From: Arthonia radiata
Taxonomy: Eukaryota; Ascomycota; Arthoniomycetes; Arthoniales; Arthoniaceae
Direction: 5' to 3'
Assembly (NCBI GenBank): GCA_002989075.1
Contig: PSQN01000015.1
Location: 620,001 to 684,000, forward strand
DNA: 64,000 nucleotides
Shown: positions 1-64,000 of the stretch, in pieces
Position numbering within the stretch: position 1 is the first letter of the stretch
How the letters are laid out: each line of letters starts with the position of its first letter
Translations under genes and position numbers: made by a program
Notes under the pieces: generated by a model
What the model saw: only the letters and a program-made list of their open reading frames with translations
Told to the model about the DNA's origin: nothing
The model's database searches: none

Positions 1-300
1 TGCCGACGTGTTACAACCTCCTCGTTATTGCCATTTACCCAATCCTTACTCTTACCGAAGTGCTGTCAAATTGAAGTTGGCTTTCTCAGCGGTGCTCAAG
101 TCAAACACAGACATGGCGCGGAATCGGCACCTTCAGAGTTATGCTTGAAAGCAGCAGGTACCGACACAGCGTCGATGCTTCTGGGTGATCCTGAAACCGA
201 TCTATACTATCTGTAGGATTCTCAGGCATCGACTACGACTATTTGGTGCAACAGCTGGGACTAAGGGGTGTTCTATCGATAAGGTAGTTTATTCGTATAA
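1..300. other. GC-balanced edge segment, no gene recognised
   Basis: This stretch has ordinary base composition with plenty of CA and TG dinucleotides, unlike everything that follows up to about position 1470. A 62-codon open frame lies at 28-216 on the plus strand, but its translation resembles no family I know and shows no motif, signal or membrane segment. It may be the end of a host gene, a non-repeated spacer, or chance. The shift to AT-rich sequence happens within a few tens of bases around 290-340, which makes this the likely border of an AT-rich block. Confidence 0.5.
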
Positions 301-1467
301 AAGCAACAGGACGTATGGTTCCTATAGTACTATAACCCTAATATAGTATTCTACTAAAACTTTATAGAGTTTAACACTCTTATTAAATTAAATCTAAAAT
401 TATATAAAATAGGTCTATCTAAAGACCTCTTATATAGAGAAAATCTCTAATAAGATGTACTCTATTACTAAAGTTAGTAAATGTTAATACTACTGTTATT
501 TTTTCTATATATATAGAATATATCTAGTACTAGTACTTTTTATAGAGCTTAGTAGTAATAATAATAGTAGTAAGAAGCTAGTATACTACTATTAATACTT
601 ACTATTAATTTACTACTATAAGGCTCTATATATTAAGCTATACTGTATAGAGAGCTAATTCTTATTACTATATAGCTACTATAGTCTATATAATACTATC
701 TATTTAAACTTCTATATTAATACTAAAAAGTATTATTTAAAAGTAATTATTATTTATTTAAAAATAAAGCTACTGACTTTAAATATATATTTTAGATTCT
801 CTTAGACTTTTTAAATAAAAAGTACTATATTTAATTTTTATTATAGAAGATAATATCTTTTAAATTCTATACTGAGTACTAAATTATATTAATTTAAAAG
901 ACCTTACTATAGATAATATAATTAATATTTTTAATCTTACTCTTACTACTCTTCCTAATATATTGTAATATAATCTTAATACTACTAAAAGTTAATATTT
1001 TTGAAAAAGTAATATAAAGCTAGCTATAAAAGAAAATAATAGAACTTAGAATTACTCTAACTTACTTTAGTAACTAGCTCTATATCTTATTAATTATTAT
1101 AGTAAAGATAAACTAAAATCTACTATTAAATAAAGCTTACTATATAGTAACTTTTAAAAGATAATATTAATAAGATTATAAAAATAAGCTATATCTTACT
1201 AGTATAAATACCTCTTAGAATTACTACTTAAAGTAGATATTATCTAACTAAATTAACTCTTATTTTAGTACTATTATAAAGTTTTATAGTAGAATAAAGT
1301 TTATATAAAATAATAAATATATCTTTTATCTTAAAATATAGATTATATAGTAGTAAATAAGAAAATAACTAACTATTAAGAAATTTAAATAAAAAGTACT
1401 TAGTATTACTATTAGCTACTAGCCAATTAGCTAACTTTATTTTTATTTCTAGTATTAAGGTATTATA
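301..1467. other. AT-rich eroded stretch, nothing recognisable
   Basis: Very AT-rich sequence dominated by TA, CTA and TAG words, with CA and TG almost absent, as expected after heavy RIP. No open frame of useful length and no similarity to the Copia or Gypsy families in this window could be seen. Since RIP acts on duplicated DNA, it is probably an old repeat of unknown kind. It is the left flank of Copia-A1. Confidence 0.6.
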
Positions 1468-1976
1468 TATTAAAAAAGGTACAGGGAAGAAGAAGAATAC
1501 TACTACAAAGAGTAGAAAGACGAGACTAGCTTAAGACTAGTACAATACTTAGGCTTAGTACAGGTACAATACTTAGTAGCAAGGAGAAGCTGTTGTTATA
1601 TTATCTGTCTTATTAGCTAAAATTCTTTAGAGAGATCTTAGCTTATATATCTAAGTTTAGCGGCTTGTATAGAACTTACTAGATATCTGTTCTTTTTAAT
1701 AAAAGCTAGATAACCTGTAACTTACTGTATAAGACAGTAATTTTGTCTATCTAAAACTATTAGTCTCTAAGTTTATTTTGTATTGTTTTAGACTATAGGC
1801 CAGCTATCTATAATAGGTCGTACAATGCTTCTTTTTGTTCTAAGTTCGGGCTACTAGGCCCGACCCTTTAGATAAAAGGCTTGTTCTATTCTAAACTAAG
1901 ACAGCTAGTAGAACTTATCTAATACTCTAGACCCCTAAGAGTTTTAACTAACTAGCTAGTTGGTTAATTTCTAACA
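1468..1976 (-). repeat. Copia-A1 3' LTR
   Basis: 509-bp LTR. On the minus strand it starts TGTTAGAAATTAAC-like and ends in a run leading to TTTTTAATA-like sequence, the eroded form of a TG...CA LTR. It matches the other six Copia-A LTR copies in this window. It sits directly after the RNase H region in element orientation. Confidence 0.92.
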
Positions 1977-4900
1977 TACCTTCTTAATCGACTAGTTATT
2001 TTAGCCGAATTGTAAGCTAATTTGAGTTCTAAACGTTAGTATTTTAGCTAAGTCGATTGGTTTTATTAAACCGTCTGCTAATTGTTTCTTTATAGAAACG
2101 TATTTAAGCTCTGTTTGGCCTGCCTAAACGTTTTCTCTAACATAGTGATACTATATATCAATATGCTTAGATTTAGCTTAGAAGGTAGAGTTTTTTATAA
2201 GTTCTTTTGCTAAATTGCTGTCGGTAAGTAACAGTTTTACCGGCAAAACCGGGGTCTCCGGTCTAATTTAACCGGCTTGCCCGGGTAAATATATGCTTAT
2301 CTAGTGCGTTAGAGCCCGCCGAGTCTTTTTATCCGCAGACTTTTTAAAAGTACCCGCTAAAACGGTAGTAATCGAATTTTCTTCGAGAATTCTGGACAGT
2401 TCGGTAGTAATTAATTGGATAAATAACTATTTCTTTATAGCTTCTTTAAGAGCTATATATTCGGCCTTATAAGAGCTTAAGACAACTATTTTTTGTAGCT
2501 TCGAATTTTAGCTAAGGGCTCTGTTCCTAAGTAGAAAGATATAGCCGGTAGTCGATCTCCTAGTATCAAGGTTCCCCCCCCCCAATCTGCGTTACAATAG
2601 CTAGTTATACCGTCTATTAAGGGAGATTTGTAGTAAAGGTTAAGGTTAGAAGTTTTATCTAAGTAAGCCTAAAGGCTACTTAAAACTCTCTAGTACTTCT
2701 TACTAGGATTCGACATATACCGGGCTAGTAGGCCAGTTATAAAGACAATATCGGGTCTTATCTTTGTTATTAGATACAAAATCGACTCAATTTGTTGCTA
2801 ATAATTAGAAATATTGATACTGCTAGCTTAGTTAGAATTTAGTACCAATTTTAAGCCGACGGGTTGCGGTATTTTTCCGAGCATTTGGCCGTTTTTCTTC
2901 GAGTATTTAATTAAAATTTTAGCTAAATAAGTCGACTAGTCTAGACGAATCGTTTTCGCTAGGCGATTTTAGGTAATTTTAATTTCTAGGAACTTACTAA
3001 CGTCTTCTAAGTTCTTAATCGTAAGAGTCTTGTTTAGTTTCTAGTAGATTTCAGAGATTATTTCGGTAAAATCGGATACAGCTAATATATTATCTATATA
3101 GACAATTAAAATTGCCTGCTTTCTGGTTCTTTAAATATAAACTAACTAATCGGATACTAGAGGTTTAAAACCTATTCCCCTTAGTAATTCTCGAAGATAG
3201 GCTTTCTACTGTCGGCCGGCCTGTTTTAGACCGTAAAGGGCCTTCTTTATTCAACAAACTTTATTAGTTCCGTCAGATAGGCCAGTTAATTGCTCGATAT
3301 AGACAACTTCGTCTAACTTTGCGTTAGAATAAGCTAATTTTACGTTCTATTGCTTTATTTCCTAGTCTTTCTCTGCTACTAAGGCTGGTATAAGCCGGTA
3401 GATAATTAAATTTACTATATTTATAAAAGTCTCTATAAAATTAAGGCCGGGTCTTTGCTGGTAGCCCTTAGCTACCTAGCGGGCTTTAAAAATCGGCTCG
3501 CCCTCCGGGGGGTACTTAATCTTTGGTACCTAGCGCCCTTTTAGCGCCTTTTTACTCAGCGGCAGCTCGATTAATATCTAGGTTTCTTAGTTAGCTAGCT
3601 CTTTGAGCTCCGACTGCATTACGTCTAGCCAAGAAGGTTAATCCTTGGATACCCTTATTTCTTTTAAGTTATTAGGCTCTTTAGTAACTGCGACTAAGGC
3701 CTGTTCGGCGTATTGTTCTAGGTTATTGTAGAACTCGTTAAACCAATTTTTGTTGGCGTTTTTGTATATAAAATCTATTTCCTGGGCGCAATCGGTGTCT
3801 ACCCGGCCGGGGTCTTCGGTACTTCTGTAATCTAACTCAATAGGAAGGTTAGACTCGTTTAGAGCTTTAGTTTAGTATAGTTCTTGTTTAGATTCGTTCG
3901 CTAGTTGTTGAGATATAAGGGGAGTATACTGTTTCTTATACAGAGGACTCCCTTCTTTATCGAGAGGTACCTCTTTATTATCTTAAGATTTAGCGGTCGG
4001 ATATAGCTCGTTTTTAAACTCGACTTCTAGTTGTTCTTTAGGCTCTTTAGAAATACTTTTGGTTAATCGATTAACTATAGATCTCTGTAGGTTCTAAATA
4101 AATTTTCCTTCTTGGACGTAGACGTCTCTCCTCTAGTAAATCTTCCGGTTATTGGGGTCTAAGAGCTTATATTAGTTCGATCTGTAGCCTATTAGGATAT
4201 AGATAGTTGCTCTTACGTCTAGTTTCTTTAGTTTAGGTTCTTTAAGGTAAGTAACTGAGTCTTAGATTTTAATAGTACTGATATCCAGTTTTTTGCCGTA
4301 TTTTGCTTCGTACGGGGTAATAAACCCCGACAATCTGGTATAAGGAGTCCTGTTATAAATATAGATAGCTACTTTTAGTACTTTACCTTAATATATCTAA
4401 GGTAGCCCGGCGATATAAAGTATTGCTTAAACTTTACTAATAATTGTTTGGTTAAAGCGTTTAGCTCGTTTATTTTGCTAAAGAATATATAATATAGATA
4501 TTATTAAAATAGCTTCTTTTTGTTTTAGAAGCTATTTTATTTAGCTTTCTTAGTATTCTTTTACGTTGTCTAAGTATAATCTTTTAAAAGAATGCTCGAA
4601 CTACGTTTCTTTTTAAGTAATATAAGTAGATAGTACGTTAAAAATCTAGTCTTTAAACTATAGTACCTCGGTAGTCGTATACTAAGTTTTATTGTCTATA
4701 AAGCTAGTAAATAATTAATCTTTAGAAGGAGTTTGCGGTACAATTAGCCTGCAAATATCTAAGTAGACTTTTTTTAAATAATTAGCCGATTTGTTTAGAG
4801 TTTCTTAGCTAACTTTAGTAGTTATCTTTACTTCGAAGTAAATTTAGTAATTATCTCTTAATTTATCTAAATAATTTATTTCTAGGGCAACCTTTTTAAG

Positions 4901-5086
4901 CTGTTTTAAGGCGTTTTTGCTTATATATTCTATTTATTAATATTAAAGGTCAGTTTTTAAAGAAATAGTGTAGAGAGATCGAACTATATTAATAGTCTAA
5001 GCTTTTATTACTATTAAACCGTTAATATACCGCTTCTCGATAATTACTTGTTTAGCTTAATTAACTTTTAGCTTATTTTAGCTAAG
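1977..5086 (-). pseudogene. Copia-A1 pol portion: RNase H, reverse transcriptase, integrase
   Basis: On the minus strand this block carries the Copia pol domains, left to right in reverse order. RNase H lies about 1980-2600, with the typical tail in which an AKSKHIDI-like motif and a YVREN-like motif precede an EQLAD-like motif. Reverse transcriptase lies about 2700-3600. Integrase lies about 4130-4930. A C homopolymer run near 2574-2583 lies in the RNase H segment at a GG-rich site also present in the sister copies; GG/CC pairs are not RIP targets. The block is interrupted at 5087 by Gypsy-A1 and continues at 12435. It is broken many times. Confidence 0.88.
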
Positions 5087-5558
5087 TATTACGGACACCA
5101 GCCCCAGACGGCCTAGCGTGCACCCAGGCATTAACCACCGCCAGTTATCTCAGCCCTACCAGCATTATTCCCGACTAAGCCTACAAACCCGCCGTAGGCA
5201 TTATCGAACAAGACGGCTATAAGAGCTTACGTTCCCTACAAACCCGATATAGGCATTATCGAGATTAACGGACATAGGGGAACTTCCCTATGTACCTTAG
5301 ATTATATAGCTAGACTGATAACCGACCTTAGAATAGACTTTAGTCTGTTAACTTAACATCTAAATACGAGTTCCTTAACCATATTTAGGTAACGTACTTT
5401 ACCTTCTGTCTACTTCAGTTAAGTCCCTCTCACCCTCTGTAATCTATCTCGCCTCTCCTGTCTTTTAGTCTCTAGCACATAGGACACTTACCACTAAGGT
5501 CGACAAGCACATAAGGCAAGTAAGCCTTAGTTCGGTTCTCTCAGCGACCGGCGTTACA
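5087..5558 (+). repeat. Gypsy-A1 5' LTR
   Basis: 472-bp LTR beginning TATTACGG (eroded TGTTACGG) and ending GCGTTACA. It is the same length as the 3' LTR at 11958-12429, and matches the reverse-oriented copies at 15711-16181 and 35086-35556. Confidence 0.94.
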
Positions 5559-5600
5559 CTTTAACAGACTCGCTACGAAAGCAGAGAAAGTAGATTATTT

Positions 5601-6500
5601 ATGTCTACTACTTCGGCACCCAACAGCCGCGACGCTGCGGACAGGTTGGCCAACAGAATGGCCAGCACGAGTAAGATATCGGACGTCAACACCAAGATAA
5701 GAAAAAGCTTCTCAGGTGAACGTTCCGAAGTCACTTTATTCTTGATACGCCTAGCCGTGTACTTTAGAACTCACAAAGACTAGTTCCCGAACGATACTAC
5801 TATAGTTTTATTCGCTACCTCTTATATAGATAGAGATGCCTACAAGTAGGTCGAGTACTACCTCGACGATTTCTTGTTTACTCCGATAAAGAGCAGGCGC
5901 GAGGACACCGACGAGTTCTTTGCTAGCTTTACCTTCTTTTAGAAGAAGCTTTGCAAAATCTTTAGACAGACCGACGCTAGACGCGTCGCTATCAGGAAGC
6001 TTAGGAACCTTAAGCAGATAGGACCAGCAAGCAGGTACGCCGCTAAATTTATACAGTATGCTAATTAAACAGGATAGGACGAGAAACCCCTTATCGAGAC
6101 CTTTTACGAAAGACTCAAGGATTATGTTAAGGAAATAATTTATATCCGTAGAGAGAAGTTAATGATCTCGACAACTTTATACAACAAGCAAAGGAGATCG
6201 ACGACAGCAACTTTAAAAGACAGATAGAGAAGAAGAGTAACCCTACTAACAGGTTCTATAGAACAAAGAATTGAGCGAACTTACGACAAAACCGAGGCGA
6301 TCCGATGAAGTTAGATTTTACCAAGCCTCGAGGGAAACTAAACAACCAGGAACGAGAACACAGAATAAAGAACAAGCTATGCTTATATTACAGAAAACCA
6401 GGGCATTAAGTTAAAGAATACCGTTTCAAGAAACAACAGTTCAACAGTACCGGCAGAAACGAGCACAACAATCGATCTTAGAAACCCTATCTCCTACGAC
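5601..6500 (+). pseudogene. Gypsy-A1 gag region
   Basis: The gag frame opens with an ATG at 5601, 43 bases after the 5' LTR; the first 60 codons are open. A nucleocapsid-type zinc knuckle of the CX2CX4HX4C kind is recognisable about 6375-6425 from its spacing and its KPGH core. Gag would form the virus-like particle and package element RNA. The region is eroded and not functional. The same region survives in Gypsy-A2 (minus strand) and Gypsy-A3. Confidence 0.8.
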
Positions 6501-7749
6501 AACAGTTTAACATAACTACCCAGACAAAAGAGGACAACGGTCGCAATAAGGCAATAGAACTACTAGCAGCCTTCTCCGACCGCTGGCAGAAGGACCCGAC
6601 CGAGGGTTATCTTCTCTAAGAATTAGGTCTCCCACAGAAGACTATCTAGAACTAGTATAAGTACGTTACTAAACTAACCAAGGAGCAGAAGGACATCTAC
6701 TAGAATACCTTTTATGACCAGGGAAACGCTTACTAGGCTTCGTCTAACGAGAAGCACTACGAGTAGAATTTGTTTAATTTACATAAAAACTGGGATACAG
6801 ACATTGAGTTATAGGAAGAAACAAAGGAACGACAAATAAAATAAGAACAACGAAACCTATAGAACTAGAACAATATTAACTGCACTATTCCGAGACAGCA
6901 GGTACAAGATACCGCTATACTACACGAAACACTATCCTAGACTGCGTGCTACGATAATAATTGTACGACCCACGAATCCGACAAATTGGGTTTAGGATAG
7001 TGGCCGAGGAAACTAACATCTCCGAAACAAGGTTCGACACAAGAACTAGGCCTCACCTAAGGACGACCTAGGTCACCTTACCTAGAAACCCAAAGGGAAT
7101 CTAAGGGAGAACAGACCGTAGAAGCTAAGCAAGATAGCAGCTACGATGCGTTATAGGCAAGACAACGACTTAAAGACGAAAATATAGATTCTAATGGTAC
7201 AGAATCCTCGCTCGAGGACGACATTAACCAGGAAGAGCAAACTCTAATCCGTTGGGAAGGAATAATATAGAGACTTTGTTAGTTAGCCTTCTACGATAGA
7301 AAGTTAAGCGCTAATAAAGACGTTAACGACATTCTGAGATACATTTACTTACGCCTACGACGACTAGTAGACTACCTTATTAGAGGTCTAGAATTGCGCA
7401 GTTAGTACCAATATCTTCGACTAACAATATACAACCTATAGACACGACAGGTTTTAACCAGCGATAGTTGCATAATTAAAGCAGGGATCGTAAACGATAA
7501 ACTAGACGTTATAATAAAAGCAGTACTAGGACACTCTACACAGGAATTCTTACAGCAAATTAACCGACAATGGGTTTCGGTACTCAAAATACTCCAGAAC
7601 GTATACAATTAACAGGGAAAAGACCAGGCCGACTACTTCGAGGGCAGCAGTACCGACCCGTCCAACGGTTAAACCCTCTAAGAGTCTAGCTCTACGCGAG
7701 CTCGGCTGCCTACGGAATATACCTACACACTCGGGCAACAATAAATTAC

Positions 7750-10700
7750 AGAAACATTAAAATTATGATCGATTTAGGCGCAACAGGCAACTTTATCTCA
7801 ACACGCTGCGTTGAGGAGTGCCAGATACAAACACAAAAGAAGAAATTACCCTACGCACTGTCTAGATTTCAGGGGGCAGAGGAAAGAGTCGACTACAAAA
7901 CTTCGCCAATAGGTATAATAATTGGGAACTATTAAGAAGAAATTACTTATAATATCGTAAATATTAACTAGCACTACGCTATGCTAGGTATACCTTAATT
8001 GTAATAATATAACCTAGAGGTAGATTAGAAAATTAAGAAACTCCTCTTTACTAGGTACAAGCACTCTAGACAAGAGTCGTTCTACGGAACGGATACCCTA
8101 CAAGCTATTTTTAGTAGTAAGGATAAGGAGCGCGATAAAGAACTTACGCGGGTTAGTACCACCATACTCCGACATTTAGACATCCTACGAGAGAAGTCTA
8201 ACGCAGTATCTCGTCTATAGCTAGCTACACGCAAGTATAAACAAGAGACAACTGTACGCCAACGATTCTATACGACGACAAGTACTCAGTTAATTACTAA
8301 GATATCCGAAGAATACGATCAATTCTAACACCTGTTTAAAGAAGTTGAGCCGAACTTAGCTCTCCTAGAACACAAACCGTAAGATTACACAATACCTTTA
8401 TAAAAAGGCAAGACGCTAACATTCGGTCTAATATACTCTCTATTAGAAGTAGAAAATTAAGCGCTCCGCGACTATCTCAACAAGAATCTTAAGAAAGGAT
8501 TTATCCGAAAATTAGCATTACTAGCCGGATACCCGATACTCTTTGTACCAAAGAAGAATAGTAAACTACGACTTTACGTAGATTATAGACAGCTGAACAA
8601 GGTAACTATTAAAAACCGATACCCTTTACTACGCATCGACAAAATAACAGACCGATTGCATAACGCGCAATAGTTTACTAAGTTTAACCTGCGAGGAGCT
8701 TATAACTTAATCTGTATACAGGAAGGCGAAGAATAGAAGACAGCCTTTTATACCAGACACGGACTTTTCGAGTATTGCGTTATGCCCTTCGGGCTAACAA
8801 ACGCACTAGCATCATTTTAGAAGCTAATTAACAATATACTTAGCGATTACCTAGACATATTTATAACTGCTTATCTAGACAATATCCTAGTATACAGCCG
8901 TACACTAGAAGAATATAAGAAACATATTAAGAAGGTATTAGAGAGATTAGCGCGTGCCGATTTACGAATTAATATCGAGAAAACCTAGTTTTACCAACAA
9001 TCCGTCGAATTTCTTAGATTTATAATTACCGAGCACGGTCTCTAAATAGAAGATTCAAAGATCTAATCCGTTCTAACTTAGCTTATACTAAAGAATGTAA
9101 AATAGTTACAACAGTTTCTTAGTTTTGCTAACTACTATAGGCAATAGATATCCAACTTTGGCCGAATTACAGCACCGCTGTCTCAACAGACGAAACAATC
9201 GACAGGATTCTTCTAAACGTAGAAAGAACAATCAGCATTTAAAGAGCTTAAAGAAGCTTTTAAGATTGAGCCTGTACTAGCAATATTTGACCCTAACCTA
9301 CCGATTATTATAGAAATAGACGCGTTAGACTATGTAATTGGAGCATGCATAAGTTAAAACAATAAAAAAAGAAAGCTTAGACCAGTAGCTTTCTACTCAA
9401 GAAAAATATTACCTACAGAACAGAACTACGACATTTATAACAAAGAGCTTTTAGCTATTATAGCAGCATTCGAAACATAGCGAGCTTACTTAGAAAGAGC
9501 TAACTATAGGATTATAGTATATATAGACTATAAGAACCTAACTTATTTTACGACAACAAAGAAACTCAACCGCAGACAGGTTAGATAGTTAGAAACTATA
9601 GCTTCATACAACTTTGTTATTACCTACAAGAAGGGTTCCGAGAACGACAGAGCTGATGCTCTAAGCCGACGACCCGATTATCTTAACGACAAGGAACACG
9701 TCGAGCATGCAATATTCCGAGAACACAATAACGAGATTAGATACAATTAATTGGCTATAACAACAGAGTTTATTATCGAACCGAACAGCCGAATCCCAGA
9801 CATCCTGAACGATCCTAAAACCTACCAGGAAAACGAGAAGCGACACTTAGGACTAACTAAAAACAGCAAGGGCTATTACGAATTTTAAGGCAAGATCTAC
9901 GTTCCGAGGAATCTAATCCGACACATTATCAGTAATTTCTACGATAACCTAACAAAAGGACACAAGGGCATCGACAACACTATTGAAAAGATTATACGAA
10001 CCTACTACATCCCAAGAATTCGACATTACGTCGAGAATTATATCCAAGAATACGATATATACGCAAGAACTAAACACCCGAGGCATTCACTATACGGTAA
10101 ACTACAACTACTAAAAATACCCGAAAGACTATAGTATACAGTCTTACTAGACTTTATAACTAAATTACTAATATCCAAGGATCTACTTACAGGAGTAGCA
10201 TACGACGCTATCCTGGTTATATGCGACAAACTAATAAAGTACGCGTACTTCGTACCTTACAAGGAAGCTAGCAACTTAGAACAACTAGCATATACCTTCC
10301 TTCGGATTATCTTAGCAAACTATAGCTAACCACAAAGAATTGTCTCGGACAGAGACCGGAAATTCGTCTCACGATTTTGGACATCTCTGATGCAACAGCT
10401 AGGGACAAAACAGAAAATATTAACGTCATTCTATCCTTAAACAGACAGACAGACAGAACAAACAAATTAAACACTAGAATAGTATCTCCGGGCATACATT
10501 AACTACCAGCAAGACGACTGGGTACAATTACTACCAGTAGCGCAAGCAGCGCACAACGATACGAAAAACGATACGACCAAAACGACACCGTTCTATACCT
10601 TATACGGCTATCACCCTCTTCAGGGCAGACAACTGCAGAACACTACAGAGAACGACACCGCTACACGAATAGCAACGAATATGAAGACCCTACACTAGCA

Positions 10701-10990
10701 GTTAAAGGCTAACAGCGAGTTTATTAACGAACGAACAAGGAAATAGTATAATAAGTTAAGAACGACCCCAAACATAAGTATAAAAGAGGAGGGAAGAGCT
10801 TACTTGCTCATAAGAAACTTAAAAACTATCAGATTAAGTAAAAAACTCGACTATATTAAGATAAGACCGTTTAAAATCTTACAGCAATTAAGACTAGTAA
10901 CCTTTAAACTCAAACTCCCGAAGACAATAAGAATATATCCTATATTCTATGTAGCGCTGTTAAAGCCAGCCTACTCCCGAGAAGCAGAAC
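7750..10990 (+). pseudogene. Gypsy-A1 pol: protease, RT, RNase H, integrase
   Basis: A retropepsin-type active-site segment (IMIDLGATGNFIS, about 7761-7800) opens the pol region. Reverse transcriptase follows at about 8440-9000, with an [19 protein letters not shown] stretch, a MPFGLTNA motif and the YLDN form of the catalytic YXDD box near 8874. RNase H lies about 9270-9680. Integrase lies about 9880-10800, with a KGHKGI segment in its zinc-binding part and an IVSDRD catalytic segment near 10339. A residual open frame at 10804-11022 is the C-terminal integrase part, not a separate gene. The whole region is broken many times. Confidence 0.9.
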
Positions 10991-11025
10991 GACCCAACCT
11001 AGAAATCCTTTCTAACAACTAAGAA

Positions 11026-11172
11026 CCCGAGTATAAGGTTAAAACGATTCGAGCCTATAGACAATATCGAGGCAAACGACAGTACCTCATAAAGTAGAAA
11101 GGATATCTCGAATATAAAAATTAATGGAAACCAGAACAAAACCTAACTAACTATAAAGACACTATTTAACGA
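11026..11172 (+). pseudogene. Gypsy-A1 chromodomain
   Basis: The segment starts EPEYKVKTIRAYRQY and continues with a KRQYLIK strand and a PEQNL motif. This is the chromodomain pattern found at the integrase C-terminus of chromoviruses. In the family, such domains bind methylated histone H3 and steer integration to heterochromatin, which fits an element sitting inside a repeat block. The corresponding segment is seen in Gypsy-B at 60136-60285. Confidence 0.85.
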
Positions 11173-11199
11173 TATTAGGACTAGAATATTAATCGGTCG

Positions 11200-11870
11200 T
11201 AGCAGCAATAATATCCTAATTTACTACCTAGTGTGCCTCGCTAGTACCTAGATTACCCTCGAACGAACCAGCTCACTACGTTATAGGACTACCGCCTAAC
11301 ACCGGATAGGGGTCACTCCGAAAGTCAACGGATAACCCGCTCGGACATTTAAATATATTACTACTAGCTATCAACGCAGCAAACTCCTTTTGCTCCAACA
11401 ACTTATTCCGAGCTAACTTTGCTGCTACTCGCGCACAAGTCTTCTTAACCTTCTCTTTTAACTTCTAAACCTTAAATCGGTTACGCTACACAGCCGCAAC
11501 CAACGCTGCTACCTAAGCCTTTAACGCACATAATTAGCTCTTTGTACGCTAAAGGGCAGCCGACTAAGAAGAGTATTGAGAATAAACCGAACGCACTGCA
11601 ATTAAGTTAGTTTCAGTTACTACAAGGGGACACTAACAAGGCATACTATCTGCTATTAATACCCATAAATTATAACTCTTTCTATTTTGAGTACATACCG
11701 AATACGTCGCCTTTCTAGACTAAACTACACATCTTTTCCTAGTCGACACACATCTAGAACAAGAAGGCATTTTAGTACCGTAGGCTTTAATTAACAGGTA
11801 TTAGCTGTACTTTTTGTTAGGACCCGCAGCAACAAACTTTATACGAGGCATAGCGACTTATAGATCAGTT
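11200..11870 (-). pseudogene. Gypsy-A1 antisense coding region (Cys cluster plus coiled coil)
   Basis: Read on the minus strand, this interval between the chromodomain and the 3' LTR shows coding character opposite to gag-pol. A segment around 11690-11810 has the spacing CX2CX6C after a MPSC start-like motif, then a second Cys-containing half with an SRK core. Further along (about 11400-11580) comes a Lys/Leu/Ala-rich stretch with heptad-like spacing that suggests a coiled coil. The same order and several identical residues appear in Gypsy-B on its opposite strand. Zn2Cys6-like is an inference from the Cys spacing only. The copy is not intact. Confidence 0.6.
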
Positions 11871-11940
11871 ACGAAAAGAAGGGACGAAACGTAACTTATA
11901 GGTATTTAAAAGGCTGAGTGTTAATCGAGAACAATTTAAC

Positions 11941-11957
11941 TAGAAGAGGAGGGATTG
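11941..11957 (+). other. Gypsy-A1 polypurine tract
   Basis: A purine-rich run (AGAAGAGGAGGGA) lies immediately upstream of the 3' LTR. This is the expected primer site for plus-strand DNA synthesis. The matching site in Gypsy-B lies at 59358-59374 on the minus strand. Confidence 0.8.
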
Positions 11958-12429
11958 TATTACGGATACCAGCCCCAGACGGCCTAGCGTGCACCCAAGC
12001 ATCAACCACCGCCAATTATCTTAGCCCTACCAGCATTATTCCCGACTAAGCCTATAAACCCGCCGTAGGCATTATCGAACAAGACGGCTATAAGAGCCTA
12101 CGTTCCCTATAAACCCGATATAAGCATTATCGAGATTAACGGACACAGAGGAACTTCCCTATATACCTTAGATTATATAGCCAAACTAATAATCGACCTT
12201 AGAATAGACTTTAGTCTATTAACTTAATATCTAAATATAAGTTTCTTAACTATATTCAAGTAACGTACTTTACCTTCTGTCTACTTTAGTTAAGCCTCTC
12301 TTACCCTCTGTAATCTGTCTCGCCTCTCCTGTCTTTCAGTCTCTAGCACACGGGACACCCACCACCAAGGTCGACAAGCACACAAGGCAAGTGAGCCTTA
12401 GTTCGGTTCTCCCAGCGACCGGCGTTACA
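11958..12429 (+). repeat. Gypsy-A1 3' LTR
   Basis: 472-bp LTR, TATTACGG to GCGTTACA, followed directly by the second CTAAG. It differs from the 5' LTR only by transitions over the part compared by eye. Confidence 0.94.
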
Positions 12430-12434
12430 CTAAG

Positions 12435-13718
12435 AGTTACCTTACCTCCCCTCTTTCTAAGCTTATTAAAGCTTAGAAGGTTAATTTTAAATTCTTTAAC
12501 AAATAAAACTTCGTCTAGGATAATTGTTTTGTTCTTAAAGAATAGTTTTGCTTTGTCTGTCTGTAAGACTTAGATTAACTTCCTTCCTCCTCAATAAATA
12601 ATTTAGTTAGTTGGCTAGATATCCGTTAGAAGGTTAATATTCGAGCAAATATAGCTTATTAAGCCTATATCGAGAATTTAAGAATTAGTAGAGTAATTAA
12701 CTCTGTTTAGTAATACTATAAAGCATTGTTCTTCTTGTAGGTTAGAACTATATACAGAAAATATTAAAAAATTGGTGTTTTTGAAGCTTTTATTAGAATT
12801 TAGCTAGAGATTTAGGTATTTTTTCTAACAAGTTGCCGGTTTATGCCTCTTTTTGTTATAAAAGAAGCATTTTTTTTAGTTTTTACTTAGAGGTTTTAAT
12901 TTTTCTCTAGTTCTTTGCGTTAATTTATTGTCTATTGCAGTAAAAACCTTTTCTACTGGAGTACTACTGTAGATTTAGCGAGACTCGTCTATAAGTTAAT
13001 TAAATAAGTTCTATAGACTTATATTACTAGTCGTTTGCCGGTAGCTTTAGCTAATAATAGCTACTATATACTTATATTCGGGAGTCAAATTGTAGAGGAC
13101 GTAGGTAGCTACTACCTTGTTGAGTAGTGCTAGTCCTTAGGTTACTAAATTGTCTGTTAATTGCCTAATTTTAGTAAGATAAAGCTTAAGATTTTTTATC
13201 TTACTAAGTATAGTACTAAAGAGCTCCTTACAAATTAGAAACTCGAAACTAAAACCTTTCGATTCGTATAACCTTTTTAAGCTATTTTAAAGCTTTAGAG
13301 AGTTATAAATTCTCTTTATTTAAATATAGGGACCGTCTTCTAAAGTTAGTTGAATAAGGGCTGCTGCCCTTGTTAACTATTTTTAGCGGCTAGCTTCGGT
13401 AATATCTTTAGCTAAATAGCCGGAAAAGGGGATTATAACATTACTATAGCCCTTTTTAGTTAAAAAGACCTCTATTTAAATCGACTAAATATCTTAATTA
13501 GTCGAGCTCTTAAGTTTAAGAATCTTATAAGAGGAGTTTATAGCCGAATATATAGTCAGAGATTTTCAGAAAAAAAAAAGGAAATTCTGTTCTAATAGTT
13601 AAATTAAGCTAAAAATTTAGAGTCGATTGGTAATAGAATCGTTTAGAGGTACCGATAGATAGAATATTTTCTAAAAAGAAAATTTAAAAGGAATTAGTAC
13701 TAACTTAGGCTTATAACC
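12435..13718 (-). pseudogene. Copia-A1 gag and protease portion
   Basis: This is the 5' part of Copia-A1 on the minus strand, resuming after the Gypsy insertion. The protease region lies about 12450-12680. Gag lies about 12800-13600, with its zinc knuckle near 12835-12880. The bases just left of the LTR, read on the minus strand, give a GGTTATAAGCC primer-binding site. It corresponds to 29250-30552 in Copia-A3 and is broken many times. Confidence 0.82.
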
Positions 13719-14227
13719 TATTAAAAAGGTACAGGAAAGAAGAAGAATACTACTACAAAGAGTAGAAAGACGAGACTAGCTTAAGACTAGTACAATACTT
13801 AAGCTTAATATAGATACAATACTTAGTAGCAAGAAGAAGCTATTGTTATATTATCTGTCTTATTAGCTAAAATCCTTTAGAGAGATTTTAGCTTATATAT
13901 TTAAGTTTAGCGGTCTGTATAAGACTTACTAAATATCTATTTTTTTTTAATAGAAGCTAGATAACTTATAACTTACTATATAAGACGGTAATTCTATTTA
14001 TCTAAAACTATTAGTCTTTAAGTCTATTTTATATTGTCTTAGACTATAAGCCAGCTGTCTAGAACGGGTCGTATAATACTTCTTTTTATTCTAAGTCTGG
14101 ACTACTAAGCCCGACCCTTTAGATAAAAGGCTTGTTCTATTCTAGACCAAGACAGCTAGTAGGACCTATTTAATACTCCGGGCTTCTAGGGGTTCCGGCT
14201 AACCAGCTAGTTAATTAATTTTCAACA
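13719..14227 (-). repeat. Copia-A1 5' LTR
   Basis: 509 bp, the same length as the partner LTR at 1468-1976. On the minus strand it starts at 14227. Its outer neighbour is Gypsy-A2 gag, not the AT-rich sequence that flanks the other LTR. Confidence 0.92.
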
Positions 14228-16181
14228 ATATTGAACCTTATTTAAGAGAATTTTGTTTCTTTAGCTATTATTTTAACCCTAATTTATCGAATTTATAAAT
14301 TATATAATCGTTATTGTAGTACGCGGTTTAAGATAGTGTTTCGTATAGTATAACGGTATCTCGTATCTACCCCCTCGGAATAGTACGGTTAACATTATTT
14401 TAATCCTATAAATTTTGTTGTTTCTGTTTTATTTGTCGTTCCTTTATTTCTTTCTATAACTTACTGTCTGTATCTCAGTTTTTATATAAATTAAATAAGT
14501 TTAGTTCGTTGTACTTTTTATTAAAAGTAGCCTAATAAGTATCTTTCTAGTTATAAAAGGTACTCTAGTAGATATTCTTCTACTTCTTAGTTAGTTTAGT
14601 AACGTAATTATACTAGTTCTAGTTAATCTTTAGTAAAAGCTCTAATTCTTAAAGAAGACAACCTTTAATTAGGTTTATATACTAGTAATCGAAGAAGGCT
14701 GCTAGCAATTCTATCGCCTTATTACAACCGTTGTTCTCTTATATTTAAATAGTTATATTAAACTATTGTTGCAGAGAGTAGGGCTTTTAAGACTAATTAT
14801 TGTGCTTGCTTCGTTTTATACTGTTAAACTGTTGTTTCTTAAAACAGTATTTCTTAACTTAATGCTCTAGTTTTCTGTAATATAAGTATAGCTTATTCTT
14901 TATTCTATGTTCTCTTTCTTAGTTATTTAGTTTCTCTTAAGGCTCTATAAAGTTTAACTCTATTAGATTGTCTCAGTCTTATTATAAGTTTGCTCGATTC
15001 TTTATTCTATAGAATCTATTAGTAAGATTACTCTTCTTTTCTATTTATCTTTTAAAATTACTGTTGTCGATCTTCTTTACTCGTTATATAAAGCTATTAA
15101 AATTATTAAACTTTTCTCTATAAATATAGATTATTTTCTTAATATAATTCTTAAGTCCTTTATAAAAGGTTTTAATAAAAGGTTTCTTGTTCTATCTTAT
15201 TTAATTAGTATACTGTATAAATTTAGCGGTATATCTACTTACTAGTCCTGTTTATTTTAAATTCCGAAGCTTTCTAATAGCAACGCGCCTAGCGTCAGTC
15301 TAATTAAAAATCTCTCGGAGCTTCTTCTAAAAGAAGACGAAGCTAGCGAAGAACTCGTCGGTATCCTCGCACCTACTCTTTATCGGGGTAAATAAGAAAT
15401 CGTCGAAGTAGTACTTAACTTACTTATAAGTATCTTTATCTATATAAAAAATAGCAAATAAAACTATAGTAGTGTCGTTTAGAAACTAGTCTTTATAAGT
15501 TTTAAAGTATATAGCTAGGCGTATTAAAAATAAAGTAACTTTGAAACGTTTATCTAAGAAGCTTTTTTCTATTTTAGTATTAATGTCCGATATCTTACTC
15601 GTACTAGCTATTCTGTTAGCTAACTTATCTATAGCGTTGCAGCTATTAGATACTAAAGTAGTAAATATAACTAATCTACTTTCTCTACTTTTGTAGCAAG
15701 TTTATTAAAGTATAACGCCGGTCGCTAGAAAAACTAAACTAAGGCTTACTTACCTTATATGCTTATTAACCTTAGTAGTAGGTATCTTGTATACTAGAGA
15801 TTAAAAGATAGGAGAAGCGAGATAGATTATAGAAGGTAAGAGGGGCTTAACTAAAGTAGATAGAAGGTAAAGTACGTTACTTAAATATAGTTAAGAAACT
15901 TATATTTAAATATTAAGTTAATAGATTAAAGTCTATTCTAAGGTTAGCTATTAGTTTAGCTATATAGTTTAAGATATATAGGAAAGTTTCTCTGTATCTA
16001 TTAACCTAATAATGTCTATATCGGGTTTATAGAGAATATAGGTCCTTATAGCTGTCTTATTTAATAATGCCTACAGCGGGTTTATAGGCTTAGTCGGGAA
16101 TAATGCTGGTAGGGCTGAGATAACTGGCGGTAGTTGATGCTTGGATGTACGCTAGGCCGTCTGGGGCTGGTACCCGTAACA
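14228..16181 (-). mobile_element. Gypsy-A2: truncated Gypsy fossil (5' LTR and gag only)
   Basis: The minus-strand 5' part of a Gypsy-A element: a 471-bp LTR at 15711-16181 and gag with its zinc-knuckle region down to 14228. The breakpoint corresponds to about 7044 in Gypsy-A1. The remaining 5.3 kb (pol and 3' LTR) is not found on the other side of Copia-A1. The right flank begins CTAAG, but the partner duplication is lost. It is heavily eroded and broken many times, and probably predates the arrival of Copia-A1. Confidence 0.9.
15711..16181 (-). repeat. Gypsy-A2 5' LTR
   Basis: 471 bp; in plus orientation it runs TATAACGCCGG to CCCGTAACA, the reverse complement of the Gypsy-A LTR. Confidence 0.93.
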
Positions 16182-16532
16182 CTAAGTAAAGCTAGAAACT
16201 AGATTTTATATATAGATAAGTTAGTTTATTAATTTTATACTACCTTATTACTTATTATAAAGCTTATTATAAGTCTAATTAAAAGTTTTATTATACTCAA
16301 TATAAGCTAGTAAATAATTAGAAAGAGGTAAATTATAATATACTTAATAAAGTATCTATAATTTCTCTTATACTATAGTATTTTAAGAAATATATACTTA
16401 ATACTCTTATTAAGAGATACTATTATATTTTATTAAGTTAATAATTTACTATTGTAATAATTATAAGATATATTACCTTTTACTATCTTATAGAATATAC
16501 TAAAGAAGTTTATATAAAGTAAACTAAGATAT
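16182..16532. other. AT-rich spacer between Gypsy-A2 and Copia-A2
   Basis: About 350 bases of AT-rich sequence with no recognisable coding or repeat content. It begins with CTAAG, which may be one half of the original Gypsy-A2 target duplication. Confidence 0.6.
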
Positions 16533-17040
16533 TGTTAGAAATTAACTAACTAGCTGGTTAGCCGGAACCCCTAGAGACCCGAAGTCTTGGACAGGTTCTA
16601 CCAGCTGTCTCGGTCTAGAATAGAATAAGCCTTTTATCTAAAGGATTGGGCCTAGTAGCCCGAGTTTAGAATAAAAAGAAGTATTATACGACCCGTTCTA
16701 AATAGCTAGCCTATAGTTTAAGACAATATAAAATAAACTTAAAGACTAATAATTTTAGATAGACAGAATTACTGTCTTATACAGTAAGTTACGGGTTATC
16801 TAGCTTCTATTAAAAAGAACAGATATCTAGTAAGTCCTATACAGACCGCTAGACTTAAATATATAAGCTAAAAATTTTTTAGAGAATTTTAGCTAATAAG
16901 ATAGACAATGTAACAACAGCTTCTTCTTGCTACTAAGTATTGTATCTATACTAAGCTTAAGTATTGTACTAGTCTTAAGCTAGTCTTATCTTTTTACTCT
17001 TTATAGTAGTATTCTTCTTCTTTCTTATACCTATTTAACA
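16533..17040 (+). repeat. Copia-A2 5' LTR
   Basis: 508 bp, starting TGTTAGAAATTAAC and ending TTTAACA, so the canonical TG...CA ends are preserved here. Confidence 0.93.
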
Positions 17041-17059
17041 GGTTATAAGTCCGAGTTAG
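17041..17059 (+). other. Copia-A2 primer-binding site (initiator tRNA-Met anticodon-arm type)
   Basis: The bases right after the 5' LTR read GGTTATAAGTCCG. The complement of the anticodon arm of initiator tRNA-Met is GGTTATGAGCCC, so the match is close and the differences are transitions. Drosophila copia is known to prime from an internal cut of this tRNA with a similar site. The same motif follows the 5' LTRs of Copia-A1, Copia-A3 and Copia-B. Confidence 0.7.
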
Positions 17060-17179
17060 TACTAATTCCTTTTAAATTTCCTTTTTAGAAAATATTCTAT
17101 TTATTGGTACCTTTAAACGATTCTATTATCAATCGACTCTAAATTTTTAGCTTAATTTAACTATTAGAACAGAATTTCC

Positions 17180-18310
17180 TTTTTTTTTTCTGAAAATCTC
17201 TGACTATATATTCGGCTATAAACTCCTCTTATAAGATTCTTAAACTTAAGAGCTCGACTAATTGAGACATTTAGTCGTTTCGAATAGAGGCCCTTTTAAC
17301 TAAAAAGAGCTACAGTAATGTTATAATCCCCTTTTCCGGCTATTTAGCTAGAAATATTATTGAAGCTAGCCGCTAAAAACGGTCAATAAGGGTAGTAGCT
17401 CTTATTCGACTAACTCTAGAAAACGGTCCCCTTATTTAAATAAAAGGGATTTATAACTCTCTAGAGCTTTAAGATAGTTTAAAAAGGTTATACAAATCGA
17501 AAGGTTTTAGTTTCGAGTTTCTAATTTATAAGGAGCTCTTTAGCACTATACATAGTAAGATAAAAAACCTTAAGCTTTATTTTACTAAAATTAGACAATT
17601 AACGGACGATTTAGTAATTCGAGAACTAGTACTATCTAACAAGGTGGTAGCTACCTACGTTCTTTACAATTTAACCTCCGAATATAAGTATACGGTGGCT
17701 ATTATTAGCTAAAGCTATTGGTAAACGACTAGCAACATAAGTCTACAGGACTTATTTAGTTAATTTATAAACGAGTTTCGCCGAATTCGTGGTAGTACCC
17801 TAGCAGAAAAGGTTTTTACTGCAATAAACAATAAATTAACGCAAAGGACCGGAAAAAAATTAAAACCTCTAAGTAAAAACTAAGAAAAATGCCCCTTTTA
17901 TAACAAAAAGAGGCATAAACCGATAACTTATTAAAGAAAATACCTAAATCTCCGGCTAAATTTCAATAAAAGCTCTAAAAACACTGATTTTTTAATATTT
18001 TCTGTACATAGTTCTAACCTACAAGAAGAATAATGCTTTATAGCATTACTAAACAGAGTTAATTACTCTACTAATTTTTAAATTCTTGATATAAGCTTAA
18101 TAAGCTATATTTACTTAAATATTAACCTTCTAACGGATATCCGGCCAACTAACCGAATTATTTGTTAGAAAGGAGAAAAGTTAATTTAAATCTTTTAGAC
18201 AGATAAAGCAAAACTGTTCTTTAAGAACAAAATAATTGTTCTAAATAAAGTTTTGTTTGTTAAAGAATTTAGAATTAACCTTCTAAGCTTTGACAAGCTT
18301 AGAAAGAGAG
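17180..18310 (+). pseudogene. Copia-A2 gag and protease
   Basis: Gag occupies about 17180-18000, with a zinc-knuckle segment at about 17886-17930 (KCPFYNKKRHKP, an eroded CX2CX4HX4C). A protease-like segment with an LDI...LISYI core follows at about 18075-18310. The region is the forward equivalent of 29250-30500 in Copia-A3 and is broken many times. Confidence 0.8.
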
Positions 18311-18439
18311 GAGGTAAGATAACTTTTAGCTAAAATAAGCCAAAAGTTAATTAGACCGGACAACTAACTATCGAGGGGCGGTATATTAACAGTCTAATAG
18401 TAATAAAAGCTTAGACTATTAATATAGTTCGATCTTTTT

Positions 18440-21360
18440 ATACTATTTCTTTAAAAACTAACCTTTAGTATCAATAAATAGGATATATAGGTAAAAACGC
18501 CTTAAAACAGCTTAAAAAGGTTCCTCTAGAAATAAATTATTCGGACAAATTAGAAGATAATTGCTAAATTTGCTTTAAAGTAAAGGCAACGGCTAAAGTT
18601 AGTTGAGAAACTCTAAACAAATTGGTTAATTATTTAAAAAAAGTCTACTCAAATATTTACGGGCTAATTATACCGCAAACCCCTTCTAAAGGTTAATTAT
18701 TTACTAGCTTTATAAACAATAAAACTCGGTATACGACTACCGAGGTACTATAGTCTAAAAATTAGATTTTTGACGCACTATTTACTTATATTACTTAGAA
18801 AGAAACATAGTCTGAGCATTCTTTTAAAAGATTATACTTAAACAATATAAAAGAATATCGAGAAGGTTAGATAAAATAGCTTCTAAAACAAAAAGAAGCT
18901 ATTCTAACAATATTTGTATTATATACTCCTTAGCAAAATAGATAAGCCGAACGCTTTAACCGAACAATTATTAGTAAAGTTTAAGCAATACTTTATACCG
19001 CCGGGCTACTTTAAATATATTAGAGTAAAGCGCTAAAAGCAGCTATCTATATTTATAATAAGACCCTTTATACTAAATTATCGGGGTTTATTACTCCGTA
19101 CAAAGTAAAATACGGCAAAAAACTGAATGTTAGTACTATTAAAATCTGAGACTTAATTACTTATCTTAAAGAACTTAAACTAAAAAAACTAAACGCTAGA
19201 ATAACTATTTATATTCTAATAAACTATAGATTAAACTAATATAAGCTCTTAGATCTTAATAGCCGGAAGGTTTACTAAGAAAGAGACGTCTACGTTTAAA
19301 AAGAAAAATTTATTTAGAACCTATAGAGATCTATAGTTAATTAATTAACTAAGAGTATTTCTAAAGAGTCTAAAAAATAACTAGAAGTTGAGTTTAAAAA
19401 TAAGCTAAATCTAACTACTAAATCTTAAGATAATAAGAAGGTACCTTCTAATAAAGAAGGAAGTTCTCTATATAAGAAACAGTATATTCCCCCTATATCT
19501 TAATAATTAGCGAACGAATCCAGATAAGAACTATACTAAACTAGAGCTTTAAACGAGTCTAACCTTCTTACTAAGTTAGATTATAAAAGTACTAAAGACT
19601 TTAGCCGAGTAGATATCGATTGCGCCTAAAAAATAGATTTTATATATTAAAACGAGTGTAACGAGTTCTATAATAGCCTAGAACAATATACCGAATAGGC
19701 CTTAGTCGCAGTTACTAAAGAGCCTAATAACTTAAAAGAAATAAAGATATCTAAGGATTAGCCTTCTTAACTAGACGCAATATAGTCGGAGCTCAAAGAG
19801 CTAGCTAACTAAAAAACTTAAATATTGACTAAGCTGCTGCCGAGTAGAAAGGCGCTAAAAGGGCGCTAAGTACCGAAGATTAAGTATTCTCCGAAGAGCG
19901 AGCCGATTTTTAAAGCCCGCTAGATAGCTAAGAGCTGCTAGCAAAGACCCGGTCTTAATTTTATAGAGATCTTTATAAATATAGTAAATCTAATTATTTA
20001 CTAGCTTATGAAAAAAAGACTAAGAAATAAAGCAATAGAACGTAAAATTAGCTTATTCTAACGTAAAGTTAGACGAGATTGTCTATATCGAGCAACTAAC
20101 TGGCCTATCTAACGGAACTAATAAAGTTTGTTAAATAAAGAAGGCCCTTTACGGTCTAAAACAGGCCGACCGATAGTAGAAAGCCTACCTTCGAGAATTA
20201 CTAAGGGGAATAGATTTCGAACCCCTAGTATCCGATTAGTCGGTTTATATCTAAAGAACGGAAATACAGGCAATTTTAATCGCCTACGTAGACAATATAT
20301 TAGCTGTATCCGATTCTACCGAAACAATCTTCGGAATTTATTAGGAACTAAATAAGACTCTTATGGTTAAGAACTTAGAAGACGTTAATAAGTTTCTAGA
20401 AATTAAAATTACCCGAGATCGCCCAGCAAAAACGATTTGCCTAGACCAGTCGACTTATTTAGCTAAAATTTTAATTAAATACTCGAAGAAAGACGGCCGA
20501 ATGCCTAGAAAAATACTACAACCCATCGGCTTAAAATTGGCACCGAATTCTAATTAAGCTAGTAGTACCAATATTTCTAATTATTAGCAATAAATTGGAT
20601 CGATTTTGTATCTAACAACAAAGATAAGACCCGATATTGCCTTTATAACTGGCCTACTAGCCCAGTATATATCGAATCTTAGTAAGGAGCACTAGAGAGT
20701 TTTAAGTAGCCTTTAGGCTTACTTAGATAAAACTTCTAACCTTGGCCTTTACTATAAATCTCCCTTAATAGACGGTATAACCAGCTACTGTAACGCAGAT
20801 TAGGGGGGGGACCTCGGTACTAGGAGATCGACTACCGGCTATATCTTTCTACTCAGGAACGGAGCCCTTAGCTAAAATTTAAAGCTACAAAAAACGGTCG
20901 CCTTAAGCTCTTGTAAGGCCAAATATATAGCCCTTAAAGAAGCTATAAAGGAACAGTCATTTATCTAATTAATTGCTACCGAACTGTCTAGGATTTTTAA
21001 AGAAAATTTGATTACTACCGATTTAGCGGGTACTTTTAAAAAGTCTGCGGATAAAAAGACTTTGTAGGCTCTAATACACTAGGCAAGCATAGATTTGCCC
21101 GGGCAAGCCGGTTAAATTAGACCGGAGACCCCGGTTTTACCTATAAAACTGTTACTTACCGACAGCAATTTAGCAAAAGAACTTACAAAAAACCCTACCT
21201 TCCGAGCTAAATCTAAGTATATTGATATACAGTATTACTATGTTAGAGAAAACGTTTAGGCAGGCCAAACAGAGCTTAAATACGTTTCTATAAAGGAACA
21301 ATTAGCAGACAGTTTAACAAAACTAATCGACTTAGCTAAAATACTAACGTTTAGAACTTA
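18440..21360 (+). pseudogene. Copia-A2 integrase, RT and RNase H
   Basis: The integrase zinc-binding part lies near 18480-18600 (KNALKQLKKV) and the core extends to about 19250, with ERFNRTI and a later TPYKVKYGKK segment. Reverse transcriptase runs about 19850-20560 and includes VKLAYSNVKLDE, QADR and the YVDN form of the YVDD box near 20287. Residual open frames at 20128-20355 and 20363-20557 are fragments of this domain. RNase H extends to about 21360, where SKYIDIQYYYV and KEQLADSLTK motifs mark its end. It is broken many times. Confidence 0.9.
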
Positions 21361-21406
21361 AATTAGCTTATAATCCGGCTAAAACAACTAGTCGATTAAG
21401 AAGGTA

Positions 21407-21911
21407 TATTAGAAATTAACTAACTAGCTGGTTAGCCGAAACCCTTAGGGGTCTAGAGTATTGAATAGGTTCTACCAGCTGTCTCGGCCTAAAATAGAAT
21501 AAGCCTTTTACCTAAAGGATCGGGCCTAGTAGCCCGGGTCTAAGACAAAAAGAAGCATTGTACGACCCGTCTTAGATAGCTAGCCTGTAGTCTAAGACAA
21601 CATAGAATAGACTAAGACTAATAGTTTTAAATAGACAGAATTACTGTCTTATACGGTAAGTTATAGATTATCTAGCCTCTATTAAAAGAACAGATATCTA
21701 GTAAGTCCTATACGGGCCGCTAAACTTAAATATATAAGCTAGAATCTCTCTAGAGAATTTTAGCTAACAAGACAGACAATATAATAATAGCTTCTCCTTG
21801 CTACTAAGTATTGTACCTATATTAAGCCTAAGTATTGCATTAGTCTTAAGCTAGTCTCGTCTTTCTACTCTTTGTAGTAGTATTCTTCTTCTTCCCTGTA
21901 CCTTTTTAACA
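21407..21911 (+). repeat. Copia-A2 3' LTR
   Basis: 505 bp, from TATTAGAAATT to CCTTTTTAACA; pairs with 16533-17040. Confidence 0.92.
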
Positions 21912-22684
21912 ATTTTTCTTTAGTACCTCTCTAAGTACTAAAGTAAAATAATTAAAATAAGAAATATTAGTATAATATTAATAATGTACTATTAAAAAGC
22001 TTAAGCTTAAAAAGTAAATATTTAAAGTTAAGTTTTAGTCTATTTGTAATTAGAGAGTAGATAGTAAGTAGCTATAAAGTAATTTAAGTCTCTATAGCTA
22101 AATAAAGAAGCTTTTTAAGAAAGAGATATCTAAGTTTAAGAGAGCTATAGACTCTATAGGTACTTAATAGATATAAACTATTAAAAAAAATTTATATAGC
22201 TAATATATTAGACTTTAATAATATTTATATTATTATTTAGTATATTTAGAGACTCTCTAGAGACCTAGTAGATAGATACTAAACTTATATTAAACAGAAT
22301 AAAAAGAAGATAGTACTCTATATATAAATATACTCTAAAAAATAGATGGTAGAATATATTATTAATCTAGCTATAGCTACTATAGCTAATATAAAAAAGT
22401 TCTTTATATCAATATAAAGCTTAATATAGAAGCTTAAGAACTTTCTAAGCTTTTTATAGAATAAAAAAACTAATTTACTAAATAATAAAATATCAAACCT
22501 AAATTAGACTATATTTTACTATATATACTTATCTTTATAAATTAAGATAAAGCTAATTAAGTAAGATCTCTTAAAAAATATACTTAAAGATATAAATAAG
22601 CTTCTAAAGAAAGTTTATTAATATATAAATATTAATTATAGTATAATATAGAACTTCTATTTTACTACCAGTATATTAAACTAG

Positions 22685-22800
22685 TTTCAATCTAGGGTTC
22701 AGTTCCAATCTAGTTTAGATCAGCCCTATACTTAATCCAAACTAAATCCGAACCGGGGTTCCGGTTTAGATTAGAATCGATCCGAATTATAATACTATAT
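22685..22800. repeat. Less-eroded island, possible transposon terminal region
   Basis: A short stretch with retained CA, TG and CG dinucleotides and repeated GGTTC/GAACC and CTAGTTTAGAT-like words, including a GAACC-GG-GGTTC palindrome near 22754. An inverted relative, more eroded, is seen at about 46990-47075. Repeated GGTTC/GAACC words are common in subterminal regions of hAT-type DNA transposons, but no exact terminal inverted repeat or 8-bp duplication could be fixed here. Confidence 0.3.
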
Positions 22801-23405
22801 TTCCTAAAAAGGTAATTTTATAGATCTATATTTATACTATATTATATATAAAAACTAGAGTAGCTTAGCTACTCTATATAATTAAATACTTAAATTAATA
22901 TATCTAAGCTTTTCTTGTTATATTAATAATATTAGTATAATAGTATTTAAATAATTTTAAGAACTATTTATAGTATATCTAATTATTTATAACTAAAGAT
23001 ATATATATTAGCTAATTTAGCTTATATTTAAGTCTATTTAAGCTCTAATAGAATAGTCTAGAGTATAATTAGCTGCTTCTAGTATTTTCTCCTGTTTTTA
23101 ATAGATACTAGGCTCTTCTAGAATATTAAATAGTAGCTTAATTTGATAAGGATTACTGTAGCTACTAGCTATATTACTAAATCAAGCTATTTTTTATTTA
23201 ATTTCCTTCTAGTATCTATAAGATATAAGTAGTTCTCCTCTAGTAGTAGATTGTGCTTAATAAATAGACTTATATAAGAAATATAGTTAGCTTAAATTAT
23301 AGTATATTAAGTTATATAATACTAATAGAGTCTTATTATGATATTAATATAAGAGCTAAAGAACCTTTTAATAAGGTAAATTTAGCTAACATATTGTGTT
23401 AGATT

Positions 23406-23560
23406 TTAAGCCTCTTTGTATACCTCTAGGAGCTCCTTTTGGTATTTATAAGCGAGATGTATATCGATATATAGCATAAGAGCTATTTTGTTGATATGTT
23501 CTAGAGTAGTATCGACTTGTTTAGCTTCTTTTTCTTTGATTTGTTTAATAGTTAGCTAAG
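23406..23560 (-). pseudogene. Coding-like remnant, unrecognised
   Basis: The minus strand has about 50 codons without a stop, rich in Lys and Glu and then hydrophobic residues (for example QVDTTLEHINKIALMLYIDI), which looks helical. Such a run is unusual in this stop-rich AT background. No family is recognised. It lies divergent from the hAT-like frame at 25442 and could belong to the same element or to another. Confidence 0.25.
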
Positions 23561-25182
23561 TAGTAGGTATATCATTCAATTTAAGACTAGTTTTAGGGCT
23601 AGACTCTCTATTTAGATACCTTTTAACTTGATTAGTAAGTTAGACTAGAACTAGATAAGGTAAGAATTTGAACTTACATACTAGCTAGAAGTAGTCTAAA
23701 TTAATCTATGATTAGTTTAGATGTAGATTTAGATCTAGATAAGAGTTGGAAGTTAGAATTGTATTGAAAGAATAAAAAAAATCTCTTAGAGAGGTTAAGA
23801 TAGTCTACTATATAGATAGAATATGAATTAGATTACTAAGTAGATTACTAATAGATAACTAACTAGATTACTAATATATTACTAATATTATATCATTAAT
23901 GAATATTAGTAAGAATAAGAATAAGACTACTAAATAATTTATAAGCTGCTTACAAATCTAAATTTAATCTAGACTTTGAAAATAATTTATTTTAAGCTAT
24001 TTTTTCTAGATATAGACTAGCTAAAAATATATATAGCTAGATAAATATTAATTTTATCTAATAAAAACTTTCACTAAGCTCTAGCTGCTATATTTACCTA
24101 AATAGGAAGGTAATTTTTACAGTTAATAACTTACTTACTAATAAGAGTTGCTTTATAATAAGAATAGATTAGTAATTGAATAAATATTAGTCCGACTACT
24201 ATTATAATTAAATGTAATTAGTAGTTTTTACTATAATTAGATATTTTAAATTGTTAAAATTAGTAAGCTGCTTTAAAATCTGGAGCAATTTTAAGCCGAT
24301 TTTGAACCTTATTTTAAGTTAATTTTAAAGTGGTTCTTAATTAGGCCTCTCTCTCCTCTTTCAAACTTAATTTTCTATTCTTATTAGCATCTAGATATAT
24401 TTACCTATCTAGTCTACTATTAAACTATCTACTAGACTACTAGTAATCTAGCAATCTCTCTAAATAAGTTAGTCTACTTATTTTATAAGTTATTATCTAG
24501 TTTTTTACTAATAATTCTTAAATTACCTATAGCTCTATTATCAATATTTAACTGCGCTAGTATATATCCTACTTTTATAGCTAAGTATCCTTCTATTGCT
24601 ACGCTTAAAGAGGCTAAAGCTACTCGTCTAGCAACTAATTTTAACTATTCTATTAAACTTAGAAATAAATCCTTAAATTTTATAAGGTACTAGTATCTTA
24701 GATTTATCTAGAAGGTAGATATTATCTAGTCTATATTTAGATTATATCTATTTTACTAATAGTTATCTAGATACTCGATTAACTAGCGATTTACAATATC
24801 AATATATTACTAGAAAGATAGAAGATTACTATCTTAGTCAACTTCTAAACTCTGTTCGTAAGGATATTAGCCCTACTAGGCTAAATATAGAAAGTAGACG
24901 TCTAACTAATTACTAAATAAAGATAGCTACTATAATTAATTAGGACAGATAAGGATTTATTTAAAGAGCTAAATACTATTAAAACTATTAGCTTTTAGCT
25001 TACTTATTTATGTTCTATATAGATATATAGATATATATAGAAGTATAGTTATATTTAGTCTTACTTAATAGTTTAGATAGTATAAATAAAGTATATAGAT
25101 TTTATATTATTATTTATAAAATTAAGCTTAAGTATTAGATATTATATTTATAAATTTATTTAAAAAGCTATTTCTAATCTAG

Positions 25183-25340
25183 AATTATTAAGCTTAATTT
25201 CTAATCTAAATTAGTAATCTTAAGTTCTAATTTAGACCTACTGATCTTAATACCTAATCTAGATTACTAAGCTTGATTTTTGATTTAGATTACTAAGCTT
25301 AATTTCTAATCTAGATTATTAATCTAAATTATTAATCTAA
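25183..25340. repeat. Degenerate tandem repeat, ~26-27-bp unit, about 6 copies
   Basis: Successive units of 25-27 bases resembling CTAATCTAGATTACTAAGC follow one another. Units differ mainly by transitions. The array lies just upstream of the hAT-like frame. Confidence 0.7.
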
Positions 25341-25654
25341 AATTTAGGATATATATACCTACTATCCTTTCTACTTAAAATGTTTTAGTATCTAGTATTA
25401 GTCTACTATATTATCTAGTATATTACTACTATCTCTAGTAATCTACTACTATATCTTACGACAATCCTACTGGCTCTAGCTTTATCCTACCAGATTCTAA
25501 ATCTATATCCTTTATATTTTAGGAGAATTATTTTAGAAAGATACTATAACCTCCTCCTACAACTTTAGAAGCAACTAAAATAATTAAAATTTAGTGTCTA
25601 TTATCTAAAACTAGTACTAATAAGCCTTGTCTAAAAACCTATACGCTAGCTTAG

Positions 25655-26161
25655 TGTTAAAAAGGTACAGGGAAGAAGAAGGATACTACTACAAAGAGTA
25701 GGAAGACGAGACCAGCTTGAGACTGGTACAATACTTAGGCTTAGTACAGGTACAATACTTAGTAGTAAGGAGAAGCTGTTGTTATATTGTCTGTCTTATT
25801 AGCTAAAATTCTCTAGAGAGATTCTAGCTTATATATCTAAGTCTAGCGGCCCGTATAGGACTTACTAGATATCTGTTCTTTTAATAGGAGCTAGATAACC
25901 TGTAACTTACCGCATAAGATAGTAATTCTGTCTATCTAAAACTATTAGTCTCTAAGTTTATTCTGTGTTGTCTTAGACTACAGGCCAGCTGTCTAGAATA
26001 GGTCGTATAATGCTTCTTTTTGTTTTAAGCCCGGGCTACTAGGCCCGATCCTTTAGGTAAAAGGCTTATTCTATTTTAAACCGAGACAGCTAGTAGGACC
26101 TGTTCGATACTCTAGGCCCCTAGGGGTTCTAGCTAACCAGCTAGTTAGTTAATTTCTAACA
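25655..26161 (-). repeat. Copia-A3 3' LTR
   Basis: 507 bp; in plus orientation TGTTAAAAAGGTACAGGG to TTAATTTCTAACA, with both termini preserved. Confidence 0.94.
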
Positions 26162-26164
26162 CAC

Positions 26165-29110
26165 CTTCTTAATCGACTAGTTATTTTAGCTAAATTGTAA
26201 GCTAATTTAAGTTCTAAACGTTAGTATTTTAGCTAAGTCGATTAGTTTTGTTAAACTATCTGCTAATTGTTCCTTTGTAAAAACGTATTTGAGCTCTATC
26301 TGGCCTATCTAAACGTTTTCTCTAATATAGTGATACTGTATATCAATATGCTTAGATTTAGCTTAGAAGGTAGGGTTTTTTATAAGTTCTTTTGTTAAAT
26401 TGCTGTCGGTAAGTAACAGTTTTACCGGCAAAACCGGGGTCTCCGGTCTAATTTAACCGGCTTGCCCGGACAAATATATGCTTGCCTGGTGCGTTGAAGC
26501 CCGCCGAGTCTTTTTATCCGCAGACTTTTTAAAAGTACCCGCTAAAACGGTAGTAATCGAATTTTCTTCGAAAATCCTAGACAGTTCGATAGCAATTAAT
26601 TAGATAAATAACTGTTCCTTTATAGCTTCTTTAAGGGTTATATATTCGGCCTTATAAGAGCTTAAGGCGATCGTTTTTTGTAGCTTCGAATTTTAGCTAA
26701 GGGCTCCGTTCCTGAGTAGAAAGATATAGCCGGTAGTCGATCTCCTGGTGCTAAGGTCCCCCCCCCAATCTGCGTTACAATAGCTAGTTATACCGTCTAT
26801 TAAGGAAGATTTATAGTAAAGGCCACGGTTAGGAGTTTTATCTAAGTAAGCCTAAAGGCTACTTAAAACTCTCCAGTACTCCTCGCTAGGATTCGACATA
26901 TACCGGGCTAGTTGTAAAGGCAATATCGGGTCTTATCTTTATTATTAGATATAAAATCGACCCAATTTGTTGCTAATAATTAGAAATATTAGTACTACTA
27001 GCTTAGTTAGGATTCAGTATCAATTTTAAGCCGACGGGTTGCAGTATTTTTTCGGGCATTCGGCCGTTTTTCTTCGAGTATTTGGTTAAAATTTTAGTTA
27101 AATAAGTCGACTAGTCTAGGCGAATTGTTTTTGCCAAGCGATCTCGGGTAATTTTAATTCTTAGAAACTTACTAACGTCTCCTAAGTTCTTAACTGTAAG
27201 AGTCTTATTTAGTTCCTAATAGATTCCGAAGATTGTTTCGGTAGAATCGGATACAGCTAATATATTGTCTATATAGGCGATTAAAATTGTCTACTTTCTA
27301 GTTCTTCGAATATAAACCGACTAATTGGATACTAGAGGTTCGAAATCTATTCCTCTTAGTAATTCTTGAAGATAGGCTTCTTACTGTCGGCCGGCCTATT
27401 TTAAACCGTAAAGGGCCTTCTTTATTTAACAAACTTTATTAGTTCCGTTAAATAGGCCAGTTGGTTGCTCGATATAGACAATCTTGTCTAACTTTGCGTT
27501 AGAATAAGCTAATTTTACGTTCTATTGCTTTATTTCTTAGTCTTTCTCTACTACTAAGGCTAGTATAAGCCGGTAGATAATTAAATTTACTATATTTACA
27601 AAGGTCTCTATAAAATTAAGGCCGGGTCTTTGCTAACAGCCCTTAGCTACCTAGCGGGCTTTAAAAATCGGCTCGCCCTCCGAGGGATACTTAATTCTCG
27701 GTACTCAGCGCCCTTTTAGCGCCTTTCTACCCGGCGGCAGCTTAGTTAATATCTAGATTTCTTAGTTAGCTAGCTTTTTGAGCTCCAACTACATTGCGTC
27801 TAGCTAAGAAGGTTAATCCTTAGATACCCTTATTTCTTTTAAGTTATTAGGCTCTTTAGTAACTGTAACTAAGGTCTATTTGGCGTATTGTTCTAGATTA
27901 TTATAGAACTCGTTAAACTAATTTTTGTCGGCGTTTTTGTATATAAAATCTATTTAATAGGCACAATCGATATCTAATCGACAAAAGTCTTCGGTACTTC
28001 TATAATCTAACTCGATAAAAAGGTTAGACTCGTCTAAAGCTCTAGTTTAGTATAGTTCTTATTTAGATTCGTCCGCTAGTTATTAAGATATAGAGAGGAT
28101 ATACTGTTTCTTATATAAAGAACTTCCTCCTTCATCGAGAGGTACCTCCCTATTATCTTAAGATTTAGCGGTTAGATTTAGCTTATTTTTGAACTTAACT
28201 TTTAGTTATTCTTTAGACTCTTTAGAAATACTCTTAGTTAATTAATTAACTATAGATCTCCGTAGGTCTCAAACAAATTTTCCTTTTTAAACGTAGACGT
28301 CTCTTCCTCAGTAAACCTTCTGGTTATTGAAATCTAAGAGCTTATATTAGTTCGATCTGTAGTCTATTAGGATATAGATAGTTACTCTAGCGTCTAGCTT
28401 TTTTGGTTTAGGTTCTTTAAGATAAGTAACTAAGCCCTAAATTTTAATAGTACTGACATCCAGTTTTTTGCCGTATTTTGCTTCGTACGGGGTAATAAAC
28501 CCCGGTAATCCGGTATAAGGGGTTCTATTATAAATATAGATAGCTACTTTTAACGCTTTACCCCAATATATCTGGGGTAGCCCGGCGGTATAAAGCATTG
28601 CTCGAACTTTACTAACAATTGTTCGGTTAAAGCGTTCGACTCGTCTATTTTGCTGAAGAGTATACGGTACGAATATCGTTAGAATAGCTTCTTTTTGTTC
28701 TAGAAGCTGTTTTACCTAGCCTTCCCGGTATTCTTTTACGTTGTCTAAGTATAGTCTTTTAAAAGAATGCTCGGACTATATTTCTTTTTGAGTAATATAG
28801 ATAGATAGTACGTCGAAAACCTAATCTTTAGACTATAGTACCTCGGTAGTTGTATACCGAGTTTTATTGTCTATAAAGCTAGTAAATAATCGACCTTTAA
28901 AAGAGGTTTACAGTACAATTAGCCTGCAAATATCTAAGTAGACTTTTTCTAAATAATTAGTCGATTTGTCTAAAGTTTCTTAGCTAACTTTAGCCGTTGC
29001 CTTTGCTTTAAAGCATATTTAGCAATTATCTCTCGATTTGTTCGAATAATTTATTCTTAGGGCAACCTTTTTAAGCTGTTTTAAGGCGTTTTTGCCTATA
29101 TGTTCTATTC
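26165..29110 (-). pseudogene. Copia-A3 RNase H, RT and integrase
   Basis: On the minus strand RNase H lies about 26165-26790, RT about 26800-27720, and integrase about 28290-29110, in one-to-one correspondence with 1977-5086 of Copia-A1 and 18440-21360 of Copia-A2. The C homopolymer in the RNase H region lies at about 26758-26766. It is broken many times. Confidence 0.88.
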
Positions 29111-29249
29111 GTTAATATTAAAGGTCAGTTTTCGAAGAAATAGTATAGAGAGATCGGACTGTATTAATAGTCTAAGCTTTTATTACTATTAGACCGTTAA
29201 TATACCGCCTCTCGGTAGTTAGTTGTCCGGTCTAATTAACTTTTAGCTT

Positions 29250-30540
29250 ATTTTAGCCAAGAGTTACCTTACCTCCCCTCTTTCTAAGCTTGTTAAAGCT
29301 TAGAAGGTTAATTTTAAATTCCTTAATAAATAAAACTTTGTCTAGAACAATTATTTTATTTATAAAGAACAGTTTTACCTTGCCTGTCTATAAGGCTCGG
29401 ATTAACTTCCTCCCTCTCCAACGAATAATCCGGTTAGTTGGCCGAATATCCGTTAGAAAGTCAATATTCGAGCAAATATAGCTTATTAAGCCTATATCGA
29501 GGATCTAAGAATTAGTAGAGTGATTGACTCTATCTAGTAATACTGTAAAGCATTGTTCTTCTTGTAGGTTAAAACTATGTACAGAAAATATTAAAAAATT
29601 GGTGTTTTCGGAGCTTTTGTTAAAATTTGGCCGGAGGTTTAGGTATTTTTTCCAACAAGTTGCCGGTTTATGCCCCTTTTTGTTGCAAAAGAGGCATTTT
29701 TCTTAGTTTTTACTTAGAGGTTTTAATTTTTCTCCGGTCCTTTGCGTCGATTTATTGTCTATTGCAGTAAAAACCTTTTCTACTGGGGTACTACCGTAGA
29801 TTCGGCGAGACTTATCTATAAGTTAACTAAATAAGTCCTATAGACTTATATCGCTAGTCGTTTACCGATAGCTTTAGCTAATAATAGCTACCGTATGCTC
29901 GTATTCGGGAGTTAGATTGTAGAGGACGTAGGCAGCTACTACCTTGTTGGGTAGTACTAGTCCTCAGGTTACTAAATCGTCCGTTAATTGCCTAATTTTA
30001 GTAAGATAAAGCTTAAGGTTTTTTACCTTACTAAGTATAGTGCTAAAGAGCTCCTTACAAATTAGAAACTCGAAACTAAAACCTTTCGATTTGTATAACC
30101 TTTTTAGGCTATTTTAAAGCTCTAAAGAGTTATAAATCCCCTTTATTTAAATAAGAGGACCGTCCTCTAGAGTTAGTTAAATAAGGGCTACTACCCTTAT
30201 CGACCGTTTCTAACGGCTAGCTTCAGTAATATCTCTAGCTAAATAGCCGGAAAAGGGGATTATAATATTACTATAGCTCTTTTTAGTTAAAAGAGCCTCT
30301 ATTTGAATCGACTAAATGTCTCAATTAGTTAAGCCCTTGAGTTTAGGAATCTTATAAGAGGAGTTTATAGCCGAATATATAGTCGGAGATTTCCAAAAAA
30401 AAAAGGAAATTCTGTTCTGATAGTTAAATTAGGCTAAAAATTTAGAGTCGATTGGTAATAGAATCGTTCGGAGGTGCCGATAGGTGTCGTAGGAGAAATA
30501 TTTTCTAAAAAGGAAATTCGAAAGGAATTGGTGCTAACCC
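29250..30540 (-). pseudogene. Copia-A3 protease and gag
   Basis: The protease segment lies about 29280-29500 with an ILDIGLISYIC core, the Copia-type active-site neighbourhood. The gag zinc knuckle is well kept at about 29655-29700: CLFCNKRGHKPATC-like spacing CX2CX4HX4C. Gag continues to about 30450. Short plus-strand open frames at 29290-29481 and 29524-29706 are antisense shadows. The region is broken many times. Confidence 0.83.
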
Positions 30541-30552
30541 GAACTTATAACC
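30538..30552 (-). other. Copia-A3 primer-binding site
   Basis: On the minus strand the bases directly inside the 5' LTR read GGTTATAAGTTCGGG, an eroded version of the initiator tRNA-Met anticodon-arm complement seen in the other Copia copies. Confidence 0.6.
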
Positions 30553-31059
30553 TATTAAAAAGGTATAGGGAAGAAGAAGAATACTACTATAAAGAGTAGA
30601 AAGACGAGACTAGCTTAAGACTAGTACAATACTTAGACATAGTATAGGTACAATACTTAGTAGCAAAGAGAAGCTATTATTATATTGTCTGTCTTATTAG
30701 CTAAAATTCTCTAGAGGAATCCTAGCTTATATATCTAAGTCTAGCGGTTTGTATAGAACTTACTAAATATCTATTCTTTTAATAAAAGCTAAATAATCCG
30801 TAACTTACCGCATAAGACAGTAATTCCGTTTATCTAAAACTATTAGTCTTTAAGTCTATTTTGTGTTGTTTTAGGCTACAGATCAGCTGTCTAGAATAGA
30901 TCGTATAATGCTTCTTTTTGTCCTAAACCCGGGCTACTAGGCCCGACTCTTTAGATAAAAGGCTTGTTCTATTCTAGACCGAGACAGCTGGTAGAACCTA
31001 TTCGATACTCTAGACCCCTAGGGGTTCCGGCTAACCAGCTAGTTAGTTAATTTCTAACA
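30553..31059 (-). repeat. Copia-A3 5' LTR
   Basis: 507 bp, equal in length to its partner and followed by the second CTTAG. Confidence 0.94.
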
Positions 31060-31209
31060 CTTAGTATATAACTAGTACTAGAAATTTAATAAAACATTTA
31101 AAATAACACTATCTTAATTATTCTAGAAATAAAGAAGAAAAGAATATAAAAATAATAGAAGATACTAGAACTAAAGCTTTAGAAGATCTAGAAGGTAAGT
31201 TTATACCTA

Positions 31210-31503
31210 ATAAATAGATATAAAGAAACTTCTCTATATACTTTAAACTATATAGCTAGACTAATAGCCGACCTTAAAATAGACTTTAGTTTATTAACTT
31301 AATATTTAAATATAAGGTTTTTTACTATATTTAAGTAACGTACTTTACCTTCTATTTATTTACTTAAGCTCCTCTTACCTTTTATAATCTATCTCGCCTC
31401 TCCTATCTTTTAGTCTCTAGTATACAAGATACCTACTATTAAGGTTAATAAGTATATAAAGTAAGTAAGCCTTATTTCAGTTTTTTTAGCGATTAGCATT
31501 ATA
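31210..31503 (+). repeat. Gypsy-A3 5' LTR, truncated
   Basis: It matches the last ~290 bases of the Gypsy-A LTR and ends GCATTATA, the eroded GCGTTACA. Sequence left of 31210 is the hAT-like frame, not LTR. Confidence 0.85.
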
Positions 31504-31539
31504 CTTTAATAGACTCGCTATAAAAGTAGAGAAAGTAGA

Positions 31540-33000
31540 TTAATTATATCTAGTACTTTAGTATCTAATAGCCGTAATACTGCAAATAGGTTAGCTAGTA
31601 GAATAGCTAGTATAAGTAAGATATTAAATATTAATATTAAGATAAAAAAGAGCTTCTTAGATAAACGTTCTAAAGTTACTTTATTCTTAATACGCCTAGC
31701 CGTATACTTTAAAACTTATAAAGACTAGTCTCTAAACGACACTACTATAGTTCTATTCGCTATCTTTTATATAAATAGAGATACTTATAAGTAGGTCGAG
31801 TACTATTTTAACGACTTTTTATTTACTTCGATAAAAGAAAGACGTAAAAATACTATTAAATTCTTTACTAGCTTTGTCTTCTTCTAGAAAAACCTTTAAA
31901 AAAATCTTTAATTAGACTAACGCTGGACGCGTCGCTATTAGAAAGCTTCGGAATTTAAAGTAAATAGAACCAGTAGGCAGGTATACTGCCAAATTTATAC
32001 AGTATGCTAATTAAACAGAATAAAACAAAAAACCCCTTATTAAGCCTTTTTATAAAGAATTTAAAGACTATATTAAGAAAACAATTTATATTTATAAAAA
32101 AAAGTTTAACGATTTTAATAGTTTTATACAATAAACTGTTAGAAATTAACCAACTAGCTGGTTAGCCGGAACCCCCAGGGGCCCGAAGTATCGGACAGGT
32201 CCTACTAGCTGTCTTAATTTAAAATAGAACAAGCCTTTTACCAAAAGGGTCGGGCCTAGTAGCCCGGGCCTAGTAGCCCGGGCCTAGGACAAAAAGAAGC
32301 ATTATACGACCCGTTTTAGACAGCTGGCCTGTAGTCTAAGACAACACAGAATAGACTTAAAGACTAATAGTTTTAAATAGACATAATTACTATCTTGTAT
32401 AGTAAGTTATAGGTTATCTAGCTTCTATTAAAAAGAATAGATATTTAGTAAGTTCTGTACGGACCGCTAGACTTAGATATATAAGCTAGAATCTCTCTAG
32501 AGAATTCTAGCTAATAAGACAGACAATATAACAACAGCTTCTCCTTGCTACTAAGTATTGTACCTATACTAAGTCTAAGTATTGTACCAGTCTTAAGCTG
32601 GTCTTGTCTTTCTACTCTTTATAGTAGTATCCTTCTTCTTTCCTACACCTTTTTTAATATAAACAAAGAAGATCGATAATAGTAACTTTAAAAGATAGAT
32701 AAAAAAGAAGAGTAAGCCTACTAATAGGTTCTATAAGACAAAGAATCGAGCAAACATACGATAAGACCGAGGCGATTCAATAGAGTTAGATTTTATAAAG
32801 CCTCAAGGAAAACTAAACAATTAGGAAAAGGAATACTAAATAAAGAATAAGCTATACTTGTATTACAAAAAACTAGGGCATTAAGCTAAGAAATACCGTT
32901 CTAAGAAGTAACAGTTTAATAGTACTAAACGAAGCGGACGCAATAACAATTAACCTTAAAAACCCCGCTTACTACGATAATAGTTTAATATAACTATCTA
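31540..33000 (+). pseudogene. Gypsy-A3 gag region
   Basis: It corresponds to 5601-6500 of Gypsy-A1, interrupted by the solo Copia-A LTR at 32137-32659. The zinc-knuckle neighbourhood lies about 32850-32900. It is strongly eroded and broken many times. Confidence 0.78.
32132..32664 (+). repeat. Solo Copia-A LTR with TSD TAAAC
   Basis: A single 523-bp Copia-A LTR (32137-32659) flanked by TAAAC on both sides (32132-32136 and 32660-32664), inserted in Gypsy-A3 gag. Gypsy-A1 carries the uninterrupted sequence near 6185. Solo LTRs with intact duplications arise when the two LTRs of an element recombine and delete the interior. Its extra length over its relatives is largely explained by a 14-bp direct duplication (CGGGCCTAGTAGCC) near 32251-32278. 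It is clearly less eroded than the host Gypsy. Confidence 0.94.
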
Positions 33001-34194
33001 GACGCAAGATAACGAAAATTGTAATAAAGCGATAAACGTACTTATAATCTTCGCTAATCGTTAAAATATAGACCTAACTAGAGGCCGTATACTTTAAGAT
33101 TTAGGGCTGCTATTAAAGATTAACTAAAACTAGTATAAATACGTAACTAGCCTAACTAAGGAACAGAAAGATACCTACTAAAATACCTTCTACTAGCTAA
33201 GTCTATCCGAATTATACTAGAACTAGAATACCGATAACGAGTTATAGAAGGAAACAAAGGAACGATAAATAAAACAGAAACAACAAAATCTGTAGAACTA
33301 GAATAACATTAACCGCATAATTCTAAGGCAATAGGTATTAAAAACCGTTATACTACACAAAATACTATTCTAAACTACGTACTATAATAATAATTGTACG
33401 ATTTATAAATCTAATAAGCAAGGGTCAGGATAGTAGCTAAAAAAACTAATATCTCTAAAATAAGGTTTAATACAAGAACTAGGTCTTACTTAAGAACAGT
33501 CTAAGTTATTTTATTTAGAAACTTAAGAGGAATTTAAGAAAGAATAGGCTATTAAAGCTAAGTAAGATAGCATCTACAATACGTTATAGACAAAATAACG
33601 ACTTAAAGACAATAATATAGATTCTAATAGTACAGAATCCTTTTTAAGAACAATATTAATTAGGAAGAATAAATCCTAATTCGTTAGAAAGGAATAATAT
33701 AGAGACTTTATTAGTTAGTCTTTTATAATAAGAAGTTAAGCACTAATAAAGATATTAACAATATTCTGAAATATATTTACTTACGCTTACGATAACTAAT
33801 AAACTACCTTATTAGAGATCTAAAATTACGTAATTAGTACTAATATCTTTAATTAACAATATATAACTTACAAACATAACAAGTTTTAACTAGCAATAGT
33901 TATATAATTAAAGTAAAGATTGTAAACAATAAACTAAACGTTATAATAAAAGTAGTACTAAAATATTTAATACAGAAATTCTTATAGTAAATTAATTAAT
34001 AATAGATTTTAGTATCTAAGATACTTTAGAGCGTATATAATTAACAGAAAAAAGACTAAATTAACTACTTTAAGGGTAGCAGTATCGGCCCGTTTAACGG
34101 TTAAACTCTTTAGAAGCCTAGCTTTACGTAAGCTCAGCTATTTATAAAATATATCTATACACTTAGATAATAATAAACAATAAAAACATTAAAA

Positions 34195-37100
34195 TTATAA
34201 TCGATTTAGACGCAATAGGCAACTTTACTTTAATACGCTACGTTAAAGAGTATTAAATACGAATATAAAAAAAGAAATTACCTTATATACTGTTTAGATT
34301 CTAAGGAGTAGAAGAAAAAGTTAACTATAAAACTTTACTAATAAGTATAATAATTAAGAACTATTAAGAAGAAATTACTTATAATATTGTAAATATTAGT
34401 TAGCACTATGTTATACTAAGTATACTTTAGTTACAACAATATAATTTAAAAGTAGATTAAAGAACTAAGAAACTTCTCTTTACTAAATATAAGTACTTTA
34501 AATAAGAGTCGTTCTACAGAATAAATACTCTATAAGCTAATTTTAGTAGTAAGAATAAAGAGTATAATAAGGAACTTACGTAGATTAGTACTACTATACT
34601 CTAATAACTAAATATTTTATAAAAAAAGTCTAACGTAGTATCTCGTCTATAGCTAGCTATACGTAAGTATAAATAAGAGACAACTATACGCTAATAATTT
34701 TATACAACGACAAGTACTCAGTTAATTACTAAGATACTTAAGAAATACAATTAATTTTAATATCGATTTAAGAAAGCTAAGCTAAACTTAGCTCTGTTAG
34801 AACACAAACCGTAGGATTATACAATATCTTTATAAGAAGGTAAAACGCTAATATTTAGGCTAATATACTTTCTATTAGAAGTAGAAAATTAAGCGCTCTA
34901 CGACTATTTCGACGAAAACCTTAAGAAAGATTTTATTTAGAAATTAACTTTATCGGCCGAATACCTGATACTCTTTATACTAAAGAAAAACAGTAAACTA
35001 CGCCTTTACGTAGATTATAGATAATTAAATAGGGTAACTATTAAGAACCAATATCTGTTTCTATGTATCAACAAAATTACAGACCTATAACGCCGGAAGC
35101 TAGAAACACTAAACTAAGACTTACTTATCTTATATACTTATCGATCTTAGTAGTAGGTATCTTATATACTAAAGACTAAAAGATAGGAAAGACAAAATAG
35201 ATTGTAAAAGGTAAGAGGGGCTTAACTAAGTAGATAAAAGGTAAAGTATGTTACTTAAATATAGTTAAAACACTTATATTTAAATATTAAGTTAATAAAC
35301 TAAAGTCTATTTTAAGGTCGGCTATTAGTTTAGTTATATAATTTAAGGTATAAAGAAAAGTTTCTTTATGTCTATTAGTCTTAATAATACTTATATTAGG
35401 TTTATAAGAAATATAAGCCTTTATAGCTATTTTATCCGATAATATCTATAGTGGATTTATAGGCTTAGCCGGGAATAATACTAATAGAGCTAAGATAACT
35501 GGCGGTAGTTAATACTTAGAAGTACGCTAAGCCGTCTAGAGCTGGTACTCGTAACAAGACCGATTGTATAACGTATAATAATTTACTAAGTTTAATCTAT
35601 AAGGAGCTTATAACTTAGTTTATATAAAGAAAAGTAAGAAGTAGAAAACCGCCGTTCGTATAAGATACAGACTTTTTAAGTATTGCGTTATACTCTTTGA
35701 ACTAATAAACGTACCCGTATTATTTTAGAAACTAATTAACAATATACTTAGTAACTACCTAGATATATTTATAACTACTTATCTAAACAATATTCTAGTA
35801 TACAGCCGTATACTAGAAGAATATAAGAAATATATTAAAAAGGTATTAGAAAGATTAGTGCATACCGATTTACAAATTAATATCGAGAAAACCTAGTTTT
35901 ATTAACAGTCTGTCGAATTTCTTAGATTTATAATTACTGAGCACAGTCTTTAAATAAAAATTTGAAGATCTAATCTATTTTAATATAGCCTATACTAAAG
36001 AATATAAAGTAACTATAATAGTTTCTTAGTTTTATTAACTACTATAAGCAATAGATATCTAACTTTAGCCGAATTATAGCACCGCTGTCTTAATAAATAA
36101 AATAATTGATAGAATTCTTTTAAACGTAAAAAGAACAATTAGTATTTAAAGAGCTTAAAGAAGCTTTTAAGATAGAACCTATATTAGTAATATTTAACCT
36201 TAACTTACTAATTATTATAGAAATAGATGTGTTAGACTATACTATTAAAGTATATATAAGTTGAAAGAATAACGAAGAAAAGCTTAAACTAGTAGCTTTC
36301 TACTCAAAAAAAATATTATTTACAAAATAAAACTACAATATTTACGATAAAGAGCTTTTAGCTATTATAACAGTATTTAAGATATAGCGAGCCTACTTAA
36401 AAGAAGCAAACTATACAATTATAGTATATATAAACTATAAAAACCTAATTTACTTTATAACGATAAAGAAACTTAATTAGAGATAAGTCCGATAGTTAGA
36501 AACTATAGCTTTATATAACTTTATTATTACCTATAAGAAGGGTTCTAACAATAACAGAGTAGACGCTCTTAGCCGACAATTAGACTACCTTAACGATAAG
36601 AAGTATATTAAGCACGCAATATTTTAAGAATATAATAACAAGATTAAATATAATTAGTTAGCTATAACAATTAAGTTTATTATTAAACTAAATAGTCGAA
36701 TTCTAGATATTCTAAACGACCTTAAAACCTACCGAAAAAACAAAAAACGATATTTAAGATTAATAAAAAACAATAAAGGCTATTATAATTCTAAGAAAAT
36801 TCTATATCTCAAGAAATCTAATTCAATACATTATTAGTAACTTTTATAATAACCGAATAAAAGAATATAAAGGTATTAACAATACTATTAAAAAGATTAT
36901 AAACACCTATTATATTCTAAAGATTCGACACTACGTTAAAAATTATATCCAAGAATACAATATTTACGTAAGAATAAAGTATCTAAAATATTTACTCTAT
37001 AGCGAGCTATAATTATTAGAGATATCTAAAAGACTATAATATACAGTTTTATTAAACTTTATTATTAAGTTACCGCCTTCTAAGAATTTACTTATAAAAG

Positions 37101-37800
37101 TAGCTTACAATTCTATTTTAGTTATATACAATAAACTAACAAAATACGTATACTTTGTACTATATAAGGAAGCTAGTAACTTAGAATAATTAGTATATAC
37201 CTTTCTTTAGATTATTCTAGCTAACTATAGATAACTACCGAGAATTGTCTCTAATAGAGATTAAAAATTTGTCTTACGATTTTAAATATCTTTAATACAA
37301 CAACTAAATAAAAAATAAAAAATATCTATATTATTTTATCTGTAAATAGACAGATAAATAAAATAAATAAACTAAACTCTAGGATAATACCTTCAAGTAT
37401 ATATTAACTATTAATAGGATAATTAGGTATAGCTGTTATTAGTAGCGTAGACTGTATATAATAATACAAAGAACAATACTACTAAAATAACTCTATTTTA
37501 CGTCTTATATAGCTACTACCCTCTTTAAGACAGACAACTCTAAAATACAACGGATAATAAAACAGCTATACAAATAGCTACGAACATAAAAACCTTATAC
37601 TAGCAGTTAAAATTTAACAGCGAGTTCATTAACGAACGTACTAAGAAATAGTATAATAAGTTAAAAACTACTCTAAATATAGATATAAAAGAGGAGAAAA
37701 GAGCTTACTTACTTATAAGAAATCTTAAGACTATAAGATTAAGTAAAAAACTTAACTATACTAAATAAAGCCGTTTTTCTAAAGCAACTAAAACTCGTAA
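34195..37800 (+). pseudogene. Gypsy-A3 pol region
   Basis: It corresponds to 7750-10990 of Gypsy-A1. The protease segment is near 34195-34235. RT is split by the solo Gypsy LTR at 35086-35556 and resumes to about 35960 with FEYCV- and YLNN-type motifs. RNase H lies about 36150-36580 and integrase about 36790-37700. It is strongly eroded and broken many times. Confidence 0.82.
35081..35561 (-). repeat. Solo Gypsy-A LTR with TSD AGACC
   Basis: A single 471-bp Gypsy-A LTR in minus orientation (35086-35556), flanked by AGACC at 35081-35085 and 35557-35561, inserted in the RT region of Gypsy-A3. Gypsy-A1 shows the unduplicated site near 8649. This is a second insertion by the same family into its own older copy, later reduced to one LTR. 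Confidence 0.94.
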
Positions 37801-37914
37801 CATTTAAACATAAACTTTTAAAAACGATAAGAATATATTTTATATTCTACGTAGCACTATTGAAACTAGCCTACTCTTAGAAAGTAGAACGATTCAACTT
37901 AGAAATCCTTTCCG

Positions 37915-38070
37915 ACAATTAAGAACCCGAGTATAAGGTCAAAATAATTCGAGCTTATAGATAATATCGAGATAAACGACAGTATCTTATAAAATAGAAG
38001 GAATACTTTAAATATAAAAACTAGTAGAAATTAGAACAAAATCTAGCTAACTATAAAGATACCGTCTAAC
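37915..38070 (+). pseudogene. Gypsy-A3 chromodomain remnant
   Basis: The EPEYKVK start and the KRQYLIK strand seen in Gypsy-A1 are still recognisable after erosion. Confidence 0.7.
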
Positions 38071-38089
38071 AATATTAAAATTAGAATAT

Positions 38090-38780
38090 TAATTGGTTAT
38101 AACAATACTAGCGTTCTAATTTACTATCTAGTACGCTTCGTCGGTATCTAAGTTACCTTTAAACAAACCAGCCTACTATGTTATAGGTCTACTATCTAAC
38201 TTCGAGTATATATTACCTTAAAAGTTAATAAATAACCTGCTTAAATATTTGAATATATTGCTACTAGCTATCGACGCGGCTAACTTCTTCTACTTTAATA
38301 ACTTATTTCGAGCTAGCTTAGCTACCGCTCATATACAAGTTTTCTTAACTGTCTTTTTTAACTTCCGAACCTCTAACTAATCGCGCTATACAGCCGCAAT
38401 TAAAGCTGCTACTTATACCTTTAACGCATGTAATTAGCGTTTCATACGCTAAAGAGCAGCCGACTAAAAGGAGTATTAAAAATAAACCGATCGCGCTATA
38501 ACTTAGTTAATTCTAAGCATTATAGTACTATAACAATAAAAGTATACTATCTGCTAACGATATCTATAAATTATAACTCTTCTTATTTTGAGTATATACT
38601 AAATACATCGCCTTTCTAGACTTAATTATATACCTTTTTTTAGTCGACATATATTTAAAATAAAGAGGCATTTTAATACCGTAAGCTTCGATTAGCAGGT
38701 ATTAACTATACTTTTTGTTAAGACTCGTAATAACGGACTTTATACGAGGTATAGCGATTTACAAAATAGTTATAAGAGAA
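38090..38780 (-). pseudogene. Gypsy-A3 antisense coding region, remnant
   Basis: On the minus strand the same order as in Gypsy-A1 and Gypsy-B is seen: an MP-started segment with a KKRY...KSRKA core around 38590-38680, then a Lys/Ala-rich helical stretch. The Cys cluster is largely erased here. The shared residues and position confirm homology with the other two copies. It is not intact. Confidence 0.5.
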
Positions 38781-38857
38781 GAAATAATACGCAACTTATA
38801 AGTATTTAACAAGCTAAAAGTTAACTAAGAATAATTTAACTAAAAGATGGAGAATTA

Positions 38858-39328
38858 TATTATAAGTACTAGTTCTAAATAGCTTAATGTACTTTTAAGC
38901 GTTAACTATTGTTAGTTATCTTAGTCCTACTAGTATTATTTCCGACTAAGTCTATAAATCCGCTACAGATATTATTAAATAAAACGGCTATAAAAACCTA
39001 TATTCCTTATAAACCTAATATAAGTATTATTAAGATTAATAAATATAAAGAAACTTCTTTATATATCTTAAACTATATAGCTAAACTAATAGCTAATTTT
39101 AAAATAAACTTTAGTTTATTAACATAATATTTAAATATAAGTTTTTTAACTATATTTAAATAACGTACTTTACTTTCTATTTACTTAATTAAGCTCCTCT
39201 TACTTTCTATAATTTATCTCGTCTCTTCTGTCTTTTAGTCTTTAGTATACAAGATACCTACTACTAAGATCGATAAGTATACAAGGTAAGTAAGCTTTAG
39301 TTCGGTTCTTCTAGCGACCGGCGTTACA
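38858..39328 (+). repeat. Gypsy-A3 3' LTR
   Basis: 471 bp, starting TATTATAAG and ending GCGTTACA; the last 30 bases keep the original CG-rich form. The flank is CTTCT, with no partner at the truncated 5' end. Confidence 0.92.
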
Positions 39329-41349
39329 CTTCTAATAATTTATAAAGTCTAAGATTATTAGTAATACTATTAATATCTCTAATAATAGTCCTACTAGTCT
39401 TAAGAAGGATAATTATACTCTACTTACTCTATATAAGACTATAAGTCTTCTTACTCTATATAAAGTCTTTAAGCCTACTAATAGTCTTAGAATCTCTATA
39501 AGTAAGTAGCACTACTTATAAAGGAGTTAGTTAAGCTTTTAAACTTTTATATATAGTTACTACTTAATTAAGCTATATAGTTTAAGCTTAAGCTTATATA
39601 TAAGCGTAAATTATATAGTTTAAGTAATAGGATATTAGAACGTTAAGATAGTAGTACTAATAAGTCTAAGTGTAGTAGAAAGTATAAGGCTTTAGAGATA
39701 AAAGCTAATACTAATAAAGATAAAGCTAAGAATATATCTATATAGTTTAAGTACTATAAGAAGCTATAAAAGACTAAAGCTACCTTTAATAATAATCTTA
39801 AGCCTATCTTTAAGAGAATTAAGTTATATTCTTAGTTTCTATTTTTATAAGACTTATATCTAGAGAGAATAAAAGAGCTAGTAAAGAAGGTACTAGAGAA
39901 TTGTAAAATAAATAATAAGACTATTAAGGATGTAGTACTATAGCGCTATAATATCAATTATAGTGACTAAAAAAGCTAAATTATTAGTAAGATAAAGGTT
40001 TATATAAACTAGTAAATATAGAAGCTTACTAAGAAGTACTAGAAGTTTATATAGAATTAAACTAAAACTAATAAGAATAGACTACTATAGAAGAAGAAGT
40101 AAGCTAGTAGTCTTATATATCTTTTTATCTTGTTCTATAATATTACTAACTTTAAATTTATCTTTAAGTTTATAAAGAAGAATATTACTATTAAGACTTT
40201 AATATAGAAGACTTAAAACCTAATTAAGAGTAAGTAAGGATCTTATATAAATTTTAAGCTAGTACTAAATAAGACGTATAGTAGTATTTATAAATTTAGC
40301 TATATATATAAAGCTTTACTTAGACTAGCTAGATAATATAGATATAAAGTAGAATAATGTCTATAATAAAGCTAATCTCTTTAACTTTTTTTAAGATATT
40401 ATACTACTTAAAGTATAGTACTATAAAGCTAACTAACTTTATATATAAGCTAAAGTATACTTATTATATAGTATAAAAGTAGTTAAACGTACTAATACTA
40501 GATGATAATTCTAACTTCTTTATAGTCTAATAGGTAGGTAGATAGGCATTAGTAGGTATTAATAAGCTACTTTATATAGATTTTAGCGTTTTAGCGTTTT
40601 AACGTTAGGCGTTCTAGCTTTTAGTAGTTATTCTTAATAAAGTCTAAGCTAAGGCTTCTAAGACAGTAAATAAGATAACAAGATAAAAAAGTGTAGTATA
40701 GATATTTATAAAGATATAAGTTATATATATATATAATCTTATATAGTATAAGATAGAGAAAGTAGACTAAATATATTATTTATTTCTAGTATAAAGTAAT
40801 ACTAGGAGTATTAATAACTAAGCTATTTCTTAAATTCTATAAATTTTCTTAATTTTATATCTTCTATAAAGAAACTATAATATATAAACTATTATAAAGC
40901 GCTACTAGTATACTAGATTAAGTACTTAAGAATTAGAAGGCGTATAACTAGAGATAAAGAAGATAAAGTATAAAGTCTAAATAACTACTATATTTTTTAT
41001 ACTTTATACCTTTTTAAGGCTTTTTTTTAATACTATCTACTTTTAGCTAGTATAAAATATATATCTATTAACTCTATATTTATACTCTTCTTATCTTATA
41101 ATTCTAAAGATAGTATCTATCCTTATAACTCTATCTAAGCCCTTGAAAGCTAAAAAGATTAGTAATAGAAGGGCCTATAGCTAAGAAGAGATAGATATAA
41201 AAGTAAATATAAGTAAAAGAATATAGTATAGTTTATACTAGTAACCTATAAAAATAAGTATATTAGAGTCTATAAATAGTATATAGCGGATCTTATAGTA
41301 TTTAAAGCGTAAAGTTATCTTTAAGAAATTATATTTTAAAACATACTAA

Positions 41350-42030
41350 ATAACTTAGATAAAGAGAGCGCTTATCTAGCCTTATTACTAGCTAAGACTA
41401 ATAGACCCTAGCTAGTCTACGATAGAGGTTTACTATAGTATCTCTACTTTAAAGAACTATAATAAGTAAAAGAGATATATAAATTAGTTAAATAGACTTT
41501 ATTCTTATACTTTAGTAGCCTTAGCCCTCTACCTATTAGTTAATACTATGCTCTTAGTACTAGAATTATACTTTAGACTTATAAAGTAGAGTCTTTAAGA
41601 ATTAGAAGAATAGTTTTCTTTATTAAGTCTCTTAAATATTAGAAACGCTAGCTAGTATTAAAGAAGCTTAAGTAAGCTAAGATTATAGCCTTTGTAATAA
41701 TTAATAACTAAGTAAGTAAAAGTTTAGAAAAGTATAATCTTATCTTCTTAACTACTAGAAGTAAACAATAGATAGTAGTAGTAAGTAAGTAAATAAAGCT
41801 TTCTACTAGGTATAATAGATAGTTGCTAAGCGTAGAATACTGTTAGTATATTTATCTATATAAGTTTATAGCTTATATAGAAGATACTAGCTTACTTTAT
41901 AGATAAAGTAGTAAAGATATATAACCCCTCTATAAGCTAGTATTAGTAAAGATAGTAGTAAATTAAGTCTAAAGGCTTATATCTCTAAACCCTTATATTT
42001 TCTCTTATTAAAAAACAATTCTTATATAAT
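41350..42030 (+). pseudogene. Decayed coding stretch, unrecognised
   Basis: One plus-strand frame keeps coding character for about 680 bases, with amino-acid runs such as SAYLALLLAKTNRP, LRIRRIVFFIKSLK and KIIAFVIINN between stops. All stops in this frame are TAA or TAG, as expected if CAA, CAG or TGG codons were converted by RIP. No catalytic motif is visible and I do not recognise the family; a transposase or another repeated-element protein is the likeliest source because RIP requires duplication. Confidence 0.35.
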
Positions 42031-43316
42031 AAAGCTATATCTTATATCTAGACTAATTCTCTCTAGATATATTAGAAGCTTAGTTGTAAAGTATAGAAGT
42101 ATTAGAATTATTACTTATTAAACACTAATAAGTTATAATATCTTAAGTACTATAGTTAGTCTAGGTAAATTAGCCTTTATATGGTAAATTCTGGCTAGAA
42201 GTAGGAAAAGTAAAGTAATAGAAGTTAGATATATAGAAGCTAAGAAATATTATTACCTAAGCGGCTAGAGTAGGTTCTTGTATTAGTAGACGTTACTATA
42301 AGATACTACTAGTCTAATTAGAACGGTACTAAGCTATAATATAGCTGATAGGGAGTATCTATAGATAATTATTAGCTAGAGAATATAGAGAAATATAATA
42401 GTATAATAGTTATCTATATATTACTATATCTATCTACTATATCTATAAGAACTACCTCTACTCTAGTATATTACTATATCTATTTACTATATATAAAAGA
42501 ACTACCTTTATCTCTATATATACTTTATAAGCTCTCTACGTCTAATATAATTTATATTATCTAAGCTATAACTCTTTCTTTATAACTATTAATCTACTTT
42601 GTTTAGCCTATAACTTGCTATATAATAGTAGTATAAAATTAAATTTAGCTATACTAAGAAATTAGCTTTACTTACTAATAATATTAATTTATAAGCTTAA
42701 GATTCTAGTAGAATATAGCTAAGGAGGTCTTTAATTTTTATATAAACTTTAGTTAAAATTATACTCTATATATTAATATATTAAAAGTATAAGATAGTTA
42801 CTTATTTATAACTTTTTAAATTCTAATATTTAAATAGAAGTATAGTAAAGGCTAAATAGAGTTAGAATAACCTACTTAGTATACTAAAGTATTTAAGTAA
42901 ATAAATAAGGTACTATAATAATATAGCTAGAAAATTTTTAAAGAAGAAGTATTAGTTAGTATAACTATCTATCTAGATAAGCTATTAGATATAAAAGTAC
43001 TTCTTATAAGATAGTATATCTAGTAAAGCGGTATGCTAGGTTAGATAGTAAGCTAATTATAATAATAAGAATAAGATATTACTTAGTTTAGTAGTATATT
43101 TAGTATAATATTAAAAAGTAGGGTGTATTTAAAAGGTATATCTATATGTTCTTACTAGTAAAAGAACGTAGATATCTATACGCTCTTAGTAATTATATAG
43201 TTGGATTCTAAGGTATAGTTCTTATATAGTAGAAACTATATAGTAGTTACTATGCTTAGATAAGTAATTACAATACTTATTATTAACCTTTCTAGTATAG
43301 GTAATGTTTAATATTA

Positions 43317-43344
43317 AGTAGACGCTTTAGTATAGGCGTCTACT
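43317..43344. repeat. Perfect 9-bp inverted repeat, 10-nt loop
   Basis: AGTAGACGC at 43317-43325 and its exact complement GCGTCTACT at 43336-43344. Too isolated to call a terminator. Confidence 0.5.
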
Positions 43345-45393
43345 ATACTTAGCTTTATTGCTATAGTATCTTAGACGTAGTAGCTTACTTTATATAGCGG
43401 GCGGCTAATAGATAATCTATAGCAATTATAGTGCGGCTCTTTATTATATAAGATAGCGTATCTAATTAGATATACTTTCTATATAATAATCGCTCTAGAG
43501 TGGATATAAGGTTATACTCTACTAAGTATAAGCTTAGTAACGTACTAAGATATACTTTTAATCTTAAGTTTTAGAGAGTTCTATCTTATATTAAAGTATC
43601 TATTTTATAAGAAAGCTACTTTATAATATTTATAGTATTAGCTGCTAATAATATATAATAGATAGTTATATATAACTATATATTATAACTAACAATAATA
43701 TTTATAACTATTCTTTAGTTTAAAGTTAATTTGTAGAAGCTAGTTATAAAATAACTTACTTCTATTATAGAGTTATACTTTCTTAGAGACCCTCTAAGGT
43801 AGGTAAGAGAAAAAAGATAGATAACTAGAGTACTCTAAGAAAGTTATTAAAGAAGAAGCTACTACTAGAGTAGTAAAGTATACTTATATATAATAGAATT
43901 CTACTAGTAATAGTACTAATAGAATAGTTATATAGAATAGTAATTTACTATTCTATATATAATTTTCTCTATTTTCTTCTTATAAAGGCTTTATAATAAG
44001 TAGAAGAAGAGTATACTACTATATAGTACTAAGTACCTATAAATTTTTATTTATATCTATACTATATAGAGTAACTTTATAGATATATAGTCTAAACCTA
44101 AATTTATTAATATAGGTAATATATAGATTAAATCTAATTAGATTAAATTATAGATATAAAGATCTTAATCTATTTTAAAATTCTTAAAAGTAGAGAAGCT
44201 AACCTAAATTTATTCTAAAGCGCAACTTTATTTAAACCTATTAGATATATCTATCTCTATAGAGAACTATACTAATAATATAAAATCTATTTAAGTTCTA
44301 TAATGTTAACCAAAAAAGAAAGATCTATCTTTATACTATTCTTTATATCTATTAAGCTTAAAATCTAACTTCTCTTAGCTATAATTATATCTATTTTATA
44401 GATAGCTAGAGCTCTATAGTCTTATAATTCTATAGCTCTATAGCTCTATAGTACTTAGTACTAAGGTAACTTAATATTACAACCTTATTCTATTATAGTC
44501 TAGAAGAGCTTAAACTTAATATAATCTATTGTTTTATAAAAAGTACTTTTAGAGCTATAGTATATAGCTTCTATAGTAAAATTTAGTCTTACTTAAGCTT
44601 TAGTATTATAATAATACAGTAGAATTATATATAGTAGCTCTATAGCTATATAACTCTACTACATATATAGATTATATTAAGATAAAACTTATTTAGAAAA
44701 TTCTATATATATATAGTAGCTATGTTAATATTATTAGTAGATATTCTAGAGAGTATTAGAAGTTAGCTATAGGTTCTAGAGATATTTTAAGATTACTAGA
44801 TAGCTAGTTCTTCTTTTAGCTAGAGTCTAGTAACTCTAGCTTAGCTTTCTAGAATAGTTTTATATCTATTTTTTATACTAGTATTATATTACTTATATTA
44901 TATAGAATAGATTATATAACTACTACTAAAGGCAACTAAAATATATATAATTTTAAATACTTACTTAAATCTTTACTTATCTAAATACTAAGAGAGAGAT
45001 ATATCTAATCTTTTAACTTAGATTATAGATATAAGTTATAGCTATAGCTAGATTATATATCTAGTAATATATCTAATTATACTATTAAAATATTTATTTT
45101 ACTAAATATATAGGTTATATATAAAATAACTTTTAAAGCTAGGTAATCTACTATTACTAAATCTCTATAATCTAGATTTTTACTATTTAAATACTTATAA
45201 TCTTTTTAACACTATCTTAGAAGTATACTCTTACTCTTTCTATACTTTTAAAAGGGCCTCTCAGGTATAGATAAATATAAAGAAGATATAAAGTATTAAT
45301 ATTTAATACTACTAAGTATATAGTACTACTAGATATATAAATAATACTAGAAGTTCTTCTAAAGACTATATATATAAAGGTTTTTTATTACTA

Positions 45394-45696
45394 ATATCTA
45401 TAATAAAAACATAATAACCTTTTCTATATAGCTAGGACCAGAACATTCTCTAAAGGGGTAATCGCTAGAGACAGTATCTTAAAGAATTTAAGGTCCTCTA
45501 AAGATAACTTAGCTTACAGAGTAAACTCTATAAATTAAAGAATATTAGTTTATATTAAATTTAAATCCGTATCTTTTATAATTAGTATAATAAAGATATA
45601 CTTAATTTTATAGGTAGAAAAGTCTTAGAACGAGTTTATATCCTATTAAAAGTTAGAAAATAATTACTAAGCCTATAGAGCTACGTAGAGCTAAGA
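45394..45696 (+). repeat. Dispersed ~300-bp repeat, copy 1
   Basis: It starts around ATCTATAATAAAAACATAAT and ends near a GAGCTACGTAGAGCTAAG segment. It matches 48852-49149 along its length and 49150-49370 over its middle, with differences mostly transitions. No coding content is seen, so it may be the end of a larger unidentified element. Confidence 0.75.
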
Positions 45697-45748
45697 CTTA
45701 CCCATATATAATATTCTAGTATCCATAGAGCCGTTCTATAACTAAAGA

Positions 45749-46090
45749 TACGTATAATTTTATTGTAATAAGTATAAAAGAATGTTCTTAAAAAGAGCTC
45801 TATAATACGGTAGAAATTATATATTTACAACGTTTTTAAGCTACAGGGACATACAACAAAATAGATACAATAGATATAAGAAGCGCTAAGTACGTAAGAC
45901 TGTAGGGCTATAGGGCTGCGTAGGGCTAGGTTTCTCCTATAAGCGATATAAACATTCTACAAAGCAATACTATACGTAATTAGGGTTTGTTGTCTATTAT
46001 AGTTAGTATAAAAGATAGCCCTTAAAAAGGGCTCTATAACGTAATAAATATTATAAATTTGTAACGTTGTTTAAGCGGTATAGGCCCTAA
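45749..46090 (+). repeat. Less-eroded block with two ~90-bp direct repeat copies and a palindrome
   Basis: Two related segments (about 45749-45847 and 45970-46088) share GTATAAAAGA, then a TTAAAAAG-type core, CTCTATAA, and an ACAACG or GTAACG tail, offset by about 240 bases. The second contains a 7-bp-arm palindrome AGCCCTT-AAA-AAGGGCT at 46017-46033. Between them TAGGGCT occurs three times at 45903-45928. The block keeps CA and TG dinucleotides and is GC-richer than its surroundings. Function unknown. Confidence 0.55.
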
Positions 46091-46622
46091 ACTATTAAAA
46101 TGCAGCATACAACGGGTACTAAGCTTTAAGTTATATAATAGAAGAGATAATTTAACGGGCCTAACTTTATATAGTATAATAGAATATCTAAAATATATAG
46201 AATTTATCCTTCTAAGTTAAAGAGTCTTCTTATAGTAATATAGCTTTCTATATTAATAGTTAGTATTACTAGTAATAGTTAAAGATATATATAGTTATAT
46301 ACTATCTATTAATCTATAGATATGCTAGAATTAAATATATATCTAGTAGTACTATATACTTAATAGTACTAAATATTAGAGAAAGAAGAGAGCTTTATAA
46401 AGTTCTACTCTATATATTAAGCTTAGTAAGATAGTTACTAGCTTAATAAGGTAAGAGCTAGCTATATATACTAGCTCTAAAGAAAGTCTTATATATACTA
46501 CTATGTCTAGATTAGAAAGCTCTACTTATCAAGAATTACTAGATATTAATTAATAAGTAAGCTAATATATTTTATAAAGCTTTAATATTACTTACTATAT
46601 CTTTTATTTAGGTAGTATATAG

Positions 46623-46645
46623 CTATATATATATATATATATATT
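46623..46645. repeat. (TA)n microsatellite
   Basis: An uninterrupted TA run of about 11 units in a generally TA-rich context. Confidence 0.7.
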
Positions 46646-46989
46646 TATAGTCTATACTTTATAATTCATATTATTATATTTATTATATTTAAATTCTATC
46701 TATAGTAGAAGTATAAAGACTTTTCTATTTATACTTTAAATTTTACTATAGCCTATACTAGTTTAAAGTATATAAAAAGCTCTATAATTTATTAGAGAGA
46801 TATATATAGAAAGAAGAGATAGTAAAAAGAAGGTAAAAAGCTATAGTATATATAAATAAATACTATAAGATAACTCTTTTTTTACTATCTAAGCTTTGAT
46901 AAATTTAATATATAATTAGAATATAGTAGTACTTAGCTAGATATAAGAAATATTATTAGTATATTGAATTAGATCTAGTAATCTAAATT

Positions 46990-47075
46990 ATTTTAAATTA
47001 ATCTAGTTTAGTCTAGTTCAGTTTAAATTAAATATAGGTCTAATTTATTAGTTCAGTTTAGTTTAGATTAGAGTT
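46990..47075. repeat. Possible inverted partner of the 22685-22800 island
   Basis: The segment with AGTTCAGTTTAAATTAAATA matches the reverse complement of the island at 22685-22800 in its core (18 of 23 positions in the clearest stretch, differences mostly transitions). If real, it could mark the other end of an old DNA transposon, but the 24-kb distance, reduced to about 11 kb without the Copia-A3 and Gypsy-A3 insertions, is large for a hAT element. Confidence 0.2.
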
Positions 47076-47993
47076 AATCTAAGTTATAACTTCTAAAAAT
47101 AGAATGATTTTTATTATATTTAGATACTATATTAGACGTTATACTAGTATTAAAGGTTCTAGCACTTAATATCTAAAATTTATATACTAGAATAAATTTA
47201 AAGATTAAAATCTAAGCTTTATATAAGTATCTTATATTAATTCTAGTATTCTTAGCTAATATATACTACTAAAATATAACTTAGAAAAAAGTTAAGTTTA
47301 TTTAGATGATTAAGATAATTTTAGCTATATTATAATGTATCTAGTAGAATAAAATTAACTTAGCTTATCTATAGAAGATTAAGTTTAGTAATTAGTAGGA
47401 GTATTCTCCATAGTATTTAATACTAGACTAGTAGATCTACATCTAGTTTTATTAGATCCAGTCTTACTAGATCTAGATTTACTAGATATATTAGAATATC
47501 TAGTGTTAGTAGCTAGGTTATTTTACTACTATTATTATCTAGATTAGAACTAGAAACTAATATAGTTAATTAATCTTCTAGACTTTATTCTTCTAGACCC
47601 TCTTCTATATTATCTTCTAGGTTAGAAGTAGGCTTAAGAAGCCTAGTTTTTTAGATATAGTATAATACTTATACTATTCTTAGCTATTTAGTTTCTCTTT
47701 TTAGTAACTATATCTAAGCCTTAAAAGAATTCAGATTCTATAGAAGGTAAAGTAGCTAGTATAGCTAGATATATTAATACTAAGTAGGCTAGAATAGGAT
47801 ATTTTATTTTATTTAGTTACTAGTATTCTAGAGGATTGCTCTATATTATAATTAGTATTAGATCTAGATTAGATCTAGATTATATTAAATAAGATTACTA
47901 ATTTTGGTATCTTAGAGCTTTAAAAATAATTAATATATTTAATTTTATTATTGTTCTCTTTATTACTATCATTACTATTATTACTACTGATAT

Positions 47994-48089
47994 TATCTAG
48001 ATAAGATCTAGTAATACTAGTAGTATCTAGATAAGATCTAGTAATACTAGTAGTATCTAGATAAGATCTAGTAATACTAGTAGTATCTA
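47994..48089. repeat. 30-bp tandem repeat, about 3.2 identical copies
   Basis: The 30-base unit begins ATAAGATCTAGTAATACTAG and ends TAGTATCTAG. Units at 48001-48030 and 48031-48060 are identical and the third differs only at its last base. A partial unit precedes them. Identity this high in decayed DNA implies recent amplification. The unit contains a near-palindrome, CTAGTAATACTAG. Confidence 0.9.
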
Positions 48090-48851
48090 CTATCTAGGTA
48101 TTCTATTAGATCTATTAATATAATTACTAGATTCAACTTGAAAGTTCTTTATACTAGATAAATAATTAGGTCTTATATTTAAATTAGATATATCTAGTAA
48201 CTTATATATTATATTTAGTAATAAACTTATTTTTAATTATTTTAATCTTATTATCTTTATAGTCTAGATAATTAAATACATTTAATTTATATCTAGGATC
48301 TAGTATCCTTATAAATAGTAGTTTTTCTTTCTTTAAATCAATATTCTAATACTTTATTAGCTTTTTAAGGCTAGACTCTAGTACTATTTTAATAATAAAG
48401 CTGTTATTATTATTTTTAGTATCTCTTAGTTCTTTTTTAAATATAATCTAGTATAGTAGACTATAAAATGAGGTAGAATAGCTACTACCTCATAGCTTTA
48501 TTATTACTCTTTTAAATATCTTTAGTATTTCTACTATATTGGCTAGAATATTAAATTCTATAGGGTACTAATATAGTAAGTTTATAAGCTAAAATCCTTA
48601 GTAATTAGGTTTCTTATAGAACTTTTTAAATCAATAAAGAACACTAGTATCTTAATATTTAAATTCTATCTAGTTTTATTATCTAGATATAAGATAGACT
48701 TACTTATATCTAGATTTTTAGCTCATTTTTCTAAGTTTTATTTTAGTTAGAAACTATGTTAATTTTTATTAATTAATTTCTAAACTTTAGCTAGTAGTAG
48801 CTTATAATTAGTAGTAGAAGTAACTTCTAAATTTATATTAGTTTAGTTTAT

Positions 48852-49149
48852 AATCTATAATAAAAATATAATAACCTTTTCTATATAGCTAGAGCTAAAT
48901 TATTCTTTAAAGGGGTAATTGCTGGAGGTAATATCTTAAAGATTTTAAGGTTTTCTAAAGATAGCTCGGCTCGTAGAGCAAATTCTATAAATTAAAGAAT
49001 GTTAGTTTATATAAAAATTAAATATATATCTTTTATAATTAATATAATAAAGATATACTTAATTTTATAGATACATTATTTTAAAAATAAGTTTAAATTC
49101 TATTAAAAGCTAAAAAATAATTGCTAAGCTAATAGAGCTACGTAAAACT
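48852..49149 (+). repeat. Dispersed ~300-bp repeat, copy 2
   Basis: It matches 45394-45696 from its first ATCTATAATAAAAA bases to the GAGCTACGTA segment. It is followed directly by copy 3, giving a near-tandem pair. Confidence 0.75.
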
Positions 49150-49370
49150 AGCTAGAGCTAAAATATTCTTTAAAGAGATAATTACTACTAAATAGTTTAG
49201 TAATTCTATATAGTTTTTCCTATATTATATATAAACGTAGGCAAACCTTATAAATTAAAGAGTATTAGCTTATGTATAATTTAAATATATATCTTTTATA
49301 TTTATTACAATAAAGATATACTTAATTTTATAGTTATATTGCTTTCAAAACAAGTTTTTCTATCAATATA
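49150..49370 (+). repeat. Dispersed ~300-bp repeat, copy 3, partial
   Basis: It starts at a shared GCTAGAGCTAAA and shares ATTCTTTAAAG, the CTTATAAATTAAAGA segment and the AAAGATATACTTAATTTTAT segment with copies 1 and 2, but has a divergent middle and no clear 3' part. Confidence 0.65.
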
Positions 49371-52300
49371 TTTTTATTATTATAGTAATAGACAGCTAAA
49401 GCTAAGTTACATATATATAGTCTATATATCTAACTTTATACTATAATTTCTTCTCTACTATCGATAGTATAATTTCTAAAATAATTATCTACTATATACC
49501 CTTTTTAAGTTAATACTCTTATATGCGCCTATAAAGCCTATTATTAAGGAAATAGACTAAGTTTAAGTCTTTTAGGCTTACTACTACTAATCTATTTACT
49601 ACTTCTACTAAAAGTATACTATTATTAAGTCTATATTTATTACTACTACTACTTAGCTAGCTATATATCTTCTACTTCTTTAAGTATTATATATAGCCGC
49701 CGGTACTTAGCTCTAGCCTGTTATTCAGTCTAAACTTATTTCTTTGCTTATTTAAGGTTATACTATATATATAAAGGCGTATTATATTTAAAGAGAGCTT
49801 AGTAAGTAAATTACTAACTTAACGCTATATACCCTCTTCTTTCTTATAAGATACTAGTAATACTAAAACTATATTAGAAAATTAAGAAAAGTAAGTTCTA
49901 TAACTAGAGAGAGCTAGCTAAGCTACTAATAATATTAAAAATAAATTTAACTATATAAATAGTAAAAATAGAATACTAAACATTAATAATATTTATTTTT
50001 CTATTCTAAGATAAGCTATAATAGCTTTAGTAAGATTATTTATATATTTAAACGCTATATAACTATATATAGTAGTATATTTATTATACTAATACTCTAA
50101 ATAAATAAATTATCTTTATTTATAAGTATACTATACGTAGCCTGCTATATAGTAATAGTTATTATATTCTTTATTATATAAGAATCTCCTATTAATTTTA
50201 TAAAGTATTCTACTAGCTAAATAAGATAAGCAATAAAAAATTTAATAAATATAGAAATCCTACTTACGCTAATTTTAAAAATATCTATTATAATAAAGGT
50301 GTAGTTCTATATTCTTCTTTTAGCTAATTATACTTTAAGCCTTTATATAGTCTTTTATTAAAAACTTAAGTATAGTATAGTACAATGGTATATATAGCTT
50401 AATTCTATAAATTTCTTTAATTAATTTATTACTAGAATACAAGCTTTTTCTTTATATTTATAAAATTTAAAGAAAATTAGCGTGATAGTAACGTTAATTT
50501 CTTTATCTTTTAAATTTAAGGTAAATTTTATTATTATATTAGATTATTACTTCTACTCTTTAATAGTAATTTAGTATTTCTTTAACTTTATTTATATAAT
50601 AGCCTTATAAAGTAAGAGAAGCTATAAATAAAGGTCTTTGACTATTATAATCTATAAATATTATAATAAATAGCGGTACTACTAGTAAAGTACTATTTTT
50701 ACGCTTATACGCCCTATAGCTATAGTAAATAGATTTAGTAAGATAAGACAATAGCTTTATAACTAAAGCTATATAATCTAGATTTTAAAGATTAATACTA
50801 CTATAATAAGCCTATTAATGAGTCTATTACTATAATTATTAATTTTAATGCTATTAAGTATAGCGCTATATTATATAAGATAATTATTTAATATTAAATG
50901 GATAGATATTAGTATATTAAGAAGTTTTATCTTAACTATCTTACTTTATAGTACCTTAGAGGCCCTCTTAAAGGTTAAGATACTATCTAAATAAGGTTTT
51001 AGTATAGTTTTAATAAAGTTTTAGGTTTTTAAACTATCTTAATATAGTATATATATAGTATTAAAACCTTATTAATAGTAATTTATATTTTTAAATTATT
51101 ATATCTATAGTTATAAGAGTAATTAGCTTTTTAGTATATAGTAGTAGTATTGTATTAGCTTTAATATAAATATATATAAACGTTATAATAAAAGAATATA
51201 TTTTAATTTTTCTAGCCGCTAATTATCTAGTATAAGTACTAGTCTCTATTAATATATTAGTAGAAAAATTAGCTATAACTACTATCTTAGACTTTTTCTT
51301 AAAGTAGAAAGTAGCTATACGCTTAGCGTATATCCTTGCTAAAAGTCTTTACTTTTAGCTCTATAGCGCGCTAAAAAGCAAAACGTATATATTATCTAAT
51401 AGCATACGATAGTTATAATATAGTCTTAGCCGTAAGTTATAAATAAGTCTTAAAGATTTTTTTCTTTGAAGCTTAACGCGTCTATCTAATCATTAAAATA
51501 CCTATCTTTACCGCCCTACGCCCGCTATCGGTTGCTTATATACTCTAGATAAAGAGCTAAATACTGCTTATCTATATAGTTTATAGCTCGGTCGATAGTA
51601 TATATATAAATATAGGGTTAGTAGTAAACACTCTACAGCAGTTTAAATACGCTTTTATAATAACTTATATAGTATATATATAAATTTTTAATTCTCCTAT
51701 ATATATATTTATAGACAATACTTAGTCTTATTACTATTTATTAATACTTTTCTTATTAACGCTCTTTTATATTTTATAATTCTATTAAGACTTATTAGAG
51801 TTATCTATCTTAGTAGCTTAACTACTAGCGTAAGTAGCTTACTCTTTTACTATATTATAAGGCTTATAAGCGCTATGCTTATAGCTCTTACCGCAGCAAC
51901 CTCTCTATCTCTTTTTTTATAGCTATACTACTTCTTATAGCTTTTAAAGTTACTTCTCTATTTATACTTTAATCTCTTATAGTATATAAAGAATATTTAT
52001 ATTCTTAATAAGCTTTATAGTAGGTAGACGAGAGTTACTACATAGAGTATTACTATTGCTTTATTATAGAAGAGAAGTAGATAGTAGCGCGTTTAATTTA
52101 GATTGTATATTGCTTAATAACTAAATTGCGTTTATATTGATATTATTTATATAGGCTTTAACCTTACTAATAATATTTAATATATAGTTTACGCCTTCGC
52201 TATTATAGCTAACTACTAGTTAGTTAAGTATACTTATAATATTAAGTATTTTAGTACTATTATATTTAAGGTCTTATTTAGATATTTATCCTTATTAATA

Positions 52301-55300
52301 TATAATTGCCTATTTAAGCTTGGTCTTCTATTATAAAGTTAGCGCTATTTATAAATATATTTATAGCTTATATACTTAGCTATAAAGAGTAAAGAAGTAT
52401 TATTTTAATATAAGAGGCGTCTTATCTTTAGCTATAGGTACAAGAGGTATAGCTAGTACAATAGTAACCTAAATAGTAATTTTACTAGCTATTAGCGCGT
52501 CTAGTATTATACCGTAGCTTTTTAAAGTTAGCTTACATCGCTTTAAAATAAGAAGTTTTTAAACGTATAAAAGTAGTTAGCCTTTATATTTATTAATAAG
52601 CGCTTATAACCTTAATATAAGGTCTTTAAGTATATAAGCATTAATAAGCTTAAATATACTAGTAATATTTATTATAGCTGTATACTTATATATAGCTTAA
52701 GAAGGTAGAGCGAAAAGGTATTATTAAAAGTATTAAGAAGAAAAGCTTTTAATAAGATTAGTATAGTAAGTAGTTACTACGTAGTAATTAAGAAAGGTTA
52801 GTATAAATATATATATATTATTTACTATATACTATTATATACTTTTAAAGATATAAATTGTTATACTATATATTAATAATATATATAATACTTAGTTCTA
52901 CTTACTACTACTTATAACTCTATACTTACTATTCTACTACTAAAAATATATTTATAAACTATAGGCCTTTTATAATTATATACTATATAATATATAAAGA
53001 GATATATCTATAAAGATTGTACTAAGTATAAAATACAATATAGTATAGCTAATTAAATAAAAAAGAAGTATAAAAAGAATTTTAAGTAAGATAATATACT
53101 TAAAAGATAATAGCATTATAATAGCAAAGTCTAGTTTAATAGAGCCTAGTTTAATAAAGAAGCTCTACTTATTAAGTATCTCTTACTCTAATAAAGTAAT
53201 AATAACGCTATTATTCTTATTATTACTAATAATAGCTAATAGGATAAGTAACTTACTATAGTAATTATACTTATAGATACTTACACTAGAACTATAAATA
53301 CCTTTATTAATAGAAAAATTTAAAGCGCTACCGTTACAATATAAGTCGTCGGTATTAGTAGCAGGCATATTTAGAAACTTGTTATTAAGATTTATATTAG
53401 ATTTATATTAGAATTATAGTTAACGTTAATTATAATATAACGGTTATAGTAATAACCTAGCTCAACGTCCTTATATAATAGAAAGTCTTTAATATTAAGT
53501 ATCTTAAGCTTTTTTTTATTATATATAAAATCGAAGAACGTAAGTAAACAATTATAGTTATACTTTATAAGTCTAAAATAGTTTTTATTACGCTTCTAAA
53601 GAAATATAAGTTAGTAATAGATTACAAGTATAATAAAGATATCTAACTTAATTAATAATAGCTATAAGTATATTTATAGCTAACTTATAGCGTAAGAATA
53701 AGATTTCTTAAGATTTAATTTTATTAAAATTAACAACCTTAACTATAAACTTAAAGATATTAGAAAGCTAAGTATAGTTAAAGTCTATATTAATTCGCTA
53801 CTTAAGAAGCTTAAAGTTAGTATATTTTATAACTATATTATCTATATAAAACTTAATATATATATTAACCTAGCTAGTAAAACCTTTAATTAAGCAATTT
53901 TTTTAATTTTTATATAGTATACGTACTTTATATACTATTTTTTAATATTAAGGGGTTATAGCGTAAACCCTTAAATATAGTCTTAATAGAAGTATAAACT
54001 TACTAATTATCAAGACTAAAAAGAAATTAATAATGTACTAGTATAGCTATAAACTTAACTACTTCTTTTTTATCTATATATACTAAATAAAATACGTTCT
54101 TATAGATAAACTATATATCTTTACTATAAAACTTATATAAAGAGAAAATAAAATAATATTCTTACTTATGCTTTTTACTTATCTTAGACTATAGATTTTA
54201 ATTACTATTTTATTCTTTAACTTACTCTTCTTTAATATATTCTTCTTTAACTTACTTGTCTTTAACTTAATTTTAAGTTTAGTAATCTATAGAATCTATT
54301 GTCTGTTATTACTAGTAAACAGCACCGCTTAATATTAGTATTAGCGTTAGTATATTAGCACTTATATTACTATTATAAGGTCTTTTATATATATTTCTCT
54401 TCTAATACTAAACTATAGTTATAACGTTTATAATTAGTTTTATAGTTACCTTGAATAAACGCTATACTTAGCTTATATATTATCTTTTTTAAGCTTTTAA
54501 GATTAATACTACTATTTTTACTTCTAAGACTAAGAGTTAGACTAGCTAAGTGTTTTACTTATCTTAAATATACAATATATAATTTATAATACTAGCTATT
54601 ATAGAGACTAGTTTATAGAAGGCTAGAATTTTACTTAGATAATTAACTAGCTATAAGCTTTAAACTAAGCTTTTATCGAAAAGAAGAACTATTTATTAAC
54701 TTAAGGCTTTTAATCCTTATTAACCTATATTTATAAATATATTTATAGCTTACTATACCTTTAGCAAAGAAGATATATAGTAGTTATCTTTCTTAATTAA
54801 ATTGTTATTAAGCTTATTATTAATATATTAGAGACGCTATAAAGATATATAGCTAAAGCTAGTAGTATTGTTACTAAGCTTATCTTAAAAGCTACGTAAA
54901 ATGTTACTAGCCTTAAACAACTTTATAAAGATACATAGTATAGTAGCTATATCTTTAAGTTATCTATAAGTTTAGAATACATTATACTAATTATTCTAGT
55001 TAAACTGTCTTACTATTATTTTAGTCTGGTACCAGCTTTATACGTAAAGTAGTAGGAAGGAGAGTATAAAAACAAAAGTAAAGTATATTTAAGAGATAAA
55101 TAGTAAGATAGCTACTATAAGAGGTATTACTTAATATACTATATATACTTAGCTAAATGTAGTAAAGATAACTAAACTATAGCGATTGTATTCTATATAT
55201 TCTTTATTTACTTATTAATATTATATTATATCCTTACGCTATTATAATAGTAGTACCTATAAAACGTTTATAACGCTTACTACTACTTCTCTAAAATACT

Positions 55301-56018
55301 ACTAAAGTAATATATTGACTATACTACCTATACTAGTATCTTACGCTTAAAAGCTATATTAATATCTTTATAAAAATAGCGGCGGCGCTACTAAGGCTGT
55401 ACCGGCTCTTTATTATTATCTAGCTCTTTCTTAATAGTTTATTATATTGGCTGCTTATTAGTTTATAGTATCTAAACTTTCTTCTTACTTTTATAAATAG
55501 ATTTACTAGTAATACGTTTCAAGATTGCGCTGGTAATCTTTATCTTTCTATATACAAATAGTAATAGCTGTTACTTAGCCTCTTTATAACTCTTTTTAGT
55601 ATTTTACTTAGTTCTATTAGATAGTATTTATAGCTCTAGGTCTATAAAAGCTGCTACTAAGGGTAAAGCCTAACTTAATAAGGCTAGTAGCTAATTAGAG
55701 TCTCTTAATAGATATTAGTTAAGATTAATATATATAAAAGAAATTTATATATATTAAAGTCTATAACTTAGATAGCGCCTTAGAAGTAGGCCGTAGTACG
55801 CCTTTACCGCTAACTATAAGATTAATATTCTTAAGTAGCTTAATGTTTTACTCTATCTACTACTATATATCGTTAAACTTATACTTAAGTCTTATTAAAT
55901 AATTCTCTTATAAGTTTAATATCGTTATAGTATATATTAGTAGGTTGGTAATATAGCTCTACTTATTAGCTAAGAATTATAAAATAAAATATAGAACTAA
56001 GCTCTAAGTATAGCTATA
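49371..56018. other. Eroded AT-rich region, unclassified
   Basis: About 6.6 kb of RIP-type sequence. The minus strand shows scattered coding-like stretches, for example around 55300-55600 with a Lys/Arg-rich run including ITSAILKRITSKSIYKSKKK, but no motif I can assign. A single open minus-strand frame lies at 53183-53368. No Copia or Gypsy similarity was recognised. It is probably one or more old mobile elements beyond recognition by eye. Confidence 0.45.
53183..53368 (-). pseudogene. Short open frame, unrecognised
   Basis: A 61-codon minus-strand frame that starts MPATNTDDLYCNGSALNF and then becomes Ile/Leu/Ser-rich. Its first 35 or so residues look more protein-like than the surroundings. 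No domain, signal or partner is identifiable. It is likely a fragment of decayed coding sequence rather than a working gene, and chance is not excluded. Confidence 0.2.
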
Positions 56019-56201
56019 TGTTAGAAATTATAGACGCTGAAGTTCTAGTTTAGTCTCAACTTTCATGCACTAGCTTTAAACTCCTGAAGCGGGCTTGGTA
56101 TGCTACGATATCTAATACAGACACAGGTCTTGGCACGCATATATAGTCCAGTTTAAGCTTCGTTTGTAGTTAAATTGTAAGGATCTTATTAACTTCTGAT
56201 A
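56019..56201 (+). repeat. Copia-B 5' LTR
   Basis: Starts TGTTAGAAATTATAG and ends TTCTGATA, the eroded form of a CA end. The end is placed by the primer-binding site that follows immediately. The partner LTR is outside the window, so the boundaries are inferred. Confidence 0.65.
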
Positions 56202-56220
56202 GGTTATAAGCCCGAATTGC
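56202..56220 (+). other. Copia-B primer-binding site (initiator tRNA-Met anticodon-arm type)
   Basis: GGTTATAAGCCC directly follows the LTR and matches 11 of 12 bases of GGTTATGAGCCC, the complement of the initiator tRNA-Met anticodon arm; the one difference is a G-to-A transition as RIP would make. Confidence 0.72.
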
Positions 56221-56619
56221 GTATCTATAGCTTTATTGCAATTGTGCGATTCAATTACAGAAGTTTCTACTAAATTCTAATAAGAATTAAGTATATTCTG
56301 CTATAACAAAGTTGTTTGTATACAGTAACTATTTTAACGCTAGGTGCTGTAGCGCATTAATACAATATTATCAGAATTTAATCTAAAACGCACTGTAATC
56401 CTTTACCGGTATAGCGCAAGCTGTTTACTTATTAAAAAGGAGCCTATCGTTGTTAATTTTGTTAAAATTAGATAAGAATTAACTTTAGAATAATCCCGCA
56501 AACATTAGGGTTAGTACAATATATCGAACCTTAAGTAAGATATTAAGTTTAAAACTCTCAATAGCTCAGAAAACTACTAGTAGTAGCAGCAGGATATAAA
56601 GAATCTTTTAAAAGCTACA

Positions 56620-57340
56620 GAACTCTAAAAGTTTATTATTAGTATTAAGGATAGCTTACGCAATAAGCGCTTACTAAGACCTAATATCGGCGATACCGGT
56701 GCTATTAAGAAAGAGAAGCGGCAGGAAAGAGACGAGTAGAACAATAAGGAGGCAAAGACGTCTTTATATATTCTTAACAACCTTATTAACGCTATTAAGT
56801 AGAACCTAGATAACAATAAATTTAATTATACTATAGATAAGTAGAAGTACTTAAAGAGATATATAAAGACTAGCTATATAGAGACCTATAATACGATTTA
56901 GCAACTACTAGTACTAACGCTGAAGGCTTATAAAGACGTAAAGCAGTATTATATTAAGTTTAAGTTAGTAATAAATAAGATTAATAGATTAAAGGCTAGG
57001 AACAAGCTTAAAATCCTTGGTAACGAAGCTAAAGTCGTTATCTTCTTAAACAATATAAGCGACGTTAAAGAATATAAACAGTAGGTTACTACTAAACGTA
57101 GCTAGTATAACGTACTAAAAGATTTATCGACGATTAATATTTACGATTTGTTTAAAGAGGTAATTAAAGAATTCTAGATCGTTAAGTTGAAGAAGGTGAG
57201 TACTACGGATGCCGCCGGCCTAGCTACCGATGCTAAGAAGAACGATAAGAAGAAGTCTAGTGGCGGCGGCGGTAGTAGCGGTAGTAGCCGTAGTAATAGT
57301 AAAAGAAAGAAGTATAACGTATACTAGATAAAGAGAATGC
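56620..57340 (+). pseudogene. Copia-B gag
   Basis: The gag core lies about 56880-57190 (ALKAYKDVKQYY-like and KINRLKARNKLKILG segments), typical of Copia gag. It ends in a Gly/Ser-rich linker (57255-57300, GGGGSSGSSRSNS) and a basic stretch where a zinc knuckle would be expected near 57310-57360. It is not intact. Confidence 0.7.
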
Positions 57341-57589
57341 CTGTCGCTATGCTTACTCTAAAGACGCTTCTAAGGGTTGAAAGCTATACAAAAAGGTAAG
57401 TAAGTTTATTAATACCGACCTTAATAAGGACAATACCTTTAAGAAGAGGAGACGTTGTAGTAGCAATACTAGCACAATTACTACGTTTATTGATACTGTC
57501 GACGATATAGTACCGTCTACTGGACCAGGTAAGACACGTAATATGTTCACTAGACAGAATTTTGCTATATACCTTACTACTAGACTTAC

Positions 57590-58905
57590 TACTCGATTAG
57601 ATACAGATTAGCTTACAGACTCTAGGGCATCTAACTATATATACAATAATCTAGGTGCGTTTACCGACCTAGAGCCTTGCTAGGTTGTAGTCTATACTAT
57701 TAAAGATACCGCGAATATAATTAAGCGAGGTATAGTCTATATTAAGACGTAGAAGACTAATAGGGATATTGTCGACTTAAAGCTTATAAACGTACTTTAT
57801 CTCTCTAGTTTGTTCGTTAATTTGCTATTAAGCTATAAATTATCTAAGCATAGCTTTAGCGTGCATACAGAAGAAAATAAGATTGTACGAACGAATAGCA
57901 ACGATAAGCTTGTAGAACTAATTAATACTGGTCGCTACTAGGTCTTAGACCTTATTGACGGTAGTACGGCTTTAAGCGTATCTTCTAAGACGTAGTACGT
58001 ACGCTTTAGGTATATATCCTACAATTACTTGTAGAAGACCGTTAAGCAGGTTACTAGCTTAAATAACAGTATTCTTAAGCTTAATTATAACTACAGCGCT
58101 TATATACAAGGTAAGGCTACTCACTATAACAATAAGGTATCTTAAGATAGATACAATAAGTTCTTAGGTCTTCTATACCTTAACCTTGTTGGTTCTATTA
58201 CGCCGAAGGCGATTGCCGACGACAGTAATACTACCTTAAATATAACAGACGACTGTTGCCGTGCGCAGTACTTTTAAAAGCTTGACAGTAAAATAGGTAA
58301 TACTGTCTTATCTGCGTTCAAGACGTTTAAGATGCTTTATAATAAGTAGTTAAATTAGAAGATTAAGGGCATTAAAATTAATAACGGTACTAAGTTTAGT
58401 TTGCTTTAGAAGTATTGCTTAAGTAAGGATATTTGGGTATATTACTTATCTCTCTATACGCTAGGTAAATACGGAGTCGCGGAGCGAACGAACGGAATTA
58501 TTTATAATATAGCTTGTTTAATGCTTATCGGTAGTAAAGTGCCGCAGAAGTATTAGAATAAAGCCTACAGTACAGCTATCTATATCTTTAACCGTACGGC
58601 TACGGTAGCGCTTAATGGCAAGACGCTATATTAAGCCGTTAATAAGGCTTTATAGAAGAAGCGTGTACCGCTAGATGTCTCTTATTTACGAGCTTTTAGT
58701 TGTACGGTATATATTACTGTCCCTGTTGCTCGCCGTATCCCTAAGAAGTTTAACTCGAGGGCCTATATTAGTAAGATAGTAAGGTACGCTACTAATAGTA
58801 GTAGAACTACTTATTGTATACTCGTTTCAACGTATAGAGGGGTAATAGAGACCTCTTATGTTTAATTCGATAAATTCCGCTTTGAAACGGTTACGGATAT
58901 CCTTA
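57590..58905 (+). pseudogene. Copia-B protease and integrase
   Basis: The protease segment begins near 57612 with a SRASNYIYNN core (the Copia DSGAS neighbourhood) and continues to an LLLSYKLSKHSF segment near 57826-57860. The integrase core lies about 58330-58700, with INNGTKFS, GVAERTNGIIYN, TAIYIFNRTATVALNGKT and LRAFSCTVY-type motifs in the order known for Copia integrases. It then runs to a KFNSRAYISK segment and stops at the Gypsy-B insertion. It is broken many times. Confidence 0.83.
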
Positions 58906-58907
58906 AG

Positions 58908-59357
58908 TATAACGCCGGTTGCTGGGAAAACCGAACTAAGGCTTACTTGCCTTGTGTGCTTATCGACCTTGGTGGTGGGTGTCTTGTGTACTAGAGACTA
59001 AAAGGTAGGAGAGGCGAGATAGATTATAGAAAGTAAGAGGGGCTTAACTAAAGTAGACAGAAGATAAAGCACGTTACTTAAATAAAGTTAAGGAACTTAT
59101 ATTTAAATATTAAGTTAATAGACTAAAGTCTATTCTAAGGTCGGTTATTAGTTTAGCTATATAGTTTAAGGTATAAAGGTATGTTTTCTTATATCTAACG
59201 GTTCTAATACTTCCTTTGTCGCGTAGTTAAAATTCTATTGCGATATAGCGACGTTGCCGATATCGCTATATTAGAGGCGTCGGGTATACTGTATAATGCT
59301 CTAATAAGGCTAGCTGCGCTTAGCCCTATACTAGCCTAATATAGTAAGATCGTAACA
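58908..59357 (-). repeat. Gypsy-B 3' LTR with a different U3 half
   Basis: About 450 bp; in plus orientation TATAACGCCGG to ATCGTAACA. The first ~275 bases match the Gypsy-A LTR closely. The remaining ~170, the U3 end in element orientation, do not. On the minus strand the LTR is preceded by a polypurine tract, which fixes its start. The U3 part contains an inverted GCGATAT/ATATCGC pair near 59238-59265. Confidence 0.8.
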
Positions 59358-59374
59358 CAAGGTCCCCTCTTTAA
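59358..59374 (-). other. Gypsy-B polypurine tract
   Basis: On the minus strand AAAGAGGGGACC lies just upstream of the 3' LTR start. Confidence 0.75.
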
Positions 59375-59439
59375 GGCTAGTCGTCCTTAACAGCCCTAAA
59401 GATATTAAAACCTTGTTATTTTTCTGTAGTAGATCTAAT

Positions 59440-60115
59440 TCTGTAAGTTATTATGCTTAAAGTTAAGAAAGTCCCTAACGCTAACAAAGCGCTCGAGATC
59501 AATACCGTTCTTACCGAAGTCTGTGGTCGGGAGATGCCTTCGTGTTTCTATTGCTCTTACCTAGGTAAGAAGTATATACTAAAGTCTAGAAAGATATTGT
59601 ATTTTATATATATTCGCGATAAGAAGTTGTGCGACGTTTGTTTGTCGTTAAAGAACGGTTAGTCCTTACTTTACGTTTATTTTCTATATTATTTTAACTT
59701 ATTTATTTTAGCTTAGAGTATCTGTTCTTAATACTTATAAATATTGAATACTCTTTAGGAGCAGCGCAAGCGTTTAGCGGAAGAGAAGGAATTTGTTTGT
59801 GCGGCAAAAAGGTAGCGTGAAGCTGTTAAAGCGGCGGTTGTAGATTTAAAGAAGAAGCTCGAAAGGTTGCGCGTCTAGGTACAGAATAAAATAGATTAGA
59901 ATAATATATTGTTCGAGGAAGAATAGTTAGCGGCTATATTTAGTAGTAATATCGTAAACGTGCTGAGTAGCCTAAGTATAGATTTCTGTAACAATCTGTA
60001 CCCGGAGTTAGGTAGTAGGCTACTAATATAGTAAACTAGTTTGTTTATAGATAACCTAGGTACCAGCGAGGCGCACTAGATAGTAAATTAGGGTGTTAGT
60101 GCTGCTACAACCGAT
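59440..60115 (+). pseudogene. Gypsy-B antisense coding region (Cys cluster plus coiled coil)
   Basis: Opposite to gag-pol, a plus-strand frame at 59453-59662 (69 codons) encodes a basic protein with MPSCFYCSYLGKK followed by a second CX2C pair in KKLCDVC. Next, at about 59757-59895, comes a Lys/Glu/Leu-rich stretch (AEEKEFVCAAKR, VVDLKKKLERLRV) with coiled-coil character, then a segment containing ...AAIFSSNI that matches AALIASSNI in Gypsy-A1. The Cys spacing in the two better copies resembles a Zn2Cys6 or similar zinc cluster. Function is unknown. I have the impression that similar Cys-rich plus coiled-coil proteins recur near fungal retroelements, but cannot confirm it here. The region as a whole is not intact. 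Confidence 0.6.
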
Positions 60116-60135
60116 TAATATTCTAGTTTTAGTAT

Positions 60136-60285
60136 CGTTGAATAGTGTCTTTATAGTTAGTTAGATTTTGTTTCGGTTTCTATTGGTTTTTGTATTTAGA
60201 ATATCTTTTCTACTTTATAAGATACTGTCGTTTGCCTTGATATTGTCTATAGGCTTGAACTATTTTAACCTCGTACTCGGGTTTC
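60136..60285 (-). pseudogene. Gypsy-B chromodomain
   Basis: The minus strand reads NPEYEVKIVQAYRQY, then a KRQYLIK strand and PKQNL, the same chromodomain as in Gypsy-A1 (11026-11172). Confidence 0.82.
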
Positions 60286-60289
60286 TAAT

Positions 60290-63200
60290 TGTTAGAAAGG
60301 ATTTCTAGGTTAAGTCGTTCTGCGTCTTAGAAGTAAGCTAGTTCTAATAGCGCTACGTAGAATACAGAATATATTCTTATTGTCTTTAAGAGTTCTAGTT
60401 TAAATGTTATAGATCTTAATTGCTGTAAGATTTTAAACGGTCTTATCTTAGTATAGTCGAGTTTCTTACTTAGTCTAATAGTTTTTAAGTTTTTTATAAG
60501 CAAGTAAGCTCTTTCCCCCTCTTTTATGCTTGTATTTAGGGTAGTTCTTAATTTATTATACTATCGTCTTGTTTGTTTGTTAATAAACTTGCTATTAAAC
60601 TTTAGCTACCGGTGCAGGCTTTTTATGTTTGTAGCTATTTACGTAGCTGTCTCGTTTTTAGTAGTATTTTGAAGTTGTCTGCTCTAAAGAGGGTAATAGC
60701 TATATAAGGCGTAGAACAAAGTTATCTTAGTTATATTGTTCTTGGTATCGTTGTACGCTGCTTATGCTACCGGCAGTAATTATACCTAGTCGTTCTGCTA
60801 GTAGTTGATGTATGCTCGGAGATACTGCTCTAGTGTTTAATTCGTTCGTTCTATTTGTCTGTCTGTTTGTAGATAGAATGATATTAATATTTTTTGTTTA
60901 GTCTCTAGTTGTTGTATTAGGGATGTCTAGAACCGTAAGACAAATTTCTGGTCTCTGTCTAAGACAATTTTTTGTGGTTAACTATAGTTAGCTAAAATAA
61001 TCTGGAGGAAGGTATATACTAGTTGTTCTAAGTTGCTAGCTTCCTTGTAAGGTACAAAATACGCGTATTTTATTAGTTTGTCGTATATAACGAGGATAGC
61101 GTCGTAAGCTACTTCTATGAGTAAATCCTTAGATATTGGTAGTTTAGTTATAAAGTTTAGTAAGACCGTATGCTATAGCCTCTCGGGTGTCTCTAGTGGC
61201 TGTAGTTCACCGTATAGTGAATACCTTGCGTGCTTAGTTCTTGCGTATACGTCGCATTCTTAGATATAATTCTCGACGTGGTGCCAGATTCTTGGGATAT
61301 AGTAGCTTCTAGTAATCTTCTTTATAGTATTGTTGATGCCTTTATGTCCTTTTGTTGGGCTATTGTGGAAGTTACTAATAACGTGTCGGATTAGGTTTCT
61401 TGGAACGTAGATTTTGCCTTAAAATTCGTAGTAACCCTTGTTATTCTTAGTTAGACCTAGGTGTTGTTTCTCGTTTAATTGATAGGTCTTTAGGTCGTTT
61501 AGGATATTCTAAATTTAGTTATTCGGTTCGATAACAAACTCTGTTGTTATAGCTAGTTGATTGTATTTAATCTCGTTGTTGTGTTCTTAGAATATTGTAT
61601 GCTCGACGTGTTCCTTGTTATTAAGGTAATCGGGTCGTCGACTTAGAGCGTTCGCTCTATCGTTCTCGGAACCCTTTTTGTAGGTAATAATAAAGTTGTA
61701 TAGAGCTATAGTTTCTAACTATCTAACTTGCCTGCGGTTAAGTTTCTTTGTTGTTATAAAGTAAGTTAGGTTTTTGTAGTCTATATATATTATAATTGTA
61801 TAGTTTGCCCCTTTCAGGTAAGCTCGCTATATTTTGAATGCTGCTATAATAGCTAAAAGCTCTTTATCGTAAATATCGTAGTTTTGTTCTGTAGATAACA
61901 TTTTTCTTGAGTAGAAAGCTACCGGTCTAAGCTTTCCTTCCTTGTTGTTTTAACTTATACATACTTCAATCGTATAGTCTAACGCGTCTGTTTTAATAAT
62001 AATTGGTAGGTTAGGGTCGAATATTGCTAGTACAGGCCTAATTTTAAAAGCTTCCTTAAGCTCTTTAAATACTAATTGTTCTTTTTGCGTTTAAAAGAAT
62101 TCTATCGATTATTTCGTCTGTTAAGACAGCGGTGCTGTAATTCGGCTAAAGTTGAATATCTACTACCTATAGTAGTTAACAAAACTAAGAAACTGTTGTA
62201 ATTGTTTTATATTCTTTAGTATAGGCTAGGTTAGAACGAATTAAATCTTTAAATCTTCTATTTGAAGACCGTACTCAGTAATTATAAATCTAAGAAATTC
62301 GACGGATTGTTGGTAAAACTAGGTTTTCTCGATATTGATTTGTAAATCGGTACGCGCTAATCTTTCTAATACCTTCTTAATATATTTCTTATATTCTTCT
62401 AGTATACGGCTGTACACTAGGATATTGTCTAGATAAGTAGTTATAAATAAGTTTAGGTAATTACTGAGCGTATTGTTAATTAGTTTCTAAAATGATACTG
62501 GTACGTTTATTAGCCCGAAGGGTATAACACAGTACTTAAAAAGTCTGTATCTGGTATAGAAGGCCGTTTTCTATTCTTCGCCTTTCTTTATATAGATTAG
62601 GTTGTAGGCTCCTCGTAGGTCAAACTTAGTAAACTACTGTGCGTTATACAGTCGGTCTATAATTTTGTCGATGCGTAGTAGTAAATATTAGTTTTTAATA
62701 GTTACTCCGTTCAATTGTCTGTAGTCTACATAGAGTCGTAGTTTGCTATTCTTTTTTGGTACGAAGAGTATTAGGTATTCGGCTAGTAATTTCGATTTCT
62801 AGATAAATTCTTTCTTAAGGTTTTCGTCGAAGTAGTCGCGGAGCGCTTAATTTTCTGCTTCTAATAGAGAGTATATTAGACCGAATATTGGTGTCTTGCC
62901 TTCTTATAAAGGTATTGTGTAATCTTACGGTTTGTGTTCTAAGAGAGCTGAGTTTAGCTTAGCTTTCTCAAATAGATATTAGAATTAATCGTATTCCTCG
63001 GGTATCTTAGTAATTAACTAAGTACTTGTTATCGTATAGAATCGTTAACGTATAGTCGTCTCTTATTTATACTTGCGTGTAGTTAGCTATAGACGAGATA
63101 CTGCGTTAAACTTCTCTCGTAAAATATCTAAGTGTCGGAGTATAGTAGTACTAACCTGCGTAAGTTCCTTATCGCGCTTCTTATTCTTACTACTAAAAAT

Positions 63201-63600
63201 AGCTTGTAGGGTATTCGTTCCGCAGAACGACTCTTGTTTAGAGTACTTATACCTAGTAAAGAGGAGTTTTTTAGTTCTTTAATTTACTTTTAGGTTATAT
63301 TGTTGCAACTAAGGTATACTTAGTACAGCGTAGTACTAATTAATATCTATAATATTGTAAGTAATTTCTTCTTAATAGTTCCCGATTATTATATCTATTG
63401 GCAAAGTCTTATAGTCGACTCTTTCCTCTATCTCTTAGAATCTAGATAGTATGTAGGGTAATTTCTTCTTTTGTGTTTGTATCTGGTACTCCTCGACGTA
63501 ACGTATCGAGATAAAGTTGCCTATTGCGCTAGAATCGATTATAATTTCAATGTTTCTATAGTTTATTATTACCTAAGTGTGTAGATATGTTTTATAGGTA
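60290..63600 (-). pseudogene. Gypsy-B pol: integrase, RNase H, RT, protease
   Basis: From left to right on the minus strand: integrase about 60480-61440 with an LDRDQKFVLRF catalytic segment near 60935-60975; RNase H about 61600-62020 with [14 protein letters not shown] and DKELLAI motifs; RT about 62300-63000 with a YLDNILVYS box near 62405-62440, an FGLINV segment near 62500, and [11 protein letters not shown] near 62710-62750; and protease about 63500-63560 (IIIDSSAIGNFIS). Minor open frames on the other strand, such as 63073-63282, are shadows. It is broken many times. Confidence 0.88.
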
Positions 63601-64000
63601 GCTGAGCTCGCGCAGAGCTAGACTCTTAGAGAGTCTAACCGTTGGACGGGCCGGTACTGCTACTCTTAAAGTAGTTGGCCTAGCCTTTTTTCTATCGATC
63701 GTGTACGTTCTAGAGTATTTTAGGTACTAGAACCTATTGTCGGTTGATTTACTATAAGAATTCCTGTATAGGGTGTCCTAGTACTACTTTTATTATAACG
63801 TTTAGTTTATTGTTTACGATCCCTGCTTTAATTACGCAATTATCGCTAGTTACAACTCGTCGTATCTATAGATTATACATTGTTGGTCGAAGATATTAGT
63901 ACTAACTACGCAATTCTAGACCCTTAATAAGGTAGTCTACTAGTCGTCGTAGACGTAAGTAAATATATCCCAAAATATTGTTTATTTCTCTATTAGTGCT
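63600..64000 (-). pseudogene. Gypsy-B region between gag and protease, cut by window edge
   Basis: It corresponds to about 7310-7740 of Gypsy-A1, the long segment between the gag zinc knuckle and the protease. No named domain is visible. The element continues past 64000. Confidence 0.7.

What the first reader, a model, noticed from the sequence alone, without database searches (positions are those of the whole stretch)
59440..60115. Conserved antisense gene-like region at the 3' end of a chromovirus
In Gypsy-B (59440-60115, plus), Gypsy-A1 (11200-11870, minus) and Gypsy-A3 (38090-38780, minus) the interval between chromodomain and 3' LTR has coding character on the strand opposite to gag-pol. 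All share an MP-started Cys-cluster segment, an SRK core and a following coiled-coil-like segment ending in an AA(I/L)..SSNI motif. Conservation of amino acids and order across copies that differ mostly by transitions suggests a real antisense gene carried by the family, possibly a nucleic-acid-binding or regulatory factor under a promoter in or near the 3' LTR. Direct observation: shared motifs and orientation. Inference: the zinc cluster and any function.
Basis: partly seen in the sequence, partly recalled or inferred. Interest (0 to 1): 0.75.

Follow-up and report, generated by a model that had tools for sequence, protein, structure and literature searches.

The report
Swappable antisense gene in fungal retrotransposon
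A fungal jumping element carries, on the strand opposite to its main genes, a small intron-containing gene for a protein with a zinc-cluster-like and a coiled-coil-like part, and that gene comes with its neighbouring promoter region in at least three very different versions on an otherwise shared element.

Summary
The antisense gene is real. In Gypsy-B it spans 59453-60118 (+): exon 1 with six cysteine places spaced C-x2-C-x6-C-x8-C-x2-C-x6-C, a 54-nt intron (59658-59711), and a coiled-coil-like exon 2. The copies read are RIP-damaged. Evidence: conserved splice signals; transversions, which RIP does not make, pile up at third codon positions between divergent types; and a second chromovirus family in the same genome, without nucleotide match, has the same cysteine spacing and intron position.

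B and A1 do not differ mostly by transitions here. Between about 59190 and 60020, U3 plus antisense gene is 9-48% transversion-diverged, while pol and R/U5 beside it differ by about 1-2%. Three cassette types (A, B, C) ride on one shared backbone, and U3 type matched gene type in 99 of 99 copies that have a cassette. I read this as an element-encoded regulator travelling with its target promoter, like a phage immunity region; this function is inferred. [quoted passage not shown] The linked, spliced zinc-cluster-like cassette is a new variant.

The parts
58905..59197 (-). Gypsy-B 3' LTR, R/U5 part, shared by cassette types A, B and C (sense is the minus strand)
   Evidence: A-B transversions 0.0093 per site against 0.0064 within A and 0.0062 within B; the other LTR of the element lies outside the window at G000:C12:685747-686197
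59198..59355 (-). U3 part of the Gypsy-B 3' LTR, type-specific; holds an inverted repeat at about 59243-59271
   Evidence: divergence box starts here; LTR end from the 451-base match; dyad score mean 10.9 in 28 B copies against 6.5 +/- 1.05 in shuffles, 24 of 28 in one centre bin
59358..59375 (-). polypurine-tract-like stretch next to U3 (label recalled)
   Evidence: read from sequence; aligned in the 14 copies of three types shown
59453..59657 (+). antisense gene, exon 1; zinc-cluster-like part 59534-59656 with C-x2-C-x6-C-x8-C-x2-C-x6-C
   Evidence: length 205 in 30 of 30 B copies and 41 of 41 A copies; cysteine columns C or Y in 443 of 444 cells of 74 copies
59658..59711 (+). spliceosomal intron of the antisense gene, GTTAGT...TAG, phase 1
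   Evidence: donor GTTAGT in 30 of 30 B copies, CTAAY/TTAAY branch-like motif in 71 of 71 A and B copies, length 50-54 in B
59712..60118 (+). antisense gene, exon 2, coiled-coil-like part, LAA..SSNI motif, probable stop TAA 60116-60118
   Evidence: an exon 2 piece is modelled as one long helix
59190..60020 (.). cassette (U3 plus most of the antisense gene): box of high divergence between types
   Evidence: in 50-base bins; first seen
60105..64000 (-). 3' part of gag-pol of Gypsy-B, backbone shared by the types; first near-constant pol stop at 60105-60107
   Evidence: stop in 71 of 73 copies at this codon; tv about 1-2% A v B; chromodomain tested in A1 only
11189..11851 (-). antisense gene of Gypsy-A1 (type A): exon 1 11851-11647, intron 11646-11596, exon 2 11595-11189
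38089..38752 (-). antisense gene of Gypsy-A3 (type A), ends approximate

Best explanation
The region is an antisense accessory gene of a fungal chromovirus. It is read from a promoter at or near the 3' LTR towards pol, is spliced once, and encodes about 203 residues: a six-cysteine (Zn2Cys6-like) module, then a helical coiled-coil-like part. Shown here by sequence: the gene, the intron signals, purifying selection on the antisense frame, and three old cassette types (U3 plus gene) on one shared backbone. Inferred: the protein dimerises through the coil, binds its own type of U3 through the cysteine cluster and regulates LTR transcription. Repression that limits copies of the same type but not of other types is my first choice, because that would favour keeping several specificities. 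Gene and target promoter are then exchanged as one block, as in the immunity regions of lambda-like phages.
For: Gene: transversions at codon positions 1,2,3 in the zinc block are 0.233/0.075/0.320 (A-B), 0.336/0.147/0.415 (A-C), 0.192/0.124/0.248 (B-C), and the SSNI block shows the same order in 3 of 3; p(3>2) 0.0001-0.049 by within-codon permutation. Six cysteine columns are C or its RIP product Y in 443 of 444 cells of types A-C and 60 of 60 cells in ten family D copies. Intron: same position and phase in A, B, C and D. Independent family D: no blastn match (E up to 1e-3) of L119 to the A, B or C cassettes, yet the same 41-codon zinc block, cysteine spacing and intron place. Cassette: box of divergence 59190-60020 with flat flanks; pol A-B 0.0193 is no higher than within-A 0.0209; U3 type equals gene type in 99 of 99. 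Possible target: B-type U3 holds a strong dyad.
Against: No transcript, protein or binding data exist here. Pfam Zn_clus does not reach its cut-off. The structure model of exon 1 failed (pLDDT 45). No homologue was found in the protein database (how many fungi it holds is unknown to me). Types A and C have no dyad above shuffles, so a common operator logic is not shown. U3 and gene sit side by side at the RNA 3' end, so linkage alone does not prove functional coupling. B lacks the TATAAG-like box seen before the ATG in A and C. Indel evidence for the intron comes from type B only: in type A, intron and exon 2 each depart from the usual length in 3 of 41 copies.
Confidence: 0.55

Rival explanations
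1. Antisense accessory gene acting elsewhere in the life cycle (nuclear entry, chromatin targeting, helping integration), with the U3 linkage a by-product: R is the site of first strand transfer, so U3 and the next segment are inherited together, and heterologous cassettes cannot recombine internally.
For: Left box edge lies inside the LTR, where U3 would meet R; flanks do not follow cassette type. The plant counterpart GENE23 of Grande is nuclear (PMC7264820).
Against: Does not by itself explain why three old types persist while pol is homogeneous; zinc-cluster-like module plus coil resembles DNA-binding regulators (inference).
Confidence: 0.28
2. The antisense RNA, not the protein, is the active product (dsRNA or silencing control); coding capacity is secondary.
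For: Antisense transcripts of LTR elements can act through dsRNA (proposed in PMC7264820).
Against: Third-position bias, conserved intron place and cysteines point to selection on the protein.
Confidence: 0.08
3. Chance: RIP of a GC-rich non-coding stretch leaves gene-like motifs; similarity is nucleotide identity only.
For: Within one type, copies differ mostly by transitions, which say nothing about selection.
Against: Types A, B, C and family D are far apart in transversions and still keep the frame, cysteine places and intron place.
Confidence: 0.02
4. Captured host gene kept without function.
For: An intron within a retrotransposon suggests entry at DNA level or in antisense (inference).
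Against: Present in 99 of 100 copies with flanks examined, related gene in a second family, third-position bias between types.
Confidence: 0.07

Closest known systems
brtn of Boty-like chromoviruses, Botrytis cinerea (Zhao et al. 2011, Virology 417:248; not read; known here from passages in PMC8365987, PMC4227169, PMC5987419 and parts 1 and 2 of 3 of PMC7264820)
   Same: fungal chromodomain element; extra gene antisense to gag-pol, between pol and 3' LTR
Plant antisense additional ORFs: Grande gene23, RIRE2, Retand TRP28 (PMC7264820, parts 1 and 2 of 3; PMC11963269, passages)
   Same: antisense gene between pol and 3' LTR, thought to be nuclear or DNA-binding, function unknown
   Different: other protein domains (TRP28 etc.); Retand regions are longer (2,933-6,566 bp); no sequence comparison was made
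Tnt1 superfamily U3 subfamilies (PMC1838419, passages)
   Same: few discrete U3 versions on a shared coding backbone, modular evolution
   Different: modules described in the passages are U3 only; here a gene travels with U3
Immunity regions of lambda-like phages (recalled)
   Same: regulator gene and its operators exchanged as one block within homologous flanks
   Different: prokaryotic DNA phages; here an RNA-templated element with an antisense gene; binding untested
HBZ of HTLV-1 (named with nuclear localisation in passages of PMC11963269; the rest recalled)
   Same: antisense, nuclear; read from the 3' LTR side, spliced, coiled-coil (recalled)
   Different: bZIP, not a cysteine cluster; no type cassettes (recalled)

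Membership tests
Antisense additional ORF of LTR retrotransposons (aORF-3R class) | lies between pol and 3' LTR, antisense to gag-pol | tested here: met
   LTR 58905-59355, gene 59453-60118 on +, pol on -
Antisense additional ORF of LTR retrotransposons (aORF-3R class) | present in most copies of the family | tested here: met
   99 of 100 copies with flanks; 60 of these were picked by similarity to the gene region, 40 by the pol end (39 of 40 have it)
Antisense additional ORF of LTR retrotransposons (aORF-3R class) | coding sequence conserved | tested here: met
Antisense additional ORF of LTR retrotransposons (aORF-3R class) | antisense transcript | not testable with these tools
   no RNA data
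BRTN protein family | sequence homology to BRTN | not testable with these tools
   BRTN sequence not held; protein searches gave no hit
Fungal Zn2Cys6 domain (PF00172) | six cysteines with spacing C-x2-C-x6-C-x(5-12)-C-x2-C-x(6-8)-C (pattern recalled) | tested here: met
   C or RIP product Y in 443 of 444 cells and 60 of 60; all six as C in 2 of 39 A loci, 0 of 29 B loci, 0 of 3 C loci
Fungal Zn2Cys6 domain (PF00172) | Pfam gathering score | tested here: not met
   best 17.1 bits against 21; 5 of 12 members match at E up to 1, best E 0.0072; the copies are RIP-damaged
Fungal Zn2Cys6 domain (PF00172) | fold | tested here: inconclusive
   AlphaFold mean pLDDT 45
Chromovirus (Gypsy with chromodomain) | chromodomain at the end of pol | tested here: met
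   PF00385 E 1.2e-7 in A1 pol end
Immunity-type regulator cassette | regulator gene and adjacent control region co-segregate as discrete types | tested here: met
   99 of 99 concordant
Immunity-type regulator cassette | product binds its own control region specifically | not testable with these tools
   needs a binding assay

The most novel reading that the evidence does not exclude
LTR retrotransposons with immunity types: an antisense-encoded zinc-cluster regulator and its cognate U3 form an exchangeable specificity cassette, so resident copies repress newcomers of the same type only, and several ancient types are kept by balancing selection on a shared, recombining backbone.
Probability: 0.3. 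Interest if true: 0.88.

Novelty: new variant of a known kind. Interest (0 to 1): 0.62.

Why it matters
What antisense genes of LTR retrotransposons do is an open question (stated in the parts of PMC7264820 and passages of PMC11963269 that I saw). Here the gene comes in discrete types that travelled with the matching U3 in every copy that had a cassette, which gives a direct, testable prediction: type-specific binding and regulation of the element's own promoter. If true, transposons of eukaryotes would have evolved self-recognition types comparable to phage immunity. The antisense intron is also a clean marker of a separately transcribed antisense mRNA, since the genomic RNA is the other strand.

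Tried and rejected
Tried without result: protein database searches with an alignment of six copies (7996 candidates scored, none at E up to 0.01) and with the zinc part alone; PDB by sequence gave only glutaredoxin matches, best E 0.033, judged chance; Pfam on the raw B exon 1 gave nothing; the structure model of exon 1 was too poor for a fold search. Scripts that had to be redone: many loci not yet oriented; redone; inverted-repeat routine returned zeros; redone; U3 not tied to the adjacent LTR; redone. Literature: none of the titles and abstract starts listed describes a zinc-cluster antisense gene of a fungal element (two searches gave no paper) or repressor-type immunity of LTR elements; the library lacks most subscription papers, including Zhao 2011. 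Rejected: the idea that B and A differ by RIP only; the idea that the SSNI block owes its constraint to pol, because the first near-constant pol stop lies at 60105-60107, outside that block. Uncertain: the translation start in type A, where the upstream ATG frame has a stop at codon 17 in nearly all copies printed, so the start may be the inner ATG. The organism was not identified. No clean target-site duplication was seen for B.

Full report
Setting. The window is G000:C12:620001-684000, part of a 33.5 Mb genome in 16 contigs. It is RIP-like: TpA/ApT is 1.67 for the window and 1.81 for the B gene. The organism was not identified. Gypsy-B runs on the minus strand: pol from the right edge down to about 60105, then the interval in question, then the 3' LTR at 58905 to about 59355; the other LTR lies at C12:685747-686197, outside the window, so the element is about 7.3 kb. 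The end of pol in A1 holds a chromodomain (PF00385, E 1.2e-7).

The shared motifs are there in B, A1 and A3. Each of the three queries has 40 matches in the genome, which is the cap (overlap between the A1 and A3 lists not checked). One point is wrong: B and A1 differ by 165 transitions and 152 transversions in 659 sites, so not mostly by transitions; A1 v A3 does (152 and 22 in 671).

Anatomy. In B the gene has exon 1 59453-59657, intron 59658-59711, exon 2 59712-60118. Exon 1 holds C-x2-C-x6-C-x8-C-x2-C-x6-C. In 74 copies of types A (41), B (30) and C (3), 443 of 444 cysteine cells are C or Y, and Y is what RIP makes of TGT or TGC; the one other is H. Most copies have lost some: all six are C in 2 of 39 A loci, 0 of 29 B loci and 0 of 3 C loci. 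The in-frame stops in 71 copies are TAG 404, TAA 215, TGA 12; in the gene frame there are on average 10.3 (A) and 6.9 (B) stops per copy, fewer than the mean of any of the other five frames, the nearest being 12.6 and 8.3. Three of the 71 translations (L024, L032, L052) show a frame shift in exon 2. At the gene end the codon at 60116-60118 is a stop in 62 of 63 copies and in L115-L117; four earlier columns are also mostly stops but read as sense codons in some copies, so I take the last as the true stop. The first near-constant pol stop lies at 60105-60107 (71 of 73 copies), so the two genes meet tail to tail.

Intron. The donor is GTTAGT in 30 of 30 B copies; in A it starts with GT in 37 of 41 and with AT in 4. 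A CTAAY or TTAAY motif lies near the 3' end in 71 of 71, and the end is TAG or CAG in 71 of 71. Exon 1 is 205 nt in 71 of 71. In B the intron takes four lengths (50, 51, 52, 54) while exon 2 (measured to 60079) departs in 1 of 30; in A, intron and exon 2 each depart in 3 of 41, so the indel contrast rests on B. Type C has GTTAGT...CTAAC...TAG at the same place and phase in 3 of 3. An intron on this strand is not lost by retrotransposition, because the copied RNA is the other strand (established knowledge of the cycle; inference for this element).

Selection. RIP makes transitions (established knowledge), so I counted transversions between types, averaged over all pairs of unmodified copies, in two ungapped blocks of 41 codons (41 A, 30 B and 3 C copies, none dropped; the loci fetched later were not added). 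Position 3 exceeds position 1 and position 1 exceeds position 2 in 6 of 6 comparisons; p(3>2) by permuting positions inside codons is 0.0004, 0.0011, 0.0489 (zinc block A-B, A-C, B-C) and 0.0013, 0.0001, 0.0097 (SSNI block). The three comparisons share data. The gene frame has the best BLOSUM score of six frames in 6 of 6, narrowly for B-C; by plain identity it ties with one opposite-strand frame in 2 of 6.

A second family. Three (L115, L116, L117) carry type B or A. L119 belongs to another family with no blastn match to the A, B or C cassettes at E up to 1e-3; in L118 I recognised no such gene. The L119 gene region has 14 matched rows in the genome. Ten further copies show a 41-codon block with the same six cysteine places (60 of 60 cells C or Y), a GT donor at the same codon and phase (10 of 10), and a long charged exon 2. 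Within this family, eight main copies v L126 and v L127, and these two v each other, show position 3 above position 2 in 6 of 6 comparisons (p 0.0004 to 0.17). Family D v A, B, C in the zinc block: p(3>2) 0.014, 0.093, 0.026. The direct tblastn match of type A to L119 is not significant (E 0.14); homology rests on spacing, intron place and position in the element.

Cassettes. Along B v A1 and in 22 rows in 50-base bins, between-type transversion rates are below 0.03 up to about 59155, lie between 0.09 and 0.48 from about 59205 to 60004, and are below 0.02 from 60055 to about 60550; at 60555-60700 they are 0.02-0.08, where within-type rates are raised too. Within-type rates in the box are at most 0.05. 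In the last 1001 bases of pol the A-B mean is 0.0193, against 0.0209 within A and 0.0157 within B; with C 0.0205-0.0219, against 0.0080 within C (3 copies). In R/U5, A-B is 0.0093. So pol hardly follows the cassette type. Pol-end searches (40 hits each, of which I fetched 20 and 20, nearly all of them places whose type was not yet known) revealed type C in L074, L075 and L077. At least 18 places in the genome carry type C gene sequence. Matching U3 and gene separately in 100 copies, U3 taken within 330 bases of the gene start: B-B 52, A-A 44, C-C 3, none 1 (L084), so 99 of 99 concordant; the C reference is L075 itself. A first pass that took the best U3 anywhere in the locus gave two mismatches, L009 and L032; the adjacent U3 was of the matching type.

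Control region. B-type U3 has a dyad with arms up to 16 bp, in 24 of 28 copies at one place (mean score 10.9, shuffled 6.5 +/- 1.05). Types A (24 copies) and C (2 copies) do not exceed shuffles. A1 has a direct repeat of 12 bases spaced 55 nt; over 24 A copies the direct-repeat score is 9.5 v 7.9 +/- 1.4 in shuffles, a weak excess. A TATAAG-like box lies before the ATG in the A and C copies aligned but not in B. Thus target sites are plausible for B, weak for A, unseen for C.

Structure. Exon 2 pieces of five unmodified copies (three A, two C) gave one long helix (residues 2-69, mean pLDDT 72), fitting a coiled coil but not proving one. The exon 1 model failed (pLDDT 45). Pfam Zn_clus is below its threshold.

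Mechanism. Shown: gene, intron signals, constraint, type linkage. Inferred: antisense promoter near the 3' LTR; dimer; binding to U3; regulation. Linkage may follow from position: minus-strand DNA synthesis jumps at R, so U3 and the next segment come from one RNA, and heterologous cassettes can only recombine in the shared flanks. What this does not explain is why old types persist while pol is homogeneous; type-specific self-regulation would.

Comparison. [quoted passage not shown] PMC11963269, passages). Discrete U3 versions on a common backbone are known in Tnt1 (PMC1838419, passages). In the listings I saw no description of the two joined, nor of a zinc-cluster gene of this kind; the library is open-access only. 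I rate it a new variant of a known kind.

Noticed in passing
35088-35554: A solo LTR-like piece in inverted orientation interrupts the A3 element (its two halves match A1 6186-8656 and 8645-12431).
   Followed up: partly
57500-58900: Plus-strand stretch directly outside the B 3' LTR reads like a damaged Copia-type integrase region (by eye, recalled motif; not searched).
   Followed up: no
39000-55000: Very AT-rich stretch (GC about 0.20-0.26 per kb) with a repeat pair at 45396 and 48853.
   Followed up: no
window 11851-11647 and other type A copies: Type A exon 1 has a stop at codon 17 in nearly all copies printed, while the rest of the exon is open in several; the start of type A may be the inner ATG.
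   Followed up: partly
elsewhere in G000: RIP damage is uneven: some copies of the family are less marked than those in the window.
   Followed up: no
L126, L127: Diverged members of the second family (72% and 67% identity to L119), suggesting that family too has old types.
   Followed up: partly
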